Positions 1 through 64,000 of a DNA stretch of 64,000 nucleotides are shown here, in pieces. The stretch is from Eutreptiella sp. 'Long Island Sound 2002' (Eukaryota > Euglenozoa > Euglenophyceae > Eutreptiales > Eutreptiaceae), in assembly GCA_964036045.1 (NCBI GenBank), contig OZ038382.1, positions 76,184,687-76,248,686 on the forward strand, in the 5' to 3' direction. The position numbers were made by a program, and so were the translations under genes. Below the pieces are notes generated by a model that ran no database searches, was not told the DNA's origin, and saw only the letters and a list, made by a program, of their open reading frames with translations. The first letter of the stretch is position 1. Every line of letters begins with the position of its first letter.

Positions 1-648
1 GCTGAGACAAACTTAAGTGTTTTTATCACTCTTTTGTGGCCTAAAGTACACTTTCTCAAGGTAACTAGGGTTGTGACCCTAGCCCCCCCCATGAAGTTCA
101 CCCCTACCACTCAACTGAGCGGAGGTACCTTCCTTCATGGAGGTCATACCAAAATAAATCAGGCATTCCATGCTTGTGGGCCTTGGAGGTTAAGCCTAAG
201 TGGTCTCCCACCCCAAGACCCCTATACTCAATTGATTCTACCACTTATTGTGGTCCTACTTTGTAACTGTTTCTGAATTCAGTTGCTTGGCCAAGTCATT
301 TTCTGTGTGGTCCTGACATCTATGCCCCTCAGTCCTAACCAGCACCATTTCACCCAAAAGAGTGCACATGAAGTGCCTATTACAACCTCTGAGGCTAGAG
401 TCTGACCAATTTTCATATAAAACCTTTTGCATTATTCATTTGTGATTGAATCTATGTCCATATACCTGCTTTGTCTATCTGCAGCCCTTCTGTGTTACAC
501 TGGATTCCAAAACCAATCATTGATTTCATTGATTCGATCCATATTCAGTCCTTGCTCTACTTGCTGCTTTGGTTTGGGGTTTTCCACTACAAAACCAACT
601 TGCAGGAATACATCAAAAGACCTAGGGCATAATTCAAGGACATCTTTC
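1..648 (+). repeat. 5' LTR of chromovirus A (3' part only)
   Basis: This stretch is repeated almost base for base at 10,387-11,035 downstream of pol, which identifies it as the last ~650 bp of the 5' LTR; the rest lies before the window. Similar copies occur at 40,145-40,785, 48,542-49,248 (minus), 50,175-50,881 and 58,637-59,280 (minus). The LTR end is placed at 'catctttc', the last bases shared by all copies; it is not the usual CA, so the true end may be a few bases earlier. Confidence 0.9.
406..422 (+). promoter_or_regulatory. Candidate LTR core promoter (CCAAT + TATA box)
   Basis: CCAAT at 406-410 is followed by TATAAAA at 416-422, about 230 bp before the LTR end. The TATA element is kept in every LTR copy in the window, including 10,802-10,820 and about 40,560. 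A transcription start 25-30 bp downstream would leave roughly 200 bp of R-U5. The role is inferred from position and consensus only; a second TATA-like stretch lies near 9,619. Confidence 0.35.
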
Positions 649-664
649 CGGTAGCAGAGACAGT
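649..664 (+). other. Primer-binding site, tRNA-iMet-like
   Basis: Directly after the LTR end, CGGTAGCAGAGACAGT resembles the PBS TGGTATCAGAGCCAGG used by many plant retrotransposons that prime with initiator Met-tRNA. By eye 12 of 16 positions agree. The same sequence follows the LTR in both palindromic copies (50,882 plus; 48,541 minus). Confidence 0.55.
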
Positions 665-727
665 CCCTTGAGACCTTTTGAACCGACCCTGAGAAGTGCA
701 GAACAAAAGCTCAACAAAAAGTCCATA

Positions 728-2902
728 ATGTCCACACCAAGTGTAAGGACCTGGCCTATCCGAACTGTTCAAGTACAAATGGGCAGTGTGGACCACCCAA
801 TGAGTGAACCACCACACCGAGCACCACATCACCTCAGTGGCGCATCTGGGTCCCAAGGAGATCCAGAACGCAGAAGGGCGGAGAAGAATAAAGGCCTTAC
901 CACCGAGGCCTTAGCAGCACACGGTGGAGACAGCTTCAGTCACCTCCACAGACGTGTGGCTGCTTCAGTATCACGATCCAATTGCCCAGCTTCATCCTCA
1001 ACTGCCATTGAAGGACCTGAGGAATATGAGAAGCTGAAGATGAAGATGGACGAGTACATCATGCACGATGAGTACTACAAATCCATCCGTGGGGAAGATG
1101 GAGAGGAACCACTGGCTGTACATGGGTCCAGACCACGTACGGATCTAGGGTCCTACTCACACTCAGGCCCTCCGTCTACTGCATCCCTGCCAAGACGACT
1201 ACGACCTGAGTACCCAACCCCAAGGGCTCCCGAAGTGGGCCCAACACGAGTCGAAGAACATCATCCAAGGCCAACCTACGGTGCCCTGGATCAAACGGCC
1301 GAGCTGCTGGCCAAATTCCTGTCTGGATCAGAAGATCCAGATGTGACGGCCTTATCAGAGGCCATTAAGGCTAAACTGGGTATTGCAGAACCCTTACGCA
1401 AGCCTGAGTTCCTCTCTCTCTCTCCAGGGCTGAGTACCCTGGCCGAAGATCTCAAGAGATCGAGGGTCTCAAGGCTGTTGCCTAAGGTTACCTGCCCCAG
1501 CCCCTTTCACCCCCGTGCCAGGACTGTGCCTATGGCGGACCTACAGGACGTGCCTGTCACAGAGAGTGAGAGAAGAGGGCTGTCAGCCCTGGCCCCACTT
1601 GCCGGCGTGTCGCCTTCAGGCCTAACTCCAGGGGGTGGGAAGATGGGCAGACCAATTGCCCAGGCGAACATCCAGCTGGAACTGCCGGAGTTCGACCCTA
1701 AAAACCTGCCTGAATGGGCAGAAGAATTTGCGGAGTTCCTTTTGTTGACTGGCCAATCCCATGTGGATGTGGCCACCAAATGTCCACTGCTAAAACGCTC
1801 ATGCAAAAAGAAATTTTTGCAAAAACAGGTGAATCAGATTGTGAAAACCTGTTCTACTTGGGCGGAGGTACTCCTGAGGTTAGAGAAAACATTCCCAGTC
1901 TATGAGACTGACCTCAGCGTACGCACACAAATTGAGGAGCTACCTATGCTCCCGGAGTTTCCATCCGCTGCGCGAATTTCTGAGTATGTGTGCGACATGG
2001 AGTACTTATTTTCGAGGATGAATGTGGGCTCCTACGGAGCCACTGAGCCCCACCTGTGGCTCATGAGTAAGATTCCCCAGCGTACGTGGGATGATTGCCG
2101 CTCAACCTCTGAGAGGAAGAGCAGGACCCACTCGTATGATACTCTGGTGGATCTCTTGATTGAGCTAGCTCTTGAGAGAGAGAACGACTCCCACATGGAG
2201 AAGTTCCTCAAGAAGCATTTGGGACGAGGTGGTACCCCTACCCCTGAACGTGGCGAAGGGAAGGGGCATAAAAATCCCACTAACACCAACCAGGGAGGCG
2301 GTAAAGGGAGGGGCATCCTACGTGCCATGAACGAGGTTCCAACTGATGCAGGCACCCCCCCCCTGTTTTACTGCCGACCTGTCAATGACAAGGGGGGACC
2401 TTGTCATGCCTCTGACTGCGATCTCCGCAGTGGCTGTATGCTGCAGATGAAACGTCAGCAGCATACTAAAGATGGGAAAACTGTGACCCATCAGGACCAC
2501 TTCAGGTGTACCATCACCTGTGGTTACTGTGGCAAGCGTCGTCACTATGAGGACGAATGCCACATCAAGAAACGCGAGAGTGACAAACTCAAGCGTCAGG
2601 AGGCGGAGCGCCAGAAGAACCCGACGCCCGCCAGAAATCCCCCGAATGGGGATAAAGGTAAAGGAGGTGGCAAGGGGGGTGGTAAGACTGGACCCCCTAA
2701 CCCCCAGAGGCGCTCATCAGCGCCCGTTGCTACGCCTACTCCTGCTGCTACACCCGCTCCTGCCGCAGGTGTCCCCCAGAAGCGCCCCCAAGGGGATAAC
2801 GCTACCCCTGAGGGGAATAATTCTAAGAAGAGGCGCTTGGCCTGGATGGCCAAGGCCCTCATGGCTGCAGGAGTGGATGTGAAATTCCCTGATGAGGAAT
2901 AG
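728..2902 (+). CDS. gag: Gag polyprotein, Ty3/Gypsy chromovirus A
   Basis: 724 residues from ATG 728; the frame is open further upstream, but this is the first ATG and it matches the start in the other copies. The N-terminal ~300 residues are polar and Pro/Ser-rich. Residues ~318-500 look like a Ty3-type capsid (LPEFDPKNLPEWAEEF, then YDTLVDLLIELALERE). A CCHC zinc knuckle C-x2-C-x4-H-x4-C is at C598, C601, H606 and C611. The tail is Lys/Gly- and Ala/Pro-rich. Gag would form the virus-like particle and package the RNA. It ends at UAG 2900-2902, in the same frame as pol, so pol could be made by stop-codon readthrough. No break is seen. Confidence 0.9.
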   Translation: MSTPSVRTWPIRTVQVQMGSVDHPMSEPPHRAPHHLSGASGSQGDPERRRAEKNKGLTTEALAAHGGDSFSHLHRRVAASVSRSNCPASSSTAIEGPEEYEKLKMKMDEYIMHDEYYKSIRGEDGEEPLAVHGSRPRTDLGSYSHSGPPSTASLPRRLRPEYPTPRAPEVGPTRVEEHHPRPTYGALDQTAELLAKFLSGSEDPDVTALSEAIKAKLGIAEPLRKPEFLSLSPGLSTLAEDLKRSRVSRLLPKVTCPSPFHPRARTVPMADLQDVPVTESERRGLSALAPLAGVSPSGLTPGGGKMGRPIAQANIQLELPEFDPKNLPEWAEEFAEFLLLTGQSHVDVATKCPLLKRSCKKKFLQKQVNQIVKTCSTWAEVLLRLEKTFPVYETDLSVRTQIEELPMLPEFPSAARISEYVCDMEYLFSRMNVGSYGATEPHLWLMSKIPQRTWDDCRSTSERKSRTHSYDTLVDLLIELALERENDSHMEKFLKKHLGRGGTPTPERGEGKGHKNPTNTNQGGGKGRGILRAMNEVPTDAGTPPLFYCRPVNDKGGPCHASDCDLRSGCMLQMKRQQHTKDGKTVTHQDHFRCTITCGYCGKRRHYEDECHIKKRESDKLKRQEAERQKNPTPARNPPNGDKGKGGGKGGGKTGPPNPQRRSSAPVATPTPAATPAPAAGVPQKRPQGDNATPEGNNSKKRRLAWMAKALMAAGVDVKFPDEE

Positions 2903-2926
2903 GGGGGCGGCTCCGAAGAGGAGGAC
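2900..2926 (+). promoter_or_regulatory. Gag-pol UAG readthrough site
   Basis: gag and pol are in the same frame with only the UAG at 2900-2902 between them. The next 24 nt are open and encode GGGSEEED, leading directly into the protease. The stop is followed by GGGGGCGGC, a purine-rich context reminiscent of the gammaretroviral UAG readthrough signal. The stop and the 24-nt spacer are kept at 46,253 (minus) and 53,170 (plus). Readthrough is inferred; a reinitiation mechanism is not excluded. Confidence 0.65.
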
Positions 2927-5900
2927 TTGGTTTTCTGGATCCTCGTGAAAATCGGGGATCAGGTTTTTCGAGCAGTGCTTGATACCGGTGCAACACTTTC
3001 CATAGTGGCCCGGCGCCTGCTTAAAACTTTCAGGAAGACCAAGACTGTGGCCATAAGAGTAGGGGATGGGCGTACCATCCATTCCTTGGGGGGGGTCGAT
3101 GTGACCATATGTCTGGGCGACGAAACCGTGACCCAACACTGCAGAGTGTTGGACACTGACGCCTTTGACATTGTCATTGGCACTGACTTTCTAGGAAGAA
3201 ACCCCCAGGTTAAAATGCTGTCCCTACAGCGTCCTTACTCTTTGCACTGCGACTTTGGCAGTGGGCTATTCTCCGTTCCTTTGGAGCTGTCAGGACGAAA
3301 AGAGTCTGGGCTGCGCTACGCAACCAAGACGAACTATCGTACTGAAAACTACCAACTGGCCCGTCATGTTCTCGAAAATGGACTGGCGGCCCTTCAGGTA
3401 AACCTGGATGAGATCCAGGTGGAATTGTTTGCGAGCCAACAACAGCACATCATGCAGTTGTACTGCTCGAAACAAATGAACAATGCTTTCCGATTCTTCT
3501 GGAAAGCAATGGGCCTAGCGTATGCTAACCCTCCCTTCTCCCTGCTCGCGAAGGTTCTAACCAAGATCGCTTATGAGGGAGGAAGGGTTGTTATGTGCAT
3601 CCCTGACTGGGGTTGCTCTGGTGAACATGCTTACTGGCGCCGTATGCTTGACCGAATGACCGTGGGAAGAGTGCAACTCCCCGACGGCCCCATCTATGTG
3701 CCTGAGGACTCAGACACAGCTATGCAGGCCCCTGAGTGGGCCAGTTTCCTGTCCATCATCGATGGATCTCTCAATCCTGTACCCCTGTGTGACCTGGACC
3801 AGGTGCTACTAAAAGAGGTCATGGCCGAAAATCGTGGCCTGACCCTTTATGATCTCAAAAATCGATCTCCTGAGCACCTATCTGCCACACTTACAGGGTG
3901 TGAGTCTCCTGATGACTATCTGGAACCTGCAGCTGTAAAAGAGGATGCAGACGACCAACTGTCTGAGATCGCCAGCACTATTCCCTCTGTTGATCCCAGC
4001 TGTGTTGACCTAAAACATAGTGCTTTCCTGGCCCAGCTGTTGCTAGAGGAGGTAGATCTAGAGTCAACCTCTGAACCCGCTTCCTCTGTTGGGAAACCAG
4101 TGCTACACATGCAGCCTGTGCACACAGGTGAACCCGTGGCCCGGAGTACTGATGCTCTGGCACGGCCTGCTGCTAATAAAATGCCCTTGTCTGACCATGA
4201 CACGCAAGAACTCCGACGGCTGCTGTACCTGAAGGCCGAAGGTATTGAGCGCCAAGAGCGGCTGCAATACCTCAGACAGACCTGGAAATACTCCATCTGG
4301 TCTGAGGAGGACGATGAGTCCTATACGCTGCCTGATCCTGAGATACCTCTAGTGTACTCTCTACACTATGGGCAGCAATGTCCCCCTGAGTGGGACGATG
4401 GTACTGTACCTGCCGAAACTGCTGATCGGCATAAAAAGAAAGAACATGGAAAAAGCAACCTCCATGCTGAGGAGGACTTCCTTCAGAAAGTCGAGAGTCT
4501 TAACCTTGACCCCCGCCTGAAGAAACTGCTTATAACCTATGAGGAGGTGTTCGGCGCCTTGCCGCCTCCTCTATCTTGCAAAAAACTGGTCCAGATGGAC
4601 CTGAAATTGAAACCAGAATTTGAAAAGACGCGAGTGAGGCGTCGTCCCTATCCCGCTCCACAGGAACAGGTTGAAGAAATCGAGCGCCAGATCCAAGAAT
4701 GCATTGATGCTGGCCTCGTTGAAGAGTACAAACATGGGGACTATCCCCATCACTGCAGCCCCTGTTTCCTTGTTGCTAAACCAGGGTCGACTGCTCTACG
4801 TCTTGTTGTAGACTATGGTGAGGTCAACAAGAAAACCCAGAACCACTCAGGGAGTATTCCTAACATGGAAAACACCCTGGAGCGTATTGCCAAATGCAGG
4901 TATAAGACCAAAATGGACAAACGCTCTAGTTTCTGGCAGGTTGACCTAACCGCCGCAGCCCAAGAGCTGCTTGCCTTTATAACCCCTAAGGGTCGTGTCT
5001 TCAAGTGGAAGGTTATGCCTTTCGGGGTGGCTAACGCCCCAGCGCTCTTCCAGGAGCTTATGAACAAAATTTTGTACATACTGAGGCGCAGGCCTCTAGT
5101 ACAAGAGTTGATTTCTCGGGGTGCAGAAATGGAGGCTCACATCGACGACGTGAGTTTGGGTACTAATACCAAAGAGGACCATGTCCTTCTCCTCCGTGAA
5201 TTCTTCACTGTCTGTCAAGAAAACCATCTCCGAATCAAACTCGAAAAATGCGAGTTTATGAAAGAGGAGATGGAGTATTTGGGTTTCAACGTGGGGTATG
5301 GCTGGTGGAAACCAGCCGCGTCTAAGATGCAGCCCCTACAGGACATGCAGATTCGCGATGACCCTAAGAAGGGTCTACACGATGTGAGGAGTTTTATGGG
5401 CGCCTTTAATTTCTATCGGCGTCACATCCACAATTTTACTTACTCCTCTGCACCCCTCACTGACCTAATCAAGAAAACTACTCCCTGGAGGTGGACCTCC
5501 AGAGAGGAAGAGTGTTTCCAGGAGTTGAAGAAGAAGATTGCCTCCTCCAACTGCCTGGGAGTTCCCCGCCCTGAGGGCGAGATAGTCCTGATCACTGATG
5601 CCAGTGATGTAGGGGGGGGAGGTACGATCTACCAATGGCAGGAGCTTAACCCCGCTGAGCTAACCCACTGCCATTATCGTACTACTGGACTGAACCGTGA
5701 TGGTTCGTTGAAACATGACTATCCTACCAGTGAGTGGCCACTGGTGCCACTGGGACACTGGAATTGGAAGTGGAACCAAGCGCGTTCCAACTACAGCACC
5801 TATGACCAGGAACTCCTGGCCGGTATGTTGGTGCTATCTTCACAATCCCGACTCCTGAGGTCTAACCCTATTGTCTGGCTGTGTGACCAGGAGCCTGTGA

Positions 5901-7705
5901 AGTCTTTTCAGAAGGGCCCACCACCAGAAAAAGCGAAGCTAAAACGGTGGTGGACTTACCTGAGCCAGTTCAGGCTGACAGTGCATCATATCCCCGGGAT
6001 TAAGAATGAACTGTCTGACTATATATCGCGCAACAGCTTCGATGCGCTTATTGGTGAGAGCTGTGAGGCACTCGCCAAAGAGGCTTTCCAGCGTATGGAT
6101 GTCCAGCTTGACCTGTCCATGCGCACTGCTGGAATCCTGGAGGGTTGGAGTCTAACGGACTATCAGTCAGAGTATGAAGAAATTCTACAAACCCTCAACA
6201 CTGGTCTCGAACCCCGTGTCATTGACGGGCACCAGTGGTATAAAAACAATCAGTACCTCTTCTACGAGGACCGAATTGTGGTGCCTGAGGCACGACTGGA
6301 TGGGTGCCTACAGTGGTCCCATCTCAGTTCTGGTCACACTGGCGCTAATCGCTCAGTGGACTTTTTCCGTGAGTGTTTCTACTCTAGTCTAACCCTGACT
6401 GAACTGAGGTCGCGTATGCAGACCATTGTGGATGCTTGTGGCTGTCATGCCAGCAAGCAAAGTGACAGTAGGGATAGGGGTCTGATCTCCAGCTTACCCA
6501 TACCCTATTGTGCTAACTCTCTTCTCTACGTGGATTACATCCACGGCTTACCACGCTTTGGCGGCTATGATAGTTGCCTCGTGGTCACCTGTGGTCTATC
6601 TCGCTTCACCCGTGTGTTCCCTTGCAATAAGAAAATCACAGGTGAGCAGACTGTAAAAATGTTGGTCGAACAATGGTTCGAACCCTATGGAGCACCTAAA
6701 CAGGTGCACTCTGATGAAGATGTACGCATCCGCAGTGACACTGGGTGGTACAAACGAGTGCTAAATGCCCTCAACGTGGAGGTAACCACAGGTGTGCCCT
6801 ACACTCACACGTCTAACCCTCTCTGTGAGAGACAAAACCGTGTGGTGGAGCAAAACTTAAGAATCCTGATGAAACAGGAGCGCACCAAGGACTGGGTACG
6901 CCTAGTGCCCTGGGCAGTTCTGTCCATGAACTCACAGCGGAGCTCTTCTACGGGTTTCACCCCCCACGAACTGTTCCATGGAGGACGACCTGCTTGGTTC
7001 TTCAAAACCCCCTTTCCTGAGGACTTCAAGAGCCCTGTGGGAGATTGGCTAGAACACAAGCAGTCTCTGGCTAACCAGGCTGGTACTAACCTGAGGCACA
7101 TTCGTGACCGTGAACAGAGCCGACGGAACCGCCTACGGCGACCTGCCAGCTTCAAGGTTGGTGACCTTGTTTTGGTACACCATTCACGCCTACCCTCCTG
7201 GCCACGTAACTGCCTACAGGACCCTTACTTTGGACCCTATCGTATCATCAGGATAGATGGATCCAGGATCCATGTCAGGTGCAGTCCACGTCTAGGTGGT
7301 GAACTGCTATGTGCTCCTAAGCAGCTGAGGCACTATCACTCCCCTGACGACTTGTCTTGGGATGAGTGGCGCCTCAGCGACAGTGAGATTGAACGTATAG
7401 ACCTAGAGAACGCTGCCAGTCCAGAGGAGGCAGACGAACTCGAAGAGATGACCGCCGATGAGATGGCAGTCGATGGTTACTACGTGGTTGCAGGTATTGC
7501 TCGCCACGAGTATAAACAGGGCTGGAAATTCCTTACCCTGTGGGATGGCTATGGGTTGTCCGACGCGACCTGGGAACCTATGTCAGCCTTCATACAACCA
7601 GATGGGAGTATCAACCCCATCTTCCGCACTTATCTCGTTGAGAACAACGAGGGGCAGCTCCTAACCCGTGCTGAGACTATGTCCCAGCGTAAGAAGCGAA
7701 ACTAA
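2903..7705 (+). CDS. pol: Pol polyprotein with Dam-like segment and chromodomain, chromovirus A
   Basis: About 1,600 residues, uninterrupted; numbering from codon 2927. Aspartic protease with DTGA at 19-22. Residues ~155-265 resemble a DNA adenine methyltransferase segment (ELFAS, then NPPF at 201-204). An acidic linker follows. Reverse transcriptase ~560-770 has RLVVDYGEVN, MPFGVANAPALFQ and the active site HIDD at 738-741 in place of YxDD. RNase H has TDAS (D891), the Glu in TYDQELLAG and a terminal HHIPGIKNELSDYIS. Integrase has an H/C zinc-binding region, D1203, D1263 and E1301 (37 between the last two), then an FGPYRIIRI module. A chromodomain closes the protein at ~1517-1560 (WDGYGLSDATWEP). 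This order (PR-RT-RH-INT-chromodomain) defines chromoviruses. Expression probably needs readthrough of the gag UAG. Confidence 0.92.
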   Translation, partial: GGGSEEEDLVFWILVKIGDQVFRAVLDTGATLSIVARRLLKTFRKTKTVAIRVGDGRTIHSLGGVDVTICLGDETVTQHCRVLDTDAFDIVIGTDFLGRNPQVKMLSLQRPYSLHCDFGSGLFSVPLELSGRKESGLRYATKTNYRTENYQLARHVLENGLAALQVNLDEIQVELFASQQQHIMQLYCSKQMNNAFRFFWKAMGLAYANPPFSLLAKVLTKIAYEGGRVVMCIPDWGCSGEHAYWRRMLDRMTVGRVQLPDGPIYVPEDSDTAMQAPEWASFLSIIDGSLNPVPLCDLDQVLLKEVMAENRGLTLYDLKNRSPEHLSATLTGCESPDDYLEPAAVKEDADDQLSEIASTIPSVDPSCVDLKHSAFLAQLLLEEVDLESTSEPASSVGKPVLHMQPVHTGEPVARSTDALARPAANKMPLSDHDTQELRRLLYLKAEGIERQERLQYLRQTWKYSIWSEEDDESYTLPDPEIPLVYSLHYGQQCPPEWDDGTVPAETADRHKKKEHGKSNLHAEEDFLQKVESLNLDPRLKKLLITYEEVFGALPPPLSCKKLVQMDLKLKPEFEKTRVRRRPYPAPQEQVEEIERQIQECIDAGLVEEYKHGDYPHHCSPCFLVAKPGSTALRLVVDYGEVNKKTQNHSGSIPNMENTLERIAKCRYKTKMDKRSSFWQVDLTAAAQELLAFITPKGRVFKWKVMPFGVANAPALFQELMNKILYILRRRPLVQELISRGAEMEAHIDDVSLGTNTKEDHVLLLREFFTVCQENHLRIKLEKCEFMKEEMEYLGFNVGYGWWKPAASKMQPLQDMQIRDDPKKGLHDVRSFMGAFNFYRRHIHNFTYSSAPLTDLIKKTTPWRWTSREEECFQELKKKIASSNCLGVPRPEGEIVLITDASDVGGGGTIYQWQELNPAELTHCHYRTTGLNRDGSLKHDYPTSEWPLVPLGHWNWKWNQARSNYSTYDQELLAGMLVLSSQSRLLRSNPIVWLCDQEPVKSFQKGPPPEKAKLKRWWTYLSQFRLTVHHIPGIKNELSDYISRNSFDALIGESCEALAKEAFQRMDVQLDLSMRTAGILEGWSLTDYQSEYEEILQTLNTGLEPRVIDGHQWYKNNQYLFYEDRIVVPEARLDGCLQWSHLSSGHTGANRSVDFFRECFYSSLTLTELRSRMQTIVDACGCHASKQSDSRDRGLISSLPIPYCANSLLYVDYIHGLPRFGGYDSCLVVTCGLSRFTRVFPCNKKITGEQTVKMLVEQWFEPYGAPKQVHSDEDVRIRSDTGWYKRVLNALNVEVTTGVPYTHTSNPLCERQNRVVEQNLRILMKQERTKDWVRLVPWAVLSMNSQRSSSTGFTPHELFHGGRPAWFFKTPFPEDFKSPVGDWLEHKQSLANQAGTNLRHIRDREQSRRNRLRRPASFKVGDLVLVHHSRLPSWPRNCLQDPYFGPYRIIRIDGSRIHVRCSPRLGGELLCAPKQLRHYHSPDDLSWDEWRLSDSEIERIDLENAASPEEADELEEMTADEMAVDGYYVVAGIARHEYKQGWKFLTLWDGYGLSDATWEPMSAFIQPDGSINPIFRTYLVENNEGQLLTRAETMSQRKKRN

Positions 7706-7909
7706 CTACCCTGTGTCAGTCTACTGACCCTGTCTGTGCCCTGCAGACCCATGCCTATGGTTTCCAGCGTGAGCCAGGTGACCGCTTATCAAGATGGCAG
7801 TCACCCAGCGAGTGTTTGCCTTGTTGACCATGTGTTGCATGGGTACTGCCCTAATGTAATGACCTTGGTGAGCCAACGAAGAACGGTGGCTTTCTACACC
7901 AGGGGGGAA
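7706..7909 (+). other. Chromovirus A 3' untranslated region and polypurine tract
   Basis: Non-coding sequence between the pol stop and the 3' LTR. It ends in the polypurine tract AGGGGGGAA at 7901-7909, which would prime plus-strand DNA synthesis. The B copies carry about 165 bp more here (57,975-58,140), and element C lacks a different block, so the segment varies by deletion. Confidence 0.75.
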
Positions 7910-10900
7910 TGACAAGCAAGGTGTTATGAGACAAGGTGTGTCTTCCCTCCTTGGGGACAAGCGAGCCCACAGTTAGGACCCCTGACTGGTCCAGACCCAT
8001 GGGGTTCTACCCTTCCTTACAGGGTTTACCTCACCCTTACCTGCCATAACGTATGTGTGAGTGTGCTAGTCCTAAGGTCCTGAGAGCAAGCCGCAGAAGT
8101 GGTGTCCTAATTATACCCAAGTCTGCGCCCTTGCTAAACCCGGAGGGTTGGCTTATTGATGCCACGGGGTACGCCCCGGGTCTCCCCTCCCCTATGCGCC
8201 CAATTTCTGTGCTGGTGCAAAACCTGGGGGGAATACCCAGAGTGTTAGTCCTGGTATTGTTTTCCCTACCTACCTGACTACTACTACGAGGGGTGGCCAA
8301 AAGCTATGAAGGCATGCAAAACGCCTGTTTGCTATGTGGCCAAAAACACTAACCTAACCACTGTCACAGCCCACCAGCCCAGCTAAAATTGCAGGAAAAG
8401 GGTGGGACAGTGACACGCCCCCTACAGGTCCTACACACCCTACAGTGGCACCATCCTGGTGGGCGAGCACTGGGCAACTGGCTCTAGCCCCCACTCAGGA
8501 CTACCACTCCTACACGCACACTCTACTTGGCGTTGCGGAGGTGAAGTTCTCATGGGTCCTAACGACCCTCCTGTGAAAAGGACAAGAGAACACAGCGCTC
8601 CTAAGCAGCTGTGGCCTAACAGGGGACGCCACAACGCGTTTCCCCTGCTAGGGCTTGGAGGGAAGGGGTGCTCTCGTTGCGTGCACAGCGCAGATGTCGT
8701 TGAAGTCGGACTGTCCTCGCCACTCCTGGCTGAGGCACAGTGATTTGATTTGTGATCAGCGCCCCTGTTTTGCTGGGGCAGAAAAATGGTAGCCGCCGAA
8801 GGCAGCTGCTGCGTGCACCAATCACCCTAACCTCTCCCACCTGTACAAAAGAGGCAGATGAAGGGGCGTTTGCGACTGTGGAACCAAGCCACACTCCAGG
8901 TATTATACCCTTCTCAGTGTGACCTATAATACGCTGTTCGCAAACACGCTGCAGGTGCAGCTACCCCTGTCAAGCAAGCAAGCTTTAAGAAACTCCTCGG
9001 GTTCTCTTAAAGAACGTACCGAGGAGCCTCTGGGTAACCTAAACAAGGTTTACCGTGCGCAATTCGCGTGGCCTACCCTTTAATGCATCATGTGCACGCA
9101 GGGAAGGGAGGCGTAACCACAGACTCAACCAGGAGGTGAGCTCCTCCTGGGCTAACCTACCTTACTCACCATGCATCGTGCGAATGCCGCATTGAAACGA
9201 ACACAAAACAAACCTAAGCGTTTTAAGCAACTCAACTTGAACGCTACGGCCGAACACGTACAAACGCTTACCTGTGAAGAAGGAAACAAGGGTGGATTAG
9301 GGATACAGGTGAAGCGATACAGCGTGTGGATGCCTAGATTAGGCACATGCATCGCGAGCACAGCGCATACTCTAACCCTACGTGCGCGCTGCGCGCTCCA
9401 TCCGCATCACATACCTTTCATTCCTGCTTTCGCCTGTGCAGAGCACGAGAGATGAACACCCGACCCCCCAACGAGCACAGCGTTGACAACCCTAACGTTT
9501 TGACGGAACAACCAACACGAACGCAATGCGTGAGTGTGAAGTGACACAGACATACCTGAGAGACGGGTTGTTGAACTGCTCTGTGGTGCGGGCTGATTTT
9601 GAATACTTTACTCTGAAGTTTATAAAAATTTTGATGCAACTGTGCAAAAATTTTCTTTAAAACCTTAAAAACTACGGCTCATACCTTCTTTTCCAAAAGC
9701 CGTTTTCGCTTGCGCAACCCTTTTCTTGGCGTCCGCTTCGTTTGCGCTTGTCTGCGACTTTAAGTTATGTGTAAAAATGACGATTTCCCGCGTGGTTTCG
9801 TCGATTTTCAACGATTTTACTTGCTAAATCGCAGCCCCTTCCGCAAAACCGCAGGAATCACTCCCTGCTGGTTCCATTTTCTATTTTTTTCAGCTCCTGG
9901 GGGTTTGTGTCCTCCATTGGGAGTATTGCTCCGCCCTGGCCCTTGGTCAGGACGTTTACTAAAACGCTGTTTATACGGCGATAACCGTCCGCATTAGAGC
10001 GTTCGACTGTACCCTAGTGGACAGACACATGTGCTCTGGACAGGGAGTCCTGGGTTCAATTCCCACTGCCCCCACACTCTTTCCAAAAGTTTTCGCCTCA
10101 CGCCGACGACTTTTGAGGAATGCCCCTTCGAAGGGACATCATTCACGGTACATTACACTGTTTTTCAAGGGTCCAAACAGTGTGATAGGCTTCTATGAAG
10201 TGATGAGAATGTTTTTGGTAAGTTTAATGCATTTTTTTGGGGTAATTTTGGGAATATTTGAGCCTTTTTCCTTGGTCCTACTAGCTTGATCAACTAGTAC
10301 TCCAGGGGGGAGTAAGAAAAAGTCACTGCCATGTCTTTCTTGTAGGGCTTGATCCAGGCTAAGCCCCCCTTAAAACCCTTTGTTGATGCTGAGACAAACT
10401 TAAGTGTTTTTATCACTCTTTTGTGGCCTAAAGTACACTTTCTCAAGGTAACTAGGGTTGTGACCCTAGCCCCCCCCATGAAGTTCACCCCTACCACTCA
10501 ACTGAGCGGAGGTACCTTCCTTCATGGAGGTCATACCAAAATAAATCAGGCATTCCATGCTTGTGGGCCTTGGAGGTTAAGCCTAAGTGGTCTCCCACCC
10601 CAAGACCCCTATACTCAATTGATTCTACCACTTATTGTGGTCCTACTTTGTAACTGTTTCTGAATTCAGTTGCTTGGCCAAGTCATTTTCTGTGTGGTCC
10701 TGACATCTATGCCCCTCAGTCCTAACCAGCACCATTTCACCCAAAAGAGTGCACATGAAGTGCCTATTACAACCTCTGAGGCTAGAGTCTGACCAATTTT
10801 CATATAAAACCTTTTGCATTATTCATTTGTGATTGAATCTATGTTCATATACCTGCTTTGTCTATCTGCAGCCCTTCTGTGTTACACTGGATTCCAAAAC

Positions 10901-11035
10901 CAATCATTGATTTCATTGATTCGATCCATATTCAGTCCTTGCTCTACTTGCTGCTTTGGTTTGGGGTTTTCCACTACAAAACCAACTTGCAGGAATACAT
11001 CAAAAGACCTAGGGCATAATTCAAGGACATCTTTC
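7910..11035 (+). repeat. 3' LTR of chromovirus A (complete, ~3.1 kb)
   Basis: Starts TGACAAGCAAGG immediately after the polypurine tract and ends at 'catctttc' 11,028-11,035, matching the 5' LTR end at 648. The last ~650 bp equal window positions 1-648. The whole LTR aligns with the reverse-strand LTR at 58,637-61,654; about 8,045-8,400 differs from the other copies (a replaced or diverged block). Candidate TATA elements are near 9,619 and 10,812. No protein-coding ORF in it is credible. Confidence 0.85.
10008..10072 (+). other. tRNA-like (pol III box A/B) module inside the LTR
   Basis: TACCCTAGTGG (10,010-10,020) resembles a box A/D-arm and GGGTTCAATTCCC (10,052-10,064) matches a T-arm/box B, followed by TGCCCCCA like an acceptor end. 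No matching 5' acceptor strand was found and the anticodon arm is unclear, so this is tRNA-derived rather than a working tRNA gene. It recurs in the LTRs at 39,770-39,840 (plus) and 59,585-59,650 (minus). Confidence 0.35.
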
Positions 11036-11916
11036 TCACAGGATCCACACATCTGTGGCGTCACGTACCTTCCCCTAGCCTTGGTAGCTGCCTTACCTGC
11101 ACTAATTGGCCAGCGCCGTTCCCCAGGTCCCTTCTGACCTGTTTTTAAGGTCAGGAACAAGGTTCACGCCCACTTACAACGTGGGTTGGGTCTGTATAAT
11201 TCTCTTGAACCCATTTGGGTTCAAAATTCGAGTTCCCTTAACCGCACCCACGCAACTAAGAAGCAAACGACGCAAACGCACTGTAGCTGTGGTGTCTTTG
11301 TAGCCTGTATCAGCCATTACTCTCAAGGTTAGACAAACGAAAAGGGTTCGGTCCGGTCAAACCAGTCAAATAAGACGAAATGGGGTAGATCTGAAAAATA
11401 CTCTTGAACCTAAAAAATAGCGTGTTGTAACAACACCTGCCGTAACATAAAAACCAGTACCTGTACCTGCAATCTGTCCCACCTGGTGAAACCAGATGGA
11501 AAGTATGCAATTGGATCCGGTCAAGATCAGGTCAAATGAAACGAAATAGGGTGCCCTTTGGCTCCAAAAAATCAACAAACACCCCAATAGCGCCAAAGAG
11601 AAAGTCACAGGGCTAGACACGGGCGTATCAGGTAGGAGGTCAGTAGGAGGTCAAACAGAATTCACCGCGCAGAGAAGGGAACAGAATGCAATGGAGTCTG
11701 GCCTTTCAATACTATATCTGGGTCCGGGAACCGGTGTCAAGGGTAAAATTTGCCAAGCAAACAGCAGTCTGCTGACCCCCCGCCGTAGAAGAAAATCGCG
11801 GAGCCTGCAATGTGTGGGTTCAGATCTCAGTCTTGGACCGGCGATGCGCTCTGCCACTACACACGCCATCATCTCACTGCCCAAACCACTTCATAAAGCA
11901 AGCACTAGAAAAACTT
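11036..11916. other. No gene recognised; short diverged direct repeat
   Basis: Between the 3' LTR and the SET gene. The only structure seen is a motif repeated about 167 bp apart (near 11,352 and 11,519), each with GGTCAA followed by GACGAAAT/AACGAAAT and a GGG run. It may hold the 3' untranslated region and terminator of the minus-strand gene group; no poly(A) signal could be assigned. Confidence 0.4.
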
Positions 11917-14465
11917 CTAGCGCTTCCAATTAGGGTTACCGGAACCCTCGCGCGAGACCCCCCACTGATCCTCCAACCCAATGGCGGTCTCTTCGGGGAG
12001 ATAGACCACCCATGCAACTTGGGTGGTTCCCCTCTTTTCGGTTTCCCGCTCCACCTGCCGAAAGGTCCTACCCCCTGCAAGCCGCTTCTGATTGACGTCC
12101 GAGACCCAGAAGGTTTCAAAACTGCTGAGTCGGCCCTTGGAGTCGGGCCGACAGAAGGTGAAAGGGGCGGTGCACTGGTCCGAGTCGACCAGAGCGAGGG
12201 GGAGATAGGGGACGGCCTTTTCTGGTGGCAGAAGACAATGCGTCGGATTGCCCTTGCTGAGCATCTCCTCCACCTCAGCCTTCGCCTTCTGAACGGGGAC
12301 AGACCTCTTCATCTGCCATTTCCCCCCCCAAACAACAAACTTGGACAGAGTTGTCCAACCAAAACTTGGATCCCGAACGTCAAACTGCTGCCTCAAACCT
12401 GCTCCCTGCACCGGCAATGACCCCCTACGAATGAACTCTTTAAAAAAATTTGCCGTTGCAAACGTGCAACGGTACGGACCCCCATCGACACGAGCCCTCT
12501 GTGCCTTGGGCTTGTCAGGCTCAACGCCGCAGGGGGGGCTGACGTTCAAGCTCTTTCCCCAATGCTCGATCCGCGACTGCAGAATAGGCATCTTAGCCTG
12601 CGCCCTGTCCACCACCACCTGACAAATCCGCCTGGTCCTCGGCGAATCCAAGCCTCCAGCTTCCCAGACCAGCAGAAACCAGCTGGACTTGCCCCTCAAA
12701 TTCTTGCTGCACTCGGCAATGACCGAGATGCATTGGCCCATCCCTCCCCCAGTCCCTGAACCGCCGTCGACGAGCTTAATGGCATGACCATTAACCCTGC
12801 AAATGACATGCCCATACACCCTGTCCTTCACCCTCTCGTACACGGACTTGTCCTGGGTCTTGATGGTTTTTTTGCCAGGCGGACCTACCAGGTGCTCCGC
12901 CAGCCACTCAGCCCAATCTAGCGTCGCCCCCCACCGGCTGTCGACACCCATAGCCCTCTCTGCCCGGACAAAAAATGTCTTCTGGCGGATACCACGCGTT
13001 GCAGCTTGGTATTCCGCATCATACCCCCTGAGGTCGATTCCGACCTGCAGCCACTGACGCGTCTGGCCGTACACGTCTTTCCTATTCTGCACCGAAATCA
13101 CCTCCCACTTACCACCCACAAACACCGTTTCTACGACACCCCCAGGAGCAGCCCCCTCGAACTCGGAACAAAACCAGGCAGGGTAAACGCCTGCAAGTCG
13201 CGACCCAGCCGTGATGAAGTTGCCCCCAAAGAATTCTGGTCACCCCAGACCGTGGTCAACGGCGTGACGAACCTCCCCTTCCGCCAGTTCCTCTTGAAAC
13301 AACAGGTCTTGCTTTCAACCTGTGTCAAGTGCGGCATCCCCATCTCGGACCGCAGCAGACGCACCCTGTCCCCCTTCCTGACAATAAACTTCCCCCCATC
13401 AACATGGGTCACGGTGGCCTGGCTGGGGTAGGTCACCTTCGAAGAAAAATACTGGCGAGCCACCAGGGACCCGTCATCAGCATACAGTTGCCCTGCAGGC
13501 AGGGCAGAGGCGCTGGAAAGAATGTTCTGGGTGGTTAGAACTGGCTGGTTGGAACCTTCTGCAGCAGGTTCATCAGGGTCAGCAGCATCAGCAGGTGGAG
13601 GCGAAGGGGGCAACGGGTAATCTGCGCCATAGAACATGGCCAGCTCGGTACCCGCCTTCTCCTCCCGCCGGGTATAAACCCTGGGGGTACCGTCGTCCAG
13701 GTGGATGATCACATCGCAATCCTCCAGGCGAGGGCGAGCGTTGATACGGCTAAGAATATTCCCCCTTTTACCCCCGTCCACCCAAACCCCCCTCCTAGTC
13801 TTTGAATCTGCCCCCCGCCCTTGATGCACAAAACCTTATCACCCCTACCCGTCAGGCAATCCGGTGCCGTCCCTTCAATCCTTTCCCCCTTGTACTCCCC
13901 CAGGCAGGTGCCCGCCTCAATATCCACCTTCGTTTTCACCCCCCGGCCTTCCCCAATCGTGGACTCCACGATCTGGAGGTGCTTCCCCATAACAAAATGC
14001 GGCCGCTCCACCACCGCCGGTTGCCCCCCCTCCTCCCCCGCCCCCGTGTCCCTCACTCGGCGTTTCCTTGTGCTTCGGCTCCTCGTTGTGACCCCCTCCG
14101 GTTGCTTAGCAATCCCCCCGCCCCCCGCTTCTGCCCCCTTCCGCCCACCCTCCGCCTCCGCAGTCTCGGTGTCCTTCTCCTTCCCCTTCTCCTCCTCCGT
14201 TTTCTTTGCCTCCTCCTCCTCCTGCTCCTCCATCAACACGTCGGTCGGGGTTGGGTTGACCACCGGCGACTGGGGCTGGGGGCTGGGCGAGCCTTCTCCA
14301 AGAAGCTGGCGTTCAGGGCTTGGGCTGGGGCCTCGCTCCTTCTCATGGGCCCACTTCTCCGCGGTCTCCTCTCCCCTTCCCCTCTTGCCGAGAACTGAAT
14401 ACAAACAGCAAGGATCAGAGTTAAATTCTCAAGAAGCACAGCAGCAGAAGAAAACACTTACGCAT
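11917..14465 (-). CDS. SET-domain protein with unknown C-terminal region (two apparent frameshifts)
   Basis: Proposed start ATG at 14,465, one extra base, then a 67-bp GT-AG intron (14,461-14,395; donor gtaagt, acceptor attcag) and a long exon. The N-terminal ~130 residues are charged and disordered with an NLS-like TRSRSTRKRR. A SET-like N-terminal half (ESTIGEGRGVKTKVDIEAG, then LGEYKGERI) is followed, in another frame, by its C-terminal half (GNILSRINARPRL, then AGTELAMFYGADY). The switch falls at a G run (13,787-13,792). A second switch lies between ~13,175 and 13,225, after which a 402-codon frame runs to 11,917. The usual NHSC motif is not seen: RINARPRL stands in its place, so methyltransferase activity is doubtful. 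Past SET, RKGDRVRLLRSE is faintly BAH-like; the rest is unrecognised. Both frame breaks look like missing Gs, so either sequencing error or decay is possible. Confidence 0.6.
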
Positions 14466-14496
14466 GCAATTACATACCAAGGGCTCTCACATCCCC

Positions 14497-17400
14497 TCAG
14501 TGCAGGTCCCAGGACACCCTCCTCTTCTTCTCCCGCTGCGGCGTCTCCCTGTGCCCCACCGTCCTCCACCAATCCTCCCCCTCATCCGACTCCCACGCGG
14601 CCAGCAGCTCGGCCGCCAGGTCCTTCGTCGTCTCCGACCTTGGACTTGCAGGACCTATAGGTGCAGGCATATGGTTCCGTTTATGAGGCTCTTTGTGAAT
14701 CAGTAATTAGGGGGTAGCCTATCGAGGTTGATCATCAGTGGTGTTGTGAAATCAGTGGCAAACCTGCTTCTGCTGTTGACCAGGATCGCGGGGGTGGTAA
14801 TCGGTGGTGACTGTGGGACTCGTCAGATGGCGGGTGTGAGAGGGGCTAAGATGGGTCGGGGTGTGTTGATTGGGCAATGGCCTGTGCCGCCCGAGGGGTG
14901 AAGCACCTGCAGCGGCTTTCTTCTCCGCCTCCAGCTTGGCTGCCTCGTCTGCAGCGGCTTTCTTCTCGGCCTCCAGCTTGGTTGCCTTGTCTGCAGCGGC
15001 TTTCTTCTTGGCCTCCAACTTGGCTGCCTTGTCTGCAGCGGCTTTCTTCTCGGCCTCCAAGTTGGCTACCTTGTCTGCAGCACGAGGAACAGATGGATGG
15101 GGCAGGGGGTTGCATGGGTGATGGCACAGCAAGCAGAGGAGGAGGGCGGACGGGGGTCGGGGAGTATACGACGCAGAGGGTAAACCAATAGTCAGGGGGT
15201 AGCCTATCAAGTTTGTGCATCAGAGGCCCTTGGTAAATCAATAGTCAGGGGGTAGCCTATCAAGTTCGTGCATCAGAGGCCCCCGGTAAATCAATAGTCA
15301 AGGGGTAGCCTATCAAGTTCGTGCATCAGAGGCCCCCAATAAATCAATAGTTACGGGCAGGCCTATCAAGTTCGTGCATCAGAGGCCCTGGGTAAGTAAA
15401 TAGTCAGGGGGTAGCCTATCAAGTTCGTGCATCAGAGGCCCCTGGCAAATCAATAGTCAGGGGGTAGCCTATCAAATTCGTGCATCAGAGGCCGCTGGCA
15501 AATCAATAGTCAGGGGGTAGCCTATCAAGTTCGTGCATCAGAGGCCCCCGGTAAGTCAATAGTCAGGGGGTAGGCTATCAAGTTCGTGCATCAGAGGCTG
15601 CTGGCAAATCAATAGTCAGGGGGTAGCCTATCAAGTTCGTGCATCAGAGGCCCCCGGTAAGTCAATAGTCAGGGGGTAGGCTATCAAGTTCGTGCATCAG
15701 AAGTGCCTTTGGAACTGTTGATGTGTCGACCAGGATCGCAGTGGTGGTAATGGGTGGTCACTGTGGGACTCGTCAGATGGCGGGTGCGAGAGGGGCTAAG
15801 ATGGGTCGGGGTGTGTTGATTGGGCAATGGCCTGTGCCGCCGGAGGGGTGAAGCACCTGCAGCGGCTTGCTTCTCCGCCTCCAGCTTGGCTGCCTCGTCT
15901 GCAGCGGCTCTCTTCTCGGCCTCCAGCTTGGCTGCCTTGTCTGCAGCGGCTTTCTTCTCGGCCTCCAACTTGGCTGCCTTGTCTGCAGCGGCTTTCTTCT
16001 CGGCCTCCAACTGGCTGCCTTATCTGCAGCGGCTTTATTCTCGGCCTCCAGCTTGGCTGCCTTGTCTGCAGCACGAGGAACAGATGGATGGGGCAGGGGG
16101 TTGCATGGGTGATGGCACAGCAAGCGGAGGAGGAGGGCGGACGGGGGTCGGGGAGTATACGACGCAGAGGGTAAACCAATAGTCAGGGGGTAGCCTATCA
16201 AGTTCGTGCATCAGAGGCCCTTGGTAAATCAATAGTCAGGGGATAGCCTATCAAGTTTCTGCATCAGAGGCCCCCGGTAAATCAATAGTCAGGGGGTAGC
16301 CTATCAAGTTCGTGATTCAGAGGCCCTGGGTAAACCAATAGTCAGGGGGGAGCCTATCAAGTTCGTGCATCAGAGGCTTCCGGTAAATCAATAGTTACGG
16401 GCAGGCCTATCAAGTTCGTGCATCAGAGGCCCTGGGTAAACCAATAGTCAGGGGGTAGCCTATCAAATTCGTGCATCAGAGGCCCCTGGCAAATCAATAG
16501 TCAGGGGGTAGCCTATCAAATTCGTGCATCAGAGGCCGCTGGCAAATCAATAGTCAGGGGGTAGCCTATCAAGTTCGTGCATCAGAGGCTGCTGGCAAAT
16601 CAATAGTCAGGGGGTAGCCTATCAAGTTCGTGCATCAGAGGCCCCCGGTAAATCAATAGTCAGGGGGTAGCCTATCAAGTTCGTGCATCAGAAGTGCCTT
16701 TGGAACTGTTGATGTGTTGACCAGGATCGTGGTGGTGGTAATGGGTGGTGACTGTGGGATTCGTCAGATGGCGGTTGCGAGAGGGGCTAAGATGGGTCGG
16801 GGTGTGTTGATTGGGCAATGGCCTGTGCCGCCCGAGGGGTGAAGCACCTGCAGCGGCTTTCTTCTCCGCCTCCAGCTTGGCTGCCTCGTTTGCAGCGGCT
16901 CTCTTCTCGGCCTCCAGCTTGGCTGCCTTGTCTGCAGCGGCTTTCTTCTCGGCCTCCAACTTGGCTGCCTTGGCTGCAGCGGCTTTCTTCTCGGCCTCCA
17001 ACTGGCTGCCTTGTCTGCAGCGGCTTTATTCTCGGCCTTCAGCTTGGCTGCCTTGTCTGCAGCACGAGGAACAGATGGATGGGGCAGGGGGTTGCATGGG
17101 TGATGGCACAGCAAGCGGAGGAGGAGGGCGGACGGGGGTCGGGGAGTATACGACGCAGAGGGTAAACCAATAGTCAGGGGGTAGCCTATCAAGTTCGTGC
17201 ATCAGAGGCCCTTGGTAAATCAATAGTCAGGGGATAGCCTATCAAGTTTCTGCATCAGAGGCCCCCGGTAAATCAATAGTCAGGGGGTAGCCTATCAAGT
17301 TCGTGATTCAGAGGCCCTGGGTAAACCAATAGTCAGGGGGGAGCCTATCAAGTTCGTGCATCAGAGGCCCCCGGTAAATCAATAGTTACGGGCAGGCCTA

Positions 17401-20400
17401 TCAAGTTCGTGCATCAGAGGCCCTGGGTAAACCAATAGTCAGGGGGTAGCCTATCAAATTCGTGCATCAGAGGCCCCTGGCAAATCAATAGTCAGGGGGT
17501 AGCCTATCAAATTCGTGCATCAGAGGCCGCTGGCAAATCAATAGTCAGGGGGTAGCCTATCAAGTTCGTGCATCAGAGGCTGCTGGCAAATCAATAGTCA
17601 GGGGGTAGCCTATCAAGTTCGTGCATCAGAGGCCCCCGGTAAATCAATAGTCAGGGGGTAGCCTATCAAGTTCGTGCATCAGAAGTGCCTTTGGAACTGT
17701 TGATGTGTTGACCAGGATCGTGGTGGTGGTAATGGGTGGTGACTGTGGGATTCGTCAGATGGCGGTTGCGAGAGGGGCTAAGATGGGTCGGGGTGTGTTG
17801 ATTGGGCAATGGCCTGTGCCGCCCGAGGGGTGAAGCACCTGCAGCGGCTTTCTTCTCCGCCTCCAGCTTGGCTGCCTCGTTTGCAGCGGCTTTCTTCTCG
17901 GCCTCCAGCTTGGCTGCCTTGTCTGCAGCGGCTTTCTTCTCGGCCTCCAACGTGGCTGCCTTGTCTGCAGCGGCTTTCTTCTCGGCCTCCAGCTTGGCTG
18001 CCTTGTCTGCAGCACGGGGAACAGATGGATGGGGCAGGGTGTTGCATGGATGATGGCACAGCAAGCGGAGGAGGAGGGCGGACGGGGGTCGGGGAGTATA
18101 CGACGCAGAGGGTAAACCAATAGTCAGCGGGTAGCCTATCAAGTTCGTGCATCAGAGGCCCTTGGTAAATCAATAGTCAGGGGGTAGCCTATCAAGTTCG
18201 TGCGTCAGAGGCCCTGGGTAAACCAATAGTAAGGGGGTAGCCTATCAAGTTCGTGCATCAGAGGCCCTCGGTAAACCAATAGTCAGGGGCTAGCCTATCA
18301 AATTGGTGCATCAGAGGATGCTGGCAAATCAATAGTCAGGGGGTAGCCTATGAAGTTCGTGCATCAGAGGCCACTGGCAAATCAATAGTCAGGGGGTAGC
18401 CTGTCAAGTTCGTGCATCAGAGGCCCCCGGTAAATCAATAGTCAGGGGGTAGCCTATCAAGTTCGTGTATCAGAAGTGCCTTTGGAACTGTTGATGTGTT
18501 GACCAGGATCTTGGTGGTGGTAATGGTTGGTGACTGTGGGACTCGTCAGATGGCGGGTGCGAGAGGAGCTAAGATGGGTCGAGGTGTGTTGATTGGGCAA
18601 TGGCCTGTGCCGCCCGAGGGGTGAAGCACCTGCAGCGGCTTTCTTCTCCGCCTCCAGCTTGGCTGCCTCGTTTGCAGCGGCTTTCTTCTCGGCCTCCAGC
18701 TTGGCTGCCTTGTCTGCAGCGGCTTTCTTCACGGCCTCCAACTTGGCTGCCTTGTCTGCAGCGGCTTTCTTCTCGGCCTCCAGCTTGGCTGCCTTGTCTG
18801 CAGCACGAGGAACAGATGGATGGGGCAGGGTGTTGCATGGATGATGGCACAGCAAGCGGAGGAGGAGGGCGGACGGGGGTCGGGGAGTATACGACGCAGA
18901 GGGTAAACCAATAGTCAGGGGGTAGCCTATCAAGTTCGTGCATCAGAGGCCCTTGGTAAATCAATAGTCAGGGGGTAGCCTATCAAGTTCGTGCGTCAGA
19001 GGCCCTGGGTAAACCAATAGTAAGGGGGTAGCCTATCAAGTTCGTGCATCAGAGGCCCTCGGTAAACCAATAGTCAGGGGCTAGCCTATCAAATTGGTGC
19101 ATCAGAGGATGCTGGCAAATCAATAGTCAGGGGGTAGCCTATGAAGTTCGTGCATCAGAGGCCACTGGCAAATCAATAGTCAGGGGGTAGCCTGTCAAGT
19201 TCGTGCATCAGAGGCCCCCGGTAAATCAATAGTCAGGGGGTAGCCTATCAAGTTCGTGTATCAGAAGTGCCTTTGGAACTGTTGATGTGTTGACCAGGAT
19301 CTTGGTGGTGGTAATGGTTGGTGACTGTGGGACTCGTCAGATGGCGGGTGCGAGAGGAGCTAAGATGGGTCGAGGTGTGTTGATTGGGCAATGGCCTGTG
19401 CCGCCCGAGGGGTGAAGCACCTGCAGCGGCTTTCTTCTCCGCCTCCAGCTTGGCTGCCTCGTTTGCAGCGGCTTTCTTCTTCGCCTCCAGCTTGGCTGCC
19501 TTGTCTGCAGCGGCTTTCTTCTCGGCCTCCATTTTTGCTGCCTTGTCTGCAGCACGAGGAACAGATGGATGGGGCAGGGGGTTGCATGGGGGATGGCACA
19601 TCAAGCGGAGGAGGAGGGCGGACGGGGGTCGGGGAGTATACGACGCAGAGGGTAAACCAATAGTCAGGGGGTAGCCTATCTAGTTCGTGCATCAGAGGCC
19701 CTTGGTAAATCAATAGTCAGGGGGTAGCCTATCAAGTTGGTGCATCAGAGGCCCCCGATAAATCAATAGTCAGCGGGTAGCCTATCAAGTTCGTGCATCA
19801 GAGGCCCTGGGTAAACCAATAGTCAGGGGGTGGCCTATCAAGTTCGTGCATCAGAGGCCCCCGGTAAATCAATAGTTACGGGCAGGCCTATCAAGTTCGT
19901 GCATCAGAGGCCTCTGGCAAATCAATAGTCAGGGGTTAGGCTATCAAATTCGTGCATCAGAGGCCGCTGGCAAATCAATAGTCAGGGGGTAGCCTATCAG
20001 GTTCGTGCATCAGAGGCCCCCGGTAAATCAATGGACAGAGGGTAGCCTATCAAGTTCGTGCATCAGAGGCCCCCGGTAAATCAATAGTCAGTGGGTAGCC
20101 TATCAAGTTGGTGCATCAGAGGCCTTGGGTAAACCAATAATCAGGGCCTCTGATGCACGAACTTCATAGGCTACCCCCTGACTATTGACTTGCCAGCGGC
20201 CTCTGATGCACGAACTTGATAGGCTACCCCCTGACTATTGATTTGCCAGGGGCCTCTGATGCACGAACTTGATAGGCTACCCCTTCACTATCGATTTACC
20301 GGGGGCCTCTGATGCACGAACTTGATAGGCCACCCCCTGACTATTGACACACCGCACACGCAACACAACACACCGAAGGGGCACACCGGTGAACAGGAGC

Positions 20401-23400
20401 CAGGAGGCCCAGGACACCGCACACGCAACATCACACACCGAGCGGGCGCACCGGTGAACAGGAGCCAGGAGGCCCAGGATACCGCACACCCAAAACAAGA
20501 CACCGAGCGGGCACACCGGTGAACAGGAGCCAGGAGGCCCAGGACACCGCACACGCAGAACAACACACCGAGCGGACGCACCGGTGAACAGCAGCCAGGA
20601 GGCCAAGCACACCGCACACGCAAAACAACACACCGAGCGGGCGCACCCGTGAACAGAAGCCAGGAGGCCCAGGACACCGCACCCGCAACACAACACACCG
20701 AGCGGGCGCACCGTTGAACGGGAGCCAGGAGGCCCAGGACACCGCACACGCAAAACAAGACACCGAGCGGGCACACCGGTGAACAGGAGCCAGGAGGCCC
20801 AGGACACCGCACACGCAAAACAACACACCGAGCGGGCGCACCGGTGAACAGGAGCCAGGAGGCCAAGGACACCGCACACGCAACACCACACACCGAGCGG
20901 GCACACCGGTGAACAGGAGCCAGGAGGCCCAGGACACCGCACACGCAAAACAACACACCGAGCGGGCGCACCGGTGAACAGGAGCCAGGAGGCCCAGGAC
21001 ACCGCACACGCAAAACAACACACCGAGCGGGCGCACCGGTGAACAGGAGCCAGGAGGCCCAGGACACCGCGCACGCAAAACAACACACCGAGCGGGCGCA
21101 CCGGTGCACAGGAGCCAGGAGGCCCAGGACACCGCACACGCAACACAACACACCGCGCGGGCGCACCGCTGAACAGGAGCCAGGAGGCCCAGGACAACGC
21201 ACACGCAACACAACACACCGAGCGGGCGCACCGGTGAACAGGAGCCAGGAGGCCCAGGACACCGCACACGCAAAACAACACACCGAGCGGGCGCACCGGT
21301 GAACAGGAGCCAGGAGGCCCAGGACACTGTACACACGTAGGGCGGCCGAGGGACAGGGAAGAACCAACACCCCATGGGTCGGACACACTGGGGCAACCCA
21401 GCCGACCCACCGGGCCAGTGGCAGGAGCGGTACTCCACGGCCACTCTTCCGAGCCAGGCCAGGCTGCATCGGGGACCATGGCAAACGTCACCCGGAGCCA
21501 TGGAAGCAACCAGTGACAGGCGAGCCGGTACACAGTCCAGGAGGGGGTCGCCTGCAGCGCGGAGCGGCCTCGCAACTCAAGCCACAAGGGTGAGGCGGTC
21601 GTACCGTAGACAAGCGGGAGCAATACCCCTTGTGGTAAGAGATACTCCACACGGCTGGGCAGCCCCCAGAGCTGCCGCCCAAAGGAGGGGGCATGTGGCC
21701 CTACTCATGGACACATGTGGGGACACCCTCCCACCTGGGACACATGGACCGGGTGGCCGCGACAATGCCTTCCCAAGCACATGCGGGAGCGGCTCAAGAG
21801 GCACATGACATAGGGCGGTGGGAGGGACAGGACGTCCCCTTGGCAAGACCTTCTTCCTGCATTGTCAAAGGAGGCATCCCGAGCTCCCGAAGATACCTAC
21901 CTACCTACCTTGATAGGCTACCCCCTGACTATTGATTTGCCAGGGGCCTCTGATGCACGAATTTGATAGGCTACCCCTTGACTATCGATTTACCGGGGGC
22001 CTCTGATGCACGAACTTGATAGGCCACCCCCTGACTATTGACTTACCAAGGGCCTCTGATGCACGAACTTGATAGGCCCCCCCCTGACTATTTACTTACC
22101 AAGGGCCTCTGATGCACGAACTTGATAGGCTACCCCCTGACTATTGCTTTACCGGGGGCCTCTGATGCACGAACTTGATAGGCTCCCATGGTGAGGCGTA
22201 GTAATGTAGTGTCACAATGTAGTGTCTTGCAATTCCTGGCAAACCTGCAGGGAGTTCTTGTCGCAAATCGTGCTCCGTGTCTTCTCCTCTTGCTTCGTCT
22301 CCGGCTGGTGCTGGTGCTCCTTCTGCCGCTTCTCCTCCCGCTTCTTCCGCAGCAGCGACTTCCTCCGCTGCTCCTCCTTCCGCTCCTTCTTCTGCCTCCG
22401 CTGCTGCCTCCGCCGCTGCTTCGCCCGCGGCTTGCTCCGCTTGCCGCGCACCTGTATCAAGGGATGTGCGTTGTATTGTTGGGCCAAGCCTATCAGCCTC
22501 GTGCATCCGAGGTGTTTGAAATCAGTAGCACACCTTCCGGTGCTGCCTCCACACCTTCCACGTTGCCTGCTTCGGGCTCTTCTGGCTCCTCCGTCTTGGC
22601 ACTGTAGGCGACGATGGGAGGACTGCTGCTGGCATGCATCAGTGAGACGCTCGCCCAACAGTGATATATTATACCTTCCTCTTCTGTCATCTTCACTTGT
22701 TCCTCATGACGGGCAGGCATTGTGGATACTGAAGAAGGTGTTCTAGAATCCAGGAAGAGCGGATGATCGGGAACTACATCCGTATGCAGCACACGTACTG
22801 TTCTGTGCCAATTACGTAAAATATTCCTAAGGTCTAAGTCGCTTAGTTCTAGCGATAGAGGTAACAAATGGACCTCGCTACCGCCTAAAACAAGGGAAAC
22901 GACCCACTCTGCACCACAGCACGCAAACACTGCACACGACCAACCATCTGGCCGATGTACACAGTGAAATTTCTTAAGGTTCGGCTCGGTAGAGAATGGC
23001 CATGGCTGGTGCTGGTTATGCACCTGCCAATGCCGCTTAAGGACGTCCCACAGAACGGTTCCACGTTGTTGCCGTTGGGCAGAATCCGGACACAGAGAAT
23101 CCAGAATCCACACTTCAGGGGACGAGAGCAGATGAAGAAAAACTGCAACCCACCAGTGCCCCTGCTCGCCACAGACCATAATAAACCAATCGAGAGCAAA
23201 GCAGTTTTCCTTCGGTGGCAAGCTCTTTTTCCGCCAAAGGGTAACAGGCCAGACCCTTCGCTGGAGGCCGAGTTTCCGACGGAGGAGCAAATTCATGAGT
23301 TGCACTCGAATTTCAATCAAATTATCTCCGATCCAACGATCACCCCCTAATTGTTCCGTTATTTCACGGTTTTTGAACAAAATGCCTAGGAGTCTGATGC

Positions 23401-23572
23401 CATCTACCCCGGATGCAGGGCCCTCGGCAGGAGATGGGGTGTCGTCGGCATCAATATATTCCGGGTGAGGAGGCGAGGAGGTTGAAGTTGGCTCAGGGCT
23501 AATGGGTCCGTGCAGCGCAGTGGTGCCGGGATTAGCAGCTTGCATGGGCTCCGGAGATTCCACGTCGGCCAT
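14497..23572 (-). CDS. Ulp1-like (C48) cysteine protease with tandem-exon Lys/Ala/Glu tail
   Basis: Exon 1 from ATG 23,572 to 22,534 holds a Ulp1/SENP-type fold: catalytic His in GEQGHWWVAVF, Asp in VWILDSL, Cys in RPDGWSCAVFACC (H139, D158, C213 from this ATG). The Gln expected before Cys is not evident. Such proteases cleave SUMO-like tags and also occur in DNA transposons. GT-AG signals then give exons 22,451-22,245 (acidic, Ala-rich), 19,546-19,421, 18,797-18,630, 18,006-17,839, 17,056-16,848, 16,065-15,857, 15,074-14,907 and a last exon 14,654-14,497 ending in TGA. All junctions are phase 1, so the array exons can join in frame; the two 209-bp exons each lack one base. The frame is open above the ATG as far as the TGA ending the J-like ORF, so the two may be one protein. 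The SET gene begins 31 bp downstream. The exon chain is inferred from consensus and frame. Confidence 0.6.
14907..19546 (-). repeat. Array of six duplicated exons encoding a 14-residue Lys/Ala/Glu repeat
   Basis: Six blocks code on the minus strand for KAAADKAAKLEAEK-type repeats of 42 bp (14 residues, two heptads). Sizes are 126 (19,421-19,546), 168 (18,630-18,797), 168 (17,839-18,006), 209 (16,848-17,056), 209 (15,857-16,065) and 168 bp (14,907-15,074), i.e. 3, 4, 4, 5, 5 and 4 repeats, the 209s being one base short of 210. Each is preceded by a pyrimidine-rich tract ending gtgctgcag and followed by gtgcttcacc. Exon-to-exon spacing is 950, 991, 991, 791 and 791 bp. The product would be a long alpha-helix or coiled coil. 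Confidence 0.75.
15182..20140 (-). repeat. 53-bp satellite in introns of the Ulp1 gene
   Basis: Blocks at about 15,182-15,700, 16,174-16,692, 17,165-17,683, 18,115-18,475, 18,906-19,265 and 19,655-20,140 consist of a 53-bp unit whose plus strand contains GGGTAGCCTATCAAGTTCGT. The blocks alternate with the coding repeats, forming higher-order units of 791, 950 or 991 bp. The introns between array exons measure 623, 623, 782, 782 and 782 bp; the difference, 159, is exactly three units. Units differ by single bases and are not separated by spacers. Confidence 0.9.
20145..20345 (+). repeat. 53-bp satellite, inverted block (left part)
   Basis: From about 20,145 the 53-bp unit runs in the opposite orientation (plus strand GATGCACGAACTTGATAGGC). 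The change of direction is abrupt, directly after a normal-orientation unit, marking an inversion breakpoint inside the large second intron. Confidence 0.85.
20345..21335. repeat. 65-bp GC-rich satellite, about 15 copies
   Basis: Tandem unit of 65 bp containing CACCGAGCGGGCGCACCGGT and AGCCAGGAGGCCCAGGACAC; spacing of AGCGGG is 65 bp at 20,961, 21,026 and 21,091. Because 65 is not a multiple of three and the unit lacks stops, all three minus-strand frames stay open for 350-460 codons. These are by-products of the repeat, not genes. Confidence 0.9.
21336..21911. other. Unique GC-rich spacer within the inverted block
   Basis: About 575 bp of non-repetitive sequence between the 65-bp satellite and the next 53-bp units. 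Open frames exist on both strands but show no recognisable motif and continue into satellite. No gene is supported; on the model proposed here it lies in the second intron of the Ulp1 gene. Confidence 0.4.
21912..22190 (+). repeat. 53-bp satellite, inverted block (right part)
   Basis: About five 53-bp units in the same inverted orientation as 20,145-20,345, ending at GATAGGCTCCCATGG near 22,190. With the left part they bracket the 65-bp satellite and the unique spacer, as if ~2 kb of intron had been inverted. Confidence 0.85.
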
Positions 23573-23674
23573 TGATGGCCACCAAACGTGTTCACGCGGC
23601 CAAAGAGCAGGATCATCCCCTAAATCTTCCCCCCGTGGTGCAACGAGGCCGTTCAATTGAGCCTCGTACAGCCG

Positions 23675-24712
23675 TCAGCTATCCCCACAAAGGATGTCTT
23701 TCGCCCCATTGATTCTTTGAATGACACTGATGTCAAACCTCTGAGCCCACAGCACCAGTTTCCGATACCGTTTTTTAACGACGGCCTCATTGGCCCCACG
23801 CGGCAGACCTAGCAGTTCATGAGCCCACGGACGGCTCATGTCAAGCTGCTCCAAAACGGGCTGGCGGGCATCGTGGGTATCCTCCCACCCTACTTGTGCC
23901 TGCACTCGGGCCCAAAGATCGGCCTTGTTTCGCAAGGAGAGGAAAGAGATTGCTGTCTGGGTGAGCTCGCCCCGCTCTTCGGCCTCCTGCAGGAAAAAGT
24001 CCTGCACCTTTTTTCGAAAAGGAGAGTCCCCTAAGGATGCGACCCACGTTTCCAATTTTTGGATACAGTCACAGAGTTCCATTTTCTCCGTGCACTTGTG
24101 GATGTGTCTCTTTACCTCATCCCAATCTTGGGACAGATCTATATCACCAATACTAGACGGCCCCGATGAAGCCGTTGAAGATTGAGAAGGTTGTGAGGTT
24201 TGTTGGCTTGAGGTAGGCGTCAAAGTAGGAGGGGTAGAAGGGGTGGGGAGCTCTGGTGAAGACGACGTTTGGGAGGTGAACTCGCCTAGATCCGGCATGT
24301 CCAGATTTGGGGGTGTTTGCGAAATCCCTTCGTCTTCTGCGTCGTCCACCATCACCTCTGCTTCTGGGTCAGGTATGGCCTCGGCTGCAACCGGTTGGTC
24401 TGACGGATTGGATGCGTTAGGCTTCGGGTCAGGCTTTGGGTCAGGCTTCTCGCTTTGGGACTCATGTTTGGGTATGGAGATGGGCGCAGAGGTTAGTACT
24501 TGGTGCCCACCCTCGGGCGTGAGTGTTTGTACCTCGGCTTGCGAGGCAAAGGAAACGCTCCGCTTCTTATGCTTTTGTGGGCCAGGCACGCGCCCCATTA
24601 ATTGCATCAGCAATGGCCCTTCCGCTGCCATGGCTGCAGCATATGCCGTTGCCTTGGCCTTCTTTTCATCAGAGATTGGTGTCTCCGGTGGCGTTCTAGA
24701 AGTGCACGTCAT
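23675..24712 (-). CDS. J-domain-like protein (HPD motif absent)
   Basis: 345 residues from ATG 24,712 to TGA 23,675-23,677; the frame is open to 24,787 but without an earlier ATG. The first ~230 residues are low-complexity (Ser/Thr/Pro/Glu-rich, QSEKPDPKPDPKPN). A helical region follows, and the last ~50 residues resemble a DnaJ J domain: HELLGLPRGANEAVVKKRYR, then KLVLWAQRFD and INGAKDIL. The HPD tripeptide that stimulates Hsp70 is replaced by QRF, so this is J-like and probably not a normal co-chaperone. After the TGA the same frame continues without another stop into the Ulp1 exon, so J-like and protease domains may be one polypeptide made by readthrough, two adjacent genes, or a gene broken by one mutation. 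No Hsp70 gene is nearby. Confidence 0.6.
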   Translation of the reverse strand: MTCTSRTPPETPISDEKKAKATAYAAAMAAEGPLLMQLMGRVPGPQKHKKRSVSFASQAEVQTLTPEGGHQVLTSAPISIPKHESQSEKPDPKPDPKPNASNPSDQPVAAEAIPDPEAEVMVDDAEDEGISQTPPNLDMPDLGEFTSQTSSSPELPTPSTPPTLTPTSSQQTSQPSQSSTASSGPSSIGDIDLSQDWDEVKRHIHKCTEKMELCDCIQKLETWVASLGDSPFRKKVQDFFLQEAEERGELTQTAISFLSLRNKADLWARVQAQVGWEDTHDARQPVLEQLDMSRPWAHELLGLPRGANEAVVKKRYRKLVLWAQRFDISVIQRINGAKDILCGDS

Positions 24713-24849
24713 GATCCAGGCGATGGGGGTTGAAAGACGGTGCGTGAATCTCAACTGAGGGCTTGGGTTGTCACACACGGAACGCAAAACGTGTCAACCT
24801 GTACCAACTCCCTTCAAGCGGAAGTCTACACCCTCCTTCTCAATATGTA

Positions 24850-24852
24850 CAA

Positions 24853-24886
<34 letters not shown>

Positions 24887-24906
24887 GTATGTATGTATGT
24901 ATACAG

Positions 24907-24955
<49 letters not shown>

Positions 24956-24999
24956 GTATATATATATGTTTTTGTGTGTGTGTGTCTGTATATATCTAT

Positions 25000-25064
<65 letters not shown>

Positions 25065-25100
25065 GATGTACATAAATGTATTTGTATATATATGTATATA
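24850..25100. repeat. Mixed (CA)n/(TA)n/(TG)n microsatellite
   Basis: Runs of CA, TA, TG and GTAT repeats begin about 140 bp upstream of the J-like start codon. Any promoter of that gene must lie in or before this stretch; none could be identified. Confidence 0.9.
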
Positions 25101-25102
25101 TT

Positions 25103-25290
25103 TCACTTGGAGGGAGTAGAAATTGAGTAGGAGGGAGGTGATATTCGCTTGGAGGGAGTGGATTTTCACTCGGAGGGGGTGGAAACTGAGCAGGAAGGAG
25201 GTGAAATTGAGTAGGAAGGAGTGGATATTCACTTGGAGGGAGTTGAAATTGAGGGAAAGGGAGTGTATTTTCACTTGGAGGGAGTATACA
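25103..25290. repeat. G/A-rich minisatellite
   Basis: Irregular tandem copies of a ~30-bp motif with CACTTGGAGGGAGT and GAAATTGAG, lying between two TA-rich microsatellites. Non-coding; frames through it are repeat artefacts. Confidence 0.75.
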
Positions 25291-26237
<947 letters not shown>

Positions 26238-26244
26238 GCTTCCG

Positions 26245-29200
26245 GACGCGGAGCCTGCGCTGCACCGGCGTGTGGCCGTCTCGGGCCCGCAGCGCCCGGC
26301 GGTTGGTGGCTGCCGCGGTGAGGTCCCGGGCGTGGACGTAGGCCGTGGCGTGGGCCGCGCCCAGAGGTGTGTGTCCCCGGTGCGTCAGCGCATGGTCCGT
26401 CTGCGCCCGTTGCGCGACCTCGCCGAGCACCCGCATCGTGGGGGGCCGTAGATCGAGATGGCCGTCACGGCCGGCGACGATGAGTTGGGCGTGGCCAGGG
26501 TCCGGGGGCGTGTTCTGCAAGACGGTGTCCTGGGACGCCGCCCAGTCCGCCTTGTGCAGTAGGGCGTCACTGTGGTGCGAGGTGGCTCGGACGTACCAGA
26601 ACGGGTGCCCGGCGTGTTGCCCCCGCGCGCACAGGCCGTCCCGAAGCCACCTCAGGGGCATCTGGTTGACCACCTTCGCTGCGCCCGCGGGGACCCCCGT
26701 GGTTTGCTCGCGATCTGCGTGCGCGGGAGGTGGAGGATGACTTCGGCGTCCACCGTGTGGACCCATGGTCTGTGTGCACCGTAATGTAGGGGGAGGGAGG
26801 CGGCCACCCCCTCTCCGTCGGGCACCGTGCCCGAGATGGCCACCGCCCACGTGCGGGTGAGGTCGGCGGCGAGAGCGACGCTGGTGGCGTGTTTGCAGGG
26901 TCCGCCCCCGGACGCGTCAGAGGAGGTGTGTCCCCAGGCCTCCGGGATCCAGTAGTATCCGGTGGGGCTGAGCCACCCCGCGTTGAGGTCGGTGGAGTGC
27001 CACCGGACGTCGGGGGGGCTGTGGGTCAGTTGGTCCACGCTCAGCGCCCTGGTGTCGCCTGGGCTGATCGCCGGGTGGTCGTGCAGCCGGATCTCCGCTC
27101 CGGCGACCGTGCTTGCCCAGGACCGTAGCGCCGTCACATGTTCCTTGAGCCACGCCGGGCCCCCGCGCTGGTGTACCACCAAGTGTCCTGTGTCCTCCGG
27201 ACGGTCCTCCAGCGCGTGCACCACCATGTGTGGGTCGTGCGGCACCCCCGTAGCCACCAGTAGGGCGGTGCCACGGGGGAGCCCACGGGGTTCGGGCTGG
27301 CCTGCCCCCACTTGCACTATCACCCACTCGGCCCGGAGCTGCGCTTGTCCCGCCGCTTGGGTGCATTGGTCGTCTGTGGTCACCAGCCACAACGGCGTCG
27401 GCGCTAGGGGCCGGGGGCGTAAGGGCTCTGGCCACGCCACGTCCGCGTTGGGCTCTTGGTGCTCGCTTTCCGCGAGTACGTCGCGGAGGATGTACATGAG
27501 GGCCGCTGGCGGGTGGTACGCCGCCCCCCGCGTGGGGGGGGACAGGCCGTCCCGGCGGCGGTAGCCCCCGACGTGGAGGTGCAGGCCGTCCGGGGTCACC
27601 CGTGGGCCGGTGTGGGCGTCCTGCTTAGCCCTCGTGGGGTGGACGAGTCTCAGGCGGGGGTCCCGTGTGCCGGTGGTGTGGAAGTGGTGGGCCAGGGCAT
27701 CGCGCCACCCGGGGTGGTTGGTGGACTCTTGCTCATGGCGGCAATAATGGAGGTGTTCATCGGCGCATTGGTTGAGGCACTCCCGCACCGCCGTCGGCCA
27801 CGGATCGTCGTCGTCGGGGAAGGGGTGGCGTGGCCCGTGGTGCCCATGCCACGGCGTTGCGTGTGGCACCGTGAGGCGGCACGTGTCGCGGTGTCGCAGC
27901 TTGGCGGTGCGCAGCGTGACGATTTTGCCCGGCGGGGACTGTAGTTGGACATGAGCCGCCCTGGGGCACGCGATGGGGTTGTACATCCCCACTCCCAGGG
28001 CGGCCAGGGCCCGGGGTATGCGGTGGACCCAGTCGCCTCCCGCCAGAGTTGCGAACTCCGGGACGGGGTAGTGCACCTCGGGGCATATTCCGTGCGCGCC
28101 GGCTATCTCCCAGAACATCTTGGTGACCTCCGCGCGCACGGAGGTTGCGCGGTGGTGGACGAGTGTACCCACGAGGGCCACCGCTGCCTGCTGGCACCGC
28201 GTGGGCACCCGTGTGAGCCCCAGAGTCCGGTCATCCTGCAGGCTGTCCCGCGAGGCGTCGAAGGCGTATCGTGCCCTGTCCTTCGCGACCTGGACCGTGA
28301 TGTGGTCCAGGTGGCGTGCAGTTTCGGAGTCGTCGGCGATGAAAGGGGCGACGTACTGCGTCACCCCTCCGAGGATCGCCAGGATGACGTCCTGCACCAC
28401 TTTCGGTGGCGCGAGGGTGTTAAGGCACCAGTGGTGCACTGCCGCCAGGCGTAGCCGGTGCTTGCGCTGCAGGGAGAACTCCCCGTCCGGCTGCAGCTGG
28501 AGTCCCAGGTAGGGGACGGAGTCCGCCGCTGGTACCCAGTACCACGGGTTTTCCAGGTGGGGGCAGAGGCGCAGCTGCAGGCCCGGGACCCCCTCCGTGG
28601 TGGCCATGGCGCACTTGCGGGGGTTGAGCTCCATGCCCATCATCCCCAGGTACGCGGCCACCGCCTCCACGCCCTCGACGAAGTGCTGCAGCGTGTGGGC
28701 CACCACCAGCAGGTCGTCGATATAGGCCTGGATGAGGCCGTGCTCGGCCCCTCCCGGCGGGCGCAGGCGGTGCCCCTGTGCCCTGAGCAGGGGCTCCAGG
28801 AGGAGCGCGTACAGCAGGGGGCTCTCGGGGTTGCCCTGCTGGACGCCGCGTAGCATGTAGACGGGCTGCGTTAGCCCGTGTGCTGTGACGATGCGCAGCC
28901 TGGCGCACGTGTGGAGGAAGAGCAGGAGGTCAATGACGTCCGGCGGCACGGAGAGGTGGCGCAGGATGAGGTGGAGGGCGCCGTGTGGGGCGGTGTCGAA
29001 GGCCTTGCGGGCGTCGAAGGAGAAGACGTAGTTGGGCCTTCCCCGCTGGAGCTGCCGCTGCGCCATGAACAGCGGGGGGCCTGTGTTGGAGCCAGGGAGG
29101 GCCCCCTGCTGCCAGTCGCTGACCACCCCGTGCCGTGTGAGCACCTCCGTGATGCGCTGGGTGAGGGGGCCCGTGAGCAGCTTCATGTCCAGCTGGCCCA

Positions 29201-29385
29201 GGGCTATGGGCCTGTAGTCGTCCAGTCTGGCAGAGCCCGGTACCTTGGGGCTGAGCCAGATGTGCGCGTCCCTCCAGTGCATCGGTGGCCCGGTAGGAGT
29301 GGACCAGGAGCCGCTGGACGGGTGCCGGGAGGGCCTTGATGAAGCGGGCCTCCACGTGGTTAGGACCCGGGGCCTTCCCGCAACC
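26245..29385 (-). pseudogene. LINE reverse transcriptase-RNase H, inverted fragment with frameshifts
   Basis: Read on the minus strand from about 29,385. RT blocks in order: GKAPGPNHVEARFIKALP, then after a frame change near 29,275 WRDAHIWLSPKVPG and LDDYRPIALGQLDMKLL, FSFDARKAFDTAPHG, GVQQGNPESPLLYALLLEP and the active site YIDD (LIQAYIDDLLVVAH). A ~450-residue connector follows. RNase H motifs come next: SDASGGG, then VDAEVILHL; after a second frame change near 26,690, KVVNQM, WLRDG and a terminal SHHSDALLHKADWAA. RNase H after RT points to the I/R1/Tad-like groups of LINEs. Fragment ends match an inversion junction at 29,380 and the insertion boundary at 26,238. The fragment cannot act as it stands. 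Confidence 0.85.
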
Positions 29386-31147
29386 GTGCCTTTTCTGCGG
29401 CGGCCCGGAAGAGACCCCGGTGCACATGCACGTGGGCTGCACCCACTCGCGGCTCCTCTGGCCCCACTACCGCCAGGCGGTACACGAGGCGGCCCGCCAC
29501 CTCCCACCTGGGGACAAGGCCCTGTGGGTGGCCTCGTGGCGCTCCGCAGGCGCCACGTGGACGGAGGTGTTCTGCTCCGGACTGGTGCCCGAGGACGCGG
29601 AGGCGCAGCTCCGCGCCATAACCCGATACGACCCGCCGGGAGGGACCTCAGTGGACGACTTCCTCCACCACATGCTCCGGCTGGGGGACTTCGCGTGGGA
29701 GCTTCGCAACCACCGGCTGGAGCAACTCCTCCACGACCCCCTAAGCGCGGCGGCCCGGGCGCACCGGTGGCTCACTGCGGCGGAGGGCGACCACCCTCCC
29801 CCTCCCCCGCGCCCTGACAAGAACTTCGTAGCCTCCCTCCGTGTTGTGAATGGCACTCTGGAGTGCCCACTCCAAGGGAGCCCCCACCCGTATCAGGACC
29901 TGCCGGGGGGGTTCTCGAGGCACCTGCAAGACGCCCTTTTCCCACCGTGGATCATCGGGCGCGGCTCCATGACCGCATGGGAGGCGCGCATCGTGGGTGA
30001 GGAGTGGGCGCGGGAGTGGGGCCGGTGGTGCGCCGCCACGCGCGCCCCGGAGACCCCTGCGCAACGATACGCCGCCATCCCGCTCCGGGGGTGGGGGCCG
30101 GACACCCGGCCGAGAGCCACCATGGTCCGCGGGGCGGGACCTGACCACCCGTGGGACGCGGCGACGGGGGAATGGGGGCAGGCGGCCCCGGGGCCGCAAA
30201 CGGGATGGACTGGGGACGTATCCTCACTCGTCAGGACGCCCGTCCCGCCCTGCATCGTCCTTCACACCGCCAACGTGCTCCGGGCCACGGAGATACGCAC
30301 GTGGGGACACGCTGCGGCCACCGTCCCGTGGCACCCCCCAGAGGACGGGGCCACCCAACTCACCGTGGCGCACTTCAAAGCTGGGGGGCCGGTATACGAC
30401 GACGCCCTGTCCCGGCTGGGCGACACCCAGGGGCCCTTACTCCTCATGCTCCCCACCGGTATCGCAGCCGCGCTGCGCCAGGAGCTGGACGGCTGCGAAG
30501 GGCTGCGAGTGGGGTGGGAGGCAGTCGCGGACGGCACCCTGCTGGCCCTCCTCCACAGAGACACCGCGAACGGGTGCCAATGGGACGCGCTGACGCCCCA
30601 CCTCACCGGGCGCCACGTGTACATGGCGAGCCCCCCCCAGGGGCACCCCCGCCCGGCGTGGGACGACCTCATCGCCGCCTTCCACGACCACGGGATCCTC
30701 CCCGGCGACACGTGGCAGGAGGTCCAGCGGAAGACGCTTGGCAAGGACTACCGGCGCCGCGTCCGCGCCCGCTTGCTGGAGATCCGGGACCCCCTCCGAC
30801 AGAGGTGGGACGACCTCTGGCTCCGCCATCTCGACCCTTGGTCGCCGCCCTCCCACCTCCCACACACCTGCCGACTCTGCGGAGAGTGTGACACGGTGTC
30901 CTCCGCAGCAGCGACAGGCGCCAACAGGTGCGAGCGGTGCACCCAGGTAGCCGCGTGCCCCTGGCCCGAACCTCCCGCAGGTCCGCGCAGGCGCACAGAG
31001 GAGGAGGCCTTGCACCGGCGTATCGAGGGGGCACACACCCCCTTGCACGACCAGGCGGGCCCCGCGGGCGCTGCCCTTCTGTGGATCCACGTGCACCTGC
31101 GGGACCCCGAATCCATTGCGCACCTGTCGCACGTGTTCGCCCCCTAA
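29380..31147 (+). CDS. LINE RT-protein C-terminal part with CCHC motif (~590 codons)
   Basis: Open frame to TAA 31,147; it also extends left to ATG 29,336, but those first codons are antisense of the RT fragment, so the native sequence begins at the inversion junction near 29,380. It opens with CLFCGGPEETPVHMHVGC, the C-x2-C...H-x4-C finger typical of the region after RT/RNase H in LINEs. The rest is about 550 residues without a recognised domain, with a second Cys cluster near the end (CRLCGECD, then RCERCTQ). No restriction-like endonuclease motif was seen. In the intact element it should be fused to the RT-RNase H part lying inverted to its left. Low stop frequency at high GC also occurs by chance, but codon-length continuity and the finger support it. 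Confidence 0.65.
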
Positions 31148-31186
31148 CCCCCACCCGCCGCCGCCCTTTGCAGAGCCCGCAGCACC

Positions 31187-32419
31187 ATGCCACGCCGACG
31201 GGGGGATGGGCCGGGGCACACCAGGGCCCGCCGCAGAGCGCAGGAGGCGGCCGTCCGGGGCCTGCTGGCGGACGCGGTGGCGGAGGCAAAAGCAGCGCAC
31301 GCTGCCGCACGGTGCGACCTGGAGGGCAGTGCGAGGGCCTTCCTCAACGAGACCGCCCTCCCGGCCGTCCGCGCCCTGAACGGAGCGGGGGCCCCTACGC
31401 TGCTCCCGGCAATGCACCGGATCGTGAACGCCGTCCGGCCGGGGGTCATCAGCCCGGAAGCGGCCCTCTACGGGCACTGGATGGAGCGGCGCGAGTCCAA
31501 TCGGTCGGGCCGGCCCCTGTCCATGGGGGACACCCTCCGGCTGACGGGAGCGGGGTCTGCCATGTCCCTCCGCAGTAGCGCCCCAGCCCTGCTGCACGCC
31601 CTCAGGACGCGCTACCCCGGGGACGCGGCCCCGTACCTGAACCAGGCGCGGGCCACGTACCCGGGGGGAGTGTCCGAGCTGGATGCGGCGCTCCACCTTC
31701 TACACCCGCCAGACGAGGACCTGGAGGTGGGCGAGGTCACGGTGTTCGTGGAAGGCGCAGACGAGGCGTCCGCCCGCCCCCGGCCGACCAACCCGGTGTA
31801 TGACGGCACCGGGCCTACCCCCCCGTACGCCGTTGTCTACGAGGCGTTCCCCAGGGAGCCCACTTGGTGCCCCGCCCTCCCACCGGCGACGCACGCGCCC
31901 CGCGGCTGGGCTAATCCAGACCTGTCCCCCCCCCTCTCCAGGACCAGGGGTGCCCACCACAGGGGGCAGGTCCTCTGGCAAGAGTGCCCTGGCACCCCCC
32001 TCCTCCTCCTCGTCGTCGCGACCCGCGGGGGCCCGGGGCGGATCCTGGGGATCACCCCCACCCACCTCTATGGGGCCACACCCGTACCCCGCCCCCCCCT
32101 CCCGGCGCCCGCGGCGCGGGACGGAGTACACACCTTCCTGCGCACACAGGAGGTCACCGCCGTTACGGGGGTCCACCTGGTGCGGCTGCCCCCGACACCG
32201 CTCGACGACGCCCGGGGGCCCAGGGCCCTGAGCCCCGCCCCAGACTGGGAGCTGTGGCGCAACGCGTGGGCCGCGTGGCTCCCCCGCCTCCCCTCCCAAT
32301 GCCGGTGGATGGCCGCGGACCCCCGGCCGTGCGGGGCTGACGCCACAGCCGGCCCCCCTCCCCCTCCCCCCCTTCCCCCCGCAGAGCACCACACGGCACT
32401 GCCCACGGCACGGCACTGA
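31187..32419 (+). CDS. Unrecognised LINE ORF, 410 aa, downstream of RT ORF
   Basis: ATG 31,187 lies 39 bp after the preceding stop. The product begins with a basic stretch (MPRRRGDGPGHTRARRRA), then a mixed region with helix-like and hydrophobic segments (TPLLLLVVATRGG), and ends Pro-rich. No family is recognised. It is part of the element, being inside its target-site duplications and sharing its base composition. The TGA at 32,417-32,419 overlaps the ATG of the next ORF (TGATG), an arrangement used for termination-reinitiation in several LINEs and viruses. A second ORF after RT is unusual, since a LINE RT ORF is normally the last. Confidence 0.5.
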   Translation: MPRRRGDGPGHTRARRRAQEAAVRGLLADAVAEAKAAHAAARCDLEGSARAFLNETALPAVRALNGAGAPTLLPAMHRIVNAVRPGVISPEAALYGHWMERRESNRSGRPLSMGDTLRLTGAGSAMSLRSSAPALLHALRTRYPGDAAPYLNQARATYPGGVSELDAALHLLHPPDEDLEVGEVTVFVEGADEASARPRPTNPVYDGTGPTPPYAVVYEAFPREPTWCPALPPATHAPRGWANPDLSPPLSRTRGAHHRGQVLWQECPGTPLLLLVVATRGGPGRILGITPTHLYGATPVPRPPLPAPAARDGVHTFLRTQEVTAVTGVHLVRLPPTPLDDARGPRALSPAPDWELWRNAWAAWLPRLPSQCRWMAADPRPCGADATAGPPPPPPLPPAEHHTALPTARH

Positions 32420-34503
32420 TGCACCAGGAGGTAGTGGGAAGGGCGCGCCTGCCACCACGCATGCCTACCAGAGTAACAGTGATGGCAGACTCCGATGGGT
32501 CCCTCGGGCGGGACGACCGCCACCACCGCCGGTCCCGCTCCCGCTCCCCCGTCTCCTCCCAAGAGTGGACGGGGGAGACCCTCGCGGAGCGCGAGGAGCG
32601 GAGGCTGGCGGAGGCGGCGGTGGTCGGGCCGCCGCCGCCGGCCCGGGAACCTGGGCCAGCCGAGACGGCCGCCCCCGCCGCCCAAGCGGCCAGCCCCGCC
32701 GCTCCGCCCCGCCCTGACGCGCAGGAGGCGGAGACCGCGGCGAGCCACGCCGCGGCCCCGGCCGCGGCCCCTGGCACGCCGCCGGCAAGGGGGGCAGCCC
32801 CGGCGCAGGAGCCGGACGCGTCGCCGAGGGCTGCCGCAGCCGCGCAGGAGAGCAAGCAGGGCGCACGAGGGGTTGCGACGGACCCCGCACGGGCCGTGGG
32901 CGCCTCGCCGGCGGCCGCCGCGGCAGCAGAGAAGACCGAGGAGGGTGTGCGAGGGTCTGCGACCGCGGCCACGGGCGCCTCGTCGGCGGCCGCCGCGGCA
33001 GCGAAGGAGAGTGCGGAGGGCGCGAGAGGGGCTGCGGCCCCTGGCACGCCGCGCAAGCGGGGGAAGAACCCCGCACGGGCCGCGGACGCCTCGCCGGCGG
33101 CCGCCGCAGCAGCAGCAGTGGGCAGGGAGAGCGCGAAGTACCGCGCCCACGCCAACCCCGCCCACACCCACACCAGCCCCCCCAAGCCGTACCCCCCCAA
33201 GCCCTTCCCCCCGGGGCGGGAGCGGCACGTCCGCCCCCCGACGCGCGAGCGCTCGCCGCCGGGCGTCACGCTGCCGCAACTGCAAAGGCAGCGGGACGCC
33301 CGGCGAGTGGTCCAGGAAGGGCGCAGCGGCGAGGGGGAGGGGAGCGGCGGACGGCGTGACAGGCAGGGGGCAGGGGAGGGGTCAGGGCACGGGAAGGGCG
33401 CGCAGGGGCGCGGGCAGGGAGCCCAGGTGCAGGGGGCGGGACGAGGGGAGGTGGGAGAGCGAGCGGGCCGGGGCGTGGTGGACGAGAGGCGGGACCCGCG
33501 ACACGGGCAGGGGGTCGGGGAGGGGCCAGGGCACGGGAAGGGTGCTCAGGGGCGCGGGAAGGGTACCCAGGCGCAGGGGGCAGGACAAGGGGGGATGGGA
33601 GAGCGAGCGGGCCAGGGCGTGGGGGACGAGAGGCGGGACCCGCGACACGGGCGCGGGACCGGAAAGGGGCCCAAGGGCAAGGGCAAGGGCAAGGGCAAGG
33701 GCCCCAAGGGACAGGAGGGACGGGGCATGGGAGCCCAGGGGGGAGGGCGGGGCGAGGGGAGGGGGGCAGAGGGCGGAGCGCCCCCGCAGCCGGACGTGCA
33801 GCCGGTGAGGTGCATCCCCCCCGGCATCCAACAGATGCCGGCACACCACACCTACCACCACCACCACCACCACCACCACCACCTCTACAACATCGACCCT
33901 GACGCCGGCGAGCTCGTCCCCCCCCAACCCCCACGACACCAGCACCAGCAAGCCCCCCCCGCGCCGAGGGCGGAGCCGGCGCGGATGGCCTCGGCGGAGG
34001 GGGGACGGGGCGTGGCATCGGCGCCGCAGGTGCAGGAGCAGCGAGGGGGGCCGGCACGGGGGGCGGAGGAGAGCCGGCCGTGGGACGTGGACTGGGGCGC
34101 AGTCCCGGACCCGCTGGGGGGGGAGACCCTCCCCCTGGTGGGGGAAGTGTACGGGTGGTTGTGCTGGGCCAACCAGGGGACCTCCAGGAGGTCGCGGAAC
34201 CGGCCCTTCCATGCCGTGCTCCTCCGGAGGGACGGAGGAAACCGAGAGGCACCCCCGGGGGGGTGGGCGGCCCCAGAGGACCACGAGAGGGTCCTCAGGT
34301 CAGTGATCCGGGCGGCGTGGCCCGACAGGGAGCCGACGTGGCCGGCCTTCCTGGAGGGGGGAGCGGTGCTCCGCATCACGGATGCGGACGCCAACAACTG
34401 GCTCCCCCGGGCTTTGCGTAGCGCCCTCGCCCACTGGCGCTACCGCCGGCACAACCCGCCGCCGCCGCAGCCCCAGCCCCCACACAAGCGGCAGCGCAAC
34501 TGA
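32419..34503 (+). CDS. Unrecognised LINE ORF, 694 aa, low-complexity with C-terminal domain
   Basis: ATG 32,419 shares its A with the previous TGA. The N-terminus has an RS-like tract (HHRRSRSRSP). Most of the chain is Ala/Pro/Gly/Arg-rich and disordered, with a Lys-Gly run near codons 415-430 and ten consecutive His (about 33,860-33,890) within a His-rich stretch. The final ~140 residues look globular (PWDVDWGAVPDPLGGE, then LVGEVYGWLCWANQG and AHWRYRR). Composition suggests nucleic-acid or RNP binding, as in Gag-like LINE ORF1 proteins, but no homology is visible. The C-terminal domain and the coupling to the previous ORF are the best arguments that it is translated. Confidence 0.45.
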   Translation: MHQEVVGRARLPPRMPTRVTVMADSDGSLGRDDRHHRRSRSRSPVSSQEWTGETLAEREERRLAEAAVVGPPPPAREPGPAETAAPAAQAASPAAPPRPDAQEAETAASHAAAPAAAPGTPPARGAAPAQEPDASPRAAAAAQESKQGARGVATDPARAVGASPAAAAAAEKTEEGVRGSATAATGASSAAAAAAKESAEGARGAAAPGTPRKRGKNPARAADASPAAAAAAAVGRESAKYRAHANPAHTHTSPPKPYPPKPFPPGRERHVRPPTRERSPPGVTLPQLQRQRDARRVVQEGRSGEGEGSGGRRDRQGAGEGSGHGKGAQGRGQGAQVQGAGRGEVGERAGRGVVDERRDPRHGQGVGEGPGHGKGAQGRGKGTQAQGAGQGGMGERAGQGVGDERRDPRHGRGTGKGPKGKGKGKGKGPKGQEGRGMGAQGGGRGEGRGAEGGAPPQPDVQPVRCIPPGIQQMPAHHTYHHHHHHHHHLYNIDPDAGELVPPQPPRHQHQQAPPAPRAEPARMASAEGGRGVASAPQVQEQRGGPARGAEESRPWDVDWGAVPDPLGGETLPLVGEVYGWLCWANQGTSRRSRNRPFHAVLLRRDGGNREAPPGGWAAPEDHERVLRSVIRAAWPDREPTWPAFLEGGAVLRITDADANNWLPRALRSALAHWRYRRHNPPPPQPQPPHKRQRN

Positions 34504-34639
34504 AGGCCCAGACGGCGGGTACGGGAGGGTTGGGGGGGGGGGATGGGCCCCCTGACCCACGCCCCCCCCACGGTATGGCACGACGTGCGGGGGCGCGCCG
34601 CCTCCCGCGGGAGGGAGTGCGGGGGCGACAAGCGCGGGG

Positions 34640-36692
34640 AGGAACCGGCTGCCCCGCAACCTGCTAACCACTGACCGCTAACCCCCACGGCCACCCCCGG
34701 CCGGCCGGCGCCGCGCGGCAACGGCCGGGGAGGTGAGGGCCCCGGCGAGGGCCTGCGCGGGCATCCAGCTCTCGATAGGGGGGGCGGGTGAAGGGCGCGA
34801 CCCCCTGGCCGATGGCTGGCCCCCGGGACCAGGGCCGCCATGCCGCCCCTGCCCCCCCCCCACGGCCGACGAGGGGCATCGCCAGGGGGCCAAAGGGCCC
34901 CCCCCAACCCACCCCCCCCCCCCGCACAGACCCGGGGGCGGGCGAGGAGGCGGCCCCCCCGCCCCCCCCCCCCCCCGCACCCACCACAGCAGGGGAGCCA
35001 CAGGCGCGGCCCTCCGCCCCCCCAGGGCCGGGGGGGCGCCCCCCCCTCAGGGGGAACGGCGGCGCAATGCGGGCAACGGCGGCTGGGCCTGCTCCCGCGA
35101 ACCCACACCGGCGTGCCGGAGCAACGCGCACGACGGAGCAGGAAGGAGGACGCGCCCCACATGACCCTCCCGTAACCACAGCCCGCTCCGAGGTGACAGA
35201 GGGAGGGTAACAAGTCAGATGGGGCCCCCAGGGGGGCGGTCCACGGGCCGCCCCTCACCCCCCCCACCCCGGGGCGGCACTTCAGCCCCGACCGAAAGCG
35301 CGCGCCGGAAGGGAGCGCACCGGCGACACGGAGAGAGCCAGGAAGGAGTACCACAGGCCGCCGCCTGGAACGAGAGCAGGGAGGCCGCGGCGCGACACCC
35401 CCCCCCCCCCCCGCCCCCCCACCGGCCCGCCAGCCGCGGAGGCCCCGGCCCCCACCCCCCGAGGCAGAAGGGACGGACCCCCCCGCCCGAGAGGGGAGCC
35501 GGAGTGTGCCCCGCCCCCACGCCCCAGCCGCCGGCTCCAATGGGGGCCGCGAAGAGCAAGTGGGCCCACGCCTGCGCACCGGGACGCCGCGCAGATCGTG
35601 CCCAGAGAAGCCGGGTGGGCGCGAACCGGAATGGTATGGGTGGCCACGCCCCCCATGGACAGCACGACACCAAGGGACGCCCGCTTTGTTGCCTACCCAG
35701 GGAAAGCGGCCCCGCAACCCGCTAACCACTGACCGCTGACCCTCACGGCCACCCCCGGCCGGCCAGCGCCGCGCGGCAACGGCCAGGAGATGAGGGGCCC
35801 CAGGGAGGGACTGCGTGAGGATCCGGCTCTCGGTAGAGGGGGGCGGGGGAAGGGCGCGACCCCCCTGGCCGATGGCTGGCCCCCGGGGCCGGGACCGCCA
35901 AGCCGCCCTCCCCCCCCCCCCCTTTGGCCGACAGGGGGCATCGCCAGGGGACCGAAGGACCCCCCCCACTCCCCCCCCCCCCCTCCCACACAGGCCCGAG
36001 AGCGAGCGGGGTGGCGCCCCCCCCCCCCCCCCCCCGCACCCACCCCAGCTGGGGAGCCACAGGCGCGGCCCTCCGCCCCCCCAGGGCCGGGGGGGCGCCC
36101 CCACCCACAGGAGGAACGGCGACACGGTAAGGGCAACGGCGGCTGGACCTGCCCCCACGAACCCACACCGGCGTGCCGGAGCAACGCGCACAACGGAACA
36201 CGAAGGAGGCCACGCCCCGCATGACCCTCCCGTGACCACAGCCCACTCCGAGGGGACAGAGGGGGGGTTTGCAGGTCAGCCGGGGCCCCCAGGGGAGCGG
36301 TCCACGGGCCGCCCCTCACCCCCCCCCACCCCGGGGCGGCACTTCAGCCCCGACCGCACGCGCGCGCCGGAGGGGAGAGCCAGAAAGGGGTACCGCAGGC
36401 CGCCGCCCGGAACGAGAGCGGGGAGGCCGCAGCGCGACACCCCCCCCGAAGCAAGGGGGATGGGCTCCCCCCACCCGAGAGGGGAGCCGGAGTGTGACCC
36501 GCCCCCCCGCTCCGGCCGCCGGCCCACAAGGGGGCCGCGAAGAACAAGCGGGCCCACGCCTGCGCACCGGGACGCCGCACAGATCGTACCCGGAGAAGCT
36601 GGGTGAACACGAACCGGAGTGGTATGGGGGGCCACGCCCCCCATGGACAGCGCAACGCCAGTGACGCCCGCTTTGTTGCCTGCCCAGGGAAG
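34640..36692 (+). repeat. Tandem duplication (~1.06 kb) in the LINE 3' region
   Basis: Segment 34,640-35,697 recurs at about 35,698-36,692 with an offset of 1,058 bp: CTAACCACTGACCGCT at 34,662 and 35,720, and GACGCCCGCTTTGTTGCCT near 35,675 and 36,662. The second copy is ~65 bp shorter and the copies have diverged by scattered substitutions and C-run length changes. Confidence 0.85.
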
Positions 36693-36952
36693 GCAGAGGG
36701 ACGGAAAGAGGCAGAGCGACCCCCCGCCCTACAGTCAGTCGGCGACCCGGCAGTGCTACTGCCCGCCTCTTACCCCTGTGCACGTCAGTCGGCGATCCAA
36801 CGCACCCCACCCAGCCCCCTCCCCCCCTGTCCCGACCCCGTGCACGTGGACTGGGGCCTCCCGGCACGCGCAACACGCTTCACAACGCACAGCCCCACCC
36901 TCAGGACTGGATTCATAGCCGACGACACCCCTCAGTGGCGTAAGAGACTCCC

Positions 36953-37012
36953 GCGGCCCAGTAGTGAGAGCGTCGGTCTTCAATCGTCCAGTGCGGGGGT
37001 TCGATCCCGGGC
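36953..37012 (+). other. tRNA-like segment in the LINE 3' region
   Basis: GGCCCAGTAGTGAGAGCG resembles a tRNA D-arm/box A and GGTTCGATCCC (36,998-37,008) is a box B/T-arm match at the right distance. The T-stem and acceptor do not pair well, so it is probably a tRNA-derived relic or structural mimic. Another box-B-like GGTTCGAACC is at 37,274-37,283. Confidence 0.35.
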
Positions 37013-37245
37013 GTTGGTGCTCCTGGGATCCCTGCACGTAGAGCTCCCTAGTTGGCGACGTGGGAACCACCCCCCCCTCCAGCAACTCGCGCCACCACCG
37101 ATACCGGTGGATCGGGTGGAGGTCTCGTTCGTTTTACCCCCCACCCAAGAAAAACAAAAGACATGGGAGCCACCCGGCCCTGCAGCAGTGCGCACCGTCA
37201 CCTGTACTCAAACAGGTCGATGGGAGGCCTCGTCCGGTATTCGAA

Positions 37246-37271
37246 GGGATCGGTGGGAGACCACCGATCCC
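37246..37271 (+). ncRNA. Perfect 11-bp hairpin with GAGA (GNRA) tetraloop
   Basis: GGGATCGGTGG and CCACCGATCCC are exact complements separated by GAGA. GNRA-capped stems are common protein- or RNA-docking elements. Its place in the LINE 3' region suggests a role in template recognition by the RT, but that is inference. Confidence 0.5.
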
Positions 37272-38591
37272 GGGGTTCGAACCAGCTCCTTCGCGGCGCG
37301 CGCCTGGTGCGCTACCTCCGGGGCGGCTGCCTTCAGAGATATACCGGCACCCGGGTCACAGAACAAACGTGCCCGCGACCCCCTCCCCCTGTGCTAAGAG
37401 TAAGCCCGCGGTAGGGCTGCTCTGCTGGGCCATGAACCGGGACATTGGGGCACCACTCCAGCCACAGTCACCCCAACCCCCCCACGCATCCCGCAGGGCG
37501 AAGCTCCGTGCGCATCAGGCTCGTCATGAGAATCTGGCGGGCCGGCGCCGGGACACCAAGACGACACCTCTCTCCCCCCCCGCAAGAACAGAGCGGGGCC
37601 CCCACAACCGCGCGCCCGCAACGCAGACCCCGACAGCCCACCTAGTGGACGGGCAGATGGGGGAAGAGGAACGCAAGACCCAGAACGCCCCACGCAACGG
37701 ACGAAGGCACCCCCCCGGGGACGCCCAGCCGCCGCCCCCGCAACCCCAAGCCAAGTAGGGGGGAACCGGGACCGGACCGCCCCCCCCCAAGCACGCCAGA
37801 CGGAGCACGGGACCGGGGCAGGACACGCGGAGGGGCACGGACCGCATGGAACGGCCCTACCAGCGCCCAGTGCCGGGACCACGCGAGATGCGCGCGCCAC
37901 ACCACCCAGCGGGGAGCGGACACCGCGAGAGCGCGAGCGCACACACACGAAAAGGACACGCGGGGACCACCAGAAGGGCAACCGGACCGAGCGCGCGGAA
38001 CGCACAGACCACGTGGAATGGCGTACCAGCGAGCGAGGATAAGGGACACCCGGACGGGACGGCCCGCCACACGCAACGCGGGATACGCGGGGCGGGAAGG
38101 GGGAAGAAGGGGAGACACAACACCAGGTACCGGCCCGAACCCCCCCGAACCGGCCGCGAGCGCCGCGCACACACAGACGGGACACTGCACCCGCCAAGGC
38201 AGTAGTGGCGCACAGCGCCACGCCCCAACCCCTAGGCTAGGCAGCCTCCGCGCCAGCCCAAGGGGGTCCCACTGGCGACAAGCCAGTAGCACGGGCCCGG
38301 CGGCGCCGGTGCCCCGGGCGACCACGCATTAGGGGGGCGACGCAGTGGGTAAGCGCCCGCGGCCACGGCTGCGAATTGATGCACTGACCGGGGAGTGGCG
38401 AAATGGGCCAGCCGGGGAGGGACAGGGCTCCAAGCCCCATGAACCCGGGGGACTCCGCCACCAGGCAGGAGGTGCGTCTTGGAGGGCCCCCCACTAGGAC
38501 CTGGTGGGGAGGATATCACCTGGCCCGACCAGGTGGCCCCCCGGGGCCGAAAAGCGTCTAGTACCCGCAAAAACAAACCTCAAACCTCAAA

Positions 38592-38605
38592 CCTTAACCT
38601 CTCCC
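38592..38605 (+). repeat. Target-site duplication, right copy
   Basis: CCTTAACCTCTCCC, identical to 26,224-26,237, directly after the LINE tail (AACCTCAAACCTCAAA). The LTR sequence resumes here. Confidence 0.9.
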
Positions 38606-40785
38606 ACCTGTACAAAAGAGGCAGATGAAGGGGCGTTTGCAACTGAGGAACCAAGCCACACTCCAGGTATTATACCCTTCTCAGTGTGACCTATAATATA
38701 CTGTTCGCAAACACGCTGACGGATCAGCTACCCCTGTCAAGCAAGCAAGCTTTAAGAAACTCCTCGGGTTCTCTTAAAGAACGTACCGAGGAGCCTCTGG
38801 GTAACCTAAACAAGGTTTACCGTGCGCAATTCGCGTGGCCTACCCTTTAATGCATCATGTGCACGCAGGGAAGGGAGGCTGAACCACTGACTCAACCAGG
38901 AGGTGAGCTCCTCCTGGGCTAACCTACCTTACTCACCATTCATCGTGTGAATGCCGCATTGAAACGAACACAAAACAAACCTAAGCGTTTTAAGCAACTC
39001 AACTTGAACGCCACGGCCGCACACGAACAAACGCTTACCTGTGAAGAAGGAAACAAGGGTGAATTAGGGATACAGGTGAAGCGACTCAGCGTGTGGATGC
39101 CTAGATTAGGCACATGCATCGCGAGCACAGCGCATATTCTAACCCTACGTGCGCGCTGCGCGCTCCATTCGCATCACATACCTTTCATTCCTGCTTTTAC
39201 CTGTGCAGAGCACGAGAGGAGAACGCCCAACCCCCCAACGAGCACAGCGTTGACAACCCTAACCTTTTGCCGAAACAACCAACACGGACGCAATGCGTGA
39301 GTGTGAAGTGACACAGACATACCTGAGAGACGGGTTGTTGAACTGGTCTGTGGTGTGAGGTGATTTTGAATGCTTGACTCTGAAGTTTATAAAAATTTTG
39401 ATGCAACTGTGCAAAAACTTTCTTTAAAACTTTAAAAACTACGGCTCATACCTTCTTTTCCAAAAGCCGTTTACGCTTGCGCAACCCTTTTCTTGGCGTC
39501 CGCTTCCTTTGCGCTTGTCTGCGACTTTAAGTTATGTGTAAAAATGACGATTTCCCGCGTGGTTTCGTCGATTTTCAATGATTTCACTTGCTAGACCGCA
39601 ACCCCTTCCGCTAAACCGCAGGAATCACTCCCTGCTGGTTACATTTTCTATTTTTTCCAGCTCTTGGGGGTTTGTGCCCTCCATTAGGAGTATTGCTCCG
39701 CCCTGGCCTTTGGTCAGGACGTTTACTAAAACGTTGTTTATACAGCGATAGCCGTCCGCATTAGAGCGTTCGACTGTACCCTAGTGGACAGACACATGTG
39801 CTCTGGACAGGGAGTCCTGGGTTCAATTCCCACTGCCCCCAAACTTTTTTCAAAAGTTTTCGCCGCACGCCGGCGACTTTTGAGGAATGCCCCTTCGAAG
39901 GGACATCATTCACCGTACATTACACTGTTTTTCAAGGGTCCCTACAGTGTGATAGGCTTCTTTGAAGTGATGAGGATGTTTTTGGTAAGTTTAATGCATT
40001 TTATGAGGTAATCTGGGGAATATTTGGGCCTTTTTCCTTGGTCCTACTAGCTTAGCTAACTAGTACTCCAGGGGGAGGTAAGAAAAAGTCACTGCCATGT
40101 CTTTCTTGGAGGGCTTGATCCAGGCTAAGCCCCCCTTAAAACCCTTTGTTGATGCTAAGACAAACTTAAGTTTTTATCTCTCTTTTGTGGCCTAAAGTAC
40201 ACTTTCTCAAAGTAACTAGGGTTGTGACCCTAGTCCCCCCATGAAGTTCACCCCTACCACTCAACTGAGCGGAGGTACCTTCCTTCATGGAGGACATACC
40301 AAAATAAATCAGGCATTTCATGCTTGTTGGCCTTGGAGGTTAAGCCTAAGTGGTCTCCCACCCCAAGACCCCTATACTCAATTGTTTCTACCACTTATTG
40401 TGGTCCTACTTTGTGACTGTTTCTGAATTCAGTTGCTTGGCCAAGTCATTTTCTGTGTGGTCCTGACATCTATGCCCCTCAGTCCTAACCAGCACCATTT
40501 CACCCAAAGGAGTGCACATGAAGTGCCTATTGCAACCTCTGAGGCTAGAGTCTGACCAATTTTCATATAAAACCTTTTGTATTTTCCATTTGTGATTGAA
40601 TCTATGTGCATATACCTGCTTTGTCTATCTGCAGCCCTTCTGTGTTACACTGGATTCCAAAACCAATCATTGATTCGATCCACATTCAGTCCTTGCTCTA
40701 CTTGCTGCTTTGGTTTGGGGTTTTCAACTACAAAACCTGCAGGAATACATCAAAAGACCTAGGGCATAATTCAAGGACATCTTTC
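38606..40785 (+). repeat. LTR segment, 3' portion, after the LINE
   Basis: Continuation of the LTR interrupted at 26,237. It corresponds to 8,845-11,035 of element A's 3' LTR and, inverted, to 58,637-60,815 of element C. It includes the tRNA-like module (box B 39,819-39,831) and ends at 'catctttc' 40,778-40,785, followed directly by the reverse-oriented LTR start of element B1. Confidence 0.88.
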
Positions 40786-41093
40786 TCCCTCTAGTAGGTA
40801 GAGCTTTTGCCGTCTTCCCCCAAGGATACGCGCCAGCACAGAAATTGGGCGCCATAGGAGTGGTAATAGTACCTGATTAGGACCTTCGGTCCGACGTCAG
40901 CGAAGCCCGGTCTTCGGGAGCCACGCCGGGGAGAGAAGTGAGACACACACAGATATACGTAGCACACATAGGGGTATGGTAAACCCTGTAAGGAAGGGCC
41001 CCATGGGTCTACACCAGTCAGGGGTCCTAACTCTGGGCTCGCTTGTCCCCAAGGAGGGAAGACACACCTTGCCTCATAACACCTTGCTTGTCA
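40786..41093 (-). repeat. 3' LTR start of element B1, truncated to 308 bp
   Basis: On the minus strand it begins TGACAAGC after the polypurine tract of B1 and matches the first ~300 bp of the other LTRs, then stops where the plus-oriented LTR end at 40,785 abuts it. The mirror image is 58,329-58,636. The junction predates the palindrome because both arms have it. Confidence 0.85.
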
Positions 41094-41471
41094 TTCCCCC
41101 CTGGTGTAGTAAGCCACCGTTCTTCGTTGGCTCCCCAAGGTCATTACATCAGGGCAGTCCCCATGCAACACATGGTGAACAAGGCATACACTCGCTGGGT
41201 GGCTGCAATCCTGATAAGCGGCCACCTGGCCCACGCTGGAAACCATAGGCATGGGTCTGCAGGGCACAGACAGGGTCAGTGCAGTGCTCAGTAAGCAGTA
41301 GTCTGTGAAAAAACCAATGGCCTGCGGCCAGGGAGTGGTTGTCACGGGGGGCTAACGGTCTTCTCCTGCGATGCAATGCGGGGCAACTGTGACAACTGCT
41401 CTTACACCCATACACAGGCACGTCTGCAGAAGAGTGCTCACTGCACCTGTCAGTAGACCGACACACGGAAA

Positions 41472-44400
41472 TTAGTTTCGCTTTTTACGCTTGGACATAG
41501 TCTCAGCACGGGTTAGGAGCTGCCCCTCGTTGTTCCCAACGAGGTAAGTGCGGAAGATGGGGTTGATACTCCCATCTGGTTGTATGAAGGCTGACATAGG
41601 TTCCCAGGTCGCCTCAGATAACCTATAGCCAATTCACAGGGTTAGGAATTTCCAGCCCTGTTTATACTCCTGGCGAGCAATACCTGCAACCACGTAGTAA
41701 CCATCGACTGCCATCTCATCGGCAGTCATCTCTTCGAGTTTGTCTGCCTCCTCTGGACTGGCAGCGTTCTCTAGGTCTATACGCTCAACCTCGCTGTCGC
41801 TGAGGCGCCACTCATCCCAAGACAAGTCGTCAGGGGAGTGATAGTGCCTCAACTGCTTAGGTGCACACAGCAGTTCACCACCTAGACGTGGACTGCACCT
41901 GACATGGATCCTGGATCCATCTATCCTGATGATACGATAGGGTCCAAAGTAAGGGTCCTGTAGGCAGTTACGTGGCCAGGAGGGTAGGCGTGAATGGTGT
42001 ACCAAAACAAGGTCACCAACCTTGAAGCTGGCAGGTCGCCGTAGGCGGTTCCGTCGGCTCTGTTCACGGTCACGAATGTGTCTCAGGTTAGTACCAGCCT
42101 GGTTAGCCAGAGACTGCTTGTGTTCCAGCCAATCTCCCACAGGGCTCTTGAAGTCCTCAGGAAAGGGGGTTTTGAAAAACCAAGCAGGTCGTCCTCCATT
42201 GAACAGTTCGTGGGCGGTGAAACCGGTAGAAGAGCTCCGCTGTGAGTTCATGGTCAGCACTGCCCAGGGCACTAGGCGTACCCAGTCCTTGGTGCGCTCC
42301 TGTTTCATCAGGATTCTTAAGTTTTGCTCCACCACACGGTTCTGTCTCTCACAGAAAGGGTTAGACGTGTGGGTATAGGGCATACCTGTGGTTACCTCCA
42401 CGTTGAGGGCATTTAGCACTCGTTTGTACCACCCAGTGTCACTGCGGATGCGTACATCCTCATCAGAGTGCACCTGCTTAGGTGCTCCATAGGGTTCGAA
42501 CCATTGTTCGACCAACATTTTTACAGTCTGCTCACCTGTGATTTTCTTATTGCAAGGAAACACACGGGTGAAGCGAGATAGACCACAGGTGACCACGAGG
42601 CAACTATCATAGCCGCCAAAGCGTGGTAGGCCGTGGATGAAATCCACGTAGAGAAGAGAGTTAGCACAATAGGGTATGGGTAAGCTGGAGATCAGGCCCC
42701 TATCCGTACTGTCGCTCTGCTTGCTGGCATGACAGCCACAAGCATCCACAATGGTCTGCATACGCGACCTCAGTTCAGTCACGGAAGAAGTCCACTGAGC
42801 GATTAGCGTCAGTGTGACCAGAACTGAGATGGGACCACTGTAGGCACCCATCCAGTCGTGCCTCAGGCACCACAATTCAGTCCTCGTAGAAGAGGTACTG
42901 ATTGTTTTTCTACCACTGGTGCCCGTCAATGACACGGGTTTCGAGACCAGTGCTGAGGGTTTGGAGAATTTCTTCATACTCTGACTGATAGTCCGTTAGA
43001 CTGCAACCCTCCAGGATTCCAGCAGTGCGCATGGACAGGTCAAGCTGGACATCCATACGCTGGAAAGCCTCTCTGGCGAGCGCCTCAGAGCTCTCACCAA
43101 TAAGCGCATCGAAGTTGTTGCGCGATATATAGTCAGACAGTTCATTCTTTATCCCGGGGATATGATGCACTGTCAGCCTGAACTGGCTCAGGTAAGTCCA
43201 CCACCGTTTTAGCTTTGCTTTCTCTGGTGGTGGGCCCTTCTGAAAAGACTTCACAGGCTCCTGGTCACACAGCCAGACAATAGGGTTAGATCCCACGAGT
43301 CCGGATTGTGACGATAGCACCAACATACCGGCCAGGAGTTCCTGGTCATAGGTGCTGTAATTGGAACGTGCTTGGTTCCATTTCCAATTCCAGTGTCCCA
43401 GTGGCACCAGTCGCCACTCACTGGTAGGATAGTCATGTTTCAACGAACCATCACGGTTCAGTCCAGTAGTACGATAATGGCAGTGGGTTAGTTCAGCGGG
43501 GTCAAGCTCCTGCCATTGGTAGATCGTACCTCCCCCCCCTACATCACTGGCATCAGTGATCAGGACTATCTCGCCCTCAGGGCGGGGCACCCCCAGGCAG
43601 TTGGACGAGGCAAACTTCTTCTTCAACTCTTGGAAACACTCTTCCTCTCTGGAGGTCCACCTCCAGGGAGTAGTTTTCTTGATTAGGTCAGTGAGGGGTG
43701 CAGAGGAGTAAGTAAAATTGTGGATGTGATGCCGATAGAAATTACAGGCGCCCACAAAACTCCTCACATCGTGTAGACCCTTCTTAGGGTCATCGCGAAT
43801 CTGCATGTTCTGTAGGGGCTGCATCTTAGACGCGGCTGGTTTCCACCAGCCATACCCCACGTCGAAACCCAAATACTCCATCTCCTCTTTCATAAACTCA
43901 CATTTTTCGAGTTTGATTCGGAGATGGTTTTCTTGAAAGACAATGAAAAATTAACGGAGGAGAAGGACATGGTCCTCTTTGGTATTAGTACCCAAACTCA
44001 CGTCGTGGATGTGAGCCTCCATTTCTGCACCCCGAGAGATCAACTCTTGTACTAGAGGCCTGCGCCTCAGCATGTACAAAATTTTGTTCATAAGCTCCTG
44101 GAAGAGCGCTGGGGCATTAGCCACCCCGAAAGGCATAACCTTCCACTTGAAGACACGACCCTTAGGGGTTATAAAGGCCAACAGCTCCTGAGCTGCGGCG
44201 GTTAGGTCCACCTGCCAGAAACCAGAGCGTTTGTCCATTTTGGTCTTGTACCTGCATTTGGCAATACGCTTCAGGGTGTTTTCCATGTTAGGAATACTCC
44301 CTGAGTGGTTCTGGGTTTTCTTGTTGACCTCACCATAGTCTACAACCAGACGTAGGGCAGTCGACCCTGGTTTGGCAACAAGGAAACAGGGACTGCAGTG

Positions 44401-46250
44401 ATGGGGATAGTCCCCGTGCTTATACTCTTCAACGAGGCCAGCATCAATGCATTCCTGGATCTGGCGCTCGATTTCTTCAACCTGTTCCTGTGGAGCGGGA
44501 GAGGGACGACGCCTCACTCGCGTCTTTTCAAATTCTGGTTTCAATTTCAGGTCCATCTGGACCAGTTTTTTACAAGAAAGGGGAGGCGGCAAGGCGCCGA
44601 ACACCTCCTCATAGGTTATCAGCAGTGTCTTCGAGCGGGGGTCAAGGTTAAGACTCTCGAGTTTCTGAAGGAAATCCTCCTCAGCATGGAGGTTGCTTTT
44701 TCAATGTTCTTTCTTTTTCTGCCCATCAGCAGTTTCGGCAGGCACAGAACCATCGTCCCACTCAGGGGGACATTGCTGCCCATAGTGCAGAGAATACACT
44801 AGAGGTATCTCAGGATCAGGCAGCGTATAGGACTCATCATCCCCCTCAGACCAGACGGAGGATTTCCAGGTCTGTCTCAGGTATTGCAGCCGTTCTTGGC
44901 GCTCAATACCTTCGGCCTTCAGGTACAACAGCCGCCGAAGTTCCTGAGTGTCATGCTCAGACAATGGCATGTTTACTAGCAGCAGGCCGAGCCAGAGCAT
45001 CAGCACTCCGGGCCACGGGTTCACCTGTGTGCATAGGCTGCATGTGTAGTACTGGCTTCCCAACAGGGGAAGCGGGTTCAGAGGTTGACTCTACATCTAC
45101 CTCCTCTAGCAACAGCTGGGCTAGGAATGCACTATGTTTTAGGTCAACACAGCTGGGATCAACAGAAGGTATAGTGCTGGCGATCTCAGACAGTTGGTCG
45201 TCAGCATCCTTTTTTACAGCTGCAGGTTCCAGATAGTCATCGGGAGACTCACACCCTGTAAGTGTGGCAGATAGGTGCTCAGGAGATCGATTTTTGAGAT
45301 CATAAAGGGTCAGGCCACGATTTTCGGCCATGACCTCTTTCAGTAGCACCTGGTCTAGGTCACACATGGGTACAGGATTGAGAGATCCATCGACGATGGA
45401 CAGGAAACTGGCCCACTCAGGGGCCTGCAAAGCTGTGTCTGAGTCCTCAGGCACATAGACGGGGCCGTCGGGGAGTTGCACTCTTCCCACGGTCATTTGA
45501 TCTAGCATACGGCGCCAGTAAGCATGTTCACCAGAGCAGCCCCAGTCAGGGGTGCACATAACAACCCTTCCTCCCTCATAAGCGATTTTGGTTAGAACCT
45601 TCGCGAGCACGGAGAAGGGAGGGTTAGCATACGCTAGGCCCATTGCTTTCCAGAAGAAACGGAAAGCATTGTTCAGTTGTTTCGAGCAGTACAACTGCAT
45701 GATGTGCTGTTGTTGGCTCGCAAACAATTCCGCCTGGATCTCATCCAGGTTTACCTGAAGGGCCGCCAGTCCATTTTCAAGAACGTGACGGGCCAATTGG
45801 TAGTTTTCAGTACGATAGTTAGTCTTGGATGCGTAGCGCAGCCCAGACTTTTTTCGTCCTGACAGCTCCAAAGGTACGGAGAATAGCCCACTGCCAAAGT
45901 CGCAGTGCAAAGAATAGGGGCGCTGGAGGGACAGCATTTTTACCTGGGGGTTTCTTCGTAGGAAATCGGTGCCAATGACGATGTCAAAGGCGTCGGTGTC
46001 CAGCACTCTGCAGTGTTGGGTCACGGTTTCGTCGCCCAGACATATAGTTACATCGACCCTCCCCCAAGGAAAGGATGGTACGCCCATCCCCTACTCTTAT
46101 GGCCACGGCCTTAGTTTTCTTGAAAGTCTTTAGCAGGCGCCGGGCCACTATGGAAAGTGTTGCACCGGTGTCAAGCACCGCTCGAAGAACCTGATCCCCG
46201 ATTTTCACGAGGATCCAGAAAACCAAGTCCTCCTCTTCGGAGCCGCCCCC
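41472..46250 (-). pseudogene. pol: Decayed pol of chromovirus B1
   Basis: Collinear with pol of element A, from protease (DTGA near 46,170) through RT, RNase H, integrase and chromodomain to TAA 41,472-41,474. Breaks include a frameshift in the protease around 46,060, a TGA where the linker enters RT (near 44,702), a TGA in the RT C-terminal part (near 43,745), a stop in RNase H-integrase (near 42,911), a ~26-bp deletion before the integrase core and a TGA in the chromodomain (near 41,634). Most are shared with B2. Private to this copy: HIDD changed to HIHD, and a TAA at about 43,951. No function is possible. Confidence 0.92.
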
Positions 46251-48458
46251 CTACTCCTCATCAGGGAACTTGACATCCACCCCTGCAGCAATGAGGGACC
46301 TGGCCATCCAGACCAAGCGCCTCTTCTTGGAATTATTCCCCTCAGGGGTAGCGTTATCCCCTTGGGGGCGCTTCTTGGGGTCACCTGCGGCAGGAGCGGG
46401 TGTAGCAGCAGGAGTGGGTGTAGCAACGGGCGCTGATGAGCGCCTCTGGGGGTTAGGGGGTCGATTTTTGCCACCCCCCTTGCCACCTCCTTTACCACCT
46501 TTATCCCCATTCGGGGGATTTCTGGCAAGCGTTTGGGTCTTCTGGCGTTCCGCCTCCTGACGCTTGAGTTTGTCACTCTCGCGTTTCTTGATGTGGCATT
46601 CGTCCTCATAGTGACGACGTTTGCCACATTAACCACAGGTGATGGTACACTTGAAATGGTCCTGATGGGTCACAGGTTTCCCATCCTTGGTATGCTGCTG
46701 ACGTTTCATCTGCAGCATACAGCCACTCCGGAGATCGTAGTCAGAGGCATGACAAGGTCCCCCCTTGTCATTGACAGGTTTGCAGTAGAACAGGGGGGGT
46801 GTACCTGCATCAGGTTTAACCCCATTCATGGCACGTAGGTTACCCCTCCCTTTACCACCTCCCTGGTTGGTGTTGGTGGGATTTTTAGGCCCTTTCCCTT
46901 CGCCACGTTCGGGGGTAGGGGTACCACCTCGTCCCAAATGCTTCTTGAGGAATTTCTCCATGTGGGAGTCATTCTCTCTCTCAAGAGCTAGCTCAATCAA
47001 GAGGTCTACCAGTTCATCGTACAAGTGGGTCCTGCTCTTCCTCTCAGAGGTGGAGCGGCAATCATCCCACGTACGTTGGGGGAACTTACTCATGAGCCAC
47101 AGGTGGGGCTCAGTGGCTCCGTAGGAGCCCACGTTCATCCTCGAAAACAGGTGCTCCAAGTCGCACACATATTCAGAAATTTGCGCAGCGGATGGAAACT
47201 CAGGGAGCATAGGTAGCTCCTCGATCTGTGTGCGTACGCTGAGGTCAGTCTCATAGACTGGGAATGTTTTCTCCAACCTCAGGAGTACCTCTGCCCAGGT
47301 AGAACAGGTTTTCACAATCTGATTCACCTGTTTTTGCAAAAATTTCTTTTTGCATGAGCGTTTCAGTAGTGAGCATTTGGTGGCCACATCCACATGGGAT
47401 TGGCCAGTCAGCAAAAGGAACTCTGCAAATTCTTCTGCCCATTCGGGCAGATTTTTGGGGTCGAACTCTGGCAGTTCCGGCTGGATGTTCGCCTGGGCAA
47501 TAGGTCTGCCCGTCTTCCCACCCCCCGGAGTTAGGCCTGAAGGCGACATGCCGGCAAGAGGTGCCAGGGCTGACAGCCCTCTTTTCTCAATCTCTGTGAC
47601 AGGCACGTCTTGTAGTTCAGCCATAGGCACTGTCCTGGCACGGGGGTGAAAGGGGCTGGGGCAGGTGACCTTAGGCAACAGCCTTGAGACCCTTGATCTC
47701 TTAAGATCTTCGGCCAGGGTACTCAGTCCGGGAGAGGGGGAGGACAACTCTGGCTTGGATAAGGGTTCTGCAATACCCATTTTTGCCTAAATGGCCTCCG
47801 ATAGGGCCGTCACATCTGGATCCTCTGATCCAGACAGGAGTTTGGCCAGCAGTTCGGCCGTATGATCCACGCCACCGTAGGTTGGCCGTGGATGATGTTG
47901 TTCCTCAACTCGAGTCGGGCTCACTTCGGGAGCCCTTGGGGTTGGACAACATGCTCTTGGATACTCGGGTCTCGGTCGTCTTGGCAGGGATGCTGTCTCG
48001 GCTCTATCGGACGGCGGGCCAGAGTGCGCGTAGGACCCTAGGTCTGTACGTGGTCTGGATCCATGTACTGCCAATGGCTCCTCTCCATCTTCTCCACGAA
48101 TGGATTTGTAGTACTCCTCATGGAGGATGTATTCATCCATTTTCGTCCTCAGTTCCTCATACTCCTCAGGGCCTTCAATCGCTGTTGAGGATGAAGCCGG
48201 ACAGTTGGATCTGGATACTGAGGCTGCTACACGTCTGTGGAGATGACTGAAGCTGTCTCCACCGTGGGCCGCTAAGGCCTCGGTGGTAAGGCCTTTGTTT
48301 TCTTCCGCCCTTCTGCGTTCTGGATCTCCGTGGGACCCAGATGCGCCACTGAGATGTTGTGGAGCTCGGTAAGGTGGTTCACTCATAGGTTGGGCCATGC
48401 TGCCCATTTGCACTTGGACAGTTTTGATGGGCCAGGTCCTGACGCTTGGCCTGGACAT
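46251..48458 (-). pseudogene. gag: Decayed gag of chromovirus B1
   Basis: Collinear with gag of A from ATG 48,458 to the terminal TAG 46,251-46,253. Two in-frame stops break it: a TAG near 47,787 (Lys codon in A) and a TAA near 46,629 that replaces the Tyr between the first two zinc-knuckle cysteines. Both stops occur in B2 at the mirrored places. The UAG-plus-spacer arrangement ahead of pol is retained. Confidence 0.92.
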
Positions 48459-48541
48459 GATGAACTTGTTGTTGAGCTTTGTGTGCTGCACTTCTTCTCA
48501 GGGTCGATTCAAAAGGTCACAAGGGACTGTCTCTGCTACCG

Positions 48542-49248
48542 GAAAGATGTCCTTGATTTATGCCCTAGATATTTTGATGAAATCCTGCAGGTTTCGTAGT
48601 TGAAAACCCAAACCAAAGCAGCAAGTAGAGCAAGAAGAGGATGTGGATCGAATCAATGATTGGTTTTGGAATCCAGTGTAACACAGAAGCGCTGCAGATG
48701 AACAAAGCACGTTTATACACAAAGATTCAATCACAAATGGATAATACAAAAGATTTTATATGAAAATTGGTCTGACTCTTGCCTCAGAGATAGCATTAGG
48801 CACTTCATGTGCACTCTTTTGGATGAAATGGTGCTGGTTAGGAATGTGGGGCATAGATGTCAGGACCACACAGAAAATGACTTGGCCAAGCAACTGTATT
48901 CAGAAACAGTTACAAAGTAGGACCACAATAAGTGGTAGAAACAATTGAGTATAGGGGTCTTGGGGTGGGAGACCACTAGGCTTAACCTCCAAGGCCTAAA
49001 GCATGCAATGCCTTTTTTCTTTCGGTATATCCTCCATGAAGGAAGGTACCTCCGCTCAGTTGAGTGGTAGGGGTGAACTTCATGGGGGGCTAGGGTCACA
49101 ACCCTAGTTACTTTGAGAAAGTGTACTTTAGGCAACAAAAGAGAGATAAAAACACTTAAGTTTGTCTTAGCATCAACAAAAGGGTTTTAAGGGGGGCTTG
49201 GCCTGGATCAAGCCCTCCAAGAAAGACATGGCAGTGACTTTTTCTTAC
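48542..49248 (-). repeat. 5' LTR of element B1, 3' ~700 bp only
   Basis: Reverse complement of the terminal part of the LTR, followed on the minus strand by the PBS at 48,541-48,526. Upstream LTR sequence is missing: similarity ends at the CTTAC of 49,244-49,248, where the central foldback begins. Confidence 0.88.
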
Positions 49249-49640
49249 TACAATGGGTCAAAAATGGGTCAAAAATGCGCTTTTCCAAAAGTGATCCTGG
49301 ACCATTTATGATGCTCAAACAAGTGGTTTTAGCCCATTTTGAGCCCGTGGCGACAGGTTTGGGCTCATGGAAAATCCCAAAATGCCTTGAAAATGGGCCA
49401 TTTTGGGACCAAAAGTGGGTCATAAATGGGTCCTAAATGCGTTTTTCCAAAAGTAATCCTGGACCATTTGGGATGCTAAAACAAGTGTTTTTAGCCCGTT
49501 TTGAGCCCGTTTTGACCGAGTTTAGCCCCTTCCACCACATGTATGCACCACTTTGTGCCTTCGCACTTACGTTAGAGCCGTGTGGTGGAGCCACCTAGAG
49601 TTGGGAGAGGAGTGTAGATTAGAGGATATATATATATATA

Positions 49641-49708
<68 letters not shown>

Positions 49709-49721
49709 GCCACGCCACGTC

Positions 49722-49776
<55 letters not shown>

Positions 49777-50174
49777 CACATATATATATATATATATCCT
49801 CTAATCTACACTCCTCTCCCAACTCTAGGTGGCTCCACCACACGGCTCTAACGTAAGTGCGAAGGCACAAAGTGGTGCATACATGTGGTGGAAGGGGCTA
49901 AACTCGGTCAAAACGGGCTCAAAACGGGCTAAAAACACTTGTTTGAGCATCCCAAATGGTCCGGGATTACTTTTGGAAAAACGCATTTAGGACCCATTTA
50001 TGACCCACTTTTGGTCCCAAAATGGCCCATTTTCAAGGCATTTTGGGATTTTCCATGAGCCCAAACCTGTCGCCACGGGCTCAAAATGGGCTAAAACCAC
50101 TTGTTTGAGCATCATAAATGGTCCAGGATCACTTTTGGAAAAGCGCATTTTTGACCCATTTTTGACCCATTGTA
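49249..50174. mobile_element. ~0.93-kb foldback sequence with (TA)n core at the palindrome centre
   Basis: Two ~380-bp arms in inverted orientation flank a TA-rich core (49,626-49,797) with a short GCCACGCCACGTC near 49,709-49,721. Each arm holds a diverged direct repeat of ~185 bp with TTTTCCAAAAGT and GATCCTGGACCATTT. It does not belong to the LTR and replaces the first part of both 5' LTRs. It may be a foldback-type element or a product of the inverted duplication itself; no coding capacity. Confidence 0.6.
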
Positions 50175-50881
50175 GTAAGAAAAAGTCACTGCCATGTCTT
50201 TCTTGGAGGGCTTGATCCAGGCCAAGCCCCCCTTAAAACCCTTTTGTTGATGCTAAGACAAACTTAAGTGTTTTTATCTCTCTTTTGTTGCCTAAAGTAC
50301 ACTTTCTCAAAGTAACTAGGGTTGTGACCCTAGCCCCCCATGAAGTTCACCCCTACCACTCAACTGAGCGGAGGTACCTTCCTTCATGGAGGATATACCG
50401 AAAGAAAATAGGCATTGCATGCTTTAGGCCTTGGAGGTTAAGCCTAGTGGTCTCCCACCCCAAGACCCCTATACTCAATTGTTTCTACCACTTATTGTGG
50501 TCCTACTTTGTAACTGTTTCTGAATACAGTTGCTTGGCCAAGTCATTTTCTGTGTGGTCCTGACATCTATGCCCCACATTCCTAACCAGCACCATTTCAT
50601 CCAAAAGAGTGCACATGAAGTGCCTAATGCTATCTCTGAGGCAAGAGTCAGACCAATTTTCATATAAAATCTTTTGTATTATCCATTTGTGATTGAATCT
50701 TTGTGTATAAACGTGCTTTGTTCATCTGCAGCGCTTCTGTGTTACACTGGATTCCAAAACCAATCATTGATTCGATCCACATCCTCTTCTTGCTCTACTT
50801 GCTGCTTTGGTTTGGGTTTTCAACTACGAAACCTGCAGGATTTCATCAAAATATCTAGGGCATAAATCAAGGACATCTTTC
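50175..50881 (+). repeat. 5' LTR of element B2, 3' ~700 bp only
   Basis: Mirror image of 48,542-49,248. It ends at 50,881 before the PBS CGGTAGCAGAGACAGT at 50,882-50,897. The 5' two thirds of the LTR are absent. Confidence 0.88.
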
Positions 50882-50964
50882 CGGTAGCAGAGACAGTCCC
50901 TTGTGACCTTTTGAATCGACCCTGAGAAGAAGTGCAGCACACAAAGCTCAACAACAAGTTCATC

Positions 50965-53172
50965 ATGTCCACGCCAAGCGTCAGGACCTGGCCCATCAAA
51001 ACTGTCCAAGTGCAAATGGGCAGCATGGCCCAACCTATGAGTGAACCACCTTACCGAGCTCCACAACATCTCAGTGGCGCATCTGGGTCCCACGGAGATC
51101 CAGAACGCAGAAGGGCGGAAGAAAAAAAAGGCCTTACCACCGAGGCCTTAGCGGCCCACGGTAGAGACAGCTTCAGTCATCTCCACAGACGTGTAGCAGC
51201 CTCAGTATCCAGATCCAACTGTCCGGCGTCATCCTCAACAGCGATTGAAGGCCCTGAGGAGTATGAGGAACTGAGGAAGAAAATGGATGAATACATCCTC
51301 CATGAGGAGTACTACAAATCCATTCGTGGAGAAGATGGAGAGGAGCCATTGGCAGTACATGGATCCAGACCACGTACAGACCTAGGGTCCTACGCGCACT
51401 CTGGCCCGCCGTCCGACAGAGCCGAGACAGCATCCCTGCCAAGACGACCGAGACCCGAGTATCCAAGAGCATGTTGTCCAACCCCAAGGGCTCCCGAAGT
51501 GAGCCCGACTCGAGTTGAGGAACAACATCATCCAAGGCCAACCTACGGTGGCGTGGATCATACGGCCGAACTGCTGGCCAAACTCCTGTCTGGATCAGAG
51601 GATCCAGATGTGACGGCCCTATCGGAGGCCATTTAGGCAAAAATGGGTATTGCAGAACCCTTACCCAAGCCAGAGTTGTCCTCCCCCTCTCCCGGACTGA
51701 GTACCCTGGCCGAAGATCTTAAGAGATCAAGGGTCTCAAGGCTGTTGCCTAAGGTCACCTGCCCCAGCCCCTTTCACCCCCGTGCCAGGACAGTGCCTAT
51801 GGCTGAACTACAAGACGTGCCTGTCACAGAGATTGAGAAAAGAGGGCTGTCAGCCCTGGCACCTCTTGCCGGCATGTCGCCTTCAGGCCTAACTCCGGGG
51901 CGTGGGAAGACGGGCAGACCTATTGCCCAGGCGAACATCCTGCCGGAACTGCCAGAGTTTGACCCCAAAAATCTGCCCGAATGGGCAGAAGAATTTGCAG
52001 AGTTCCTTTTGCTGACTGGCCAATCCCATGTGGATGTGGCCACCAAATGCTCACTACTGAAACGCTCATGCAAAAAGAAATTTTTGCAAAAACAGGTGAA
52101 TCAGATTGTGAAAACCTGTTCTACCTGGGCAGAGGTACTCCTGAGGTTGGAGAAAACATTCCCAGTCTATGAGACTGACCTCAGCGTACGCACACAGATC
52201 GAGGAGCTACCTATGCTCCCTGAGTTTCCATCCGCTGCGCGAATTTCTGAATATGTGTGCGACTTGGAGCACCTGTTTTCGAGGATGAACGTGGGCTCCT
52301 ACGGAGCCACTGAGCCCCACCTGTGGCTCATGAGTAAGTTCCCCCAACGTACGTGGGATGATTGCCGCTCCACCTCTGAGAGGAAGAGCAGGACCCACTT
52401 GTACGATGAACTGGTAGACCTCTTGATTGAGCTAGCTCTTGAGAGAGAGAATGACTCCCACATGGAGAAATTCCTCAAGAAGCATTTGGGACGAGGTGGT
52501 ACCCCTACCCCCGAACGTGGCGAAGGGAAAGGGCCTAAAATTTTCACCAACACCAACCAGGGAGGTGGTAAAGGGAGGGGTAACCTACGTGCCATGAATG
52601 AGGTTAAACCTGATGCAGGTACACCCCCCCTGTTCTACTGCAAACCTGTGAATGACAAGGGGGGACCTTGTCATGCCTCTGACTACGATCTCCGGAGTGG
52701 CTGTATGCTGCAGATGAAACGTCAGCAGCATACCAAGGATGGGAAACCTGTGACCCATCAGGACCATTTCAAGTGTACCATCACCTGTGGTTAATGTGGC
52801 AAACGTCGTCACTATGAGGACGAATGCCACATCAAGAAACGCGAGAGTGACAAACTCAAGCGTCAGGAGGCGGAACGCCAGAAGACCCAAACGCCTGCCA
52901 GAAATCCCCCGAATGGGGATAAAGGTGGTAAAGGAGGTGGCAAGGGGGGTGGCAAAAATGGACCCCATAACCCCAAAAGGCGCTCATCAGCGCCCGTTGC
53001 TACACCCACTCCTGCTGCTACACCCGCTCCTGCCGCAGGTGACCCCAAGAAGCGCCCCCAAGGGGATAACGCTACCCCTGATGGGAATAATTCCAAGAAG
53101 AGGCGCTTGGCCTGGATGGCCAGGTCCCTCATTGCTGCAGGGGTGGATGTCAAGTTCCCTGATGAGGAGTAG
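50965..53172 (+). pseudogene. gag: Decayed gag of chromovirus B2
   Basis: From ATG 50,965 to terminal TAG 53,170-53,172. In-frame TAG 51,634-51,636 and TAA 52,792-52,794 (inside the zinc knuckle) interrupt it, exactly as in B1. The capsid-like region between them is open for 383 codons. Small private differences from B1 exist (for example KGPKIFTN where B1 has KGPKNPTN). Confidence 0.92.
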
Positions 53173-56100
53173 GGGGGCGGCTCCGAAGAGGAGGACTTGG
53201 TTTTCTGGATCCTCGTGAAAATCGGGGATCAGGTTTTTCGAGCGGTGCTTGACACCGGTGCAACACTTTCCATAGTGGCCCGGCGCCTGCTAAAGACTTT
53301 CATGAAAACTAAGGCCGTGGCCATAAGAGTAGGGGATGGGCCTACCATCCATTCCTTGGGGGAGGGTCGATCTGACTATATGTCTGGGCGACGAAACCGT
53401 GACCCAACACTGCAGAGTGCTGGACACCGACGCCTTTGACATCGTCATTGGCACCGACTTCCTACGAAGAAACCCCCAGGTAAAAATGCTGTCCCTCCAG
53501 CGCCCCTATTCTTTGCACTGCGACTTTGGCAGTGGGCTATTCTCCGTACCTTTGGAGCTGTCAGGACGAAAAAAGTCTGGGCTGCGCTACGCATCCAAGA
53601 CTAACTATCGTACTGAAAACTACCAATTGGCCCGTCACGTTGTTGAAAATGGACTGGCGGCCCTTCAGGTAAACCTGGATGAGATCCAGGCGGAATTGTT
53701 TGCGAGCCAACAACAGCACATCATGCAGTTGTACTGCTCGAAACAACTGAACAATGCTTTCCGTTTCTTCTGGAAAGCAATGGGCCTAGCGTATGCTAAC
53801 CCTCCCTTCTCCGTGCTCGCGAAGGTTCTAACCAAAATCGCTTATGAGGGAGGAAGGGTTGTTATGTGCACCCCTGACTGGGGCTGCTCTGGTGAACATG
53901 CTTACTGGCGCCGTATGCTAGATCAAATGACCGTGGGAAGAGTGCAACTCCCCGACGGCCCCGTCTATGTGCCTGAGGACTCAGACACAGCTTTGCAGGC
54001 CCCTGAGTGGGCCAGTTTCCTGTCCATCGTCGATGGATCTCTCAGTCCTGTACCCATGTGTGACCTAGACCAGGTGCTACTGAAAGAGGTCATGGCCGAA
54101 AATCGTGGCCTGACCCTTTATGATCTCAAAAATCGATCTCCTGAGCACCTATCTGCCACACTTACAGGGTGTGAGTCTCCCGATGACTATCTGGAACCTG
54201 CAGCTGTAAAAAAGGATGCTGACGACCAACTGTCTGAGATCGCCAGCACTATACCTTCTGTTGATCCCAGCTGTGTTGACCTAAAACATAGTGCATTCCT
54301 AGCCCAGCTGTTGCTAGAGGAGGTAGATGTAGAGTCAACCTCTCAACCCGCTTCCCCTGTTGGGAAGCCAGTACTACACATGCAGCCTATGCACACAGGT
54401 GAACCCGTGGCCCGGAGTGCTAATGCTCTGGCACGGCCTGCTGCTAATAACATGCCATTGTCTGAGCATGACACTCAGGAACTTCGGCGGCTGTTGTACC
54501 TGAAGGCCGAAGGTATTGAGCGCCAAGAACGGCTGCAATACCTCAGACAGACCTGGAAATCCTCCGTCTGGTCTGAGGAGGATGATGAGTCCTATACGCT
54601 GCCTGATCCTGAGATACCTCTAGTGTATTCTCTGCACTATGGGCAGCAATGTCCCCCTGAGTGGGACGATGGTTCTGTGCCTGCCGAAACTGCTGATGGG
54701 CAGAAAAAGAAAGAACATTGAAAAAGCAACCTCCATGCTGAGGAGGATTTCCTTCAGAAACTCGAGAGTCTTAACCTTGACCCCCGCTCGAAGACACTGC
54801 TGATAACCTATGAGGAGGTGTTCGGCGCCTTGCCGCCTCCCCTTTCTTGTAAAAAACTGGTCCAGATGGACCTGAAATTGAAACCAGAATTTGAAAAGAC
54901 GCGAGTGAGGCGTCGTCCCTCTCCCGCTCCACAGGAACAGGTTGAAGAAATCGAGCGCCAGATCCAGGAATGCATTGATGCTGGCCTCGTTGAAGAGTAT
55001 AAGCACGGGGACTATCCCCATCACTGCAGTCCCTGTTTCCTTGTTGCCAAACCAGGGTCGACTGCCCTACGTCTGGTTGTAGACTATGGTGAGGTCAACA
55101 AGAAAACCCAGAACCACTCAGGGAGTATTCCTAACATGGAAAACACCCTGAAGCGTATTGCCAAATGCAGGTACAAGACCAAAATGGACAAACGCTCTGG
55201 TTTCTGGCAGGTGGACCTAACCGCCGCAGCTCAGGAGCTGTTGGCCTTTATAACCCCTAAGGGTCGTGTCTTCAAGTGGAAGGTTATGCCTTTCGGGGTG
55301 GCTAATGCCCCAGCGCTCTTCCAGGAGCTTATGAACAAAATTTTGTACATGCTGAGGCGCAGGCCTCTAGTACAAGAGTTGATCTCTCGGGGTGCAGAAA
55401 TGGAGGCTCACATCGACGACGTGAGTTCTGGTACTAATACCAAAGAGGACCATGTCCTTCTCCTCCGTGAATTTTTCATTGTCTTTCAAGAAAACCATCT
55501 CCGAATCAAACTCGAAAAATGTGAGTTTATGAAAGAGGAGATGGAGTATTTGGGTTTCGACGTGGGGTATGGCTGGTGGAAACCAGCCGCGTCTAAGATG
55601 CAGCCCCTACAGAATATGCAGATTCGCGATGACCCTAAGAAGGGCCTACACGATGTGAGGAGTTTTGTGGGCGCCTGAAATTTCTATCGGCATCACATCC
55701 ACAATTTTACTTACTCCTCTGCACCCCTCACTGACCTAATCAAGAAAACTACTCCCTGGAGGTGGACCTCCAGAGAGGAAGGGTGTTTCCAAGAGTTGAA
55801 GAAGAAGATTGCCTCGTCCAACTGCCTGGGGGTGCCCCGCCCTGAGGGCGAGATAGTCCTGATCACTGATGCCAGTGATGTAGGGGGGGGAGGTACGATC
55901 TACCAATGGCAGGAGCTTAACCCCGCTGAAATAACACACTGCCATTATCGTACTACTGGACTGAACCGTGATGGTTCGTTGAAACATGACTATCCTACCA
56001 GTGAGTGGCGACTGGTGCCACTGGGACACTGGAATTGGAAATGGAACCAAGCACGTTCCAATTACAGCACCTATGACCAGGAACTCCTGGCCGGTATGTT

Positions 56101-57950
56101 GGTGCTATCGTCACAATCCGGACTCGTGGGATCTAACCCTATTGTCTGGCTGTGTGACCAGGAGCCTGTGAAGTCTTTTCAGAAGGGCCCACCACCAGAG
56201 AAAGCAAAGCTAAAACGGTGGTGGACTTACCTGAGCCAGTTCAGGCTGACAGTGCATCATATCCCCGGGATAAAGAATGAACTGTCTGACTATATATTGC
56301 GCAACAACTTCGATGCGCTTATTGGTGAGAGCTCTGAGGCGCTCGCCAGAGAGGCTTTCCAGCGTATGGATGTCCAGCTTGACCTGTCCATGCGCACTGC
56401 TGGAATCCTGGAGGGTTGCAGTCTAACGGACTATCAGTCAGAGTATGAAGAAATTCTCCAAACCCTCAGCACTGGTCTCGAAACCCGTGTCATTGACGGG
56501 CACCAGTGGTAGAAAAACAATCAGTACCTCTTCTACGAGGACCGAATTGTGGTGCCTGAGGCACGACTGGATGGGTGCCTACAGTGGTCCCATCTCAATT
56601 CTGGTCACACTGACGCTAATCGCTCAGTGGACTTCTTCCGTGACTGAACTGAGGTCGCGTATGCAGACCATTGTGGATGCTTGTGGCTGTCATGCCAGCA
56701 AGCAGAGCGACAGTACGGATAGGGGCCTGATCTCCAGCTTACCCATACCCTATTGTGCTAACACTCTTCTCTACGTGGATTTCATCCACGGCCTACCACG
56801 CTTTGGCGGCTATGATAGTTGCCTCGTGGTCACCTGTGGTCTATCTCGCTTCACCCGTGTGTTTCCTTGCAATAAGAAAATCACAGGTGAGCAGACTGTG
56901 AAAATGTTGGTCGAACAATGGTTCGAACCCTATGGAGCACCTAAGCAGGTGCACTCTGATGAGGATGTACGCATCCGCAGTGACACTGGGTGGTACAAAC
57001 GAGTGCTAAATGCCCTCAACGTGGAGGTAACCACAGGTATGCCCTATACCCACACGTCTAACCCTCTCTGTGAGAGACAGAACCGTCTGGTGGAGCAAAA
57101 CTTAAGAATCCTGATGAAACAGGAGCGCACCAAGGACTGGGTACGCCTAGTGCCCTGGGCAGTGCTGACCATGAACTCACAGCGGAGGTCTTCTACCGGT
57201 TTCACCGCCCACGAACTGTTCAATGGAGGACGACCTGCTTGGTTTTTCAAAACCCCCTTTCCTGAGGACTTCAAGAGCCCTGTGGGAGATTGGCTGGAAC
57301 ACAAGCAGTCTCTGGCTAACCAGGCTGGTACTAACCTGAGACACTTTCGTGACCGTGAACAGAGCCGACGGAACCGCCTACGGCGACCTGCCAGCTTCAA
57401 GGTTGGTGACCATGTTTTGGTACACCATTCACGCCTACCCTCCTGGCCACGTAACTGCCTACAGGACCCTTACTTTGGACCCTATCGTATCATCAGGATA
57501 GATGGATCCAGGATCCATGTCAGGTGCAGTCCACGTCTAGGTGGTGAACTGCTGTGTGCACCTAAGCAGTTGAGGCACTATCACTCCCCTGACGACTTGT
57601 CTTGGGATGAGTGGCGCCTCAGCGACAGCGAGGTTGAGCGTATAGACCTAGAGAACGCTGCCAGTCCGGAGGAGGCAGACAAACTCGAAGAGATGACTGC
57701 CGATGAGATGGCAGTCGATGGTTACTACGTGGTTGCAGGTATTGCTCGCCAGGAGTATAAACAGGGCTGGAAATTCCTAACCCTGTGAATTGGCTATGGG
57801 TTATCTGAGGCGACCTGGGAACCTATGTCAGCCTTCATACAACCAGATGGGAGTATCAACCCCATCTTCCGCACTTACCTCGTTGGGAACAACGAGGGTC
57901 AGCTCCTAACCCGTGCTGAGACTATGTCCAAGCGTAAAAAGCGAAACTAA
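53173..57950 (+). pseudogene. pol: Decayed pol of chromovirus B2
   Basis: Same domain order as pol of A. The protease frame shifts near 53,360; the Dam-like segment and linker are open to TGA 54,719-54,721; RT is open from about 54,800 to TGA 55,676-55,678; RNase H to TAG 56,510-56,512; a ~26-bp deletion lies near 56,645 between short GTGA repeats; integrase and chromodomain are open to TGA 57,786-57,788; the element's own TAA is 57,948-57,950. The RT active site is HIDD here. All these breaks are mirrored in B1. Confidence 0.92.
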
Positions 57951-58328
57951 TTTCCGTGTGTCGGTCTACTGACAGGTGCAGTGAGCACTCTTCTGCAGAC
58001 GTGCCTGTGTATGGGTGTAAGAGCAGTTGTCACAGTTGCCCCGCATTGCATCGCAGGAGAAGACCGTTAGCCCCCCGTGACAACCACTCCCTGGCCGCAG
58101 GCCATTGGTTTTTTCACAGACTACTGCTTACTGAGCACTGCACTGACCCTGTCTGTGCCCTGCAGACCCATGCCTATGGTTTCCAGCGTGGGCCAGGTGG
58201 CCGCTTATCAGGATTGCAGCCACCCAGCGAGTGTATGCCTTGTTCACCATGTGTTGCATGGGGACTGCCCTGATGTAATGACCTTGGGGAGCCGACGAAG
58301 AACGGTGGCTTACTACACCAGGGGGGAA

Positions 58329-58636
58329 TGACAAGCAAGGTGTTATGAGGCAAGGTGTGTCTTCCCTCCTTGGGGACAAGCGAGCCCAGAGTTAGGACCC
58401 CTGACTGGTGTAGACCCATGGGGCCCTTCCTTACAGGGTTTACCATACCCCTATGTGTGCTACGTATGTCTGAGTGTGTCTCACTTCTCTCCCCGGCGTG
58501 GCTCCCGAAGACCGGGCTTCGCTGACGTCGGACCGAAGGTCCTAATCAGGTACTATTACCACTCCTATGGCGCCCAATTTCTGTGCTGGTGCGTATCCTT
58601 GGGGGAAGACGGCAAAAGCTCTACCTACTAGAGGGA
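58329..58636 (+). repeat. 3' LTR start of element B2, truncated to 308 bp
   Basis: Begins TGACAAGC after a polypurine tract and matches the first ~300 bp of the complete LTRs, then abuts the reverse-oriented end of element C's LTR at 58,637. Mirror of 40,786-41,093. Confidence 0.85.
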
Positions 58637-61600
58637 GAAAGATGTCCTTGAATTATGCCCTAGGTCTTTTGATGTATTCCTGCAGGTTTTGTAGTTGAAA
58701 ACCCCAAACCAAAGCAGCAAGTAGAGCAAGGACTGAATGTGGATCGAATCAATGATTGGTTTTGGAATCCAGTGTAACACAGAAGGGCTGCAGATAGACA
58801 AAGCAGGTATATGCACATAGATTCAATCACAAATGGATAATGCAAAAGGTTTTATATGAAAATTGGTCAGACTCTAGCCTCAGAGGTTGCAATAGGCACT
58901 TCATGTGCACTCTTTTGGGTGAAATGGTGCTGGTTAGGACTGAGGGGCATAGATGTCAGGACCACACAGAAAATGACTTGGCCAAGCAACTGAATTCAGA
59001 AACAGTTACAAAGTAGGACCACAATAAGTGGTAGAAACAATTGAGTATAGGGGTCTTGGGGTGGGAGACCACTTAGGCTTAACCTCCAAGGCCAACAAGC
59101 ATGAAATGCCTGATTTATTTTGGTATGTCCTCCATGAAGGAAGGTACCTCCGCTCAGTTGAGTGGTAGGGGTGAACTTCATGGGGTGACTAGGGTCACAA
59201 CCCTAGTTACTTTGAGAAAGTGTACTTTAGGCCACAAAAGAGAGATAAAAACACTTAAGTTTGTCTTAGCATCAACAAAGGGTTTTAAGGGGGGCTTAGC
59301 CTGGATCAAGCCCTCCAAGAAAGACATGGCAGTGACTTTTTCTTACCTCCCCCTGGAGTACTAGTTAGCTAAGCTAGTAGGACCAAGGAAAAAGGCTCAA
59401 ATATTCCCAAAATTACCTCAAAAAATGCATTAAACTTACCAAAAACATCCTCATCACTTCAAAGAAGCCTATCATACTGTAGGGACCCTTGAAAAACAGT
59501 GTAATGTACCGTCAATGATGTCCCTTCGAAGGGGCATTCCTCAAAAGTCGCCGGCGTGCGGCGAAAACTTTTGGAAAGAGTGTGGGGGCAGTGGGAATTG
59601 AACCCAGGACTCCCTCCCTAGAGCACATGTGCTTGCCCACTAGGGTACAGTCGAACGCTCTAATGCGGACGGCTATCGCTGTATAAACAACGTTTCAGTA
59701 AACGTCCTGACCAAAGGCCAGGGCGGAGCAATACTCCTAATGGAGGGCACAAACCCCCAAGAGCTGGAAAAAATAGAAAATGTATGCAGCAGGGAGTGAT
59801 TCCTGCGGTTTAGCGGAAGGGGTTGCGGTCTAGCAAGTGAAATCGTTGAAAATCGACGAAACCACGCGGGAAATCGTCATTTTTACACCTAACTTAAAGT
59901 CGCAGACAAGCGCAAAGGAAGCGGACGCCAAGAAAAGGGTTGCGCAAGCGTAAACGGCTTTTGGAAAAGAAGGTATGAGCCGTAGTTTTAAAGAAAATTT
60001 TTGCACAGTTGCATCAAAATTTTTATAAACTTCAGAGTCAAGCATTCAAAATCACCTCACACCACAGACCAGTTCAACAACCCGTCTCTCAGGTATGTCT
60101 GTGTCACTTCACACTCACGCATTGCGTCCGTGTTGGTTGTTTCGGCAAAAGGTTAGGGTTGTCAACGCTGTGCTCGTTGGGGGGTCGGGCGTTCTCCTCT
60201 CGTGCTCTGCACAGGTAAAAGCAGGAATGAAAGGTATGTGATGCGAATGGAGCGCGCAGCGCGCACGTAGGGTTAGAATATGCGCTGTGCTCGCGATGCA
60301 TGTGCCTAATCTAGGCATCCACACGCTGTGTCGCTTCACCTGTATCCCTAATTCACCCTTGTTTCCTTCTTCACAGGTAAGCGTTTGTTCGTGTGCGGCC
60401 GTGGCGTTCAAGTTGAGTTGCTTAAAACGCTTAGGTTTGTTTTGTGTTCGTTTCAATGCGGCATTCACACGATGAATGGTGAGTAAGGTAGGTTAGCCCA
60501 GGAGGAGCTCACCTCCTGGTTGAGTCAGTGGTTCAGCCTCCCTTCCCTGCGTGCACACGATGCATTAAAGGGTAGGCCACGCGAATTGCGCACGGTAAAC
60601 CTTGTTTAGGTTACCCAGAGGCTCCTCGGTACGTTCTTTAAGAGAACCCGAGGAGTTTCTTAAAGCTTGCTTGCTTGACAGGGGTAGCTGATCCGTCAGC
60701 GTGTTTGCGAACAGTGTATTATAGGTCACACTGAGAAGGGTATAATACCTGGAGTGTGGCTTGGTTCCTCAGTCGCAAACGCCCCTTCATCTGCCTCTTT
60801 TGTACAGGTGGGAGAGGTTAAGGGTGATTGGTGCACGCAGCAGCTGCCTTCGGCGGCTACCATTTTTCTGCCCCAGCAAAACAGGGGCGCTGATCACAAA
60901 TCAAATCATTGTGCCTCAGCCAGTACTGGCGAGGACAGTTCGACCTCAACGACATCTGCGCTGTGCACGCAACGAGAGCACCCCTTCCCTCCAAGCCCTA
61001 GCAGGGGAAACGCGTTGTGGCGTCCCCTGTTAGGCCACAGCTGCTTAGGAGCGCTGTGTTCTCTTGTCCTTTTCACAGGAGGGCCACTAGGGCCCGAGTC
61101 TTCCTGGACAGCAGCCCCAAGTAGCGTGTGTAGGGGTTAGGGTCAGCAGGCCTGGCAGGAGTGGAGTGCAAGTGATGAGTGCTCACCCTGCCTTCGAAGG
61201 CCGGTGCTGGCGTTAGTGAGTGTAGTGTAGTGGCGTCTCCTGTCCCGCATGCTTTTCCTCGTGGGCAGGGGAGTGCGTTAGCTTTTGGCTTGTAGCAAAA
61301 ATGGGCGTTTTGTATGCCCTTAGCACACTTGGCCACCCCTCCTCTCTTAGTAGGTAGGGCTTTTGCCGTACTACCCCAAGGATAGGCGCCAGCTCAGAAA
61401 TTGGGCGCCATAGGAGTGGTAATAGTACCTGATTAGGACCTTCGGTCCGACGTCAGCGAAGCCCGGTCTCCGGGAGCCACGCTGGGGAGAGAAGTGAGAC
61501 ACATACAGACATACGTAGCACACTTAGGGGTATGGTAAACCCTGTAAGGAAGGGTAGAACCCCATGGGTCTGGACCAGTCAGGGGTCCTAACTGTGGGCT

Positions 61601-61654
61601 CGCTTGTCCCCAAGGAGGGAAGACACACCTTGCCTCATAACACCTTGCTTGTCA
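58637..61654 (-). repeat. 3' LTR of chromovirus C (complete, ~3.0 kb)
   Basis: On the minus strand it starts TGACAAGC at 61,654, directly after C's polypurine tract, and ends 'catctttc' at 58,637. It is the best full-length LTR reference here besides 7,910-11,035. A tRNA-like module is in reverse at 59,585-59,650. The part from 58,637 to 61,533 is also the outer section of the right palindrome arm. Confidence 0.9.
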
Positions 61655-61747
61655 TTCCCCCCTGGTGTAGTAAGCCATCGTTCTTCGTTGGCTCACCAAG
61701 GTCATTGCAGTGCTCACTGCACCTGTCAGTAGACTGACACAGGTAAA

Positions 61748-64000
61748 TTAGCTTCGCTTCTTACGCTGGGACATAGTCTCAGCACGGGTTAGGAGCTGAC
61801 CCTCGTTGTTCTCAACGAGGTAAGTGCGGAAGATGGGGTTGATACTCCCATCTGGTTGTATGAAGGCTGACATAGGTTCCCAGGTCGCCTCGGACAACCC
61901 GTAGCCATCCCACAGGGTTAGGAATTTCCAGCCCTGTTTATACTCGTGGCGAGCAATACCTGCAACCACGTAGTAACCCTCGACTGCCATCTCATCGGCA
62001 GTCATCTCTTCGAGTTCGTCTGCCTCCTCCGGACTGGCAGCGTTCTCTAGGTCTATACCTTCGACCTCACTGTCGCTGAGGCGCCACTCATCCCAAGACA
62101 AGTCGTCAGGGGAGTGATAGTGCCTCAACTGCTTAGGTGCACATAGCAGTTCACCACCTAGACGTGGGCTGCACCTGACATGGATCCTGGATCCATCTAT
62201 CCTGATGATACGATAGGGTCCAAAGTAAGGGTCCTGTAGGCAGTTACGTGGCCAGGAGGGTAGGCGTGAATGGTGTACCAAAACAAGGTCACCAACCTTG
62301 AAGCTGGCAGGTCGCCGTAGGCGGTTCCGTCGGCTCTGTTCACGGTCACGAATGTGCCTCAGGTTACTACCAGCCTGGTTAGCCAGAGACTGCTTGTGTT
62401 CCAGCCAATCTCCCACAGGGCTCTTGAAGTCCTCAGGAAAGGGGGTTTTGAAGAACCAAGCAGGTCTTCCTCCATGGAACAGCTCCTGGGGGGTGAAACC
62501 CGTAGAAGACCTCCGCTGTGAGTTCATGGACAGAACTGCCCAGGGCACTAGGCATACCCAGTCCTTGGTGCGCTCCTGTTTCATCAGGATTCTTAAGTTT
62601 TGCTCCACCACACGGTTCTGTCACTCACAGAGAGGGTTAGACGTGTGAGTGTAGGACACACCTGTGGTTACCTCCACGTTGAGGGCATTTAGCACTCGTT
62701 TGTACCACCCACTGTCACTGCGGATGCGTACATCTTCATCAGAGTGCACCTGCTTAGGTGCTCCATAGGGTTCGAACCATTGTTCGACCAACATTTTCAC
62801 AGTCTGCTCACCTGTGATTTTCTTATTGCAAGGGAACACACGGGTGAAGCGAGATAGACCACAGGTGACCAAGAGGCAACTATCATAGCCGCCAAAGCGT
62901 GGTAGGCCGTGGATGTAATCCACGTAGAGAAGAGAGTTAGCACAATAGGGTATGGGTAAGCTGGAGATCAGGCCCCTATCCCTACTGTCGCTCTGCTTGC
63001 TGGCATGACAGCCACAAGCATCTACAATGGTCTGCATACGCGACCTCAGTTCAGTCAGGGTTAGACTAGAGTAGAAACACTCACGGAAGAAGTCCACTGA
63101 GCGATTAGCGCCAGTGTGACCAGAACTGAGATGGGACCATTGTAGGCACCCATCCAGTCGTGCCTCAGGCACAACAATTCGGTCCTCGTAGAAGAGGTAC
63201 TGTTTGTTTTTATACCACTGGTGCCCGTCAATGACACGGGGTTCGAGACCAGTGCTGAGGGTTTGGAGAATTTCTTCATACTCTGACTGATCGTCGGTTA
63301 GACTCCAACCCTCCAGGATTCCAGCAGTGCGCATGGACAGGTCAAGCTGGACATCCATACGCTGGAAAGCCTCTTTGGCGAGCGCCTCAGAGCTCTCACC
63401 AATAAGCGCATCGAAGTTGTTGCGCGATATATAGTCAGACAGTTCATTCTTAATCCCGGGGATATGATGCACTGTCAGCCTGAACTGGCTCAGGTAAGTC
63501 CACCACCGTTTTAGCTTCGCTTTTTCTGGTTGTGGGCCCTTCTGAAAAGACTTCACAGGCTCCTGGTCACACAGCCAGACAATAGGGTTAGACCCCAGGA
63601 GTCGGGATTGTGACGATAGCACCAACATACCGGCCAGGAGTTCCTGGTCATAGGTGCTGTAGTTGGAACGCGCTTGGTTCCATTTCCAATTCCAGTGTCC
63701 TAGTGGCACCAGTCGCCACTCACTGGTAGGATAGTCATGTTTCAACGAACCATCACGGTTCAGTCCAGTAGTACGATAATGGCAGTGGGTTAGTTCAGCG
63801 GGGTTAAGCTCCTGCCATTGGTAGATCGTACCTCCCCCCCCTACATCACTGGCATCAGTGATCAGGACTATCTCGCCCTCAGGGCGAGGCACTCCCAGGC
63901 AGTTGGAGGAGGCAATCTTCTTCTTCAACTCCTGGAAACACTCTTCCTCTCTGGAGGTCCACCTCCAGGGAGTAGTTTTCTTGATTAGGTCAGTGAGGGG
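61748..64000 (-). pseudogene. pol: Pol of chromovirus C, 3' part, one premature stop
   Basis: Runs off the right edge; the visible part covers the end of RT, RNase H (TDASD), integrase and chromodomain to TAA 61,748-61,750. It is close to pol of A and far less damaged than B. The only break seen is TGA at 62,621-62,623, two codons after the integrase catalytic Glu (PLCE), replacing an Arg codon. The frame before it is open to the window edge. The copy may be recent, with a single point change, or the stop may be a sequencing error. Confidence 0.85.

Follow-up and report, generated by a model that had tools for sequence, protein, structure and literature searches.

Six exon-like blocks of 42-bp repeats alternate with minisatellite introns on the minus strand of the 64,000-nucleotide stretch of DNA analyzed here (the window). 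We interpret this locus, with modest confidence, as a recently amplified exon-plus-intron repeat within a decaying Ulp1-like, J-domain-like gene, the copies of which now evolve as repeats. Frame shifts in two of the exon copies and an internal stop codon in the gene make the locus resemble a decaying repeat array more than a new device for setting protein length.

Layout of the array and its introns

The tandem array is real: it runs from position 19546 to position 14907, and its six 42-bp arrays have TRF scores of 217 to 369, far beyond chance. Every block is preceded by a pyrimidine tract ending in CAG and followed by GT, at identical positions, just as had been described in an earlier interpretation of the letters alone (here, the sequence-only reading). 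The acceptor context, CGTGCTGCAG, and the donor context, GTGCTTCACCCC, are common to all six blocks, with one copy differing by 1 base just after the latter. The block sizes, previously given as multiples of 42 bp, are so in four cases. Array exon 1 (19421 to 19546) has 126 bp (3 x 42), and array exons 2 (18630 to 18797), 3 (17839 to 18006), and 6 (14907 to 15074) have 168 bp (4 x 42), all in frame, whereas array exons 4 (16848 to 17056) and 5 (15857 to 16065) have 209 bp (5 x 42 - 1) and are frame-breaking. The latter two are neighbors and carry the identical 1-bp deletion, which is what copying predicts.

The introns between the blocks measure 623, 623, 782, 782, and 782 bp, a difference of three 53-bp units (782 - 623 = 3 x 53), and the repeat unit measures 791 or 991 bp from start to start when blocks of equal makeup are compared. 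As these introns consist mostly of a 53-bp minisatellite, which the sequence-only reading does not mention, the locus is a higher-order repeat. The window contains 62 copies of the 53-mer (ungapped, at most 14 mismatches), all within positions 15175 to 22157, and the 53-bp arrays have 0% indels. An array at 19651 to 20146 (minus strand) is oriented like the array introns; the arrays at 20144 to 20348, inverted relative to it, and at 21909 to 22184 have the opposite orientation. Between these two lies a 65-bp minisatellite of 15 copies (20349 to 21334, within intron 2). Diverged relatives of the 53-bp repeat were also recognized in intron 1 (22452 to 22533, minus strand, 82 bp; local score of 32 versus a maximum of 20 in 300 shuffles) and, as a single unit, in the 3' half of the last intron (14655 to 14906, minus strand, 252 bp; local score of 44 versus a maximum of 22 in 300 shuffles). 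No RNA structure was found in the 53-bp unit (z = -0.15), and an exact 25-base core of the 53-mer had no match in viral and prokaryotic contigs.

Reading frame and exon combinations

Phase-1 borders are present in exon 1, the acidic exon (22245 to 22451, minus strand, 207 bp, phase 1 on both sides), four of the six array exons, and the last exon (14497 to 14654, minus strand, 158 bp), which is entered in phase 1 and ends with TGA. The sequence-only reading is thus borne out for the acidic and last exons and for the end of exon 1 at 22534, where the junctions agree, whereas its statement that all array exons are phase 1 on both sides fails for the two 209-bp blocks, which exit in phase 0. The phase symmetry needed for in-frame addition of units is therefore kept by four array exons and lost in two. 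When all 64 exon sets were computed, each of the 16 sets lacking a 209-bp exon reached the stop codon at 14497, but none of the 48 sets containing a whole 209-bp exon did so; for this reason, the claim that any number of exons can be spliced in frame is false as written. Past the deletion, both 209-bp exons contain acceptor-like GCTGCAG motifs; entry there would leave 126 or 84 bp in phase and, in the second block, also 42 bp.

The claimed frame is stop-free within all six blocks. However, none of the three forward frames of the 42-mer consensus contains a stop codon, and shuffled 42-mers are open in a given frame in 77% of cases and in all three in 40%, so we rejected the open frame as proof of coding. 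Unlike the array itself, its open frame is not beyond chance. The claimed frame also stays open beyond the supposed donor for 170 nt in three blocks and for 152 nt in a fourth, another point absent from the sequence-only reading; hence, the donor is not forced by any stop codon. Codon usage in the four unbroken array exons scores 0.46 to 0.52 bits per codon in the claimed frame, versus negative values in the other forward frames and 0.33 to 0.37 in one reverse frame. In the acidic exon it is near zero (0.03 in the claimed frame versus 0.11 in another forward frame).

Divergence of exons and introns

The 19 distinct substitutions among the array exons comprise, in the claimed frame, 5 synonymous, 14 nonsynonymous, and no stop-making changes (the ratio for all possible changes is 29:91:6) and are distributed 8/5/6 over the three codon positions. 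There is thus neither a synonymous nor a third-position bias, and the lack of stop-making changes is expected 40% of the time anyway. Over 10 unit pairs, intron divergence (0.3 to 6.3%) is comparable with exon divergence (1.2 to 4.2%), indicating comparable homogenization. In the two youngest pairs the introns differ less (2/623 and 2/782) than the exons (2/168 and 5/209); pooled, this amounts to 4/1,405 versus 7/377 (Fisher P = 0.0027), although, taken singly, just one of the two pairs shows a significant excess in the exons (P = 0.006). The other eight pairs show the reverse, with exons slightly less divergent (2.4 to 4.2%) than introns (4.0 to 6.3%) and no significant difference (P ≥ 0.37). 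Greater divergence of exons was therefore rejected as a general rule. In none of the 10 pairs are the exons significantly more conserved than the introns, and neither the substitution pattern nor unit-pair divergence demonstrates coding selection on the array exons, although the slight difference in the eight pairs means that they may be under weak constraint.

The host gene

The Ulp1-like part of exon 1 (22534 to 23674, minus strand) contains H173, D192, and C247, spaced by 19 and 55 residues. The order and rough spacing resemble those of the Ulp1/SENP (C48) proteases, in which the corresponding distances are about 17 and 49 to 53 (yeast Ulp1 and SENP2). The open reading frame (ORF) differs from that family in lacking a family-model or solved-structure match: no Pfam or NCBIfam profile matched it up to an E value of 10, and no solved structure supporting a Ulp1-like identity was found. 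A single-sequence structural model (pLDDT of 41; no PDB match at an E value of ≤0.001) was too poor to be used. The earlier designation of the product as a Ulp1-type protease draws on the order and spacing of the His, Asp, and Cys residues, with backing from neither profiles nor structures.

An in-frame TGA (23675 to 23677, minus strand), about which the sequence-only reading is silent, splits the gene upstream of the array. It lies inside a J-domain-like stretch, part of which is found at the end of the upstream ORF (23678 to 24793, minus strand, 372 codons from stop to stop). This ORF gave a partial match to Pfam DnaJ (E value of 0.017; 15.6 bits, under the Pfam cutoff of 27.8), and the combination of a DnaJ profile match and an HPD motif was not found in it; QRFDIS occupies what we take to be the place of that motif. 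Four ORFs (Ulp1-like, the neighboring 440-amino-acid [aa] ORF, pol, and J-like) had no relatives in viral contigs. Endogenous viruses of Euglena with Ulp1 (PMC12455990) were considered, but we found nothing linking the window to them.

Origin of the array

In the explanation that we prefer, the locus is a higher-order tandem repeat in the 3' portion of the gene, and each unit pairs an exon-like block built of 42-bp repeats with an intron composed mostly of the 53-bp repeat. Since four of the six blocks are in phase and codon usage fits, the 42-bp block probably started as a real coding exon with phase-1 borders (DKAAKLEAEKKAAA). The exon-intron unit would then have multiplied, probably by unequal exchange, with the frame-breaking deletion copied along, and function appears to have been lost; the present copies would evolve as repeats instead of serving as a length-adjusted protein tail. 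This explanation draws support from the 3 x 53 bp step in intron length, the close identity of the introns in the two youngest unit pairs, the deletion shared by neighboring blocks, the unbiased substitutions, the upstream TGA, the confinement of the 53-mer to 15175 to 22157 with diverged relatives in intron 1 and the last intron, and frames that seem to shift in the adjoining SET-like gene. We counted against it the claimed frame being free of stops in all six blocks, the fitting codon usage, the slightly lower exon divergence in 8 of 10 pairs, and the fact that broken exons may be skipped or entered at the internal GCTGCAG. The TGA and the deletion could also be sequence errors; points against this are the 53-bp arrays without indels, the equal lengths of introns of the same class, and the runs of C, of which 5 of 40 are shorter, all 5 by substitution.

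A second reading, which seems unlikely, is that the gene works and that exon number controls length: the more phase-1 exons are spliced in, the longer the Lys/Ala/Glu-rich helical tail would be on a Ulp1-like protease, while the 209-bp exons would be skipped or entered internally. The 16 exon sets that stay in frame, the in-phase remainders behind GCTGCAG, the codon usage, and the nonsignificantly lower exon divergence in eight unit pairs fit it; the upstream TGA, the 48 sets that miss the stop codon, the unbiased substitutions, and the two youngest pairs, in which exons differ more than introns, do not. A more elaborate form of this idea, in which whole-exon copy number would lengthen the predicted tail, intronic 53-bp minisatellites would supply the exchange sites, and internal GCTGCAG would let splicing drop frame-broken units, is the least probable of the readings considered here.

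The locus could instead be a purely noncoding compound satellite of 42-, 53-, and 65-bp repeats that looks like exons by chance. In favor of this are the openness of shuffled 42-mers in a given frame (77%), the continuation of the claimed frame in four blocks for 152 to 170 nt beyond the supposed donor, and the lack of codon bias in the substitutions. Likewise, the adjoining 65-bp repeat, whose length is not a multiple of 3, is covered by three stop-to-stop ORFs (475, 399, and 381 aa) that overlap one another. However, 42 is a multiple of 3, the AG and GT borders share their phase with three other exons, and codon usage favors the claimed frame; this reading seems rather improbable. Marginally less probable again, and compatible with any of the others, is the suggestion that the Ulp1-like, J-domain-like, and SET-like genes are cargo of a mobile element and that the array grew in one copy. 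Mobile elements carrying Ulp1 genes exist, and retrotransposons are abundant in the window. Nevertheless, inverted matches between the flanks (11038 to 14496 versus 22534 to 26600) did not exceed 15 bases (best E value of 2.7), and none of the five ORFs examined between 11.9 and 24.8 kb encodes a transposase. Inverted repeats within each flank include nothing like element ends (for 21335 to 26600, judged on the longest 25 of 551 pairs), and a literature search on Ulp1 with transposons, SET, J domains, or algae returned nothing to the point.

Comparison with known systems

The sequence-only reading knew of no described gene of this design. Tandem, near-identical exon-plus-intron units, found at our locus, are in fact already known from human apolipoprotein(a) and from spider silk genes (PMC7613587; PMC9779670). 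In LPA, the coding KIV-2 copy number repeat sets isoform size, and the KIV-2 exons are 98 to 100% identical (PMC7613587). In both cases the gene that holds the tandem units has a protease domain (inactive in LPA and putative at our locus), but the LPA units measure about 5.55 kb, each with two exons (160 and 182 bp) encoding a folded kringle, whereas ours measure 791 or 991 bp and contain one block of 42-bp repeats. In spidroin genes (Argiope MaSp2 and flagelliform), the introns are repetitive and homogenized, and unequal crossing over has been proposed (PMC9779670); iterated exon-intron units, low-complexity coding repeats, and near-identical introns are shared with our locus. Spidroin genes are expressed. 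Our locus differs from both systems in that two of its six exons break the frame and, unlike LPA, in that its introns are mostly minisatellite.

If expressed, the locus would add another eukaryote to the LPA- and spidroin-like systems based on exon number, and its minisatellite introns would have been captured in the course of growth. As it stands, it shows that a compound minisatellite can mimic an exon array. The openness of a reading frame in a 42-bp repeat argues only weakly for coding, and here a frame-breaking deletion has spread with the unit.

Array layout and reading frame

On the minus strand, from 19546 to 14907, a 42-bp repeat occurs in six blocks, each of which is preceded by an identical pyrimidine-rich stretch terminating in CGTGCTGCAG and followed by GTGCTTCACCCC. 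The six repeat blocks with common acceptor-like and donor-like context that the sequence-only reading had described are borne out, the flanks being the same at all six blocks. In the proposed gene, also on the minus strand, exon 1 runs to 22534 and is followed by an acidic exon (22451-22245); the last exon lies at 14654-14497. Tandem Repeats Finder detected the 42-bp arrays, intervening 53-bp repeat arrays, and, at 20349-21334, a 65-bp minisatellite. This minisatellite lies within three overlapping minus-strand stop-to-stop ORFs of 475, 399, and 381 aa, each in a different frame. The introns between the blocks measure 623, 623, 782, 782, and 782 bp, so that the two length classes are separated by exactly three 53-bp units.

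It had been claimed that the blocks are multiples of 42 bp and that any number of them can be spliced in frame. Four blocks (126, 168, 168, and 168 bp) are exact multiples, whereas the remaining two (17056-16848 and 16065-15857) are 209 bp each (5 × 42 minus one base), with an identical base lost in an identical repeat unit. When exon 1 downstream of its TGA and the acidic exon were followed by every possible in-order subset of the six blocks (64 in all) and then by the last exon, the stop at 14497 was reached by all 16 subsets lacking a 209-bp block, by 0/32 containing one, and by 0/16 containing both. Thus, the any-number rule is valid for four blocks but not for six (0/48 with a 209-bp block). 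A possible way around the broken frame is an acceptor-like GCTGCAG within the 209-bp blocks, 3' of the deletion; splicing into it would keep 126 or 84 bp in phase or, in the second 209-bp block, also 42 bp.

The frame breaks, i.e., the TGA and the deletion, may be errors in the sequence. However, the 53-bp arrays show 0% indels, C-runs at one fixed site of the 53-mer are five bases long in 35 of 40 cases (the other 5 are substitutions), and introns within one class are equal in length, which together make frequent indel errors at the array locus unlikely. The two broken blocks stand next to each other in the array and carry a common deletion, as predicted by unit copying.

Evidence for coding and constraint

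The 42-mer consensus has no stop in any of the three forward frames; shuffling the 42-mer leaves a specified frame free of stops in 77% of cases and all three frames in 40%. Scoring the 25 units against their consensus yielded 19 distinct substitutions (8, 5, and 6 by codon position), which in the claimed Lys/Ala/Glu-rich frame are 5 synonymous, 14 nonsynonymous, and 0 stop, compared with 29:91:6 for all possible changes. No synonymous excess was found among these 19 in the claimed frame (share as by chance; P = 0.78), and the absence of stops has a chance expectation of 40%. The other two frames give 5/11/3 and 3/14/2. With the two upstream ORFs as the training set, codon usage of the four unbroken blocks read in the claimed frame scores 0.46 to 0.52 bits per codon; the other forward frames score below zero, and one reverse frame scores 0.33 to 0.37. 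The acidic exon scores low (0.03, compared with 0.11 in another forward frame), as does the last exon (0.10). Because one 14-codon unit is repeated throughout the blocks, their codon usage counts only modestly for coding. The claimed frame stays open for 170 nt beyond the supposed donor in blocks 1 to 3, for 152 nt in block 6, and for 133 to 145 nt 5' of the acceptor in all six blocks; hence, no stop forces either border.

Exon constraint relative to introns was sought in 10 nonindependent pairs of units (an intron plus the exon following), and none was demonstrated. The two youngest pairs differ at 2/623 and 2/782 intron positions and at 2/168 and 5/209 exon positions (P = 0.20 and 0.006; pooled, introns 4/1405 versus exons 7/377, P = 0.0027). 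In the other eight pairs, exons differ by 2.4 to 4.2% and introns by 4.0 to 6.3% (each P ≥ 0.37), and weak constraint on the array exons may exist.

The 53-bp repeat

An ungapped scan of both strands of the window, allowing ≤14 mismatches, recovered 62 copies of the 53-mer, every one inside 15175-22157, in eight clusters, two of which are oppositely oriented. Diverged relatives occur in intron 1 (score of 32 versus a maximum of 20 in 300 shuffles) and in the last intron (44 versus a shuffle maximum of 22), suggesting that the repeat probably arose from the host gene's own intron sequence. Scans of viral contigs recovered no relatives of four ORFs (Ulp1-like, the neighboring 440-aa ORF, pol, and J-like) and no match to the exact 25-base core of the 53-mer, which was likewise absent from the prokaryote contigs scanned.

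Host gene and surroundings

The upstream ORF is interrupted by an in-frame TGA (23677-23675) within a J-domain-like stretch (Pfam DnaJ, E = 0.017, under cutoff). The proposed Ulp1-type protease is favored by H173, D192, and C247 in the ORF after the TGA, whose spacings of 19 and 55 we take to fit Ulp1/SENP proteases, but Pfam and NCBIfam models gave no family match, and among the solved-structure matches listed there were only weak ones to beta-galactosidase (best E = 0.0086). A single-sequence structure model (pLDDT 41) was too poor for use and had 0 PDB matches at E ≤ 0.001. A basic motif occurs toward each terminus of the predicted protein, as KKRSVSF close to the start (24545-24580) and as KKRRVSW close to the end (14497-14530), and resembles the RVxF motif by which proteins dock to phosphatase PP1.

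Downstream of the array, a SET-like gene (11920-14428, minus strand) matches Pfam SET weakly (E = 0.11) and the NCBIfam AnkI/LegAS4 model, which we take to contain a SET domain, at E = 0.00035, far under the model cutoff; its long C-terminal part is without family matches. Its reading frame appears to shift twice, near 13790 and 13190, introns being an alternative. Together with the TGA-cut ORF and the retrotransposon-rich surroundings, these apparent frame changes suggest a decaying gene within a repeat-rich region.

Elsewhere in the window, 626-7705 holds two ORFs in the same frame, separated by a TAG: one of 758 aa in gag position, which matches no family clearly, and a pol ORF of 1600 aa matching RT, RNase H, and integrase; 1-648 equals 10388-11035 at 99.8% and is LTR-like. 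The stretch 26001-38000 has 69 to 78% GC in 2-kb steps (44 to 63% in the rest) and contains a minus-strand reverse-transcriptase ORF (26655-29771). A 22.2-kb near-perfect palindrome (38592-60823; 98.9% over 22,245 columns), centered near 49708 inside an AT microsatellite, reflects an inverted duplication or else a misassembly.

Comparison with known exon arrays

The claim that no gene of such design had been described does not hold against two published precedents. In LPA KIV-2, exon-intron units lie in tandem, as at the Eutreptiella locus, and copy number sets isoform size (PMC7613587); the Argiope MaSp2 and flagelliform spidroin genes likewise share iterated exon-intron units with it, have homogenized introns, and are proposed to have undergone unequal crossing over (PMC9779670). 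Given these precedents, the exon-array design is not new, and the Eutreptiella locus would add to the LPA/spidroin kind, probably as a degraded case.
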